A stretch of 64,000 nt of DNA, taken from positions 1-64,000 of the forward strand of contig NZ_BANS01000003.1 in NCBI RefSeq assembly GCF_000332995.1. Reading direction: 5' to 3'. The notes below the pieces were generated by a model. That model was not told where the DNA came from. It was given only the letters and a program-made list of their open reading frames with translations, and ran no database searches. Positions within the stretch are counted from its first letter, which is position 1; each line of letters opens with the position of its first letter. This document shows, one piece after another, positions 1-64,000 of this stretch. This stretch comes from Gordonia amicalis NBRC 100051 = JCM 11271 (GTDB lineage: Bacteria > Actinomycetota > Actinomycetes > Mycobacteriales > Mycobacteriaceae). A program made the translations under genes and the position numbers.

Positions 1-78
1 GCCGACCGGCTCAACCAGCAGGAGTCGATGCTTCGATTCGGTGGCGTAGCCAAACCCGCTGCGCGTGAGTCTGTTTCG

Positions 79-1356
79 TTAGGCGGCGATGTCGTCGAGT
101 CGCATGGTGCGGCGGTTGTAGGCGGGCAGCGGTCGACGCTGCGGGTCGACGTCGGCGGGCGGGATCAACCAGGGGTGGCGGTCGAAGCCCATCAGGATCT
201 CCCAACCGTGGTGATGGACTTGGGTGTGGCAGCGTTGGCAGAGTAGGCAGCCGTTGTCGAGGTCGGTGTCACCCTCGTCGGACCAGTGCTCGATGTGGTG
301 AACCTGGGTATGTGAGTGCGGTGCACCGCATTTGATGCAGGACTCGTCGCGCAGGATGATCGCCTTGCGCAGGTGTGCCGGGAACAGTCGTCGTTCGCGG
401 CCCATCTGCAAGGGCACGGTCTCGCCGTCAACGATGATCTCGGTCAGGGTTCCGTCGCAGGACAACCGTTTCGCAGTCGCCTGCGTGACCGACCCGGTCC
501 AGGGCAGGAATGCGGGATCGCCGCCGTCGGCAGGGATGGTCAGCAACGTCTGAGTTCTCGGTGTTCCGATGGTGTCCATGGCCGCACCTACTGCGGCTTG
601 GTCCAGCAGCACCTCGAGTGCGTCTGCGCGTCGTTGTTCGGCGGAGCGGCGGTCGTCGGCGCCGTCGGGTTCGGGCCGGGGCATCGATCGTTCGTCGATC
701 ATCGCGATGAATTTCTCCCCGACTGCCTGGGTGACGCTGGCGCGGATGTCGATGCGGGAGTCGTCGGTGAGGTGGTGTGACAAGGTGTCCAGGGTTCGGT
801 CGTCGCTGGCTGGGATGCCGCCCTGATCGTCAGCGTTGGTGTTGCCGATTGTCTGGGCGTGCTTCTGTATGTCGGTGGGTGCGGCGCCGGACAGGGCCTG
901 GGTGAGGAGTTCGGTCTCGTAGATGTCGTGATCGTCGTCGGATAGCTGTGTGGGGGAACGTTTCTCGATGGTCGTGATTCCGCGCACGATGGCGTCGACG
1001 ACTTCGGCGGAGAGTCGTCCGTCGGCAGCGCAGGCCTCGACCTTGCTCAGCGTGCCGAGAGCGTCGGCGATCCGAGTGGTGCGAGTAGCCGCTGCGGGTG
1101 GGAACCCCATCTCGATCAGCAACTTCTTGGTGGTGGAGCCCGCCTTGTCCGCGACGCCGAGGTCGTCCAGTTGCGCCGCGTGCGTGGCGATCTGGTGATC
1201 GGCCACGTTGCGGATCAACCGCCAGAACTCCAGCTGGGCACACGTTGTGCGGCCGGTGGAATCGTCGACGGGTGGGGTGATCTCGACGAGTCGGTCGAGG
1301 ATGGCGTCGAGTGACGCAGTGTCGGTATCGATCATGACGGGAGCCGTCTTTCTCAT
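79..1356 (-). CDS. DUF222 / 13E12-repeat HNH endonuclease-domain protein
   Basis: The protein has 425 residues. The N-terminal two thirds is a mostly helical DUF222-type region. The C-terminal part holds an HNH-nuclease-like motif: two CxxC pairs (CIKCGAPH and CLLCQRCH) around a VHHIEHWSDEG core, the usual metal and catalytic histidine layout. Members of this 13E12 REP family occur in many copies in mycobacteria and Gordonia and are often tied to mobile DNA, but their role is not firmly known. The start is uncertain: the first ATG lacks a clear ribosome site, and an ATG seven codons in (MIDTDTASL) is an alternative. The gene diverges from the TerD-AIM24 gene. A nuclease function is inferred from the motif only. 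Confidence 0.85.
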   Translation of the reverse strand: MRKTAPVMIDTDTASLDAILDRLVEITPPVDDSTGRTTCAQLEFWRLIRNVADHQIATHAAQLDDLGVADKAGSTTKKLLIEMGFPPAAATRTTRIADALGTLSKVEACAADGRLSAEVVDAIVRGITTIEKRSPTQLSDDDHDIYETELLTQALSGAAPTDIQKHAQTIGNTNADDQGGIPASDDRTLDTLSHHLTDDSRIDIRASVTQAVGEKFIAMIDERSMPRPEPDGADDRRSAEQRRADALEVLLDQAAVGAAMDTIGTPRTQTLLTIPADGGDPAFLPWTGSVTQATAKRLSCDGTLTEIIVDGETVPLQMGRERRLFPAHLRKAIILRDESCIKCGAPHSHTQVHHIEHWSDEGDTDLDNGCLLCQRCHTQVHHHGWEILMGFDRHPWLIPPADVDPQRRPLPAYNRRTMRLDDIAA

Positions 1357-1519
1357 GGAGGATCAAACCGGTGGGGTGGGACCGTCGTCGAAGACTGCTC
1401 GTCATTGATTTCTGTGTCTTCAGTTCTACCTCGGGGGTCCGACAGTTCCCGACCGGGCAGGTCCGCGGGTGACGTCAGTCGGTATACAGGCAATTCCCTC
1501 GCGCGTCCGACTTGGCACA

Positions 1520-2917
1520 ATGGACGACGTGCTCACCCTGTCCGCCGGAGAGAACCGCCCATTGCCGTCGTCGGCTGTGACGGTCTCGGTGCGTTCGGTA
1601 TCGCCGGTCAACACCTCGGCGATCCTGCTCACCGATGCCGGTCGCGTCCGCTCCGACGCCGACCTGATCTTCTACAACCAGCCGGCCGGTCCGGGCGTCG
1701 GATACCGGTCCGCGGGGGCGGTCGACATCGTCACCGTCGACACCGCCGCGCTGCCCCGCGACATCACGACGGTCGTCGTGGCCGCGAGCCTCGACGGCAG
1801 CGGGCCGTCCACCTTCGCGACCGCCGGTGCGCTGACCGCGACACTGAGCGGCGGCGGCGAGGAACTCACGTTCGCGCCCACGGGCCTCACCAGCGAGGCC
1901 GCCGTCGTCTGCCTGGAGATCTACCGCCGCAACGACACCTGGAAGGTCCGCGCCGTCGGTCAGGGCTACGACGCCGGGCTCGCGGGTCTCGTCTCGGCCT
2001 TCGGCATCGAGGTCGAGGACGACCCGGCGCCGCCACCCGAGCCCGGCCGGCCACCGCGGGTGACCGATCCCCAGCCGTGGCCGCCCGCCGCGCAACCACA
2101 GTCACCACCCGCGGCCGCGCCGCCACCGGTCACCCCGCCCCCGGCTCCGGCCACCACTCAACCCACGGGAGTCCCCATGCACAGCGATCTGTTCGCCCCG
2201 TCCCACGCCGAGGTCAGCGGCCAGGGAATCCAGAAGCAGGGCAGCAAGATGTGCCGCATCGGGCTCTCGGGGGAGGTGATGGCCCGCACCGGGTCGATGG
2301 TCGCCTACCAGGGTGACCTCAACTTCGAGGCCCTCGGCTCCGGCGGGCTGGGCCGGATGATGCGCCAGGCCATGACCGGCGAGGGTGTCCCGCTGATGAA
2401 GGTCACCGGACGCGGCGACCTGTTCCTCGCCAACGCCGCGTCCGACGTCCACCTCATCGACCTCGACGGCACCGACGGCCTGACCATCAACGGCGCGAAC
2501 GTCCTGGCGTTCGACTCGACCCTGCGCTACGACATCCAGCGTGTCCAGGGCGCGGGCGCGATGAGCAACGCGGGCCTGTACAACTGCGTGTTCACCGGTC
2601 GCGGACGCATCGCCATCACCACCGACGGCACCCCGGTGGTGCTCAACGTAGACGCCGCGACCTACGCCGACCCGCAGGCCGCGGTCGCGTGGTCGTCGAG
2701 TCTCCGCACCTCGGTGAAGTCCAACGACTCGTTCAACCTCGGCACCCTGATGGGACGCAGCACCGGCGAACGTTTCACCCTCGCCTTCTCCGGCCAGGGG
2801 TTCGTCGTCGTGCAGCCGTCGGAGCTGCCGCCGGGCGGCTTCATCGGCGGCACGGGCGGCGGCGGGGCCGCGGGCTCCGGCGCCGGCGGGATGCTGGGCG
2901 GCATCCTCGGACGCTGA
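1520..2917 (+). CDS. TerD-family / AIM24-family fusion protein
   Basis: The protein has 465 residues from the ATG chosen here; an earlier in-frame ATG at 1469 adds a tail that does not fit the TerD fold. Residues about 1-170 resemble TerD stress proteins (LTLSAGENRPLP at the start, then DLIFYNQP, where acidic calcium ligands lie in the family). A proline/alanine-rich linker follows (about 175-215). The C-terminal half looks like an AIM24/DUF124 beta-solenoid domain (KMCRIGLSGEVMARTGSMV, LFLANAASDVHLIDLDG) and ends in a glycine-rich tail. There is no signal peptide, so it is probably cytoplasmic. TerD proteins are linked to tellurite and envelope stress; AIM24 proteins are poorly understood. 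The function of the fusion is unknown. Confidence 0.85.
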   Translation: MDDVLTLSAGENRPLPSSAVTVSVRSVSPVNTSAILLTDAGRVRSDADLIFYNQPAGPGVGYRSAGAVDIVTVDTAALPRDITTVVVAASLDGSGPSTFATAGALTATLSGGGEELTFAPTGLTSEAAVVCLEIYRRNDTWKVRAVGQGYDAGLAGLVSAFGIEVEDDPAPPPEPGRPPRVTDPQPWPPAAQPQSPPAAAPPPVTPPPAPATTQPTGVPMHSDLFAPSHAEVSGQGIQKQGSKMCRIGLSGEVMARTGSMVAYQGDLNFEALGSGGLGRMMRQAMTGEGVPLMKVTGRGDLFLANAASDVHLIDLDGTDGLTINGANVLAFDSTLRYDIQRVQGAGAMSNAGLYNCVFTGRGRIAITTDGTPVVLNVDAATYADPQAAVAWSSSLRTSVKSNDSFNLGTLMGRSTGERFTLAFSGQGFVVVQPSELPPGGFIGGTGGGGAAGSGAGGMLGGILGR

Positions 2918-2932
2918 GCCCGGCGTCGGCTC

Positions 2933-3424
2933 CTACCGGAAGACGCTCCCCTTGTTCTCCGACGCCTCGACCCGTTCGACGATCCAGGCGACGAGCACCT
3001 CGACCTTCCGCTTGCGGCCGGTTTCCTTACGGGTGTCGAGTTCCTGTTCGGCGATGATGTCCCGGAGCTGCTCGATGGTCAGCTCGCCAAGCCGCGCCGC
3101 CAGGTCCTGCCCGCCGCTCTCGCGGTAGACGACGAACGGGTCGAACGCACCCGGCTGACGCGTCACCCGTGGCTTCGGCGCCGCGGCACGCTTCCGCGGC
3201 GCCGGCACCGGTGCTGCGCCGAGGACACCATCGGCCGGACGCAATGCGTCGACGACTCCGGTCAGCGCGGCGGCGAAGCGGGAGGACCGCTCGGCTTCCG
3301 CGATGATCACCGTGGTCAGTCCGGCGATGAGCTGTGCGGCTTGCGGATTCTTGGCGTCCAGCTGCGCGAGCGCCCCGCCGACGGCCTGGTACTCCATTCG
3401 ACGGCGGGTGTCGTCGGAACTCAT
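2933..3424 (-). CDS. Small basic protein downstream of ParA, possible partition partner
   Basis: This 163-residue protein has a helical N-terminal part, a basic proline/alanine-rich hinge (APVPAPRKRAAAPKPRV), and a C-terminal helical segment (LGELTIEQLRDIIAEQELD followed by RKETGRKRK) reminiscent of SAP or Rho-N DNA-binding domains. Its ATG overlaps the stop of the ParA-like gene by four bases, so the two are almost certainly co-translated. ParA ATPases usually work with a DNA-binding or cargo-binding partner encoded just downstream, so a ParB-like or adaptor role is reasonable. It shows no similarity to classical ParB by eye. Its function is inferred from context. Confidence 0.75.
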   Translation of the reverse strand: MSSDDTRRRMEYQAVGGALAQLDAKNPQAAQLIAGLTTVIIAEAERSSRFAAALTGVVDALRPADGVLGAAPVPAPRKRAAAPKPRVTRQPGAFDPFVVYRESGGQDLAARLGELTIEQLRDIIAEQELDTRKETGRKRKVEVLVAWIVERVEASENKGSVFR

Positions 3425-4277
3425 CGGATCTTCTCCTGCGCCTCGGTCATCACGTCCATGGCCAGCCCACGGAACTGGTCGAACTGCCCTTGATTGCCGT
3501 ATTTGCCCCGGAGCGTCCCGTAGGGCGTGAACTCAGCAGCTGCCGCCACGGAATTCGCCTCGTTGATGTAGCTGGGCAGCACATGCTGGATGGTGGGATC
3601 ACGGCGCAGACGCAGGGCCGTCGACCGGTGCACGGCCGAGTTCGCCTTGTACTTGGTGATCACCACGCCGAGTTCGACGATCGTCCGGCCGATCTCGTCG
3701 CCGATCTTGCGCACGCGGGTCTGAATCTGGGGAATACCGTACGTGGACAACACATCCGGGATCGTCGGGATGATGTAGGCATCCGCGGCGGCCAGACCGT
3801 TCAGCGTGACGGGTCCGATGTTCGGCGGGCAGTCGATCAGCACGTAGTCGTAGAAGTCGACCACCGGTGCGATCGCTTCACGCAGGAACTGGGTTCCGTT
3901 GCCTCGAGCGCGCCCCTCCACCCGCAGTGCACTCAGTTCCTCCTGGACCTCGATGAGATCCAGGGACGACGCCAGCAGGTCGACGGTATTCACCTTCTTC
4001 ACCGGGGAGACACCCCGTTCGATCGCGTCGTTCAGCCGGAAGTACTGGGTACCGTTGATCGCGTCGGAGAACAGCGTGGCCAGCGTGCGGCCATTCGTGT
4101 TCAGCTCGAACCACCGCTCCTCGCTGATCATCATGGTGGTCAGATTGATCTGCGAGTCGAGATCGATGAGCAAGACCCGCTGCCCGAACTCCGCCGCCAT
4201 GAACTCGGCCAGCCCGGCGGTCACGGTCGTCTTGCCGACACCGCCTTCAGGCTGATCGTCGCGATCACCTTCGCCAT
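3421..4277 (-). pseudogene. ParA-like partition ATPase, single-base frameshift in Walker A
   Basis: The ParA/MinD-type ATPase reads cleanly from 4224 down to 3421: VLLIDLDSQINLT (Walker A' aspartate region), YVLIDCPPNIGPVT (Walker B) and NEANSVAAAAEF near the end. The true start is the ATG at 4277-4275 (MAKVIATISLK), in another frame. Between them the expected KGGVGKTT is broken: the - strand reads AAGGCGGTGTCGGCAAG where AAGGGCGGTGTCGGCAAG would restore the motif. One G is missing near 4243-4247. Restoring it joins the two frames into about 285 residues. Either the gene is inactive or the base was lost in sequencing or assembly. The downstream partner overlaps its stop by four bases. ParA proteins hydrolyse ATP to segregate DNA or position protein cargo. 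Confidence 0.8.
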
Positions 4278-4451
4278 CGAAAAGTCTCTACCTTCCCTGC
4301 AATCTGCTTCGGCAGTGTGCAGGGAACGGGTCGCTCCATCGCACTGGTCAGCCGCCCCGGCCGCGAGCTTAGCACCGCGATCCGACGCGAAAATGCGCGC
4401 CATATACCAACTTTCGTTACGGATTCCGGGGTCACGGGTAACGTCGCGCCC

Positions 4452-4907
4452 ATGCCCGTTGCCTCCGCCTCCGTCGTGATCAAGCAGTCGGTCGACACCG
4501 TCTGGGAGTATTGCCTGGTCCCCGAGCACGTCGCGGCACTCACTCCGGGTGTCGTCGGGATCGTGCCGGTGTCGGACGGGCCCACCCGCGTCGGCACCAC
4601 GTGGAAGGGCCAGATGAAAGCGCTGGGCCGCACGGTCGACTGGGTCGGCGAGTTCATCCGCGTCGACCCCGCTGAGGCAACCGAGTTCACCTCCACGGAG
4701 TCGCCCGTCGGGTTCACCATCTCCGCCACCTTCGATGACGCGCGGGACGGAGTCCGACTCACCTACCGCGTCCACAACGATGGTATCGGCGGCGGCGCCA
4801 TCGGCCGGGTCGCCGACGCGCTCGCCATCCGTGCCTATCAGCGCTCGTTGTCGGCCAGCGCCCGAGAGCTGCCGCGCCTCGTCGACAACTGGGCGGCAAG
4901 ACGCTGA
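4452..4907 (+). CDS. SRPBCC (START-like) family protein, copy 1
   Basis: This 151-residue protein starts MPVASASVVIKQSVDTVWEY, typical of SRPBCC/polyketide-cyclase-like folds: an N-terminal strand followed by a helix with the VWEY motif. It continues with GPTRVGTTWKG and DWVGEFIRVDP strands and ends with a long C-terminal helix (RAYQRSLSASARELPRLVDNW). The family binds hydrophobic ligands in a deep cavity. No catalytic residue can be named. The ATG was chosen because upstream sequence in this frame is not protein-like. A closely similar copy lies at 8867-9325, beyond the large exported protein gene. A hairpin about 20 bases past the stop probably ends the transcript. Confidence 0.85.
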   Translation: MPVASASVVIKQSVDTVWEYCLVPEHVAALTPGVVGIVPVSDGPTRVGTTWKGQMKALGRTVDWVGEFIRVDPAEATEFTSTESPVGFTISATFDDARDGVRLTYRVHNDGIGGGAIGRVADALAIRAYQRSLSASARELPRLVDNWAARR

Positions 4908-5285
4908 TCTCGGTCGCGAGACCCCCGGGACGACACGATTCGGGTGTCGTCCGCTCGGACGGTTTTCGTGTCGCCCGCCTGAGCGATCGGAGGTCGCATC
5001 AGCGGTCACGTCGCCGGTCGTCGATCTGAGCCGTGGCCCAGCCGAGCACCGGAAGCACTGCACCACAGCACAACCCGGATGGCCCCCGTTCGGGGGACGC
5101 CGCGAGCCCGGCGGCGGGTCCATCACACGCGGGACTCCGACCAGGTGAATCGTTCGCGGAACTGTTCGTGACCGCCGCTGCGAACGACTACCGTCAGAGA
5201 CGTCGGCTGGGTCCGCGGTGGTGATTTGTTCACCCATCGTCGTTCACAGCGATATGTGCTGCTTCGTATCGAAGGTCTCCCGAAG
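4908..5285. other. Intergenic region before the Ser/Gly-rich exported protein
   Basis: Apart from the hairpin at 4928-4952, about 330 bases hold no convincing gene. Short open frames here lack protein-like composition. It should contain the promoter of the exported protein gene, but I could not pick a confident -10/-35 pair. Confidence 0.6.
4928..4952 (+). terminator. Hairpin terminator after SRPBCC copy 1
   Basis: A perfect 9-bp stem (GGACGACAC with GTGTCGTCC) closes a 7-base loop 20 bases after the stop codon. A GGTTTTCG stretch follows about 10 bases later rather than a tight T run, so it may be only a weak intrinsic terminator. Confidence 0.6.
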
Positions 5286-8200
5286 ATGACCATGACCACT
5301 GCGCGACCCCGCCGCGTCCGGGTGCTCGCGGTTGCAGCTGCCGTGGGTCTGGCGCTCTGCTTCGGCGGGCAGGCACCCGCGACGGCCGAGCCGAGCGACT
5401 CCGGTGGCGGCTCGCACAGCGTGGACGCCCCTGGTTCCGGAGGGGACTCGAGCAGCGGTGGCGAGTCGGGCAGTGGCGACTCGGGCGGCAGCACCTCCGG
5501 CGGTAGCGGCTCGGAGGGCGGTGGGAACTCCTCCGGCAGCGGTTCGGGCGGCACCGGGTCCGGCGGCGACTCCAGCAGCGGAGACTCCGGCGGAGGCTCC
5601 GGCGACAGCGCACCCGACCCCGGGTCGAGCACGGACTCCGATCCCGGCGATTCCACAGGAGAACCCTCGAGCTCCCTCACGGAGAACGACGTCGTCCCGG
5701 TGGACCCCACCCCGCCATCCGAGACCGAGGGGGCCAGCGCGGGCGAGCCCAGCGCGCCACCTGCCGCCGAGGTGACCGAGCCCGACCCGGAACCCTCCTC
5801 CGACCCCGCCCCGGACACCGCAGCCGCGGACGTCGACGTCGACATCAACCGAAACCCGGTGCCGGACCGACCCGACGACTCCGACCGCGCCGGCGCCGAC
5901 GGCACTCCGCCGCCCGGAGCCGAAGGCCGACCCGGGGACTCTCCGCTTGCCGCACGAGCGGCTGGGGCGACCGGATCACAGTTCGATCCTCGCGTGTCGC
6001 CATCCGGCGACCCGCCTCCGTGGGCCCCCATGCTCAAGACCTCCACCCCGCCGGTCGCCGTGGCCCCGCAGCCGTACAAGACCGGCGCCTTCGGGCTCCT
6101 GACGTTCCTGGGGATCCACATCCTCGGAGGAGGAAGCACCGGCGCGGTCAGCCCGGCACCGTGGACCCTCCTGTGGTGGATACGACGTTTCGGCACCCCC
6201 GGCCCGGTCGCCACCGCCGAATCTCCCCTCACCCCCTACACAACCGGCCTGGTGACAACCGATCCCGACCAGTTCCTCGGCTCGGCCGAGGGGTCGGGAC
6301 CGAACAGTCCCGTCCCACAGTCCGCGCTCGTCGGCGGTCTCGTCTTCGGTTCCGCACTCCTCACCAGAAAGCGCATGGCGGCCGCGGTGACGGTCACGGC
6401 GAACGACCCTGCGTCGACGATCCCGGTACCACGCCGCACTCATGCAAAAACGGTGGCAGCACCCGCTCCCTCCGGCGTCCTGCACGGTTCCTTGCGGTTC
6501 ACCGATCCGGACGGAAACCCGATCCCGACGACGCTGCACGGCGTGACACGGACGAGCGACCAGACCTTCCTCACCGCGAGCGGCAGCGTGCTCGCCTACG
6601 ACGAGTCGACCGGCACGTACACCTACTCGCCCGGCCTGCCGGCCCGCGTCGCAGCAGCCGCACCGGATGCCCCGGAATCCGCTCGCTTCGACTCCGTGGT
6701 GATCACGGCGGACGACGGCCGGGGCGGTACGACACCGATCACCGTCGCCCTGCCGATCACGAGTCCGTACACCCTCGGGCAGGTGTCGGTACCCGGCTGC
6801 CAGATCGACGACGTGGTCATCGGCCACGACGACGCCGCGTTCGTGACCACCCGACGCGGCGACGGTTGCACCCAGGTCTCCGTGGTCCGGCCGAAGACCA
6901 TGACGGTGGCGACGGTCCCCATCGCGGGGTCGCCGGCCGAGCCGAATCGTGGCGTCGTCCTCGGCCCCGACGGCCGCGCCCATCAGCTCACGGAACTCGC
7001 GGAGATCGCCGACGAGACCATCAGGACATCGGTGCGGGTCACTCGAGTGGATCCGTCCGGCGCCGCGTCGACCACCCGACCGATCCTCGGCCAACCCGCA
7101 GATCACCTACTGTTCGACGCCGCCGGCGTGGGCTACCTGCTGACCACGTGGTCCGACGACGACGGCCGGACCTACACCTACCTGACCGCCCTGGACCACG
7201 ACGGCACCGCCTCTACGTTCCCGCGTATCCCCGGCGCCGGCAGCCGCCTCGTCCTGTCCTCGTCGGGGAAGGTGTTCGTCTCGACGTCGGATGCCGATGG
7301 AACCCGTCTCTACGAGGCCCGCCCTGCTGGACTCTCGCCCGTCGGGCTGGTGTTCGACGGCGAGGGCGGCGACATATGGGCGCGGCGCGGGGACACGCTG
7401 TACTTCGTGCGCCATCACGGCGATCACGTCGGCCGACCGGTCGCCACCCTCGCGATCCTCGACCTGGGGGGTTCGATGACCACCGTCGAGGAGATCCCCG
7501 GGCTCGTGTCCTCCGTGGTGCCGACCGACACCGCCGTGTATGTGGTCTCATGGTCTCCCGAATCGGTTCATGTCACCGCAGTCCGTTCCGAGAGCCGGAT
7601 CTCGACGGTCGATCTCGCCGGCACCGGCGACGGCGGCGCCGTTCCCGGACCCGGCGACCACCTCTTCCTCGCGCTGACGAATCCCTCAACCGGGATGAGC
7701 GCCGTCGTCCGGATCTCACCGGACGGCATCGCGCAGATGATCGCAACGGGAATCGGGCCGGCGTCCGTCCAGGCAGACGCGATCGGCACCGTCCTCATAA
7801 CCACGACGACCACCACGCCGGCCGGCGAGGACACCACGACCGTCACCGTCATCCGCAGTGACAGCATCGTGGACGACGGGTACGTCGTCCACGGGACTCC
7901 GGTCTCGGTCCACTTCGACCGGACCGGCGCCGCGCATATCCCGATGCTCGCCACCGACCCGGTCAGCGGGGCCCCGCTCATCTCCCTCGCGGTGATACGC
8001 CCGGACGCCACGACCGTGGTGTCCCCTCCGGTCTTCGGGGAGCCGGCCGGCACCCCGGCGATCGCCCACGACGGTCGGACATATCTGCCGCTGACCCGCT
8101 TCTGTCCCCAAACCCGGCGACCGACAACGACTCTGGTCGTTTTCCACACCGATGGTTCGGTCGTCGAGGCCGGGGAGTTCCACGGACATTCGACGCACGG

Positions 8201-8627
8201 CCCGGTCATCTCACCCGACGACGACGTCATCCTTCTCACGCACGACACCGGTACCACGACGATCCGTCCGATCAGGACGACCGCCCACAGCAGTCACAGC
8301 GTCGAGAACCCCGCCCCCGCCTTGGTTTTCGAGGTCAAACCGACCATCTCTGCCATCAACCCGAAAACGGGCGCCGTGTCGGGTTCGGTGGCCGACACGA
8401 CCGGCCAGACCTCCGCTCTCCGTTATCTGACCACCGACTCCCAGGTGATACTCGATTCCGGCAGCGGCACATTCGTTTTCACGCCCACAGCAGCGCAGCG
8501 CCACTGGACCACCGGGTCGGCCTCACACGATTTCCCCGTTCTGGTCTCCGATGCGTCGGGGTCATCCACGGTGATCTCGGTGCGCGTCCCGATCATGCCT
8601 GCGACCACCCCCGATCCACTCGATTAG
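5286..8627 (+). CDS. Large exported Ser/Gly-rich surface protein with Ig/VCBS-like and beta-propeller-like regions
   Basis: The start is placed at MTMTTARPRRVRVLAV (about 1,113 residues), since this gives a classic signal peptide: a basic start, a hydrophobic VLAVAAAVGLALCFGG core and an ATAEP cleavage region. Next comes roughly 90 residues of Ser/Gly/Asp repeat, then an acidic proline-rich stretch. A VCBS/cadherin-like domain follows (GSLRFTDPDGNPIPTTL, then YDESTGTYTYSP and ITADDGRGGTT). A long central region repeats strand motifs around VVLGPDGRAHQL and VISPDDDVILL, suggesting a beta-propeller. A second Ig-like domain (AVSGSVADTTGQTS) closes the protein. It is probably a cell-surface or secreted adhesin or structural protein; no sortase motif or C-terminal anchor is seen. 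It lies between two SRPBCC paralogues. Function unknown. Confidence 0.8.
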   Translation: MTMTTARPRRVRVLAVAAAVGLALCFGGQAPATAEPSDSGGGSHSVDAPGSGGDSSSGGESGSGDSGGSTSGGSGSEGGGNSSGSGSGGTGSGGDSSSGDSGGGSGDSAPDPGSSTDSDPGDSTGEPSSSLTENDVVPVDPTPPSETEGASAGEPSAPPAAEVTEPDPEPSSDPAPDTAAADVDVDINRNPVPDRPDDSDRAGADGTPPPGAEGRPGDSPLAARAAGATGSQFDPRVSPSGDPPPWAPMLKTSTPPVAVAPQPYKTGAFGLLTFLGIHILGGGSTGAVSPAPWTLLWWIRRFGTPGPVATAESPLTPYTTGLVTTDPDQFLGSAEGSGPNSPVPQSALVGGLVFGSALLTRKRMAAAVTVTANDPASTIPVPRRTHAKTVAAPAPSGVLHGSLRFTDPDGNPIPTTLHGVTRTSDQTFLTASGSVLAYDESTGTYTYSPGLPARVAAAAPDAPESARFDSVVITADDGRGGTTPITVALPITSPYTLGQVSVPGCQIDDVVIGHDDAAFVTTRRGDGCTQVSVVRPKTMTVATVPIAGSPAEPNRGVVLGPDGRAHQLTELAEIADETIRTSVRVTRVDPSGAASTTRPILGQPADHLLFDAAGVGYLLTTWSDDDGRTYTYLTALDHDGTASTFPRIPGAGSRLVLSSSGKVFVSTSDADGTRLYEARPAGLSPVGLVFDGEGGDIWARRGDTLYFVRHHGDHVGRPVATLAILDLGGSMTTVEEIPGLVSSVVPTDTAVYVVSWSPESVHVTAVRSESRISTVDLAGTGDGGAVPGPGDHLFLALTNPSTGMSAVVRISPDGIAQMIATGIGPASVQADAIGTVLITTTTTTPAGEDTTTVTVIRSDSIVDDGYVVHGTPVSVHFDRTGAAHIPMLATDPVSGAPLISLAVIRPDATTVVSPPVFGEPAGTPAIAHDGRTYLPLTRFCPQTRRPTTTLVVFHTDGSVVEAGEFHGHSTHGPVISPDDDVILLTHDTGTTTIRPIRTTAHSSHSVENPAPALVFEVKPTISAINPKTGAVSGSVADTTGQTSALRYLTTDSQVILDSGSGTFVFTPTAAQRHWTTGSASHDFPVLVSDASGSSTVISVRVPIMPATTPDPLD

Positions 8628-8866
8628 ACTGCGCGGCAACGACTTCGCCGCACCGAAACGGATGAGCACACATCCACGCCGTTCGTGCCAAGCCAGGCGA
8701 GCGCCTTTGTTAGACAAAACAATTGACCGTTTTATCCGGTGGTCAGGCAGCTCTCGGCGGCGTATTCTCATCGATGCATGGAACTAGGTACAGCACGTCA
8801 CACCTACCCGCCGTCCCGGGCGGCGTAGGACACCACCCATTTCTTCACTTTGCACAGGACCTCGTC

Positions 8867-9325
8867 ATGCCCGAATCCAACGCCTCCGTCGTCGTCAAGC
8901 AGCCCCTCGAAAAGGTCTGGGAATTCACGACAGACCCCGAAAATGCCGCCAGCTACTTTCCTGGAACCGTAGAACTCACCTCTCTCTCAGACGGCCCTGT
9001 CGCCGTCGGCACACAGTGGAAGGGAAAGACCGCACTGCTCGGGCGGACCATGGACTGGCGCGGGGAATACACCCGTGTCGACGCCCAAAAGGGAACGGAG
9101 TTCAAGACGATCGAATCCCCGTTCAAGTTCTCCATCCACACCGACCTCGAGGACACCGCCGATGGCGTACGCATGTCCGTCCGCGTCGATTCCGCCAGCG
9201 GACTGGGCGGAGTCTTCGGCAAAATGGCCGATCCCATCGTCACCCGCATCTATCAGCGCTCCCTCACCGCATCGATCGAGAGCATCCCCGATCTCATGGA
9301 CGCGTGGCTCGCCCAGAAGGGATGA
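8867..9325 (+). CDS. SRPBCC (START-like) family protein, copy 2
   Basis: This 152-residue protein is clearly paralogous to the one at 4452-4907. It shares the same N-terminal pattern (MPESNASVVVKQPLEKVWEF), GPVAVGTQWKG, DWRGEYTRVDA, and a C-terminal helix ending SIPDLMDAWL. The ATG is preceded by AT-richer intergenic DNA and was chosen because it aligns with the start of copy 1. Ligand and role are unknown. It converges on rpsN and shares with it the terminator at 9354-9388. Confidence 0.85.
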   Translation: MPESNASVVVKQPLEKVWEFTTDPENAASYFPGTVELTSLSDGPVAVGTQWKGKTALLGRTMDWRGEYTRVDAQKGTEFKTIESPFKFSIHTDLEDTADGVRMSVRVDSASGLGGVFGKMADPIVTRIYQRSLTASIESIPDLMDAWLAQKG

Positions 9326-9353
9326 CCACAGAAGGGTTGACCACAGACACGAA

Positions 9354-9388
9354 ACGGCCCCGATCTCCGCGAGGGAGATCGGGGCCGT
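9354..9388. terminator. Strong bidirectional terminator between SRPBCC copy 2 and rpsN
   Basis: A perfect 15-bp stem (ACGGCCCCGATCTCC with its complement) closes a 5-base loop. It lies 28 bases after the + strand stop at 9325 and about 28 bases after the rpsN stop at 9417, so it can end both convergent transcripts. T-rich sequence follows on both strands. Confidence 0.85.
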
Positions 9389-9416
9389 TCGTCAAAGCGT
9401 CAGCCTCGGGGAAAAG

Positions 9417-9602
9417 TCACCAGCTGGACTTCTGCACGCCCGGGAGCTCGCCCGCGTGCGCCATCTCGCGCAGGCAGATTCGGCACAGGCCGAACTTGCG
9501 GAACACCGAGTGCGGACGGCCGCACTTGTTGCACCGGGTGTAGCCCCGCACGGCGAACTTGGGCTTCTTGTTGGCCTTGTTGACCAGAGCCTTCTTTGCC
9601 AT
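9417..9602 (-). CDS. rpsN: 30S ribosomal protein S14, zinc-binding type Z
   Basis: The protein has 61 residues and starts [20 protein letters not shown]. Four cysteines (C24, C27, C40, C43 in CNKC and CRIC) form the zinc ribbon of the short S14 form; the C-minus form is longer and lacks them. S14 joins the head of the 30S subunit late in assembly. The gene lies 1 base after rplE, as in the spc operon, but the usual next genes (rpsH, rplF) are missing. A strong terminator and a convergent unrelated gene follow instead. Confidence 0.97.
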
Positions 9603-9603
9603 G

Positions 9604-10182
9604 TCAGTTGTCCTTAACGTTGTTGTCCTTGAACGGGAAGCCCAGGGCACGAAGCAGTGCGCGGCCTTCCTCGTCCGTGCGGGCAGACGTCACGACGGTG
9701 ATGTCCATACCCCGCGGGCGGTCGATGTTGTCGATGTTGATCTCGTGGAACATCGACTGCTCGTTCAGACCGAACGTGTAGTTGCCGTTGCCGTCGAACT
9801 GCTGGTCCGACAGACCGCGGAAGTCGCGGATACGCGGGAGGGCGATGGACACGAGGCGGTCCAGGAACTCCCACATGCGGTCACCGCGCAGGGTCGCGCG
9901 GGCGCCGATCGGCATGCCCTCACGCAGCTTGAACTGCGCGATGGACTTGCGAGCGCGGCGGATCTCCGGACGCTGACCGGTGATCTTGGCCAGGTCCTCG
10001 ACAGCGCCGTTGATCAGCTTCGCGTCACGGGCGGCGTCGCCGACGCCCATGTTCACGACGACCTTCACGACGCCGGGGATCAGCATCACGTTGGGGTATT
10101 CGAACTCTTTGTTCAGCGCATCCTTGATCTCCTCGCGGTAGCGAGTCTTCAGGCGCGGCTGGATCTTCTCAGTAGTGGTCAT
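9604..10182 (-). CDS. rplE: 50S ribosomal protein L5
   Basis: The 192-residue protein has clear L5 features: [19 protein letters not shown] near the start, [39 protein letters not shown], and [18 protein letters not shown] at the end. L5 binds 5S rRNA and helps form the central protuberance of the 50S subunit. It lies between rplX and rpsN with 1-base gaps, so all four ribosomal genes form one transcript. The length is normal for the family. Confidence 0.98.
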
Positions 10183-10183
10183 C

Positions 10184-10501
10184 TCAGATGTCCTTCCCGC
10201 TCTTGCGCGAGATCCGGACCTTCTTGCCGGTCTCTTCGTCGACGCGGTAGCCGACGCGGGTCGGGTTGCCGTCGGAATCGACGACCATCACGTTCGAGAC
10301 GTGGATCGAGGCTTCCTGGGTCACGATGCCGCCGGAGGAGGCACCGCGCTCGTTGGCCGATGCGGCGGTGTGCTTCTTGATTCGGTTGACGCCCTCGACG
10401 AGGACACGCTGGGTCTTCGGGAAGGCCTGGATGACCTTGCCCTTGGCTCCCTTGTCCTTGCCCGAGATGACGATCACGGTGTCACCCTTGTGCACCTTCA
10501 T
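10184..10501 (-). CDS. rplX: 50S ribosomal protein L24
   Basis: The 105-residue protein opens with the KOW motif typical of L24 ([21 protein letters not shown]), followed by [13 protein letters not shown] and a C-terminal tail with [15 protein letters not shown]24 starts 50S assembly by binding the 5' region of 23S rRNA. It is spaced by single bases from rplN upstream and rplE downstream, in normal spc order. Confidence 0.98.
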
Positions 10502-10502
10502 G

Positions 10503-10871
10503 TCAGATCACCTCCGGTGCCAGCGACACGATCTTCATGAACTTCTTCTCTCGCAGCTCGCGGCCGACCGGGCCGAAGATGCGGGTACCACGGGGGTCGC
10601 TCTCACCCTTGAGGATGACGGCGGCGTTCTCGTCGAAGCGGATGTAGCTGCCATCCGCACGACGGCGCTCCTTGGTGGTGCGCACGATGACGGCCTTGAC
10701 GACCTCACCCTTCTTGATGTTGCCGCCGGGGATGGCGTCCTTGACAGTGGCGACGATCACGTCACCAATGCCGGCGTAGCGCCGCGAGGAACCGCCGAGC
10801 ACGCGGATGCACAAGATTTCCTTGGCACCGGTGTTGTCGGCGACCCGCAGGCGAGATTCCTGCTGAATCAC
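10503..10871 (-). CDS. rplN: 50S ribosomal protein L14
   Basis: The 122-residue protein is highly conserved: [47 protein letters not shown], and [21 protein letters not shown]14 sits at the 30S/50S interface. It is the first gene of this four-gene unit. No rpsQ or rpmC lies upstream; the next feature is the leader shared with NRPS cluster 1. In mycobacteria rplN also starts a separate transcript, so the upstream break is expected. Confidence 0.98.
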
Positions 10872-11449
10872 TCGTTAGTCTCCTTGACCTGGCTTCTTAT
10901 GTACGGCGGATTTCCGACCCGACGCACACGGTCCGCTGCCACCGAACACACGCCTGCCTGGGGTTTTCCACCAGGCTGTGACACCTGGACGGATCGCCCA
11001 GTGGGTTCGTGAGCCGATTCGCGACACAGCAGTGCCGCAGGCAACCCCACAAGTGTAGGGGAACTCCCAGGTGGGAGCCAAATCCATCCATCCCGCCCGC
11101 GACCGAGAGCTGGTACGTGCTCGCGGCTCGAAATGTTTTCTCGGCGTGGACCCATCTGCCGCGATGTCCCACACGAAGCACCCACGGGACGAGACCAGCC
11201 CGTACGAACCGCTCGGCAGCGAGCCCGGTGAGTACGGCACCGCGATCGGTGACCATGCAGGACGCGTGGCCCGTCGGCGGGGGGACCGAAGAGCGTCACG
11301 AGTGCCGGGGGATCTGCTTCAGACCGAGGGTGGATTCATCCTCCGCACACGCCCTCGGGGTCCGACGCCCAGTACGACACGCGCGCCCTGGCCTTCGCAG
11401 AAGTTCGATCCCTCACCCGCCAGGACGCTCGTCCACAGGGGAGGTATGC
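10872..11449. promoter_or_regulatory. Divergent intergenic region between rplN and NRPS gene 1
   Basis: These 578 bases should carry the rplN promoter and leader (- strand) and the NRPS1 promoter (+ strand). I see no gene. A stem (GCCTGG with CCAGGC, 10956-10976) lies in the likely rplN leader. An inverted repeat CTCCCA-gg-TGGGAG at 11064-11077 is a possible operator for either side. Open frames in this stretch are not protein-like. I could not assign -10/-35 boxes. Confidence 0.55.
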
Positions 11450-25275
<13,826 letters not shown>

Positions 25276-25276
<1 letters not shown>

Positions 25277-25533
25277 TGACCAACCCCTTCGACGACACCG
25301 ACGGAACCTTCCGGGTGCTCGTCAACCACGAGAACCAGCATTCGCTGTGGCCGGACTTCGCACCGGTGCCCGATGGCTGGCGTACGGTCTTCGGCCCGTC
25401 GGGACACGACGAATGCCTCGAGTACGTGGAGGAGAACTGGCGGGACATGCGGCCGGCCAGCCTGATCCGGACGATGGAGAGTTCGCGGGACGACGAAAGC
25501 GAGGTCACCCGTGGGGCGGCACAGCATCGCTGA
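25276..25533 (+). CDS. MbtH-family protein of NRPS cluster 1
   Basis: This 85-residue protein has the MbtH signature: MTNPFDDTDGTFRVLVN, NQHSLWP, VPDGWRTVFG, and CLEYVEENWRDMRPASL. MbtH proteins bind A domains and are often needed for their folding or activity. Its ATG overlaps the stop of NRPS 1 by one base (TGATG), so it is translationally coupled and probably serves the four A domains there. The C-terminal tail is about ten residues longer than in the two MbtH proteins of cluster 2, and overlaps the start of the ABC ATPase gene by 23 bases. Confidence 0.95.
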
Positions 25534-26764
25534 CGACGCACCGACCGAGGAGGCCGCACGTTACGCACTGGAACTCCGCGGGTTGCACAAGACCTTCCGC
25601 ACCGGACTGTTCGGCCGCGGGCCACGTGTTCACGCTCTCAGCGGACTGGACCTGACGGTCCCCACCGGAACGGTGCACGCGCTCCTCGGCCCCAATGGTG
25701 CCGGGAAGACGACCGCGGTGCGCGCCGTCGCGACCCTGATGACCCCCGACGAGGGCTCGGTGCTCGTCGACGGGGTCGACGCCATCGCCGATCCCGGCGC
25801 CGTCCGGAAGATCGTCGGGGTGTCGGGCCAGTACGCGGCCGTGGACGGCAACCTGACCGGCTTCGAGAACCTGCGCATGGTCGGTCAGTTGTACGGGCAA
25901 CCACGGGCCGTTGCATCGGAACGCGCGCGTGAACTGATCGCGGAACTGAACCTCGAGGACGCCGCGGATCGACCGATGCGGACCTACTCGGGCGGGATGC
26001 GTCGTCGGCTGGACCTCGCCGGGGCACTCATCAACCGCCCGTCGCTGGTGATCCTCGACGAGCCGACGACCGGACTCGACCCTCGCGGGCGACGCCAGAT
26101 GTGGGAGGTCATCGCCGAACAGGTCGGCTCCGGTGCGACGGTTCTGCTGACGACGCAGTACCTCGAGGAAGCCGACGCGCTGGCCGACGAGATCACGGTC
26201 ATCGACCACGGCACGATCCGGGCCCAGGGAAGCCCGGCCGATCTGAAGGCCTCGACGGGCGGATCGATCCTCACCGTCGAACTCGCCGTCCCCCACACGG
26301 ACGACACCCACGACGAGCAGATCTCGGCCTCCCTGACCGAGATCGGTGTCGGGCGACCCGAACGTCTCGAATCGGGCGGCGAGAGGGGCGGGGCCGATAC
26401 CGAATCCGTGCGCTGGTCGGTCCCCGTCGACGACGGGACCCGCAGTGCGGTCGCCGCGGTCCGGGCGCTGTCGTCGGCCGGGATCGAGGTCGTCGACGCG
26501 TCCGTCACGACACCGACCCTCGACGACGTCTTCCTGACGCTCACCGAGCGAGCCGGCACCACCGATCCGGATACGACTGTTGATGTCGAGATCGCCGACA
26601 TATCAAGCGATTCGGACATCACGGTCACTCAGTCAGGCATGAATGGTAAGGCGGTCAACGGTTTTGCGGGGTCGATCGATCACGCTGTCATCGGAACAGG
26701 TGACTCCGACGCGGACGTACCGGACAATCTGCCCAACCGAACGGAGCGAGCTCGTGTTCACTGA
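25511..26764 (+). CDS. DrrA-type ABC transporter ATP-binding protein
   Basis: The 417-residue protein starts at GTG 25511, inside the end of the MbtH gene. Walker A GPNGAGKTT is at residues 60-68, the signature YSGGMRRRLDLA at about 159-170, and Walker B LVILDEPTTGLD at about 179-190. A DrrA-type C-terminal domain ends near LDDVFLTLTERAG. About 70 more residues follow, low-complexity and acidic, which usual DrrA proteins (about 330 residues) lack. With the next gene it forms a drug/peptide exporter of the daunorubicin-resistance class, most likely moving the NRPS 1 product out of the cell. Confidence 0.92.
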   Translation: MGRHSIADDAPTEEAARYALELRGLHKTFRTGLFGRGPRVHALSGLDLTVPTGTVHALLGPNGAGKTTAVRAVATLMTPDEGSVLVDGVDAIADPGAVRKIVGVSGQYAAVDGNLTGFENLRMVGQLYGQPRAVASERARELIAELNLEDAADRPMRTYSGGMRRRLDLAGALINRPSLVILDEPTTGLDPRGRRQMWEVIAEQVGSGATVLLTTQYLEEADALADEITVIDHGTIRAQGSPADLKASTGGSILTVELAVPHTDDTHDEQISASLTEIGVGRPERLESGGERGGADTESVRWSVPVDDGTRSAVAAVRALSSAGIEVVDASVTTPTLDDVFLTLTERAGTTDPDTTVDVEIADISSDSDITVTQSGMNGKAVNGFAGSIDHAVIGTGDSDADVPDNLPNRTERARVH

Positions 26765-27536
26765 CACCGCGGTACTGGTCGAGCGAAACCTGCTGACCGT
26801 CAAACGCATACCGACGCTTCTCATCAGTGCGACGATCCAGCCGCTGATGTTCGTCTTCCTCTTCGCCTATGTCTTCGGCGCGACGTTCGGCGGCGGCTCA
26901 TACCGCGAGTTCCTGATGGCCGGGATCTTCACGCAGACCGTCGTGTTCAACGCCGCCTTCACCACTGTCGGCCTGGCGAACGACACCTCCGACGGAATCA
27001 TCGACCGCCTCCGCTCGCTACCGATGTCGCGACTGGGCGTCATCAGCGGCCGGGTCTCCTCCGACATGCTCCTGTGCGCCGTCGGGCTGGTGGTGATGGT
27101 CGCCTGCGGGCTTGCCATCGGATGGCGGGTTCAGGGCAGCGCCGCCGACGCCGCGATCGCCTTCGGCATCATCGGACTCTTCGCTGTCGCGATGGCCTGG
27201 GTGGGCGCCGTGACCGGCCTCGGAGCCCCGAATGTCGAAGCGGCACAAAGTATCGGCTTTCTCTGGATGTTCCCCCTGACGTTCCTGTCGAGTGCGTTCA
27301 TCTCCGCACAGAGTCTTCCCGGCCCGCTGCGCGCCATCGCGGAGTGGAACCCGGTGACCGCCGTGGCGACCGCATGCCGGCAACTCTTCGCCAACGAGGC
27401 GCCACCGAATTTCCCGGCCGCCACCGGGTGGGTCGCCGACCATGCCGTGGGGTATGCGGTGGGCTCGTCTCTGGCCATCCTCGCGGTGTGCATCCCTGTC
27501 TCCCTTGTTCTTTACCGAAGCTCAGCAAATCGGTGA
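26754..27536 (+). CDS. DrrB-type ABC-2 transporter permease
   Basis: The 260-residue protein starts at GTG 26754, overlapping the end of the ATPase gene by 11 bases. It has six likely membrane segments (for example PLMFVFLFAYVFGATF, LCAVGLVVMVACGLAIGW and IAFGIIGLFAVAMAWVGAV) and the ABC-2 family motif MFPLTFLSSAFISAQSLP with EWNPVTAV. It forms the membrane part of the exporter with the preceding ATPase. The overlaps from NRPS through MbtH and ATPase to permease indicate one operon. Confidence 0.92.
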   Translation: MFTDTAVLVERNLLTVKRIPTLLISATIQPLMFVFLFAYVFGATFGGGSYREFLMAGIFTQTVVFNAAFTTVGLANDTSDGIIDRLRSLPMSRLGVISGRVSSDMLLCAVGLVVMVACGLAIGWRVQGSAADAAIAFGIIGLFAVAMAWVGAVTGLGAPNVEAAQSIGFLWMFPLTFLSSAFISAQSLPGPLRAIAEWNPVTAVATACRQLFANEAPPNFPAATGWVADHAVGYAVGSSLAILAVCIPVSLVLYRSSANR

Positions 27537-27583
27537 TTGCAGATCGCCGGAGAACTCCCGACTCTTTTGGTTACCGTGGACCA

Positions 27584-28192
27584 GTGACATCGGACGACGG
27601 CAGCGCGACCCCCGATGCGGACCACGGACGTGGACACGAATCTCGTTTGTTGCGCGATCTTCTCGAATCGGCCTCCACCGGGGACCGAGCCGCGTTCACG
27701 CGTCTGTACGACCTGACCAGCTCGCGCATCTACGGACTCGCGTTCCGTGTCATCCGCGACCGCGAGTACGCCGAGGAGATCGTGCAGGAGGCGTATCTGC
27801 AGTACTGGCAGAAGGCGAGCGAATACCACCCCGCACGCGGTTCGGTCATCACCTGGATGATGACCATCGCTCACCGTCGCGCCGTCGATCGCGTGCGCAC
27901 CGAACAGCTCCAGCAGGAGCGGATGTCCGATTACGGCGCCGCGTCCGTCGAAACTCCGCGCAACATTCCGCTCGAGGTGGTTGTCCACGCCGACGAGGCG
28001 CGTACGCTACGAACATGTCTCGGCGAGCTCACGGACTTGCAACGGAGCTGTATCGAGATGTCCTACTTCGGCGGCCTGACCTACCCGGAGGTGGCATCAC
28101 AGACCGAGACCCCCTTGCCCACCATCAAGTCCCGGATCAGAGATGGCTTACGCCGCCTGAAAAAGTGCTTGGGGACGCAGGAGGATGTCTGA
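27584..28192 (+). CDS. sigK: ECF sigma factor SigK
   Basis: The 202-residue protein has sigma region 2 (AFTRLYDLTSSRIYGLAFRV, EEIVQEAYLQYWQ, GSVITWMMTIAHRRAVDRVR) and region 4 (LTDLQRSCIEMSYFGGLTYPEVA, then LPTIKSRIRDGLRRLKKCL). The start is GTG 27584; upstream sequence in this frame overlaps the permease gene and is not sigma-like. Its stop overlaps the ATG of a RskA-type anti-sigma gene, the hallmark of the mycobacterial sigK-rskA pair. SigK in M. tuberculosis drives secreted antigen genes. Only 47 bases separate it from the exporter permease, so partial co-transcription is possible. Confidence 0.92.
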   Translation: MTSDDGSATPDADHGRGHESRLLRDLLESASTGDRAAFTRLYDLTSSRIYGLAFRVIRDREYAEEIVQEAYLQYWQKASEYHPARGSVITWMMTIAHRRAVDRVRTEQLQQERMSDYGAASVETPRNIPLEVVVHADEARTLRTCLGELTDLQRSCIEMSYFGGLTYPEVASQTETPLPTIKSRIRDGLRRLKKCLGTQEDV

Positions 28193-29021
28193 ACTGACCA
28201 TGACAAGAACCGACGCGGACCCCGACGACGGCATGTCCGCCTGGCTCGATGACCACATCGAGTTGTACGCCGTATCCGCTCTGACTCCCGAGGAGACCCT
28301 CCGCGCGGAACGGGAACTCGCCGCGCTTCCCGCGGCGGAACGATCGTCCTACGAGGCACGCATCGTCGAGATCCACACCGCCATGGCCGGATTCGCCAGC
28401 ACATACGCCCTGGAGGCGCCGTCCGATCTCCGACACCGCGTGCTGTCGCACATCTTCGACGGCACCACGCGGTTCAGCTCGTCGCCATCGGCACAGACAG
28501 CGACACCCGAGCCCATGGATCGACACCGTCAGAGGACCACGCAGGGGACACGGCGGAAGACGGCCGTGCTCGCCGCGGCCGCGGCGACCGTCGCCGTGGC
28601 ACTCGGCGCCGGCGTCCTGATCGGCCGTACGACGGCACCGGAACCCTCGCCGTCCGCGACGGCGGTCGGCGGGGAGCAGCAGGAAGTCCTCGGGGTCCTC
28701 GCGGCCGGTGACGCGACCGTCACCGCCGAAACCCTGGCGGACGGCCACGGGACGATCACGGTCATCGCCTCCGAGACGGCCGGCCGCGCGGTGACACTCA
28801 TCCGGAACCAGGGCCGTCCGATCTCGCCGGACAGCGCGTTCCAGCTCTGGCTGGTGGGCGGAGCGGAGAACCCGGTACCGGCCGGCCTGATCCCGGGAGG
28901 TGACACCGAACCGGTCGTCGTCGACGGACTCGGCGACGCGAAGGTCCTGGCGGTGACCATCGAACCCGCGAGCGGCTCCGCGCAGCCGACGACGCCGATC
29001 CTGGTACAGGCCCCGCTCTGA
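28185..29021 (+). CDS. rskA: Anti-sigma-K factor RskA
   Basis: The 278-residue protein has an N-terminal cytoplasmic anti-sigma region (HIELYAVSALTPEETLRAER), a single membrane segment at about 126-147 (TAVLAAAAATVAVALGAGVL), and an extracytoplasmic RskA domain (GHGTITVIASETAG, SAFQLWLVGGAENPVPAGL). RskA holds SigK at the membrane until regulated proteolysis releases it. Its ATG overlaps the sigK stop; a second ATG five codons in is an alternative start. Topology is inferred from the single hydrophobic segment. Confidence 0.92.
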   Translation: MSELTMTRTDADPDDGMSAWLDDHIELYAVSALTPEETLRAERELAALPAAERSSYEARIVEIHTAMAGFASTYALEAPSDLRHRVLSHIFDGTTRFSSSPSAQTATPEPMDRHRQRTTQGTRRKTAVLAAAAATVAVALGAGVLIGRTTAPEPSPSATAVGGEQQEVLGVLAAGDATVTAETLADGHGTITVIASETAGRAVTLIRNQGRPISPDSAFQLWLVGGAENPVPAGLIPGGDTEPVVVDGLGDAKVLAVTIEPASGSAQPTTPILVQAPL

Positions 29022-29123
29022 GACCACGGCACCGGGCAGACGCACGCCTACACTGACGACGGGGGTACTCCGCGGGACGACCGCGGCGTTCTGCGTCGCA
29101 ACACATCGTGGGACGGATCGAGG

Positions 29124-30149
29124 ATGACAGGCGGGGACGTGGTGTGCGTGCACGGAGGTAGATGGTTCTGGTCGGCCCTGCTGGCGACGATGGCGGTTGT
29201 GGGTGCGCTCGTCGTGGGACCCGCGTCGGCCGCCGACGCGGCGCCGGGGTCACGAGTCGTCGACAGGTACGTCGACGATACCCAGCAGACGACACTGCTC
29301 GTGCACTCGGCGGCGATGAATCGCACGGTCGCGGTGACCGTACTGACCCCACGCGACCGGTCGCGTCCGGCCCCGGTGCTGTACCTGCTCAACGGTGCCG
29401 GCGGCGGCGAGGACTCGGCGACCTGGGATGCGCGGACCACCTACAAGCGGTACTTCGCCGACAAGAACGCCTATGTCGTCACGCCGATCGGCGGCGCCTT
29501 CTCCTACTACACCGACTGGCAGCGCGACGACCCGGTACTCGGCCGCAACAAGTGGCAGACGTTCCTGACCAGGGAACTCCCGCCCATCATCGACGCCACG
29601 TTCCCGACGACGGGCGCGAACGCCATCGCCGGAATCTCGATGGCGGGCACCTCGGTGCTCAATCTGGCCATCGCCGCACCCGGCCTCTACCGGTCCGTCG
29701 CGGCATTCAGCGGATGTGCACGGACGAGCGACCCGGCCGGCCAGCAGTACATCCGGATGGTCGTCGAGGATCGTGGCGGCGGGAACATCGTGAACATGTG
29801 GGGTCCGCTCAACGGTCCCGGCTGGCGTGCGAACGACCCCTATCTGAACGCCGAGAAACTGCGCGGGACCAAGGTGTACATGACCAGCGGGACCGGCGCG
29901 CCCGGTGTGCATGAGCAACTCGGGGACCCGGGCATCGAGGGCAATGCCTTCGACCTGGCCAATCAGGCCATCGTGGGCGGCGGCATCGAGGTCGCCATCG
30001 ACATGTGCACCCGCCAGATGGTCCAGCGGATGCGGTCCCTCGGACTGCCCGTTCAGGTGAATCTCCGGCCGACCGGCACCCACTCATGGGGCTACTGGCA
30101 GGACGACCTGTACGCGACCTGGCCCAAACTGGCGCGCGACCTGCGCTGA
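29124..30149 (+). CDS. Exported mycolyltransferase-like esterase (antigen 85 / alpha-beta hydrolase family)
   Basis: The 341-residue protein has a signal peptide (WSALLATMAVVGALVVGP, then ASAADA). The hydrolase core shows VLYLLNGAGGGEDSATW, the nucleophile elbow GISMAGTSVL (S172) and a late histidine in GTHSWGYW (about H320). This matches corynomycolyltransferase/esterase D-like proteins that act outside the membrane on trehalose mycolates or related esters. The acid residue cannot be named with confidence. It follows rskA by about 100 bases, so a SigK link is possible but unproven. Confidence 0.85.
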   Translation: MTGGDVVCVHGGRWFWSALLATMAVVGALVVGPASAADAAPGSRVVDRYVDDTQQTTLLVHSAAMNRTVAVTVLTPRDRSRPAPVLYLLNGAGGGEDSATWDARTTYKRYFADKNAYVVTPIGGAFSYYTDWQRDDPVLGRNKWQTFLTRELPPIIDATFPTTGANAIAGISMAGTSVLNLAIAAPGLYRSVAAFSGCARTSDPAGQQYIRMVVEDRGGGNIVNMWGPLNGPGWRANDPYLNAEKLRGTKVYMTSGTGAPGVHEQLGDPGIEGNAFDLANQAIVGGGIEVAIDMCTRQMVQRMRSLGLPVQVNLRPTGTHSWGYWQDDLYATWPKLARDLR

Positions 30150-30191
30150 CCCCCTTCTCCGAGGATCACCGCAGACCACGCGTGGAGACGA

Positions 30192-30569
30192 TCACCAGCG
30201 ATCGAGGCTGGTGTACCCGTCCTGGAGGGCGCGCGCGAAGAGATGTGTCTTGGTCGGGGCCGGACGGCCCACCGCGGTGTACTTCGCACGGATTCGTGCG
30301 AGGTGGGTGCTCACCGTCGACGCCGAGATGAAGAGTCGGGCTGCCGCCTCTTCTTTCGACTCGGCGGCGAGCCAGGCGAGCAGAACCTCGACCTCACGGT
30401 CGGACAGGCTCGGCCGCGGCAGCGCCGACGGTGCGCGGTCACCGGCCGTGCGGTAGTCGGAAAGCCGGGCGATTCCGTTGTGTGGCATCGTTTCCGGCGA
30501 GCCGACGCGACGCTGGTCCACGGCCCCCCGGGACTGTGCGGTTCGATAGAACTCTGAAGTGGCCGTCAC
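30192..30569 (-). CDS. Small orphan LuxR-type DNA-binding regulator
   Basis: This protein of about 125 residues starts at GTG 30569 (VTATSEFYRT), with a GGGGA ribosome site 8 bases upstream; a TTG at 30596 would add nine residues. There is no receiver domain. The C-terminal half is a LuxR helix-turn-helix (LSDREVEVLLAWLAAES, ISASTVSTHLARIRAKY). The end RIRAKYTAVGRPAPTKTHLF closely matches the end of the response regulator at 30812-31504, so the two are paralogues. No kinase gene is nearby. It probably binds DNA; its targets are unknown. Confidence 0.85.
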   Translation of the reverse strand: MTATSEFYRTAQSRGAVDQRRVGSPETMPHNGIARLSDYRTAGDRAPSALPRPSLSDREVEVLLAWLAAESKEEAAARLFISASTVSTHLARIRAKYTAVGRPAPTKTHLFARALQDGYTSLDRW

Positions 30570-30811
30570 TGGTCCATCCCCTAATTTCTGGCGCAACGCT
30601 CACGTCCCCCGACGCCGTACGCTCCGCGCATCATTCCCTATGATTCTGAAAGTAGTGCTGCTGTCGACGACCCGGTAGACCCAGAATTGGGGACTTCTAC
30701 TGTTCTGACGCCGATCGACTGCCGATTCCCCACCATTCCCCTTTTCTGCCTACTGATTCCGCACCTGAGTCGTCCTGTGCTAGGGCCGAAGTTCCCTATT
30801 ATCAGTGACTT
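30570..30811. promoter_or_regulatory. AT-richer promoter region between the two LuxR genes
   Basis: This stretch is clearly lower in GC than its surroundings. On the - strand the motif TAGGGGA/TAGGGAA recurs three times, preceded each time by an A/T-rich hexamer (ATAATAGGGAAC near 30790-30802, AATCATAGGGAAT near 30634-30647, AAATTAGGGGAT near 30577-30589). These may be regulator-binding repeats or a promoter plus ribosome sites. I see no gene. Confidence 0.5.
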
Positions 30812-31504
30812 TCACCGACCGGGATCGGCGCCGCGACTCCGGTTGCGCTGGGGCACCGGCAGCCACCCGTCCTCCACCGCACGCTTGAACAGGTCGACCT
30901 TGGTCCGGGTCGGCCTGCCGGCGTCGGCGTACTTCTGCCGGATCCGCTTGAGGTACTCGTTCACGGTCTCCGCGGACACACCCAGAGCAGCTCCCACCCG
31001 AGCCGACGTCTCCCCCGACGCGTACAGGGCCAGAACCTTCTGCAGCTGTGGCGACAGATCGACTGCGGCCAGTTCGGGGTCGCCGTCGATGGCCGCGGCC
31101 CACTCTGTCGTGAGCACCGCCCGGCCCTCGGCAGCCGCTCGGATCGCGTCGATGATGACCGATTCATCCGCCGACTTGAGCACGACGCCGAGCGCGCCTG
31201 CCCGAGCCGCCGAACGCAGCAGCGCAGTGTGTTCACCGGATGTGTACACGACCGTGGCGACACCGGCAGCGGAGAGCGCGTTGACGTTCTCCCTGGGCGT
31301 GGTCCCGTCGTCGAGGCGCAGATCGAGCAGGACGACGTCGAGGGGCATCCCCGCGAGCACACTTGTGACCGTGGACGCCGAACAGACCAGCGAGATGTCG
31401 TCGACCGGATCCAGGACCCGCTCGATCCCCCAGATCGGTGAGCGGTGATCGTCGACCATCCCGACCCGGATGACGCGATCCACCGGAGCCTCGTCTGCCG
31501 TCAT
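30812..31504 (-). CDS. LuxR-family response regulator
   Basis: This protein of about 230 residues starts at the ATG giving MTADEAPVDRVIRVG (another ATG lies three codons upstream). The receiver domain is complete: acidic pair in GMVDDH, phospho-acceptor aspartate in VVLLDLRLDDG, threonine in VVYTSGEH and lysine in VVLKSAD. A LuxR HTH follows (LSPQLQKVLALYASGE, VSAETVNEYLKRIRQKY). No histidine kinase is adjacent, so it is an orphan here. The C-terminal pattern RIRQKYADAGRPTRTKVDLF is shared with the small regulator downstream. Confidence 0.9.
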   Translation of the reverse strand: MTADEAPVDRVIRVGMVDDHRSPIWGIERVLDPVDDISLVCSASTVTSVLAGMPLDVVLLDLRLDDGTTPRENVNALSAAGVATVVYTSGEHTALLRSAARAGALGVVLKSADESVIIDAIRAAAEGRAVLTTEWAAAIDGDPELAAVDLSPQLQKVLALYASGETSARVGAALGVSAETVNEYLKRIRQKYADAGRPTRTKVDLFKRAVEDGWLPVPQRNRSRGADPGR

Positions 31505-31804
31505 CGCGCGCACCTCGCCATCGGCACCCGGCCCGGTGCCGCACTCCTCCGGTGTGGCGACGCGACGTTCCCCTCGGGCATCGACGGTGCCCCCTTTCGT
31601 CGGCTCACCGTGCAGCCTTCACGCGCCTTCAGCAATTACACAGCGCTCCGGGGCCACACACTGGGCGAACCGTATACGACAAGTCGGACATCGACCGTTG
31701 GATCGCCTGGACCTGCGACAACCCGTCACGTTTTGTCACCGTCGATGTCCACAGGATGGGGGACATCCGCCTTCTTCGACCTCTCCGCACCCCGGTCATG
31801 CCAG

Positions 31805-31822
31805 ACTAGAACACGTTCTAGT
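31805..31822. promoter_or_regulatory. KstR-like operator palindrome
   Basis: ACTAGAACACGTTCTAGT: perfect 8-base arms around a 2-base centre. It fits the mycobacterial KstR motif (TNNAACNNGTTNNA). KstR is a TetR-type repressor of cholesterol catabolism genes, relieved by a steroid CoA thioester. The site lies about 53 bases upstream of the next start codon, well placed to block its promoter. Confidence 0.75.
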
Positions 31823-31828
31823 GTTCGT

Positions 31829-31854
31829 CGGATGCGGCCGAACACCCGCATCCG
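31829..31854 (+). promoter_or_regulatory. Leader hairpin before the decarboxylase-family gene
   Basis: A perfect 9-bp stem (CGGATGCGG with CCGCATCCG) closes an 8-base loop. It lies between the KstR-like site and the ribosome site, ending 20 bases before the GTG start. It may stabilise the leader or act as a second operator; it has no T run. Confidence 0.5.
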
Positions 31855-31874
31855 ACCAGAAGAAGGAAGTACCG

Positions 31875-32630
31875 GTGACAGCACCTTCATCCCACGACAT
31901 CCTCGGCACCACGGTGACCATGCCCGTGGAGATCCGGCATGCGCGGTGCTTCGTCGCCGGCTTCACCGCCGACGCCGCGGCTGTCCAGCGTGCGATCGAC
32001 AGCGAGTCCGGACGGCCCGGCACACTGCGTCCGCTGCGAATCCGGCCAGGACGTGCGATGTGCATGCTCGTCTTCGTCGACTACATCGACGGCGACCTCG
32101 GGCCGTACAACGAGTTCGGTGTCTGCTTCCTCGTCGACGACCCCTCCCGACCCCCGGCCTCACCTGTCCGAGCGCTCCGCGCTCTTGCCAAGGGCGACGC
32201 GCGGGCCCTCGTCCACCGGCTACCGGTGGACGGCGACTTCACCCTGGCCGCCGGCCGTGGGATCTGGGGTTTCCCGAAGACGCTGGCCGAGTTCGACGTC
32301 GATCACGGCTCATCGGTGCGGCACGGCCGCCTCGAGGCCGACGGCGCGCTGATCGCGGACCTGCGGATCAAGCCCGGCATCAAGGTCCCGGACACGACCG
32401 CCGACACCGTCCTGCACGCCTACTCGCAACTCGACGGCGTCACCAGGCTCACCCCCTGGCGGCTGACATCGGTGACCGGCACCCGCACCCGTCTCGGCGG
32501 GGCGGATCTCGAGCTCGGCGACCACCCGATCGCCGCCGAACTCCGGTCGCTCCGACTCGGGCGGCGCGCGCTGATGACCAGCTCGGTGGAGAAGATCACG
32601 ATGCTGTTCGAGAACCCGACACTCGTCTGA
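31875..32630 (+). CDS. Acetoacetate decarboxylase (ADC) family protein
   Basis: This protein of about 251 residues starts at GTG 31875 after GAAGGAAG. It shows ADC-fold landmarks: YIDGDLGPYNEFGVCFLVD, and GRGIWGFPKTLAEFDVD, where K135 sits at the position of the Schiff-base lysine of the family. True acetoacetate decarboxylases usually have a Lys-Lys pair there; only one lysine is seen, so the substrate may differ, as in the many ADC-like aldolase/dehydratases. The KstR-like operator upstream suggests steroid-linked regulation. The pirin gene follows after about 50 bases. Confidence 0.8.
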   Translation: MTAPSSHDILGTTVTMPVEIRHARCFVAGFTADAAAVQRAIDSESGRPGTLRPLRIRPGRAMCMLVFVDYIDGDLGPYNEFGVCFLVDDPSRPPASPVRALRALAKGDARALVHRLPVDGDFTLAAGRGIWGFPKTLAEFDVDHGSSVRHGRLEADGALIADLRIKPGIKVPDTTADTVLHAYSQLDGVTRLTPWRLTSVTGTRTRLGGADLELGDHPIAAELRSLRLGRRALMTSSVEKITMLFENPTLV

Positions 32631-32680
32631 GGACACGCTTCTGGCCACACCGGTCCCCCACCCCGGGGAGAATGGTCGCC

Positions 32681-33688
32681 ATGAGCAATCTGGAGGCCCA
32701 TCCGGCCGAGGTCGAATGCCGTACCGACGCCGAGAATGCGACGCGCGCCGGACACCTCCACATGGAGGTTCTCACCGCACGCGACGTACCCCTCGGCGGG
32801 CCGCGGGCGATGACCGTCCACCGGACGCTCCCGCAACGCTCGAGGTCCCTCATCGGCGCGTGGTGCTTCGTCGACCACTACGGACCCGACGACGTGGCGA
32901 GCACCGGCGGGATGGATGTGGCGCCGCATCCGCACACCGGCCTGCAGACGGTCAGCTGGCTGTTCACCGGCGAGGTGGAGCATCGCGACACCATGGGCAA
33001 CCACGCGATGGTCCGGCCCGGCGAGATCAACCTGATGACCGCGGGACACGGCATCGCGCACACCGAGGTCTCGACCCCACCGACCACCATCCTCCACGGC
33101 GTCCAGTTGTGGACCGCGCTGCCCGCCGACGACGCCGACACCCCAAGGGATTTCGCCCATCATCGTCCGGATGACGTGGTGCGCGAAGGGGTCACGGCCA
33201 AGGTGTTCCTCGGCGAGCTGTTCGGCACCCGCTCACCGGTTCACACGTTCACCCCGCTGCTCGGTGCCCAACTCGACTTCGCCCCCGCCGCCACCGTGGA
33301 CATCGACGTCGATCCCGCCTTCGAACACGGCATCCTCGTCGACGTCGGGACCATCGAGGTCGCCGACACCGGCGCCGCACCTCTCGAACGCACCGAACTC
33401 GGCTACCTCGGGGTGGGTGCCTCACGACTGACGCTCACCAACACCTCCGACGACGCCGCGCGGGTGATCCTGCTCGGTGGCACCCCGTTCGGCGAGGACA
33501 TCGTGATGTGGTGGAACTTCATCGGTCGCACGCACGACGAGATCGTCGGGTTCCGTGAGGAGTGGATGGCCCACAGCGAACGGTTCGGGCAGGTGCAGGG
33601 ATACGAGGGACCGATCCAGCACCTACCCGCACCGCCACTGCCGCACTCCCGGCTGCGCCCGCGGAAGAACTCGCCGGGAAGCGCCTGA
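32681..33688 (+). CDS. Pirin family protein
   Basis: The 335-residue cupin protein has the pirin motif PHPHTGLQTVSWLF followed by GEVEHRDTMG and GEINLMTAGHGIAHTE, which supply the metal-binding histidines and glutamate. The second half holds the second cupin (GILVDVGTIEVAD, ILLGGTPFGEDIVMWWNFIG). The ATG at 32681 is preferred over 32672, since GGGGAG then lies 10 bases away. Pirins bind iron; some are quercetinase-like, others act as redox regulators. The role here is unknown. It ends just before the repeat that flanks the IS110 element. Confidence 0.93.
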   Translation: MSNLEAHPAEVECRTDAENATRAGHLHMEVLTARDVPLGGPRAMTVHRTLPQRSRSLIGAWCFVDHYGPDDVASTGGMDVAPHPHTGLQTVSWLFTGEVEHRDTMGNHAMVRPGEINLMTAGHGIAHTEVSTPPTTILHGVQLWTALPADDADTPRDFAHHRPDDVVREGVTAKVFLGELFGTRSPVHTFTPLLGAQLDFAPAATVDIDVDPAFEHGILVDVGTIEVADTGAAPLERTELGYLGVGASRLTLTNTSDDAARVILLGGTPFGEDIVMWWNFIGRTHDEIVGFREEWMAHSERFGQVQGYEGPIQHLPAPPLPHSRLRPRKNSPGSA

Positions 33689-33701
33689 TCCCACCGCCCC
33701 C

Positions 33702-33733
33702 TGAGGAGGCCCGGAGCGTGCGGAGGGCCGTCA
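33702..33733. repeat. Left copy of 32-bp direct repeat flanking the IS110 element
   Basis: The repeat begins TGAGGAGGCCCGGAGC and ends GGGCCGTCA. It is identical to 35044-35075. Within it GGCCC and GGGCC can pair, so it may have been the shared terminator of the convergent pirin and FMN-reductase genes before insertion. Confidence 0.85.
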
Positions 33734-33979
33734 GCCATCGCTCCCTTCAGTGTCAGGGTTGTGGAGCCACGTCAGTGGTGATTGGGTTTCGTCCACCAGG
33801 TGTTTGGCTCAATCGCTCCCTGCCGCCCCTGTGGGGTTGGTGTTGCCTCATCGTGCCGACATCTGGTGTGACGGACCGGTCGGCGTGACTTGATAGGAGC
33901 GTGGCAGCGCCCCTCCACTGAAGTATGTCCACCGACCGGCCCGACTGTCCGCCCACCCTGTGACAGGAAGGCACGTTCC
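33734..33979 (+). ncRNA. Candidate bridge RNA region in the left non-coding end of the IS110 element
   Basis: IS110-group elements encode a structured bridge RNA in the non-coding end before the transposase. It pairs with target and donor DNA to direct recombination. This region has the right size and place, no open frame of its own, and several GC-rich inverted segments (for example around GACGGACCGGTCGGCGTGAC, 33870-33889). No structure was computed; the call rests on position and family knowledge. Confidence 0.45.
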
Positions 33980-35032
33980 ATGATCGTCATTGGTGCTGAT
34001 GTTCACAAGCGCTCCCACACCTTCGTCGCGGTCGATGACGCCGGCCGCAAACTCGGATCCACTGTCGTTGCGGCCACCACGTCCGGCCACCACAAAGCGC
34101 TGCGCTGGGCCCACGAGAAGTTCGGCGGTGAGGTGTTGTGGGCCATCGAGGACTGCCGCAACATGTCCGCCCGCCTCGAGCGCGACCTGCTGACTGCGAA
34201 GCAGAAAGTCGTACGAGTCACGCCCCGGTTGATGGCCGAGCATCGCCGCACTGGGCGTGAACGCGGCAAGTCCGATCCCATCGACGCTCTCGCCGTGGCG
34301 CGGGCCGCTGCCCGGGAACCCGACCTACCGGTGGCTTCCCACGATGAGCTGTCGTATGAGGCCAAAGCGTTGGTGGACTATCGGGAAAACCTTGTGCACG
34401 AACGCACTTCAAAGATCAACCGGGTGTTGTGGCGGGTGCATCAACTCGACCCCGAATACCGCATCCCCTCCGGTGGGTTGACGCTGAACAAACACCAGCA
34501 GGCCCTGGCCAGCTGGTTGGCCGAGCGGATCGGGGTCGATGCCCGCCTGGCCCGCAACGAGGTCGCGGCCATCATCGCGTTGACCACCGAGATCAAGGAG
34601 GTGACCCGCGAGATCACCACCCTGGTGCGCGATGCGGTGCCGACCCTGTTGGCGATGCCCGGCTGCGCCGAGCTCACCGCAGCCAAACTGCTCGGCGAAT
34701 CCGCGGGCATCACCCGCTTCGGTACCGATGCGCAGTTCGCCCGCCACGCCGGCGTTGCACCCGTGCCGGTGTGGTCGGCCAACCCCGGCCGCCACCGACT
34801 GACCCGCTCAGGCAACCGGCAACTCAACGCGGCCCTGCACCTCATCGCGCTAACCCAAGCCCACATGCCCGACACTCTCGGACACGTCTACTACCAACGC
34901 AAACGCGACGAAGGCAAAAGCAAACGCGAAGCCCTGCGCTGCCTCAAACGACGCCTCGTCCGCGTCGTCTACAACCACCTCACTCACGACCACCACACCC
35001 GCACAGCAACCACATGCCAAGCCGCTGCTTGA
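33980..35032 (+). CDS. IS110-family transposase
   Basis: The 350-residue protein starts at MIVIGADVHKRSHTFVAV after an AGGAAGG ribosome site. The N-terminal DEDD/RuvC-like domain shows D in GADVHK, E in VLWAIEDCR, and KSDPIDALAVARAA. The C-terminal Transposase_20 domain shows MPGCAELTAAKLLGE and ARHAGVAPVPV, with RLTRSGNRQLNAALH, where the catalytic serine of the family lies. It appears intact, so the element may still be active. Product: a serine/DEDD recombinase guided by bridge RNA. Confidence 0.95.
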   Translation: MIVIGADVHKRSHTFVAVDDAGRKLGSTVVAATTSGHHKALRWAHEKFGGEVLWAIEDCRNMSARLERDLLTAKQKVVRVTPRLMAEHRRTGRERGKSDPIDALAVARAAAREPDLPVASHDELSYEAKALVDYRENLVHERTSKINRVLWRVHQLDPEYRIPSGGLTLNKHQQALASWLAERIGVDARLARNEVAAIIALTTEIKEVTREITTLVRDAVPTLLAMPGCAELTAAKLLGESAGITRFGTDAQFARHAGVAPVPVWSANPGRHRLTRSGNRQLNAALHLIALTQAHMPDTLGHVYYQRKRDEGKSKREALRCLKRRLVRVVYNHLTHDHHTRTATTCQAAA

Positions 35033-35043
35033 CATAGGAGCTA

Positions 35044-35075
35044 TGAGGAGGCCCGGAGCGTGCGGAGGGCCGTCA
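35044..35075. repeat. Right copy of 32-bp direct repeat flanking the IS110 element
   Basis: Identical to 33702-33733. Its last three bases (35073-35075) form the stop codon of the FMN-reductase gene on the - strand, which suggests that this copy is the original chromosomal sequence. Confidence 0.85.
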
Positions 35076-35759
35076 CGAAGGGCCCAACAACCTCGCGAAG
35101 TTGGCGATCCCCGCCGCTTCGATCGCCTGCTGTCGCGCGCCGGGTCCCGCGATGCGCGCGCTGGCCGGTGCGGCCTCGGTTCCCGGACGCGGAGTCGACG
35201 CACGCGGCCCGATAAGTCCCGCGAGTTCGGCTGCCGCACGGGAGATCCGGTCGTTCAGCCCGGTGTCCCCGGGCCTCTCGGTGCCCGCCCAGTCCTCCGA
35301 CGCCGCGTACACCCCGGTGGGCACGACGACGGTTCGGAGGTACGAGAACAGCGGGCGCAGCGCGTGATCGAGCATCATGGAGTGCCGCGGGCTACCACCG
35401 GTGGCGCCGATCAGCACCGGCTTACCGGCCATCGCGTCCACGTCGACCAGGTCGAAGAACATCTTGAACAGACCGCTATAGGACGCGTTGAAGACCGGCG
35501 ACGCGACGACCAGCGCGTCGGCGGACTCGACCGCGTCGAGCGCGGCGCGGGTCTCCCCGGAGGCGAAGCCGACGGCCGTCGAACGTCCGAGATCAACGGC
35601 CAGATCCCGCAGGTCGATCACCTCGACGTCGGCGGCCACCCCGCGACCGCTCAGCACGCCGGTCACCCCCGTCGCCATCCGATCGATCAGCATCCGCGTC
35701 GACGACGGCTCGGACAGCCCGGCATTCACCGCCACCACGCGCAGGACGCGCTCGCTCAT
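35073..35759 (-). CDS. NADPH-dependent FMN reductase (CE1759 type)
   Basis: The 228-residue flavodoxin-fold protein has the FMN-phosphate loop NAGLSEPSSTRML, then DALVVASPVFNASYSGLFKMFFDLVD and PVLIGATGGSPRHSMML. It supplies reduced FMN to partner monooxygenases. Its ATG overlaps the stop of the LLM oxidoreductase gene by four bases, so the two form a two-component flavin system. The alanine/proline-rich C-terminal tail is longer than in SsuE. Its stop lies inside the right-hand IS110 flanking repeat. Confidence 0.92.
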   Translation of the reverse strand: MSERVLRVVAVNAGLSEPSSTRMLIDRMATGVTGVLSGRGVAADVEVIDLRDLAVDLGRSTAVGFASGETRAALDAVESADALVVASPVFNASYSGLFKMFFDLVDVDAMAGKPVLIGATGGSPRHSMMLDHALRPLFSYLRTVVVPTGVYAASEDWAGTERPGDTGLNDRISRAAAELAGLIGPRASTPRPGTEAAPASARIAGPGARQQAIEAAGIANFARLLGPS

Positions 35760-36862
35760 GACCGCACCTCGACCTTCCCCGCCTCGTCGGACTCCTGGCG
35801 GCCGGCCACCAGGGACGCGTGGGTCGGCGCGTCGGGTACGTCGGCAGGCCTGCCCTGAGCGAACCCCTCGCGCAGCTCGGGCAGGACCTCGCCGAGTAGA
35901 TCGAGCTGTTCGAGCACGACCTTCAGCGGCAATCCCGCGTGATCGACGAGGAACAGCTGGCGCTGGTAGTCCCCGAAGCTCTCGCGGAACGACAGTGTCT
36001 TGTCGACGAACTCGGCCGGACTGCCCACCGTCAGCGGCGTCTGCGACGTGAAGTCCTCCAGCGACGGACCGTGGCCGTACACGGGTGCGTTGTCGAAGTA
36101 CGGACGGAACTCACGCACCGCGTCCTGCGAGCGGGGCCGGATGAAGAACTGGCCGCCCAGGCCGACGATGGCCTGGTGGGCCTTGCCGTGGCCGTAATGT
36201 TCGAATCGCTCGCGGTAGAAGGCGATGAGCCGCTGGAAGTGTTCCTTGGGCCAGAAGATGTTGTTGGCGAAGAAGCCATCGCCGTAATACGCGGCCTGCT
36301 CGGCGATCTCCGGACTGCGGATCGACCCGTGCCACACGAACGGGGCCACCCCGTCGAGCGGACGCGGGGTCGAGGTGAACGACGTGAGCGGCGTACGGAA
36401 CCGGCCCTCCCAGTCGACGACGTGCTCGGCCCACAGCCGGTGCAGCAGGTGGTAGTTCTCGATGGCGAGCGGGATGCCCTGGCGGATGTCCTGCCCGAAC
36501 CACGGATAGACGGGCCCGGTGTTCCCACGTCCGAGCATCAGGTCGACCCGGCCGTCGGCGAGGTGCTGGAGCATCGCGAAGTCCTCGGCGATCTTCACCG
36601 GATCGTTCGTCGTGATGAGCGTGGTCGCAGTACTGAGCTGAAGACGTTGCGTCTGCGCGGCGATGTAGGCGAGGGTCGTCGTCGGCGAGGACGAGAAGAA
36701 CGGCTCGTTGTGGTGCTCACCGATCGCGAACACGTCGAGCCCGATGTCCTCGGCCTTCTTCGCGATCTCGACGATCGCCTTGATCCGGTCGTTCTCGCTG
36801 GGCGTCCTGCCCGTGGTGGGGTCCGTCGTGATGTCGCTGACGCTGAAGATTCCGAACTGCAT
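35756..36862 (-). CDS. LLM-class flavin-dependent monooxygenase
   Basis: The 368-residue bacterial luciferase-like protein starts MQFGIFSVSDITTDPTTGR; an upstream in-frame GTG was rejected as lacking family sequence. Core motifs are VFAIGEHHNEPFFSSSP, LSTATTLITTNDPVKIAEDFAMLQHLADGRVDLMLGRG and PFVWHGSIRSPEIAEQAA. It should use reduced FMN from the next gene to oxygenate an unknown substrate. The divergent intergenic region upstream carries a perfect 14-bp palindrome that may be its operator. Confidence 0.93.
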   Translation of the reverse strand: MQFGIFSVSDITTDPTTGRTPSENDRIKAIVEIAKKAEDIGLDVFAIGEHHNEPFFSSSPTTTLAYIAAQTQRLQLSTATTLITTNDPVKIAEDFAMLQHLADGRVDLMLGRGNTGPVYPWFGQDIRQGIPLAIENYHLLHRLWAEHVVDWEGRFRTPLTSFTSTPRPLDGVAPFVWHGSIRSPEIAEQAAYYGDGFFANNIFWPKEHFQRLIAFYRERFEHYGHGKAHQAIVGLGGQFFIRPRSQDAVREFRPYFDNAPVYGHGPSLEDFTSQTPLTVGSPAEFVDKTLSFRESFGDYQRQLFLVDHAGLPLKVVLEQLDLLGEVLPELREGFAQGRPADVPDAPTHASLVAGRQESDEAGKVEVRS

Positions 36863-36919
36863 GTCGCGCCTTCCGTTGCCTGCCGATAGCGCTGCCGTGG
36901 CAGCCTCGTCCACCATAAC

Positions 36920-36933
36920 CGGACCGCGGTCCG
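36920..36933. promoter_or_regulatory. Perfect 14-bp palindrome, candidate TetR-type operator
   Basis: CGGACCGCGGTCCG lies 58 bases upstream of the LLM monooxygenase start, in the divergent region with the lipoprotein gene. Its symmetry and place suit a repressor site. No regulator gene is adjacent. Confidence 0.5.
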
Positions 36934-37018
36934 ATTAATTCCGAGTGGGGGCTGAGTTAGTGTGGGCTTACTACTCTGCGGGTACAGATCCGCGGAGGCG
37001 TCGCATGAAGGGGAATCC

Positions 37019-37537
37019 ATGAAGATCCGGAAGTCCGTCGCCGCCATCGCCCTGGCCGGGTCCGCGCTGTTCGTCGCGACCGCCTGCTCGTCCGAGGACG
37101 TCGACGAGGCCACCAGCAAGGTCTCGACCGCAGTCGAGTCGGCCGCGTCCGAGGTCTCCACCGCCGCCGGCGACGCAATCGACGAGGTCACCGGCCTGAG
37201 CAACTCGAAGGCCCAGGACATCCTGCGCAAGGCCGTCGACCCGGCGACCCCGGCCGACGAGATCGACTCGGTCGTCGACACCACGGATCCCGCCACCAAG
37301 GCCGCGGTCATCGCCTTCGCGAAGGGTTCGTCTGCCGCCGGATACACGCCCGAGATCTACACCGTGAAGGACGTCGCGAAGGACGGCGACAACAAGGCCG
37401 TCGCCACGGTCGCGGTCGCCAGCCCGCACGCCCCGGCCCCGGTCGACATCAAGCTCGCCTACGTCAAGGTCGACGGCGGGTGGAAGCTCAGCGCCGACGC
37501 CGTCACCCAGCTCGCCGGAATGGCGACCAGCCACTGA
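37019..37537 (+). CDS. Small exported lipoprotein
   Basis: The 172-residue protein starts MKIRKSVAAIALAGSALFVATACSS. Basic residues, a hydrophobic core and a lipobox (VATAC, cysteine about 23) show a lipoprotein signal peptide. Then comes an Ala/Ser/Val-rich helical stretch (DEATSKVSTAVESAASEVSTA), and a C-terminal domain (KAVATVAVASPHAPAPVDIKLAYVKVDGGWKLS) like small NTF2/DUF4878-type lipoproteins of mycobacteria. Anchored outside the membrane; function unknown. GAAGGGGAATCC gives the ribosome site. Confidence 0.85.
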   Translation: MKIRKSVAAIALAGSALFVATACSSEDVDEATSKVSTAVESAASEVSTAAGDAIDEVTGLSNSKAQDILRKAVDPATPADEIDSVVDTTDPATKAAVIAFAKGSSAAGYTPEIYTVKDVAKDGDNKAVATVAVASPHAPAPVDIKLAYVKVDGGWKLSADAVTQLAGMATSH

Positions 37538-37616
37538 CACCGGCCGCCACCTCCTCCTCGCCGGTAGACTCGCCCGGGTACGGCCCGTACAGCGAGCCGG
37601 CGAGCGAGGAGGTGCC

Positions 37617-38219
37617 GTGCGCGTCGACATTCCCACCCAGCCGTTCTCACCGGCGATCACCGAGCGTCATGAGCGATGGCCTGCGGTCAACGATCTCGAC
37701 GACAACTCGCTGCCCACCGATCCGGCAGACGCTCCCGCCCCGTCCGCGCCACGATCGGAACAATCGGCGCCGGTATCCCCGGCACGGCCCGTCACGCGCG
37801 TCGAGACGCGAGTCCGCCCGGCGCCGGAGGAGCATGCCGCCCTCCCGCCGGTGGGCGACTTCTGGGATCTGGAGAACTCCGCTCCCCCGCCGGTGACGTT
37901 CACGAATCCTCGGCCGGGCCCGGTTGTCCAACCACTGCCGTATTCACCTCCGGTGGTGCGTCGCACGGACGCGCCCGCTGCATCGCTGGCACTGACAACC
38001 GGTGTGATCGCGATTCCGATGACCCTGGTCCTCGGACTCGGCGCGATTCTCGGGATGGTCGCGATCATCTCCGGCATCGTGGCGATCAAGCAGGTCAACC
38101 GGACACCTGCGACGCGCAAGGGGACCGGACGCGCGGTCACCGGGATCGTGTGCGGTACCGGAAGTGTCGTCGTCGGCGGTCCGATCCTGTTGTTCCTGGC
38201 ATTGATCTTCGGCCTCTGA
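37617..38219 (+). CDS. DUF4190-like membrane protein
   Basis: The 200-residue protein starts at GTG 37617, 4 bases after GAGGAGG. A long proline-rich cytoplasmic part (residues 1-120, including VGDFWDLENSAPPPVTF) precedes two membrane segments: LALTTGVIAIPMTLVLGLGA running into ILGMVAIISGIVAI, and TGIVCGTGSVVVGGPILLFL. The short basic loop between them (KQVNRTPATRKGTG) is typical of DUF4190 proteins. Function unknown. It follows the lipoprotein by 79 bases and may share its transcript. A strong terminator follows. Confidence 0.8.
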   Translation: MRVDIPTQPFSPAITERHERWPAVNDLDDNSLPTDPADAPAPSAPRSEQSAPVSPARPVTRVETRVRPAPEEHAALPPVGDFWDLENSAPPPVTFTNPRPGPVVQPLPYSPPVVRRTDAPAASLALTTGVIAIPMTLVLGLGAILGMVAIISGIVAIKQVNRTPATRKGTGRAVTGIVCGTGSVVVGGPILLFLALIFGL

Positions 38220-38332
38220 CGGCTCAGCCAATACCGGTACAGGTCAGACGCTTCGGCGTCGCCCACGCCGAGAACCGTTGGCACAGAATGTCCACGACGC
38301 GCCGAATCGGCAAGAAGTGAAGCCCCACACAA

Positions 38333-38373
38333 ACAACGAGACCCACCCGGATGCACCAGGTGGGTCTCGTTGT
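38333..38373. terminator. Strong bidirectional terminator
   Basis: A 15-bp perfect stem (ACAACGAGACCCACC with its complement) closes an 11-base loop and is extended outward by CCCACACA pairing with TGTGTGGG. It sits between the convergent DUF4190-like gene and the end of NRPS cluster 2, and can end both. Confidence 0.85.
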
Positions 38374-38386
38374 GATGTGTGTGGGT

Positions 38387-38701
38387 CTAGCTGACCGCGC
38401 GAAGATGGGTACGCGCCGGCGCGGCGACTCCGCGGCCGCGGCCCAACCATGCTTCGACCTCGCCGATGACCTGCATCCGCGATTCCAGCGGCTGGATGTC
38501 GGCCAGCGTCGGCAGGCAGTTCATCAGGGCGGCGTAGAAGGCAGCAGCCTGAGACATGCCATGCGCGGAACACACATGATCGTATTCGTCGATGCGCCGT
38601 GCGAGCTCACCATAGGTGAGTGCCTTGTCGCCCAACCGAACTGCGGTCAGCTTCGGCGTGATCGCGCCACGATCCTGAATGTCGTGCAATAGATCGTCCA
38701 T
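38387..38701 (-). CDS. Small protein resembling the N-terminal edge of an adenylation domain
   Basis: The 104-residue protein contains TAVRLGDKALTYGELARRID, which matches the first strands and helix of A domains (compare [19 protein letters not shown] in the NRPS upstream). No ATP-binding or core motif follows; the rest (YAALMNCLPTLADIQPLESR, then VIGEVEAWLGRGRG) is not A-domain-like. It is the last gene of NRPS cluster 2, has its own ATG, and ends just before a strong terminator. It is either a remnant of a lost A domain or a small accessory protein. I do not recognise a named family. Confidence 0.7.
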   Translation of the reverse strand: MDDLLHDIQDRGAITPKLTAVRLGDKALTYGELARRIDEYDHVCSAHGMSQAAAFYAALMNCLPTLADIQPLESRMQVIGEVEAWLGRGRGVAAPARTHLRAVS

Positions 38702-38987
38702 GAGTGACTACCTTCCCCCCGCCCATAATGGCGTGACCGCGGCGTCCCCGCCTCCCCAGACGTTGGTACGTTGCGGCCCTTCAACACAGTGTGCCCTACC
38801 CCACGGAATATGGGGACTCTTGCTTCAGCATCTGTGGCACATTCCACAAGCTGTTCTGCGAACGAAATGTGACTTCATGTTACTACTGAGACGCCAGTTA
38901 CGGCAGTGCGCCACTCTGGTTTCTTTAAGTTGTTATTTGCGCGGGATCGTCCCGATATTCCGGTAGGTCGATACCGGACATACCGGG
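38702..38987. promoter_or_regulatory. AT-richer gap between MbtH and the small A-like gene
   Basis: These 286 bases have markedly lower GC than the coding DNA (for example TTCTTTAAGTTGTTATTTGC near 38919-38938) and hold no gene. A CCGGTA/TACCGG stem at 38960-38977 follows the MbtH stop and may end that transcript. The small downstream gene probably has its own promoter here. Confidence 0.5.
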
Positions 38988-39215
38988 TCAGGCGCCGGCA
39001 GACTTGTCGGCTTCCATGGCCTCGATGAGACTCTTCGGCCGGAGGTCGGTCCAGTTCTGCTCGACGTACTCGAGGCACGCGGCACGGCTGTCCTCACCGA
39101 ACACCTTGGTCCAGCCCGCCGGGATGTCGGCGAAAGTCGGCCACAGCGAGTGCTGATTCTCGTCGTTGACCAGCACGAAGAAACGGCCGTCCTCGTCATC
39201 GAATGGATTCGTCAT
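38988..39215 (-). CDS. MbtH-family protein, second copy in NRPS cluster 2
   Basis: The 75-residue protein carries [51 protein letters not shown] and [12 protein letters not shown]. It is almost the same as the MbtH at 40309-40542, differing by a few conservative changes, so one arose by duplication of the other, with the glycosyltransferase gene between them. An upstream in-frame extension was rejected because the family starts at MTNPFDD. It likely assists A domains of the large NRPS. Confidence 0.95.
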
Positions 39216-39361
39216 CGTCGTACCTATCGTTGGGAGCCGGCCGGCGGCCGGCCCGGAACACGGACGACTCAATCGTAGGCAACCCACTGCCGGATCACGG
39301 TACCTACGGTCATGTCCGCGCCGGTATCCCGTCAATTCATCCGATCGGGAACGTCCGGGAT

Positions 39362-40224
39362 CTAGTCGACGAAGGGCGAATTCCGAATGCCTTCTCCGGA
39401 CCCCTCACGAAATCGACTCAGACTCCATCGTTCCGTCTCGGGATCCCATCCCCGCAGCCTCACCCAGATGACCCACAAATAGGCGTAGCTGAGCGGGAGG
39501 ACCACGAACGCCTGCTTCGCGAACAGCTTCCGGTCACCTCGCGCCCAGGCGGCCCGGGGCCCGCCCAGCGCGTAGCCGACATTGCGCCACGGCGGTACCC
39601 GATAGCGGCGGGAAGAACCTTCCACGACGAGGCGGTAACTCAGCCACAGCCGACCTCCGGCCTGACGGACCGCCGCGGACATGTCGTGATCCTCGTGGAT
39701 GTCGCGACGGTCCGACAACAGGTCCCCGCGGATGGCCTCCCAGCAGGTACGGCGGATCGCGAAACACTGGCCGATGACCGCACCGGTCTCCCGCCCGCCC
39801 CTGTCGACGGCCCACTTCCGGAGCTTCTTCTCGTGCTCACGCCAGCCGGGAGCGTCGGTCATCAGGGGGAAACCGCCGATCACATCCCACTGTGCGTTCG
39901 ACTCGTCGGTGAAGAACCGCATGACGACGCTCGACCAGTCCCGGCGGGCCCTCGCGTCCGCATCGACCCGGCCGATGACGTCACCGGTCGCAGAATCGAA
40001 ACCCCGGTCTCTGGCCCGCGCCACCCCTCGCCGCTCCTCGGTGAGGAGCCGAACCGTGGGAACCGCCGCGCATACTCACCCGCCACCTCGCCGGTCCGAT
40101 CATTCGAGTCGTTGTCCACGACGATGATCTCGTCGATCGGAAGCGACTGTGCGAGGAGATGATCCAAGCAGGCAGCCAGCTCTCGCTCCTCGTCGTGGGC
40201 CGGTACGACGACGCTGAGTTTCAT
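39362..40224 (-). pseudogene. Family 2 glycosyltransferase, single-base frameshift
   Basis: The start MKLSVVVPAHDEERELAACL and IIVVDNDSNDRTGEVA are typical of GT2 enzymes using nucleotide sugars. After YARRFP the frame breaks: the - strand reads TTCCCACGG, and one extra base would restore TVRLLTEERRGVARARDRGF and join the second frame (40024 to 39362), with VIGRVDADARARRDW (DxD-like metal site) and IHEDHDMSAAVRQAGG (acceptor/base region). A hydrophobic stretch (FVVLPLSYAYLWVIWV) lies near the C-terminus. The lost base lies in the G run at 40058-40060. Restored, the enzyme has about 287 residues and could glycosylate the NRPS product or a carrier lipid. It may be inactive, or the base may be a sequencing loss. 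Confidence 0.8.
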
Positions 40225-40308
40225 GCCGCGCTCCTCTGAGGGTCTCTCGAAGCAGACCGGCGTCCCCGGTCACTCGTGCCGGAACCAGCCGGCCCGGTGT
40301 GTCGAAAC

Positions 40309-40542
40309 TCAGCCAGCCGTCTTGCCGGCCTCGTCCGCCTCCATCGCATCGATCAGGCTCTTGGGCCGCAGATCGGTCCAGTTCTCCTCGACGTACTTCA
40401 GGCAGGCCTCCCGACTATCCTCGCCGAACACCTTGGTCCAGCCGGCGGGGATGTCGGAGAAGGTCGGCCACAGCGAGTGCTGGTTCTCGTCGTTGACCAG
40501 CACGAAGAAACGGCCGTTCTCGTCATCGAAAGGATTGGTCAT
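40309..40542 (-). CDS. MbtH-family protein, first copy in NRPS cluster 2
   Basis: The 77-residue protein carries [34 protein letters not shown] and [17 protein letters not shown]. It starts 55 bases after the stop of the large NRPS gene, on the same strand. MbtH partners bind A domains and raise their solubility or activity. It is nearly identical to the second copy downstream of the glycosyltransferase gene and distinct from the cluster 1 MbtH, which has a longer tail. Confidence 0.96.
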
Positions 40543-40597
40543 TCGTGTCTCCTCTTACTTGTTGTCGTCGGACCGGTTGCCGTGTTTCGACAACCCG

Positions 40598-43500
40598 TCA
40601 TGCATGTCCAGGTGAGTCGGCATCCGCTTCACGAACACCCGAGAGCGCCTGTTCGACCCGGGGACCGATCACTCCGAGCGACGCCGCATCGGTCATTCCG
40701 AGGTGGTGCGTTGCGACATCGGTGTTGTCGATCGTTCCGGACACGTGCGGCTGCCAGCTCTCGGAGATCGCGGCGGGATTCGTTTTGTCGTTCGTCGCGG
40801 TGAAGACCTGGATCGACCCGTCGAAACGCTGTGGGCGATAGTCCATCAACACCTCGGCGGACACCGCGAAGCTGTCCATCACGCGGTCGACGACGTCGTC
40901 GGCGAGCAGTCCCATTCCGGCGATCTGCGTCCGCACGATGTCGGCGACCTCTTCCGGGCTCTCGGCTTTCACCGCGTCGTCGAGGTCGAACAGGTCGCGC
41001 CAGCCGCCCAGGATGTCGGCGGTGTGGTCCGGGTTCGTCGCGGACTCCTCCTCGGCGACCACCTCGGGAGCCGGGGTCTCGCCCTCCCCCGGTGGAGCGG
41101 TGTCCATGATGCCGAGGTAGGCAACCCGTTCTCCGACGGCCTGCAGTCGCGTCGCCATCGCGTGGGCGATGATCCCGCCGATCGACCACCCGAGCAGGTG
41201 GTACGGGCCCTCCGGCTGAACCCGGCGGATCTCCTGGACGTAGCGCGCGGCGAGCTCGTGCGCGTCGGTGGCGCTGTCCTCGCCGTTGACGACGTGCGGG
41301 TCCTGGAGCCCGTAGATCGGCCGGTCGGCGATGTACGGCGCGAACCCACCGTAGAACCAGGCGAGACCACCGGCCGGATGCACACAGAACAGCGGCGGCC
41401 GCGAGCCGTCGCCGCGCAGGGTGATCAGCACGTCGTTCCCGCGGGTACTGCCCTCCTCGATACGACGGGCCAGCTCGCGAACGGTGGGATCGCTGAACAG
41501 CCAACGCAGTTCGAGCGGAAGCCCGCGGTCGTGAACCCGCGAGACGACCTGGGTCGCCGAGAGCGAGTTACCGCCGAGATCGAAGAACGACTCGGTGGCC
41601 GAGACACGGTCGACGCCGAGCACCTCGGCGAAGACCTCGGCGATGGCGCGCTCGTTGTCCGTCTCGGGTTCGACGTGGTCGACGGTCACCACGACCGGTT
41701 CCGGCAGTGCCGCCTTGTCGAGCTTGCCGACCGGCGTCATCGGGAGCGAGTCGAGGCGCGTGAGTGTCGCCGGGACCATGAAGGACGGGAGTCGTCGGCC
41801 GATGAACTCGCGGAGCTCCTCGTCGGTCACGTCCCCGGTGGTCACCAGATAGGCCGCGAGCGACGTGGCCACCGCGCCGCCGACGCCCACGACTACCGCG
41901 GAGTCGACCGCGGGATGCGCCGCGAGTGCCGATTCGATCTCGCCCAGTTCGATCCGGAGACCGCGGAGCTTGACCTGATCGTCGGTACGTCCCGAGTACG
42001 AGAGCGCGAGCGCACCGTTTGCGGATCGATTCCAGCGCACCACGTCGCCGGTGCGGTACATCCGGGAACCCTTGTCCCCGAACGGGTCCGCGACGAAACG
42101 GTCGGCCGTCAAGCCGGGCCGGTTCAGATAGCCGCGTGACAGCGGGAGGCCGGTGACGTACAGCTCACCGGGTACACCGACCGGGACCGGATGGAGACGA
42201 CTGTCGAGGACCTGCAGACCGAGTCCGGCGAGCGGCCCGCCGAGCAGGACCGGTTCGCCCGGTTCCATCGGCTCGCTGATGGTGATGCCGATCGTGGTCT
42301 CGGTGGGCCCGTACAGGTTCTGGATGCGTCGAACGGACGACCACGCGTCCTTCAACGCCTGCGGAACCGCTTCGCCGCCGACGTAGACCAGCTCGAGGGA
42401 ATCGAGTGCCTCCGGATCGAGCGTCGACAGAACGGTCGGCGTGAGGAACGTGTGCGTGACACGGTGCTCGACCATGAACTCCTCGAGCGCCGCCCCACCG
42501 ACCGCGTCGGCAGGACGGTAGGCGATGAGTCCGCCGGACGCGGTGGCGAGCAGATACTCGAGGACCGATGCGTCGAAGCTGGGCGACGCGAATCCCAGCA
42601 CCCGTGCCGGGCCGGACACCGATCCGCGCCGCATCTCCTCGCGCGCGAAGTTGGCGAGGCCGGAGTGACTGACCGACACGCCCTTGGGCCGGCCGGTCGA
42701 ACCCGAGGTGTAGATGACGTAGGCGGTGTTGTCGATCCGGGCGGGAGCGAGCCGCTCGGACTCGGACACCGGCGTCGCCGCGGAGCCCGTGAGATCGAGA
42801 CCGCCCAGGCGATACCACTCGAAGCCCTCGTCGGGCAGCGGTCCGACGGCATCCGTCGTGAGACCCAGGACGGCACCGGAATCCTCGACCATGTTCGCGA
42901 CCCGCTCGGCCGGGTAGTCGGGATCGATCGGCACGTAGCCGCCGCCGGTCTTGGCGACGGCCCAGATCGCGGTGAGCAATTCCACCGATCGCCCGATCGC
43001 CAGGGCCACCAGGGACTCCGGTCCGATGCCGCGTCCGATGAGCCAGCGCGCCAACCGATTCGACCGGGCGTCGAGCTCTTCGTAGGTGAGGGACTTGCCG
43101 GTGGCATCGACGACGGCCACCGCCTGCGGCCAGGAGCGAGCGGCCCGCTCGAAGGTCTCCGCGAGCAGTTCCGGCTGTGCGCCTCGTCCGCCCGAGACCG
43201 GGGTGAGTCGACCGCTGGTCGTGTCGTCGAGGAACAGTGCGTCGCCGACCGCCGCGTCGGCCCGGGACGTCAGCGTGTCCAGCAACTCCACCAGCCAGCC
43301 ACCGATCCGCTGGGCGGACGACTCGTCGAACAGGTCGGTGGCGTAGGTCAGCGTGGTCCGCCACGGCGCGCCAGGTTCCGGTGCCGCCGCGACGCTCACC
43401 AGGAGGTCGACCTTGGCCGGCGTGGCCGCGAGCGGCAACGGTGCGATCGCGAGATCGCCGACCGATCCGGACGGCAGGTCATCGGCGCCGGGCAGACCGC

Positions 43501-46500
43501 CGGCAGCCTGGTCGAACGTGAGCCAGACCTGGCTGAGGGGCGCGAAGGCGCCCGACCGCGCCGGCTTGAGCGCGTCGACCACGGTCTCGAACGGGACGTC
43601 GGCGTGCGCGAACGCCTCCACGTCGACGGACTTCACCCGCGAGAGCACCTCGCCGAACGACTCGGCCGGCGAGATCGGCGTCCGGAGGACGAGCGTGTTG
43701 ACGAACATGCCGACGACCCGATCCAGCTCTTCCTGACCGCGACCGGCGATCGGCGTGCCGATCGCGATGTCGTCGGTTCCGGACAGCCGCGAGAGCAACG
43801 TCGCGAGGGCGGCGTGGACCACCATGAAGTTCGTGACCCCATGGTCGTGGGCCACCGCGGCGATCCGGTCCGCGACACCGGCCGGGATCTGCACGTCGAC
43901 CCTCGCGCCTGCGCCCGACGCCGCCGTGGGCCGGGGCCGATCGGTGGGCAGGTCGATGACATCCGGCAGACCGGCGAGCTTCTCGCGCCAGTAGGCCAGC
44001 TGCGATCCGAGAACGGTGGTCGGATCATCGGGTGCACCCAGCACCTCGTGCTGCCAGAGCGCGTAGTCGGCGTATTGCACCGGCAACGGCGCGAATTCGG
44101 GTACCGCACCCGTGGTCCGGGCGACGTAGGCGGCCACCAGGTCGGCGACCAGCGGGGCAACCGACTCACCGTCGGCGGCGATGTGGTGCACGACCAGCGC
44201 GAAAACATGCTCGTCGTCGGAGATCCGCAGCACCCGCGCACGGATCGGCCACTGCCGGCTGACGTCGAAGCCGGTCATCACGTCCCGCTCCAGAGCGGCC
44301 TGATCGGTGACCTGCGTCCAGTCCAGGCGATCCGCGACCTCTGAGGCCGGGTGGATGCGTTGGAGTGGCAGGCCGTCGACCGCCGGGAAGGTGGTGCGCA
44401 ACGACTCGTGGCGCACGACGACGTCGGCCAGGGCGGCACGCAACGCCGTCAGGTCGATCGGTCCGGTCAGTCGCAGGACCGCCGGGATGTTGTATGTGGG
44501 CGACTCCCAGTCGAACTGGTTGATGAACCACATCCGCTGCTGCGCGAACGACACCGGAACGGCATCCGGCCGCGGCTCGACCGCGACGATCGGCGGCAGA
44601 CCGCGGGTTCCCGCCGCGGCCGCCGCGACCAGTTCACGAACACTGGGCGCGCCGAACACATCCCGCACGGACACGTCGACGCCCAGAGCGGCACCCGCGC
44701 GGGAGGCCAGCCGCATCGCGGACAGCGAGTTGCCACCCATGTCGAAGAAGCTGTCGGTGACACCGATCCGGTCGACGCCGAGCACCTCGGCGAAGACCTC
44801 GGCGACCCGGGCCTCCTCGTCGGTGGCCGGTGCGACGTACTCGCCGGAGGTGAATTCGGGCGCGGGCAACGACTTTCGGTCGAGCTTGCCCGCAGTGTTG
44901 AGCGGGAACTCGTCGAGCGGCATCCACACCGTGGGCCGCATGTACTCGGGCAGCGGCGTCGCGATGGCCGCCTTGACCGCGTCCAGGTCGACCGTCTCGC
45001 CGGGTGCTCCGGACACGTAGGCGACGAGGTGTTCGCCGCCGTCGGGGGCCTGGGCAACGGTCACCGCGGTGTGCACGACGCCGGGCGCCTGCGCGATCGC
45101 GGCCTCGATCTCACCGAGCTCGATCCGCTGGCCCCGGAGTTTCACCTGGAAGTCCGTCCGACCCAGGTACTCGAGCTCGCCGGAAGCATTGCGCCGCACC
45201 AGGTCACCGGTGCGGTACATCCGGGACCCGGGCTCGCCGAACGGATCCGCGAGGAACCGGTCCGCGGTCAGGTCGGGCCGGGCCGCGTAGCCGCGCGCCA
45301 ACTGGGCGCCGCCGACGTACAGCTCGCCGGGCACCCCGGACGGCACCTGGTGCAGACGCCCGTCGAGGACGTACGCCGTCGAATTCCACACCGGCACACC
45401 GATCGGCACGGTGTCACCGATCTCGTCGAGCTGCTGATACGTGATCTCGACGGCGGCCTCGGTCGGCCCGTACAGGTTGTACAGCACCGCGTCGGGCATG
45501 GCCGCGCGGGCCTCGGCGGCCACCGCGGGTGGCAGCGCCTCGCCCGTTGTGGAGAGGATCCGCAGACGATCGAGTCGGGCGAGCCGTTCGGGGCCCGCGA
45601 GTTCGAGGAACACCGACAGCATCGACGGCACGAAGTGCACCATCGTCGCGCCGGTGTCCGCGATCAGGTCGGCCAGGTACGGCGGGTCGAGGTGGCCGTC
45701 GGGCTCGGCGATGAGCAACCGCGAACCCTGCATGAGGGGACCGAACAACTCCGCGACCGAACAGTCGAAGGTGTAGGGGGTCTTGAGGACCACCATGTCG
45801 TCGGCACCGATGGGCAGTTCGTCGAGGCCCCAGCGCAATCGGTTGACCACGGCGTCGTGCGGCAGCGTCACACCCTTCGGCCGGCCCGTCGAACCGGACG
45901 TGAAGATCGTGTACGCGGCATGCTGGGGACGCAGCCGGCCACGGCGATCGGCGTCGGTGACCGGCGCGGTGTTCCCCTCGATCGGGGTCGAGGTGTCGAC
46001 CCCGATCACCTCGACGGCGTCGCCGAGGCCGGCGATCGGCTCGGGGGTCGATTGTCCGGCGTGCACGAGCGCGACTGTCGCGCCGGAGGTCTCGACCATG
46101 TACTCGGCGCGGTCGACCGGTGCGCCGGTGTCGATGGGGACGTACTGCCCACCGGCGGTGACGATCGCGTGGATCGCGACCATGAGCTCCACCGACCGCG
46201 GGATGCACACGGCCACCGCGACATCCGGACCGATCCCGGCCGCGATCAGCTGCCGGGCCAGGGTGTTGACCCGCGCCCCGAGTTCGCCGTAGGTGACGCT
46301 CCGGTCGCCGAACACGAGGGCCTCGCGATCGGGGTACTCCGCGACACTGGCAGCGAGTGCGGACGCGAGGTCCTCGGTCGGCAGTGACCTGTCGAGTCCT
46401 CGCTGCTCGGCGGTGAGTGCCGCCGCTTCCTCGGAACCGAGGATCGGCACATCGCCGACCGCCGCGTGTACGTCGAAGGTCAATCCGTCGAGCAGCGCGA

Positions 46501-49500
46501 CAAACCGTTCGGCGAGCGTGCTCACCGTCGATTCGTCGAACAGGTCCGCAGCGAAGACGACCGCGCCACCCCAGTCCCCGGTGGGCGCCGAGTTCACCAT
46601 GAACGTCAGATCCACCTGGGCCGGTGGCTCGTCGACCTCGACGCCGGAGAACACCAGGTCTCCGACCGGGAACTCGGCAGAACGTGCCGCGCCCCCCGGG
46701 TCCAGGGTGAGCATCACCTGTGCCAGCGGCGCAAAAGCCTCGCTGCGCACCGGGTTGACCGCGTCCACCACGGTCTCGAAGGGCACGTCGGCGTTCTCGA
46801 AGGCGCCCAGCGCGGCGGTCCGGGTACGTGCGACCAGGTCGACGAAGGACGCGCCGAGATCGACCTTCGACCGCAGCACCAACGTGTTGACGAACATGCC
46901 GATCAGCGGGTCGAGTTCGGGGCGACCTCGTCCGGCGATCGGGGTGGCGATGGCGATGTCGTCGGTTGCCGACATCCGCGCGAGCAGCGTCGCCAGCGCG
47001 GCGTCGAGCACCATGAACGGGGTGGCCCCGGTCCGCGTGGCCACCTCACCGATCCGCCGGGCCACGATCTCCGGGATGGCGAACTCCGCGACCCCGCCAC
47101 GACCGGTCGCGACGCGCGGCCGCGGCCGGTCGTAGGGCAGTTCCAGCAGATCGGGCATGCCGGCCAGCGCCTCGCGCCAGTATCCGAGCTGCTTGCCGAT
47201 GACGGAGCCGGCGTCCTCCGGCGAACCGAGGACCTCGTGCTGCCAGATCGCGAAATCGGCGAATTGCACACCGAGCGGTGCGAATTCGGGCGCGAACCCC
47301 TCGTGTCGTGCACTGTAGGCGGCCACCACGTCGGCGATCAGCGGACGCAGGGACTCGCCGTCGGCGGCGATGTGATGGATGACGATCGCGAGCACGTGTT
47401 CGTCGGTGCCCACCGGCCACAGCCGAACCCGGATCGGCCAGTCGACGGCCAGGTCGAACTCGGTCGTGACCGCGGCCTGGATGTCGGCCATCGATCCGGC
47501 GACATCCCAGTCGAAGCGGCCTTCGACCTCCGACGCGTCGGCCACTTCCTGGTACGGAACGCCGTCGACCGCGGGGAACCTGGTGCGCAGCACCTCATGC
47601 CGCATCGCGAGGTCGACGAAGGCGGCACGTAGCGCGGCGACGTCCAGGGGTCCGGAGAGCCGCAGCACGTTCGGGAGGTTGTAGGTGGCGCTGTCCGGTT
47701 CGAACCGGTTGATGAACCACATCCGCTGCTGCGCGAACGACAGCGGAACACGATCGGGGCGCGGCGCGACGGCGGTGATCGGCGGTAGCGCCGGACTCCG
47801 TCCCGCGACCGCCTCGACGAGTTCACGGACCGAGGGCGCGTCGAACACGTCGCGGACACGGACCTCGGCATCCAGGGCGGCCGACACCCGCGCGGCCAGC
47901 CTGGCCGCGTTGAGCGACGTACCGCCGAGGTCGAAGAAGGACTCGGTGACGCTGACCTTCTCGACGCCGAGGATGTCGGCGAAGACCGCCGCGACCGCTT
48001 CCTCCTCCGGTCCGACCGGAGCGACGTACTCGACACCGCTGAGATCCGGTGCGGGCAAACGCTCCCGGTCGACCTTGCCCGCCGCATTGACCGGCATGTC
48101 GTCGAGCAGCGTCCACACCGCAGGACGCATGAAGGGGAGCAGATGGTCGGCGGCGTGGCCGCGCAGTGCGGTCACCGTGACGTCGGTGTCGGCGGTGACG
48201 TAGGCGACGAGACTCTGCGCGCCGGTGGGGGTCTCGAGGACCGTGACGACGACCTCGCGGACACCTGGCGCGGACGCGATCACCGACTCGATCTCGCCGA
48301 GTTCGATGCGCTGGCCGCGCAGCTTGACCTGGAAGTCGATGCGCCCGAGATATTCGATCTGACCGTCGGCACGCCAGCGCACGGTGTCGCCGGTCCGGTA
48401 CATCCGCGAACCGGCGGGTCCGCTCGGATCGGCGACGAACCGCTCGGCGGTCAGGCCCGGGCGGCCGATGTAGCCGCGGGCGATCTGGATGCCGCCGAGG
48501 TAGAGCTCGCCGGGCACGCCGACCGGTACCGGATGCAGTCGCGCGTCGAGGATCTGGGCGGTGCCGTGCGGGGTCGGGACACCGATGGGCACCGTCGACA
48601 GTCCCGAACCCACTTCGGCGATGGTCGAGTAGATGACGGTCTCGGTCGGCCCGTACTGGTTGTGGAGGGCGGCCTGCGGCCAGACCCGGTGCATGGCGTC
48701 GGCCAGCGCGGGTGCGAGCGCCTCGCCGCCGAGCTGCACGGTCCGCACCGATCGCATCGCCGCGAAATCCTCGTCGGACAGTTCGCCGAGCATCAGCGAG
48801 AGCATCGACGGCACCATCATGATCGAGGTGACCCGATGCCGGATCACGTAGTCCCGCAACGCCCATGGGTCACGTTGCTGACCCTGTCCGACGATGACGA
48901 GTGTGCCCTGGCTGATGACCGGTCGGAACAGGTCGAGCACCGACGGATCGAAGGTGAAGTCGAGGACGGCCAGAACCACGTCGGCCGAGGTGAATTCGTG
49001 GTCGAGGTGATCGGCGTGCAGCGTCGCCATCGCCGCACGGTGAGACACGGTGACGCCCTTCGGCTTACCCGTCGAACCCGAGGTGAAGATGGTGTACATC
49101 GCGTGGTCGACGTGCAGCGGGGAGGTGCGGTCGGCATCGGTGATGGTCGACGTGTCGCCCGCCAGGGGCGCCGATGCGTCCACCTCGACGACCCTCACGG
49201 TCTCCGGCGCGACGCGGTCGGCGGCCTCACGCGCGTGCGCCGAGACCACGAGCACGTCCGCACCGGTGGCGTCGAGGATGTAGCGGACCCGCTCCGCCGG
49301 TGCGTCGAGGCCCACGGGCACGAAATGTCCGCCGGCGGCGATGACCGCGTGCGAGGCGATCACCATCTCGATCGACCTCGGCAGCGAGATCGCGACCGGC
49401 ACGTCGGGGCCGACGCCGAGGCCGATCAACCGGCGCGCAAGCGCATTGGTCCGGTCGGTCAGTTCTTCGTAGTCGACGGAGCGGTCACCGTCGATGACCG

Positions 49501-52500
49501 CGGTGGAGTGCAGGAACGACGGCTCGACCCTTTCCACCAGGTCGGCGAGGGTTCCCGTCCCGAGTCCCTGTTCGCGAGACGTCGTCGATCCCGACCACTC
49601 CTCGATGCGGGAGCGTTCGTCGGCATCGAGGAGTTCGATGTCGCCGATCAGGGCCTCCGGTGCGGTCACGACCGCGGACAGCACCCGGATCAGTCGATCG
49701 GCGGTCGCGCGGACCGTCGACTCGTCGAAGAGATCGGTCGCGTAGGTGACCGAACCCGACCAGGGATCTCCGGCGGGCGCGGTGTGGACACCGAAGCCGA
49801 GGTCGACCTTGGCGAGGGTGGGGCCGCCGTCGAACGGGGAGACGACCAGTCCGTTCGGCAGTTCTGCGGACCGCCGGCCCGCGCCCTGTTCGACGCTCAA
49901 CCACACCTGCGTCAGCGGCGCGAATGCCGCACTGCGGACGGGGTCGACCGCTTCGACGACCGATTCGAAGGCGACGTCGGCGTGTGCGAAGGCGGCCAGG
50001 TCCGTGTCGCGGATGTCGGCGAGCAGTTCGGTGAAGGTCGCGGAGCCGTCGACCCGCGAACGCAGGACGAGGGTGTTGACGAACATGCCGATGAGCGGCT
50101 CGAGTTCGCGCTGGCCGCGTCCGGCGAACGGCGACCCGATGGCGAGATCGTCGCTGCCCGACAGACGAGCGAGTACGACCGCCAGGGCGGCGTGCACGAC
50201 CATGTACGGGGTGACGCCCCGCTGCGCGGCGAGTTTCGTGATGCCGTCGGCGATCTCGGCGGGGATGGCGAAGTCGGCCTGCGCGCCGCGACCGGTGGCG
50301 GTCTGCGGGCGCGGCCGATCCGTCGGCAACTCCAGCACGTCCGGCAGACCCGCGAGCTGCTCGGTCCAGTACGCGAGCTGCCGGCCGACCACCGACGCCG
50401 GATCGTCCGGCGAACCGAGTACCTCGCGCTGCCACAGCGCGAAGTCGGCGTAGGACACCTCGAGCGGTGCGAAGACCGGCGACTCGCCGGTCGATCGCGC
50501 GAGGTAGGCGGTGACCAGATCGGAGACCAGCGGCGCAAAGGACTCACCGTCGGAGGCGATGTGGTGCATCACCACCGCGACCACGTGCTCCCTCGGGGCG
50601 GCCTCCCAGATACGGACTCGCACAGGCCATTCGCGCGCCAGCACGAATCCGCTCGACACCGCCGCCTCGATGTCGGCGACCGAGCCGACGTGCCGCACGT
50701 CCAGATGCTCGGCGATCTCGGAGACCTCGTGCACCAGCTGGAACGGCGTGCCGTCGGCGTCCGGGAACGTCGTCCGGAGCGTCTCGTGCCGGGACACGAC
50801 GTCGCCCATCGCGGTGCGCAGCGCCGCGACGTCGAGATCGCCGCTGACCCGCAGGACCACCGGGATGTTGTACATGCCGCTGGCCGGGTCGAGCTTGTTG
50901 ATGAACCACATCCGCTGCTGCGCATACGACAGCGGGATGAGTTCGGGGCGGGGCCTAACGCGAACGACCGGCGGCAACGCCGGGGCCGCACCAGCGGTCT
51001 TAGTGACGAGTTCGCGCACACTGGAGGCGTCGAAGACATCCCGCACCGATACCTCGACACCCAACGCCGCCGACACCCGCGCAGCCAGACGTGCCGCCAA
51101 CAGCGAGTTACCGCCCAGATCGAAGAACGACTCGGTCACACCGACCCGCTCGAGGCCCAACAGTTCGACGTAGACCGCGGCCACTGTCTCTTCGGCCGGG
51201 GATGCCGGAGCCACATACTCCGCCTCGACGAACTCCGGTTCAGGCAACGCTTTACGATCCAGTTTTCCGTTGTGGTTCAGCGGCAACCGCTCCACCGCGA
51301 CCACCGCATCAGGAACCATGTAACCGGGCACGTGCTCGGCCATCGCCGACCGCACCGCAGCCGTGTCTAGGTCCTCACCGGCTCCCACGACGAGGTAACC
51401 GACCAGCTGATCTCCGCGCACCGCGTCGGTAATCACCCGCGCCGCAGCCGCAGCCGCCGTCGGTAACGCCGCTAGCAGCGCCGCCTCGATCTCACCGAAC
51501 TCAATCCGGAAACCACGCAACTGCACCTGCGCGTCACCACGACCGAGGTACTCGATATCGTCACCGATCCGCCGCGCACGGTCACCGGTCCGATACATCC
51601 GCGACCCATCACCAGCAAACGGATCAGCCACGAACCGGGTCGCCGACAACCCCGGACGCTTCAAGTAACCGGCGGCCAGCTGCCCACCGGTCACATACAT
51701 CTCCCCCGGCACACCCTCAGGCACCGGATGCAGCCGGTCATCGAGGATGTGAATCCCCAACGACGCCAACGGACGACCGATCAACGACGCATCGGTACCA
51801 GCCACCAGATCCCGGTCCAGCGCACGGAAACTCACATGCACCGTGGTCTCGGTGATGCCGTACATGTTCACCAACCGCGCCGAATCCGACGGATCCTCAT
51901 CGAACCAACGACGCACCTGATCGAAACTCAGCGCCTCACCACCGAAGACCACATACCGCAACGCCAGATCACGATCGGCCTCGCGACGGGCATCGATCAA
52001 CTGATAGAACGCCGACGGCGTCTGACTCAACACCGTCACCCGCTCAGCCGCCAACAAATCCACGAATGCCCGCGGATCCCTTGCCAACTCCCGATCCACA
52101 ATCAGCAGTCGCGCACCGGTCAGCAGCGGGCCCCACATCTCCCACACCGAGAAGTCGAATGCATACGAGTGGAACATCGTCCACACATCCGACGCCAAGA
52201 ACTCGAAATCGGTTGCAGCGGTGTCCATCAACGTCACCACATCACGATGAGTGATCTCCACACCCTTCGGCCGTCCCGTCGACCCCGACGTGTAAATCAC
52301 ATAAGCGCGTGCATCCGCCGGCACCCTGACCTGTGCCCATGAACCCGAAACCCGTTCACCAGCAAGCACTTCCACATCGACAACCTGCGCCGAAACCGGC
52401 AGACGCCGCCACAGAGAATGACCGGACGACGACGCATCACCGATCACCACCGACACCTCGGCATCGGACACGATGAACGACAACCGTTCCACAGGATTGC

Positions 52501-55500
52501 CCAAATCCAAAGGCAGATACCCCGCACCCACCTTCAAAACACCCAGAATCGACGCCATCAGATCCACCGAACGCGCAGTCGCAATACCCACCAGATCACC
52601 AGCAGCCACACCCCGAGCAGCCAAACCAGCAGCCACCGCATCCGACCGCGCATCGAGCTCCGCATACGACAGCGACCGACCCGACGCCGACACCGCAACA
52701 CGATCACCATGGGCCACAACCGAATCAGTGAACAGATCCACCAACGTACGGCCAGCGTTCTTCGTCTGTGTCACAGGAGAGGGCAACTGCGCCAACGCAA
52801 CACGCTCACCAGCCGACAACAAGTCCACGTCACCGACCGCCACCGACGGATCCGCCGACAACACATCGAGCACCCGCACAAACCATTCCGACATCCGCTG
52901 CGCCGTCGACGCGTCGAACAAATCAGTCGCGGCAACCACCGAACCCGACCAAACGCCCTCAGCACCGATCTCGACATACAGCGTCAGATCCCGCTGCGCA
53001 GGCACCTCCTCGATGACCACCGGCGCGAACCTCAGATCGCCGAAATCCATCTCCTGCGGAACATCGCCGGTCTTCGGAGCCGCAACCAGCATCACCTGCG
53101 CCAACGGCGTAAAGGCCTCCGACCGCACCGGATCTACCGCGTCGACGACCGCCTCAAACGGCACATCCGCATTCGCAAACGCGTCCACATCGGCCTTGTG
53201 AACCTGCTGCAGGAACAAGGAGAAGGAAGTACCCGGATCGACCACGGTACGCAGCACGAGGGTGTTGACGAACATCCCCACCAGCGGGTCGAGCGCTTCC
53301 TGCCCACGCCCCGCAATAGGCGTACCGATCGCGATGTCATCGGTCGCACTCAACCGCGACAACGTCACCGCCAAAGCGGCATGCAACACCATAAACGGTG
53401 TCATGCCACGTGCCTCAGCGACCTTTCGCACACGCTCAGCGACCGCCGACGGAACCTCGAAAACCGTCCGTACACCACGCCCGGACGCCGCCTGCGGCCG
53501 CGCCCGATCCGCTGGCAACTCCAACACATCCGGCAACCCAGCCAACTGCTCAGTCCAATACGCCAATTGCCGGCCGACCACCGACTCCGCATCATCCGGC
53601 GACCCGAGCACGTTGCGCTGCCAGATCGCGTAATCGGCGTACTGTACATCCAACGGCCCAAATACCGGCGACTCGCCACTCGATCGCGAGAGGTACGCAG
53701 CGACCAGATCAGTCACCAACGGCGCCAGCGATTCACCGTCCGATGCGATGTGGTGCATCACCACCGCGACGACATGCTCCCCCGGTCCGGATTCCAAGAC
53801 ACGTGCCCGCACAGGCCACTCACGCTCCAGCGCGAACCCACCCGAGAGCGCCGCCTCCACGTCGGAAATCGCGCCCACCTGCCGCCAGTCCAGGCGTTCA
53901 GCAATCTCGTCTACACCGTGGACGACCTGGAACGGCTCCCCATCAGCACTCGGGAACGTCGTCCGCAACACCTCATGCCGCGCCACCACATCACCCAACG
54001 CCACGCGCAACGCATCCACATCGAGCGAACCCGAGACACGCAACAACGCCGGAATGTTGTACATCCCGCTTGACGGATCGAGCTTGTTGATAAACCACAT
54101 CCGCTGCTGCGCAAACGACAACGGAATACGACCCGGACGCGCATCCACGCGACCCACCGGGGGCAACACGGCGGCGTCCATGCCGCCGACGGCCTCGGCG
54201 AGGGCCCGGACGGAACCGGCTTCGAAGACGTCCCGAACCGAGACCGCCACACCCAGTTGATCGGACAACCTGGCCGCGAGCCGTGCCGCGGAGAGGGAGT
54301 CGCCGCCGAGCTCGAAGAAGCTCGACGTCGCCGAGACGAGACCGGCGTCGATGCCCAGGACCGCGGCGACCACGTCGGCGATCGTGCTCTCGGTGCCGGC
54401 GGCCGGGGCCACGTACTCCCCGGCCTCCAGAACCGGCTCCGGCAGCGCCCGCTTGTCGAGCTTGCCGACCGGCGTCAGGGGCAACTCGTCGATCACGGTG
54501 AACGACGAGGGCACCATGAAGCCCGGCAGGCGCCGGCCCGCAAAGGCCTTCAGCTCGGACACCTCGACGGTGCCGTCGACCGGGACGATGTACGCGGCCA
54601 GCGCCGTCGCCACGGAACCGCCGACGCCGAGGACCACGGCGGATTCGACGGCGTCGTGCTCGGCGAGCACGGCCTCGATCTCCCCCAGCTCGATGCGCAG
54701 ACCGCGCAGCTTCACCTGATCGTCGGAACGGCCGGTGTACTCGAGGGTGAGGCCGCCGGTGGCCGGCTCGGGAGTCCACCGGACCACGTCACCGGTGCGG
54801 TACATCCGTTGCCCGGCTCGGCCGTACGGGTTGGCGGTGAACCGTTCGGCGGTGAGGCCGGACCGATCGAGGTAGCCGCGGGAGAGCGCGACTCCGGCCA
54901 CGTACAGTTCGCCCGGCATCCCGACGGGCACCGGTCGCAGCCGCTCGTCGAGGACCAGCAGGTCCACTCCGCCGATCGGGCCACCGAGGCGCACCGGGGC
55001 GCCCGGCTCCATCGCCGGCGAGATCGTGATGCCGATCGTCGTCTCGGTGGGGCCGTACAGGTTGTGCAGCTCGGTCGCCCCCGACCAGCGGTCGACGATC
55101 GTCTGCGGCACGGCTTCGCCGCCGGCCGCGATCACCCGGAGACTCGGCACCTCGGCCGGATCCAGCGTGGAGAGCACCGACGGGGTCAGGAACGTATGTG
55201 TCGCACCGTGTTCGGCGATGAAACGGGCCAGCGCAGGCCCGCCGACCGCCTCCGACGGCCGATACGCCACGGTTCCCGAGGTGACCGTGGCCAGCAGGTA
55301 CTCCAGCACCGAGGCGTCGAAGCTCGGTGAGGCGAACCCGAGGACCACCGGCTTCTCGCCGGCATCGAGGCGTTCGGCTTCCTGTCGTGCGAAGTTCGCG
55401 AGGCCCGAATGGGAGACGGCCACGCCCTTGGGACGGCCCGTCGATCCGGACGTGTAGATGACGTAGGCCAGGTTGGCCGCGGTGACCGGTCCGAGCCGTT

Positions 55501-58500
55501 CGGCGTCGGTGATCGGCCCGGTCGGCTGCGCGGCGATCTCGGCGGCCGCCGAGTCGTCGTCGAGCCGCACCCACTCGAAGTCCCGGGCCGGCAGGTCACC
55601 GGACTCCGTCACCGACAGTCCCAGTACCGCCCCGGAATCCTCGATCATGGACGCGACGCGCTCGGCCGGGTAGTCGGGGTCGATCGGCACATAGGCTCCA
55701 CCGGTCTTCGCGACCGCCCAGATCGCGGTCAGCAGTTGTGCCGAACGACCGATCGCGAGAGCGACCGCACGTTCGGGTCCGACGCCGCGACCGATCAGCC
55801 AGCGGGCCAGTCGATCCGACGCCTCATCGAGTTCCCGGTATGTCAGTCGTGCTCCGGAGCCGTCGACGAGGGCCACGTCGTCGGGCGCGCGGCGCACCGC
55901 AGCCCGGAACAGATCGGTCAGCGTGACCGGGTCCGCGGCGGGACCGCCGGTCACCGGTGTGAGCGCGACACCTGCTTCGCCGGAGAGAAGCGGGAGCTCG
56001 GCACATGTCGCGTCAGGACCGTCGGCGATGGCTCCGAGCAGCTCGGACAGGACGTCGGCGAAGACCGCCACCTGTTCGGGAGCGAACGCGGTCGGCAGGT
56101 ACTTGATCTTCAGTGCGAGTTCGGCACCGCGACGGGACGCCGACAGATTGAGCGGATAGTGCGTGGCGTCCGAAGTCTTGGCGCCGATCAGCTTCAGGCC
56201 ACCGGCCGACGACGCATCGATACCGGCCACCGAGTCGACGTTCACCGGGAACGACTCGTAGACCGCGAGTGTGTCGAACAGCGCGGGTAGCCCGGTCTGT
56301 GCGGCGAGCATCGGCAGACCGATCTGCTGATGGTCGAGGACCTTCACCTTGTCGTTCTGGACGGCGGTCAGCACGTCGACGACAGTGGCGTCGGGGTCGA
56401 CGTCGACGACTGCCGGGATCGTGTTGATGAACATGCCGACCATCGACTCGATGCCCTCGATCTCGGGTGATCGACCGGACACGGTCTCCGCGAAGGTCAC
56501 CGTCCTGGTGCCGGTCAGCCGGGAGAGGAAGACCGCCCAGGCGAACTGGACGACCGTCGACATCGTGGTCGAGTTGTCCCGTGCCAGGGCCTCGAGACGC
56601 TCGGTGACCTCTACGTCGAGGGCGAACTCGTGGTCTCGGGGCGGCGCGTCGGCGGACGGCTCGTGGCCCGGCGCGACCAGCGTCGGCTCGCTCACCGGTG
56701 CGAGCACCTCACGCCAGGCGGTGAGCCCGGCGGCGATGTCGGTGGTCGCGACCGCGCGCGCATGATCGGCGAAATCACGTCCCGAGGCATCCGGCAGCGA
56801 CCCGGTGAAGGTCTCTCCGGTCGCATAGAGCGACAGGAGGTCGGCGAGGACGAGTGGGCTCGACCATCCGTCGATCAGCAGGTGATGGTTGGTGACCACG
56901 AGTTCGGCGCCGTCGCGATGCTCGACGAGCACCACGCGGATCAGCGGGGGCTCCGCCATGTCGAACGGCGTGGCCCGCTCGGCCGCCAGCACGGCGTCGA
57001 CGCGACTCTCGTGAGAGGCGGCGTCCTCCGCGCGTAGGTCGATCACGCTCCACGGCACGGTCACCTCGGCGGGCACGACCGTGACCGCCGCACCGCTCGG
57101 CAACCGGACGAAGCCCGATCGCAGGACCCGCTGGCGTGCGAGAAGTTCGCCCAGCGCGGCCCTCAGACGCTCGGGGTCCACGTCACCGGTCAGCGACAGG
57201 ACGGTCTGCGTGACGTAGACGTCGATGGCATCGTGATCGGCGACGGTGCTCGCCAGGTCGGCCTGGAAGAAGAGGCCCTGCTGCAGCGGCGTCATCGGCC
57301 AGACGTCGGCGCCGGGGTACTGCTCGGCGATGAGGTCGAGATCATCCTGGGTGACCTCGACACCGGGCACGTCGGCGCGACTGAGCCCGATGTCGGCACC
57401 ACCGTCGACGAGCGCGGCGACCGCGCGCAGCTCCTCGTGCCAGCGGCGGGCGATGTCGGACGCCGCGGTCTCGTCGAGCACGTCCGTGGCGTAGGTGACC
57501 TTCGCTTCCAGCCGTTTCTCGTCCCGGCCGGCCGTGCTGATGTTGATCCCGAAGACGCTCGGTGACCGCATCGCACCCGTGATGGTGCTCGGCATGTTCG
57601 GGCGGTCGGACACCGGCAGGAAGTCGTCGGGCGCGGTGTCCGCGGACGGTGCCGTGCCGCCGCCGAAGAAGTTGTACATGATCGTCGGGAGCGGTCGGTC
57701 GGCGATCTCGCCGTCCGAGTTGTAGCGGAGGATGCCGAATCCCACGCCGCCTGCCGGACGCGAGAGTCGCGCGTCCTTGGCCGATTTGACCGCGTGCACG
57801 ACGTCGCTCGACGCGGTGACCGCGAGCGGGGTGATGCTCGTGAACCACCCGACGGTGCGGGACAGATCGATGGCGCCGTGGTCGCCGGCGATGCTCTCGT
57901 CCCGGCCGTGCCCCTCGGTCGAGACCGTGACCGGCCCGTCGTCGGCGATGCCGTTGTCGAGCTGCCAGGCGCGCACGGCCCGCGCGAGTGCGCCGAGGAG
58001 TACGTCGTCGACGCTGCTTCCGAACGCCTGGGGAACCGTGGTCAGGATCGGCCCGGCGACATCGTCGACCACATACGTCAGCGAGGACTCGTCGCGCCAA
58101 CGGTGTAGTGCCTGATCTGCGGTGTCGCCGAACGATGTCGGCCTCACCGGTAGCTGCTCGAGCCAGTAGTCGACCTCGGCCGCGCGTGCGTCGACCTGAT
58201 CGGCCAGGAGGTGTGCGATCCGTCGGGCGGAAGTCCCCTCGGGTCGGAGTTCGATCGGCCGCCCGGACGTGAGTTGCGCCCAGGCCGTGACGAGGTCCTC
58301 GACGAGGACGGGCCACGAGACGGCATCCACACCGAGGTGGTGGATGGCGATCACGAGGCGGCGGCCCTCGCCGTTGACCACTGCGGTTCCGAAGAGGGAG
58401 CCGGTTTCCGGGTCCAGCGCGCCGAGCAGCTCCCGGTGGGCGTCGACGAGGGCCGGGTCCAGCGGGCCCGCCGCGTCGATCTCGCGGACGGCCGGAACCG

Positions 58501-61500
58501 TGCCCGCCCCGGCCGTCATGGTCCAGGCGTCCCCGGTCCGCGTGAGGACCGCGGTCAGCATCGGATGGGCTGCCGCGACCGCTTCGACGACGGTCTGCAG
58601 GTCGGCGATCGCGGCGGCCCTCGGCACGTTGAACACGAGCGACTGCGAGAAGTCGGCGAAGTCGGACGGATGTTCGGAGTGCTCGATCATCCAGGACGTG
58701 ACCGGCGGGAGAGGCATGTCGCCGGTGCCGCCGCCCGGCAGCTCCTCGATCAGTGCGGCCGGACCGCCCGAGGCCGCCGCAGCGGCGGCCATGGCGCGAA
58801 TCGTCTTCAGCTCGAAGATCTCTCGCGGAGACAGGTGTATGCCCGCCGCCTTCGCCGCCGACGACAGCTGGATCGACATGATCGAGTCACCGCCGAGGGC
58901 GAAGAACGACTCGGTGACGCTGACCCGCTCTTCCCCCAGAAGGCCTGCGACGATGCGTGCCAGGTTCTCTTCGGCGGGGTCGGCCGGCGCGACGAATTCG
59001 GCCGGCTCAGCGGCATGCGGTTCGGGCAGCGCGGTGCGATCGAGTTTGCCCGCGGGCGTCAGCGGGATCTCGTCGATGACGATCGCCTGGGCCGGCACCA
59101 TGTGCGCGGCCAGATGTCGGGCCGCCTCGTCGAGGACCGCGGCGCTGTCGATGGTCGCGCCCGGTTTCGCGACCAGGTAGGCCACGACCTCGGTGTGCTT
59201 GCGTCCCCCGCGGGTCGACTCGACGCCGACGACGACCGACTGCGCGACACCCGGCTGCGCGTCGAGCACGACCTCGATCTCACCGAGTTCCACACGCTGG
59301 CCGTTGATCTTGACCTGGTGGTCGGCGCGGCCGGCGAACTCGAGGTTGCCGCCCTTGGCCACCCGCACGAGGTCGCCGGTGGCGTACATCCGTGTGCCCG
59401 GCTCGCCGAACGGATCGGCGACGAAACTGGTCGACGTCTGGCCGGGACGGCCGAGGTAGCCGCGTGCCAGGCCTGCGGTGGACAGATAGAGTTCGCCCAC
59501 CACGCCCTGGGGCACCTCGTGCAACCGTCCGTCGAGGACGCGAACGGTGAAGCCGTCCACCGGCTTCCCGATCGTCACCGGCTTGCCGGCCGTCAGACGC
59601 GACCGGGTGGCCCACACCGTGGCCTCGGTGGGTCCGTAGCAGTTGAAGATGCGGCGGCCGCGCTCGGACCATCGCTCGACGAGTTCCGGCGGACACGCCT
59701 CACCACCGGTCGCCAGGTTCCGCACATACTGTGCGCGTTCCGGGTCGACGGTCGCCAGCACCGACGGCGTGATGATCATGTCGGTGACCTCGTCGCGGTC
59801 CAGCACTTCGGCGAGCGCATCGCCGGCGAAGTCGGTGTGCGGTGCGATCACCAGGGTGTGGCCCGCGGGGATGGCCCAGGCCATCTCGAACATCGAGGCG
59901 TCGAAGCTCGGCGACGCGACATGCAGGATCCGGGTGTCGGGCTCGTCTTCCGGTGTGCCGGTGGTGATCTTGGCGAGCGAGTTGACGAAGTCGACGATGC
60001 CGGTGTGCGAGACGCCGACGGCCTTGGGTCGGCCGGTCGAACCGGATGTGTAGATCAGGTAGGCGAGGTTGGTCAGCCGCACGGATCCGTTGCGCTCGGC
60101 GTCGGTGATGTCGTCGCCGGATTCGGCTTCGGCCTCGAGATCGGCGAGATCGACCCATTCACAGACGGATTCGCCGAGGCGAGCACGGGTTCCGGCATCG
60201 GTGATGCCGACGGTCGCACCCGAGTCGTCGAGCATGTAGGCGATGCGGTCTGCGGGATACGCCGGGTCGACGGGCACGTAGGCGGCACCGCTCTTGATGA
60301 CGCCCCACGTCGCGAGGACCGAGCCGATCGACCGCTCCATCCCCACGGCGACAACGTCTTCCGGGGAAACGCCGCGGGCGAGCAACGCTCGCGCGATCGC
60401 GTTGGTGCGCGTCTCGAACTCGTCGTAGTCGATCTCCGTGCCGTCGCAGATGAGCGCCGGGTGGTCGGGGTCGAGGTCGCGCTGGGCGAGGACGTCGATG
60501 AGTGTCCCGGCCTCGACCTCGCCGCCGCGGCCGACCATCGCGCCGGGCGTGCGAACCGCGACCGCCGCCGCGGGCGCCGACTCCACGCGTTCTGCACCGA
60601 CGATGTCGATGTCGCCGACCGCGATGTCCTGGTTCTCTACGACAGCGGTCAACACACGCCGGTACACCTCGGCGAACCGCTCCACGGTGGACTCGTCGAA
60701 GAGATCGGTGGCGTAGATGAAGTCCGCGGCCATCGGCGCGCCGGCGCTGCGTGCGCGGATCGCGACGGTCAGGTCGAACTTGGCGTTGACGGCACCCGGA
60801 GCGACAGGCGCGGCCTCGATGCCCGCCGCCTCGAGCTCCGCGGCCTCACCGTCGATCGCCTCGGTGTAGGTGAACGCGATCTGCGCAAGCGGCTGGTACG
60901 ACGACGACCGTTCCGGGGCCAAGGTCTCGATCAGATCGTCGAACTGCACCTGGTCGTTGGCGAAGGCGTCGAGCACAGTGGTGCGCACGCTGCCGAGCAG
61001 GTCGCCGACGCTGCGGCCGGGATCGACCTGTGTGCGCAGCAGCAGGGTGTTGACGAACATCCCGATGAGGTCTTCGACTGCGGCGTCGTTCCGGCCCGCG
61101 ATCGGGGTCCCGATCACCACGTCGGTACTCGAGGAGAGTCGGGCGACGGTCGCCGCGAAGGCCGCTTCGGTGACCATGAACGCGGTCATCGTGTTGCTGC
61201 GGGCGAGCACATCGACGCGGTCGGCGAGACCGTCGTCGAACTCGACGGTCACCGTTGCTCCCGCGGTGCCGAGCACGGCGGGTCTCGGTCGGTCCATCGG
61301 CAGATCCGTCACCGCGGGCAGACCGGCGAGCACACGCCGCCAATGGCTCAACTGTTCGCCGAGAACGCTTGTCTCGTCGTCGGCGTCGCCGAGGACGCTC
61401 TGCTGCCACAACGCGTAGTCCGCGTACTGCACATCCAGAACCGGCAAGCCGCCGGTGCGACCCTCTGCCCGCGCCGCATAGGCAGACATCAGATCTCGCG

Positions 61501-63724
61501 CGAGGACCGGGATGGACTGACCGTCCATCGCGATGTGGTGCATCGTCAGGGCGACGTGCAGACCTGCCCCGTCGCGATGGAATCGTCCCCGGAGTGACAT
61601 CTGGGTACTGACGTCGAAGCCCTCCGTGGTCGAGCGGACCAGTGTCTCGACGGAGTCGGCTTCGCGCCAGTCGAGCTGTTCGCGGGCGACCGCGACGGGC
61701 AACACGTCCTGCACCGGCGCGGCACCGACCGACGGGTAAACGGTACGCAGTACCTCGTGACGTTCGACGACGTCGCACAGCGAGTCGAAGAGCAGTGTCT
61801 CGTCGACATCGCCCGCGAGCGTGAGCGCGGCCGGGATGTTGTATGCGCCGGACGCGGTGTCGAACTGGTTGAGGAACCACATCCGACGCTGGGCCCGGGA
61901 GAGCGGCAGTCGTTCGGGCCTCGGCTCGATGCGCTTCACCGACGGCAAGGCGGACCCGCGACCACTGACAGCGTGGACGAGGCCGCGGACGCTGGGCGAC
62001 TCGAAGACGTCACGAACCGACACGTCGACGCCGAGTTCCTTCGAGACCCGGGCTGCGATGCGCGCAGCCGACAACGAACTGCCGCCGATGTCGAAGAACG
62101 AGTCGGTGACGCCGACACGTTCGACGTCGAGAAGCTCGGCGAACAGACCGGCGACGGTTTCCTCGTCTGCATTACCTGGCGGCACGTACAGAGTCGGCGC
62201 GATCACCGGTTCGGGCAGCAGACGCCGATCGACCTTCCCCGAGCGATTCAACGGCATGGCGTCGAGCCGTACCCAGGCGCTGGGTCGCATGTACTCGGGC
62301 AACAGTTCTGCGGTAGTTGCAGCGACGGTGTCGACATCCACGTCGGCCGGGGCGAGGTAACCGACCAATTGCTGGCCGCCGGGCCCGTCGACCACCGCCG
62401 CCGCCGCGTGGAGCACCCCGGGAGCCGCGGCGAGAGCGGCCTCGACCTCGCCGAGCTCGAGGCGCTGGCCTCGCAACTTGACCTGAAAGTCGGTGCGCCC
62501 CAAGTACTCTATTTCCCCGTCACGATTCCACCGAGCCCGGTCGCCGGTGCGGTACAACCGCGCACCGGGCTCGCCGAAGGGGTCTGCGACGAATCGCTCT
62601 GCAGTCAGATCCGGCCGCCCGGCATAGCCACGGGCCAACTGGACACCGCCCAGGTACAACTCGCCCGGGACACCGATGGGGACTTCGCGCAATGCCGCGT
62701 CGAGAACGCGCGCCGACACCCGACGAGTCGGGGTTCCGATCGGGATCACCCGGTCGTCCTGTGTCACCCGATGAATCGTCACGACGATCGAGGCCTCGGC
62801 CGGCCCATATTGATTCTGGAGCCGCGTCCCGGGCAACCGCGCCATCAGGTCGCGAGCGACCGGTGGTGTCAGGGCCTCCCCGCCGGTCTGGATGAGACGC
62901 AGCGAGGTCAACTCGCCGACCCCGGCCCCGAGAACCTCGTTGAACGCAGCCAGCATCGCCGGGACGAAGTGGATGACCGTGACCCCGTGGCGGCGGATCA
63001 GATCCGCCAGGTGGACCGGATCGCCGTGCCTGCCCGGCTCCGCGATGACCAGCGTGGCACCGATCGCGATCGGCAGAAAGATCTCTCGGACCGACACATC
63101 GAACGTGATTGGCGCCTTGTAGAGAAACACGTCTCGCGCGGTCAGGTCGTACTGTCCGATGTCGGCTGCCAGCCGGTTGGCGATACCCCGGTGGGCGATG
63201 ACAACTGCTTTCGGACGCCCCGTCGACCCCGACGTGAACAGGGTGAAGGCGGCGTTGGCAGGTCTGGTCGGACCCGCGAACTCTTCCTCGTCCAGACCCG
63301 CGTCACCCGGAGTCGAGATGTCCAGGACATGCACATCGACGACGTCGTCGAAACGCGATCGCGCTTCGGCTTCCCCATCGCTGGTCACCACGACGAGCCG
63401 AACTCCGGCAGTCCGCACCATGTAACGAGCACGGTCGACCGGCAACTGCTCGTCGAGGGGTACGAAGTGCCCGCCTGCCATCGCGACCGCATGGATGGCG
63501 ACGACCTGTTCGACGGAACGGTCGATCTGGATACCGACTGCGACTTCTGCCCCGACACCCAGCGCGGTGAGCTCCCGGGCCAGCCTCGCCACTCTGCGGT
63601 CGAACTCTGGACGGCTCACGGTCCGATCACCATGGATGATGGCCGGACGGTCAAGGGAAGCGTCCAGGGCAGTCATGGTCCGTAATCTCTCGCTGTCAGT
63701 CCTCTTGTTAACCACTTCACCCAC
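40598..63724 (-). CDS. Giant seven-A-domain non-ribosomal peptide synthetase with epimerase and thioesterase (NRPS 2)
   Basis: The 7,708-residue protein starts at GTG 63724 with GGAG 7 bases upstream; ATG 63676 is an alternative. Domains: A1-T1, C2-A2-T2-E, C3-A3-T3, C4-A4-T4, C5-A5-T5, C6-A6-T6, C7-A7-T7, TE. Carrier serines lie at about 550, 1614, 3143, 4207, 5270, 6333 and 7387; the TE serine at about 7514 (GWSIGG). E shows [10 protein letters not shown] (about 1795); C3 after it has [10 protein letters not shown], as expected for a D-accepting condensation domain. Pockets: A1 DVRHQGQIV, A2 DAFIAGCVW, A3 DALFAGLIG, A4 DFWSVGMVH (threonine code, with [10 protein letters not shown]), A5 DPLMQGQIY, A6 DCAHSTLVE, A7 DALFYGLIG. 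Only A4 is assigned with confidence. It begins with an A domain because its C domain is on the upstream protein. Confidence 0.96.
50930..54165 (-). other. Module 4 of NRPS 2 with foreign-looking codon use
   Basis: Across the C4-A4-T4 module, codons shift to T- or G-ending choices (GCT, GGT, TTG, CGG, ATT), while the rest of the gene uses mainly C-ending codons. Lines counted by hand inside (52021, 52561, 52741) have about 60-63% GC, against about 65-68% at 46441, 55021 and 58141. The borders fall in the T3-C4 linker and after T4, so the unit is exactly one module, the one specifying threonine. Confidence 0.7.
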
Positions 63725-64000
63725 CGGTCCGCTCCGTCGCGACGCGTGCGTATGCGATCAGGTCTCTGAGCGTTTCCGGGGCATCCGCGTCATCAAGCCC
63801 GCGGGCCCACTCTTGCAGCTGGGCACGCTCGTCATCAGTCGTCAACGGGATGTCGATAAGTGCGATCGAGGGATCTTCGACGGCGGAGGTCAGAATCCTG
63901 ACGAATCGATCGGCAAAGGTCCGCACGGTGAAACTGTCGAAGAGGTCCGTCGCATAGACCATTCGAACCTCCCCGCCACCGCCGCGCTCGGTCACGACTG
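63717..64000 (-). CDS. Upstream NRPS protein, C-terminal end of a condensation domain (partial at window edge)
   Basis: Only the last 94 or so codons are in the window. VRMVYATDLFDSFTVRTFADRFVRIL and DIPLTTDDERAQLQEWARG match the last strand and linker of the C domains in NRPS 2 (compare [22 protein letters not shown]). The protein ends [20 protein letters not shown], exactly where an A domain would begin, and the stop overlaps the GTG of NRPS 2 by 8 bases. The C domain here and A1 of the next protein thus make one module across two proteins. The rest of this protein lies beyond 64000. Confidence 0.85.
   Translation of the reverse strand, partial: VVTERGGGGEVRMVYATDLFDSFTVRTFADRFVRILTSAVEDPSIALIDIPLTTDDERAQLQEWARGLDDADAPETLRDLIAYARVATERTGG

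What the first reader, a model, noticed from the sequence alone, without database searches (positions are those of the whole stretch)
50930..54165. One whole C-A-T module with different codon usage: likely recent module swap
Codon choice changes sharply over module 4 (GCT, GGT and TTG rich) and returns to normal at both ends, with borders in the linkers. This is a natural example of a module as the exchange unit, and it carries the threonine-specific A domain, so it would have changed the peptide. C4 and C5 remain alike in protein sequence, so the donor was related.
Basis: partly seen in the sequence, partly recalled or inferred. Interest (0 to 1): 0.75.

Follow-up and report, generated by a model that had tools for sequence, protein, structure and literature searches.

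The report
Relic skewed gene-conversion tract in synthetase
One module of a giant peptide-synthetase gene is written mostly with codons ending in G or T, and comparison with relatives suggests this comes not from a foreign donor but from repeated copying between similar modules, in a direction apparently set by DNA replication, which gives a testable idea of how such skewed repeats arise.

Summary
The composition step is real: window 54160-51038, one C-A-T module, scores 274 against at most 17.5 in 300 synonymous shuffles. It is not a donor signature. Third positions lose C and gain G and T. Two more such tracts lie in the same cluster; relatives carry the same skewed module at another position; homologous domains differ in state at 79-86% protein identity. 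Fresh tracts coincide with near-identical within-cluster repeats: these are GRINS, known from polyketide synthases. Here the tract lacks a partner above 80% over 500 bp, so it is a relic, not a strict GRINS.

New: mirror-image A/C tracts exist, and polarity follows replication: G/T tracts 35 co-directional, 2 head-on; A/C tracts 1 and 8 (one further head-on G/T cluster uncounted; origin assumed central in 19 of 49 rows). Keto bases thus sit on the lagging-strand template, where NucS removes G-G, G-T and T-T mismatches in M. smegmatis. G000 has NucS and no detected MutS. That NucS-filtered conversion makes the skew is inferred, not shown.

The parts
40598..63724 (-). gene D, 7708-aa NRPS, last of four NRPS genes of the cluster (the others: C92 63717-66974, 66991-76914, 76911-84953)
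   Evidence: open reading frames and translation
51038..54160 (-). tract with G/T-ending codons (relic of a skewed conversion repeat)
   Evidence: maximum-scoring segment against synonymous shuffles; segmentation
52793..54130 (-). condensation (C) domain inside the tract
   Evidence: PF00668, residues 11-456 of window:50753-54160
51263..52729 (-). adenylation (A) domain inside the tract (AMP-binding and AMP-binding_C parts)
   Evidence: PF00501 residues 478-833 and PF13193 residues 890-966
51005..51187 (-). carrier (T) domain at the tract's end
   Evidence: PF00550 residues 992-1052
63717..64000 (-). 3' end of gene C (C92 63717-66974), which carries a second G/T tract just beyond the window (C92 65180-64023)
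   Evidence: segmentation; profile

Best explanation
The tract is the fading remnant of a skewed gene-conversion repeat (GRINS type). Similar modules of an assembly-line cluster copy stretches of about 1-3 kb from one another. In these events some base differences pass and others are rejected, so converted stretches drift to G/T (keto, K) on one strand and A/C (amino, M) on the other, at synonymous sites and to a lesser degree at amino-acid sites. The favoured strand is the lagging-strand template: genes co-directional with replication become G/T at third positions, head-on genes A/C. Most likely cause: a donor single strand anneals to the exposed lagging template, and the actinobacterial mismatch nuclease NucS removes G-G, G-T and T-T mismatches but ignores A-C, C-C and A-A. 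Template K with donor M gives a keto-keto mismatch, which is undone; template M with donor K gives an amino-amino mismatch, which is inherited. Repeated rounds saturate the tract with K. In this genome the module no longer has a close partner, so mutation brings C and A back (C3 .20, A3 .05). Shown: composition, coincidence of fresh tracts with repeats, state differences between close homologues, association of polarity with replication. Inferred: lagging-strand annealing, the NucS step, and fading.
For: Tract and borders. Three tracts in one cluster. At identical amino acids, M>K changes 132, 145, 163, 150, 127 against K>M 24, 19, 20, 12, 16 in five normal-to-skewed pairs; normal-normal controls 57:67 and 72:49. 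At fourfold sites over six pairs C>G 253, C>T 166, A>G 45, A>T 15. In seven of ten two-copy clusters identity is 98-100% over most of the tract and falls to about 40-85% in the windows next to it. In PKS genes of G352 and G517 repeats have A/C shares of .14-.36 against .52-.64 outside in ten of the repeat-bearing frames. Mirror A/C tracts. Polarity: K 35 co-directional and 2 head-on, M 1 and 8, p 1.5e-6; dnaA-located rows alone 22:1 and 0:4, p 2.8e-4; genus g34 alone 18:2 and 1:5, p .0018. NucS found, MutS_V not found in G000. In vivo NucS specificity on lagging-template oligonucleotides (passages of PMC11551744 and PMC11551767).
Against: G495 has two K-type clusters in head-on orientation (the second is not in the count), G940 one, and G858 is a weak co-directional M. 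Rows share ancestry, and the origin is assumed at the contig centre in 19 of 49 rows. In G352 a PKS frame with 1224 repeat codons has no K skew (.62 against .57); repeats in L173 and L176 show none either. The second normal-normal control leans to M>K (72:49, p .045). NucS was tested only in G000; its presence or absence elsewhere is assumed from taxonomy. Published surveys report GRINS, if less often, in phyla assumed to lack NucS and in some eukaryotes (PMC10394414 passage). Some MutS bacteria show a mild shift (Bradyrhizobium L122 .34 against .42, L087 .32 against .46).
Confidence: 0.65

Rival explanations
1. Recent swap of a whole module from a related donor with different codon usage. The composition would be the donor genome's.
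For: Sharp borders in linkers; only G000 of four species compared has this module at this place.
Against: The same skew occurs in two other tracts of the cluster and in the same module at another place in relatives; close homologues differ in state; the gene B tract has no A and 6% C at third positions, which I recall for no genome.
Confidence: 0.07
2. Mutation linked to transcription, such as deamination of the displaced coding strand in R-loops.
For: Most tracts found are G/T on the coding strand, but these loci came from G/T queries.
Against: C>G exceeds C>T at fourfold sites (253 against 166); A/C tracts on the coding strand exist; neighbouring G517 loci on opposite strands share the chromosome-strand polarity.
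Confidence: 0.05
3. Replication-strand mutation bias (leading strand rich in G and T) amplified in often-converted tracts, without a role for NucS.
For: Polarity agrees with the usual sign of strand skew (the usual sign is recalled).
Against: Saturation (0% A/C over 100 codons in G352) and the clean keto/amino split including C>G; non-actinobacterial repeats show no mean shift (26 loci).
Confidence: 0.18
4. Selection on the sequence itself: weak mRNA or DNA structure, or G/T-rich DNA favoured by RecA.
For: G/T-only strands pair poorly with themselves and RecA is said to prefer G/T-rich DNA (both recalled).
Against: CTG is replaced by the otherwise rare TTG; bases that change amino acids shift too in three of five pairs (p .0009-.0018; the other two p .11 and .26); mirror A/C tracts; RecA is general while 78 non-actinobacterial loci lack saturated tracts.
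Confidence: 0.05

Closest known systems
[quoted passage not shown] 2021; original not held; passages seen in PMC10394414, PMC9899208, PMC11907408)
   Same: Strong GC and TA skew over 1-3 kb, gene-conversion repeats in assembly-line genes; in relatives the tracts are near-identical within-cluster repeats.
   Different: The window's tract is in an NRPS, has no partner above 80% over 500 bp in its own cluster and is partly faded. Mirror polarity and its link to replication are not mentioned in the passages seen.
NucS/EndoMS mismatch repair of actinobacteria and archaea (PMC8228993, PMC11551744, PMC11551767, passages)
   Same: Its mismatch set (G-G, G-T, T-T) separates keto from amino bases, it acts on heteroduplex at the lagging template, and it limits recombination of diverged sequences.
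   Different: Described as mutation avoidance and recombination barrier; a compositional drive is not described in the passages seen.
Module exchange and concerted evolution in assembly lines (PMC9205934, passages)
   Same: Modules change place or are homogenised; the finding's module appears to have changed position within the cluster.
   Different: That work, in the passages seen, does not deal with skew.

Membership tests
[quoted passage not shown]
   Window 51331-53250 GC .28 and TA .35; 53281-54180 GC .25 and TA .27.
GRINS | At least 500 bp with over 80% identity to another region of the same cluster | tested here: not met
   No such region in G000 C92 40001-85500 in my ungapped 150-nt scan; best 1080-bp stretch averages .80 at the 75% threshold, highest five-window mean .83. 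Relatives G034 and G173, among others, have 100% identical skewed pairs.
GRINS | Located in a PKS (or hybrid) assembly line | tested here: not met
   The window's gene is an NRPS. Same kind of tract found in PKS genes of G352, G517 and G495. That GRINS occur in other gene families is recalled from the original abstract.
Imported module with donor codon usage | Skewed composition confined to the imported stretch | tested here: not met
   Two more tracts in the cluster; state differs between close homologues.
Imported module with donor codon usage | Module absent at this position in relatives | tested here: met
   G056, G034 and G025 have another module there.
NucS-filtered conversion | Host has NucS and lacks MutS | tested here: met
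   G000: PF01939 147 bits; no PF00488 match at E <= 0.001. Not tested in the other genomes.
NucS-filtered conversion | Polarity set by the lagging-strand template | tested here: inconclusive
   43 of 46 classed rows agree with shared ancestry and named exceptions; not tested for G000 itself, whose contig carries no known origin.
NucS-filtered conversion | Bias lost without nucS | not testable with these tools
   Needs a deletion strain.

The most novel reading that the evidence does not exclude
Skewed repeats of actinobacterial megasynthases are made by a keto-biased gene conversion aimed by the replication fork: donor strands anneal to the lagging template and NucS erases keto-keto mismatches, so co-directional genes are rewritten to G/T and head-on genes to A/C, recoding synonymous sites and in part the proteins of natural-product synthetases.
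Probability: 0.45. Interest if true: 0.9.

Novelty: new variant of a known kind. Interest (0 to 1): 0.7.

Why it matters
How GRINS arise is, as I recall from the original abstract, unknown. A rule that predicts from gene orientation which strand becomes G/T, and a named enzyme whose published specificity would cause it, turn that into a question that one deletion strain and one inverted cassette can answer. If true, mismatch repair has been rewriting natural-product synthetases without selection, and codon skew marks past exchange units, which would be useful for synthetase engineering.

Tried and rejected
Considered and dropped: foreign donor; GC-biased conversion (Asp goes to GAT 36 of 36 in gene B); deamination (C>G too frequent); coding-strand processes (mirror tracts). 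Repeats alone do not suffice: Methylocystis L088 has 99.9% repeats with ordinary composition, though one of its 99.6% repeats is mildly shifted (C3 .23, T3 .21). The differences between near-identical copies were too few to inform. The 6081-aa gene of G079 is A/C-rich along its length without sharp borders and was not counted as a tract. No structure prediction was run. The mycolactone synthase, recalled as homogenised, came to mind as a comparison and was not fetched, because it is a toxin locus on a virulence plasmid.

Selection to bear in mind: genus and family loci were found with a skewed DNA query; G/T and A/C tracts of Streptomyces-like genomes with a skewed query each. PKS regions were chosen by PF02801 from 7 of the 12 genomes searched; in three of those 7 (G352, G495, G517) NRPS tracts were already known. 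In one search the actinobacterial sets overlap and many were chosen by a G/T query, so its p-value is not used.

Left out of the polarity count: near-centre G915 (K, co-directional), G868 (K, head-on if the origin is central) and G453; six M-query loci without an extreme state (L284, L288, L294, L295, L300, L303; all co-directional); G321 and G301 (dnaA found, contig length not printed); loci on contigs without dnaA and not chromosome-sized. Three of 49 rows were unclassed (G057, G776, G495p). For G495p I used L270, which does not hold the island; the island (G495:C1 5403100-5408733, minus strand, lowest 100-codon A/C share .12) would add a third head-on K. The contig length of G137 was a rounded figure. 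G088 rows were classed K (lowest .01) although a frame on the same strand also reaches .93 A/C, which I did not examine.
Full report
What was checked. The window is contig C92:1-64000 of an unnamed 4.9-Mb genome, G000. The finding lies in a 7708-aa NRPS gene (gene D) on the minus strand, the last of four NRPS genes (C92 40598-84953). Third positions in the tract are A .047, C .199, G .518, T .236 against .061.488.376.074 in the rest of the gene. The best segment is 54160-51038; its score of 274 is far above the 17.5 maximum of 300 synonymous shuffles. Its description as a GC3 change is incomplete: the main change is from C to G or T.

Not one tract but three. Profiles of the other three genes and segmentation of all four gave two more tracts, in gene B (571 codons, A3 0.000, C3 .061) and gene C. 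In 535 codons of the gene B tract all 36 Asp codons are GAT, 41 of 50 Leu are TTG, 43 of 45 Ser are TCG, and Val makes up 99 residues. A foreign donor would have to use almost no codon ending in A or C.

Relatives. With the gene B tract as DNA query, 59 of 59 genomes of the genus (G000 included) and 266 of 301 of the family sample had a match. Of the 30 genus loci returned (one is G000's own) and 18 further loci from other genera, 21 and 18 have a 100-codon stretch with at most 15% A or C at third positions; these loci were selected by similarity to a skewed query. Gene B is orthologous in G025 (90% DNA), G034 (84%) and G056 (85%). Domain maps of five genomes: at the place of the finding only G000 has the skewed module; G056, G034 and G025 have a normal-codon A domain of another kind before the orthologous C domain. 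G056 and G034 carry the skewed module elsewhere (85 and 83% DNA over its length), while the skewed C domain of G000 gene C resembles (79-80% aa) the normal-codon C domain that G056 and G034 have at the finding's place. This looks like an exchange of modules between two positions of one assembly line. The G025 contigs end between these places, so its full order is unknown.

State differences between close homologues. Normal and skewed versions were compared at identical amino acids: five pairs at 79-86% protein identity show M>K 132, 145, 163, 150, 127 and K>M 24, 19, 20, 12, 16; two more pairs gave 156:23 (83%) and 104:13 (64%). Two normal-normal controls gave 57:67 (p .42) and 72:49 (p .045). 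Amino-acid-changing bases at codon positions 1-2 lean the same way (46:31, 42:16, 54:25, 30:21, 49:22; p .11.0009.0015.26.0018). Over six pairs at fourfold sites C>G (253) exceeds C>T (166), with A>G 45 and A>T 15, against G>C 43, T>C 6, G>A 12 and T>A 3. The process separates G/T from A/C and ignores transition or transversion and GC content.

Coincidence with repeats. In ten clusters with two skewed copies, seven pairs (L064, L067, L068, L069, L071, L077, L080) are 98-100% identical over most of the tract and fall to about 40-85% in the windows next to it, where the composition changes too; L065, L070 and L074 are partly diverged. PKS regions chosen by PF02801 in seven genomes (three of the seven were known to hold NRPS tracts): in G352 and G517 most exact repeats coincide with G/T tracts (A/C down to 0% over 100 codons in G352 and 4-10% in G517), but one G352 frame with 1224 repeat codons shows none (.62 against .57); G495 has one G/T tract; G432 repeats and a G517 gene are A/C-rich; G612 and G453 have few repeats and G643 none. 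Among 20 NRPS regions of 14 genomes fetched without regard to composition, three genomes (G352, G495, G517) have G/T tracts, G528 has an A/C tract and G079 a diffuse A/C gene.

Known kind. Skewed near-identical repeats in PKS genes are called GRINS; I saw passages in PMC10394414, PMC9899208 and PMC11907408. The original paper was not held; that its abstract calls the mechanism unknown and mentions other gene families is recalled. With their thresholds in my own ungapped scan, the window's tract meets the skew criterion but not the 80% identity criterion. I therefore call it a relic or derivative of GRINS, not a strict one.

Mirror tracts and polarity. A 382-bp exact repeat in G528 has C3 .90, A3 .05, G3 .06, T3 0 and lies in a Thr- and His-rich stretch; further A/C tracts were found in G777 and G604, a G517 PKS gene and other Streptomyces-like genomes. 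dnaA was located in 30 genomes. Of 49 rows 46 could be classed: K-type 35 co-directional and 2 head-on, M-type 1 co-directional and 8 head-on, Fisher p 1.5e-6; dnaA-located rows alone 22:1 and 0:4, p 2.8e-4; genus g34 alone 18:2 and 1:5, p .0018. In 19 rows the origin is assumed at the contig centre, and rows share ancestry. Exceptions: G495 (also a PKS tract not in the count), G940, G858. PKS loci of G517 on opposite strands, some 5 to 65 kb apart, have opposite coding polarity; in 300-nt windows of extreme skew the plus strand is A/C-rich in 31 of 31 (L264), 8 of 8 (L266) and 11 of 13 (L267), while L265 has only one such window, of the other sign. In G088 a pair of copies 97.2% identical over 6738 bp, on opposite replichores, is co-directional and K-type in both places.

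Mechanism. The keto-rich strand is then the lagging-strand template. In M. smegmatis, oligonucleotides annealed to that template gave over 500-fold fewer recombinants when they formed G-G, G-T or T-T mismatches than with all other mismatches; in the nucS deletion all were incorporated (PMC11551767, passages); repair is largely confined to about 5-6 bp (PMC11551744, passages). NucS also limits recombination between diverged sequences (PMC8228993, passages). Put into a conversion between diverged modules at the fork, these facts give the ratchet described: K is kept and M is replaced by K, site by site. G000 has NucS and no MutS_V match; other genomes were not tested for either. In 78 non-actinobacterial NRPS loci no 100-codon stretch reaches 15% (lowest .17), and the 26 of them with enough exact repeats show no mean shift, with single values from -.14 to +.21. 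This link is correlation plus published biochemistry, not a demonstration, and published reports of GRINS in cyanobacteria, firmicutes and some eukaryotes stand against a strict requirement if those lack NucS.

Print. Searches for NucS with biased gene conversion, for GRINS, and for NucS or skew with gene conversion listed no paper in this open library that, from titles, abstracts and the passages I opened, makes the connection; most subscription papers are not in it. A preprint on M. tuberculosis paralogues suggests reduced NucS action during recombination from a T>C excess (PMC13061034, passage).

Verdict. A real feature, correctly located, whose explanation is not a recent donor swap but a relic of skewed gene conversion, with a module exchange in its history. 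The rule met on the way, that polarity follows the fork, is the part of interest.

Noticed in passing
window 11009-25276 (+): A second NRPS gene (4755 aa; four C, four A and four T stretches and a thioesterase by Pfam) without a skewed tract (100-codon A/C share .43 to .75).
   Followed up: partly
L178 codons 199-326 and 1242-1368 of the frame at 4024; L248; L249; L264: Mirror tracts: repeats written with A/C-ending codons, in head-on genes.
   Followed up: yes
G495:C1 4904001-4944000 (L183, L184) and 5403100-5408733 (L268): G/T tracts in genes that run against the inferred fork, the clearest exception to the polarity rule.
   Followed up: partly
L215+L170+L216 (G079:C62): A 6081-aa NRPS frame whose A/C share rises along the gene (GAA 154 to GAG 11 in the 3893-aa part in L170), without sharp borders.
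   Followed up: no
L088 (Methylocystis bryophila plasmid p1): NRPS genes with 99-100% identical repeats of up to 2.3 kb and nearly ordinary composition, a natural control in a MutS lineage.
   Followed up: partly
L093, L108, L122, L125, L106, L117: NRPS of Bradyrhizobium, Xanthomonas and Photorhabdus with moderately low A/C share (mean .34-.36, lowest 150-codon stretch .21-.26), a weaker shift toward G/T in lineages outside actinobacteria.
   Followed up: no
L253 (G576:C20): A repeated module that is G/T-rich in its first part and turns A/C-rich later, so both polarities may meet in one repeat.
   Followed up: no
L072 and L073 (G088): Near-identical NRPS copies (97.2% over 6738 bp) about 3.2 Mb apart on opposite replichores, both co-directional and G/T-type.
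   Followed up: partly
C92 97619-101653 (L010, L015): Frames whose starts read like ribosomal proteins (my reading of the translations) lie about 13 kb upstream of the NRPS cluster.
   Followed up: no
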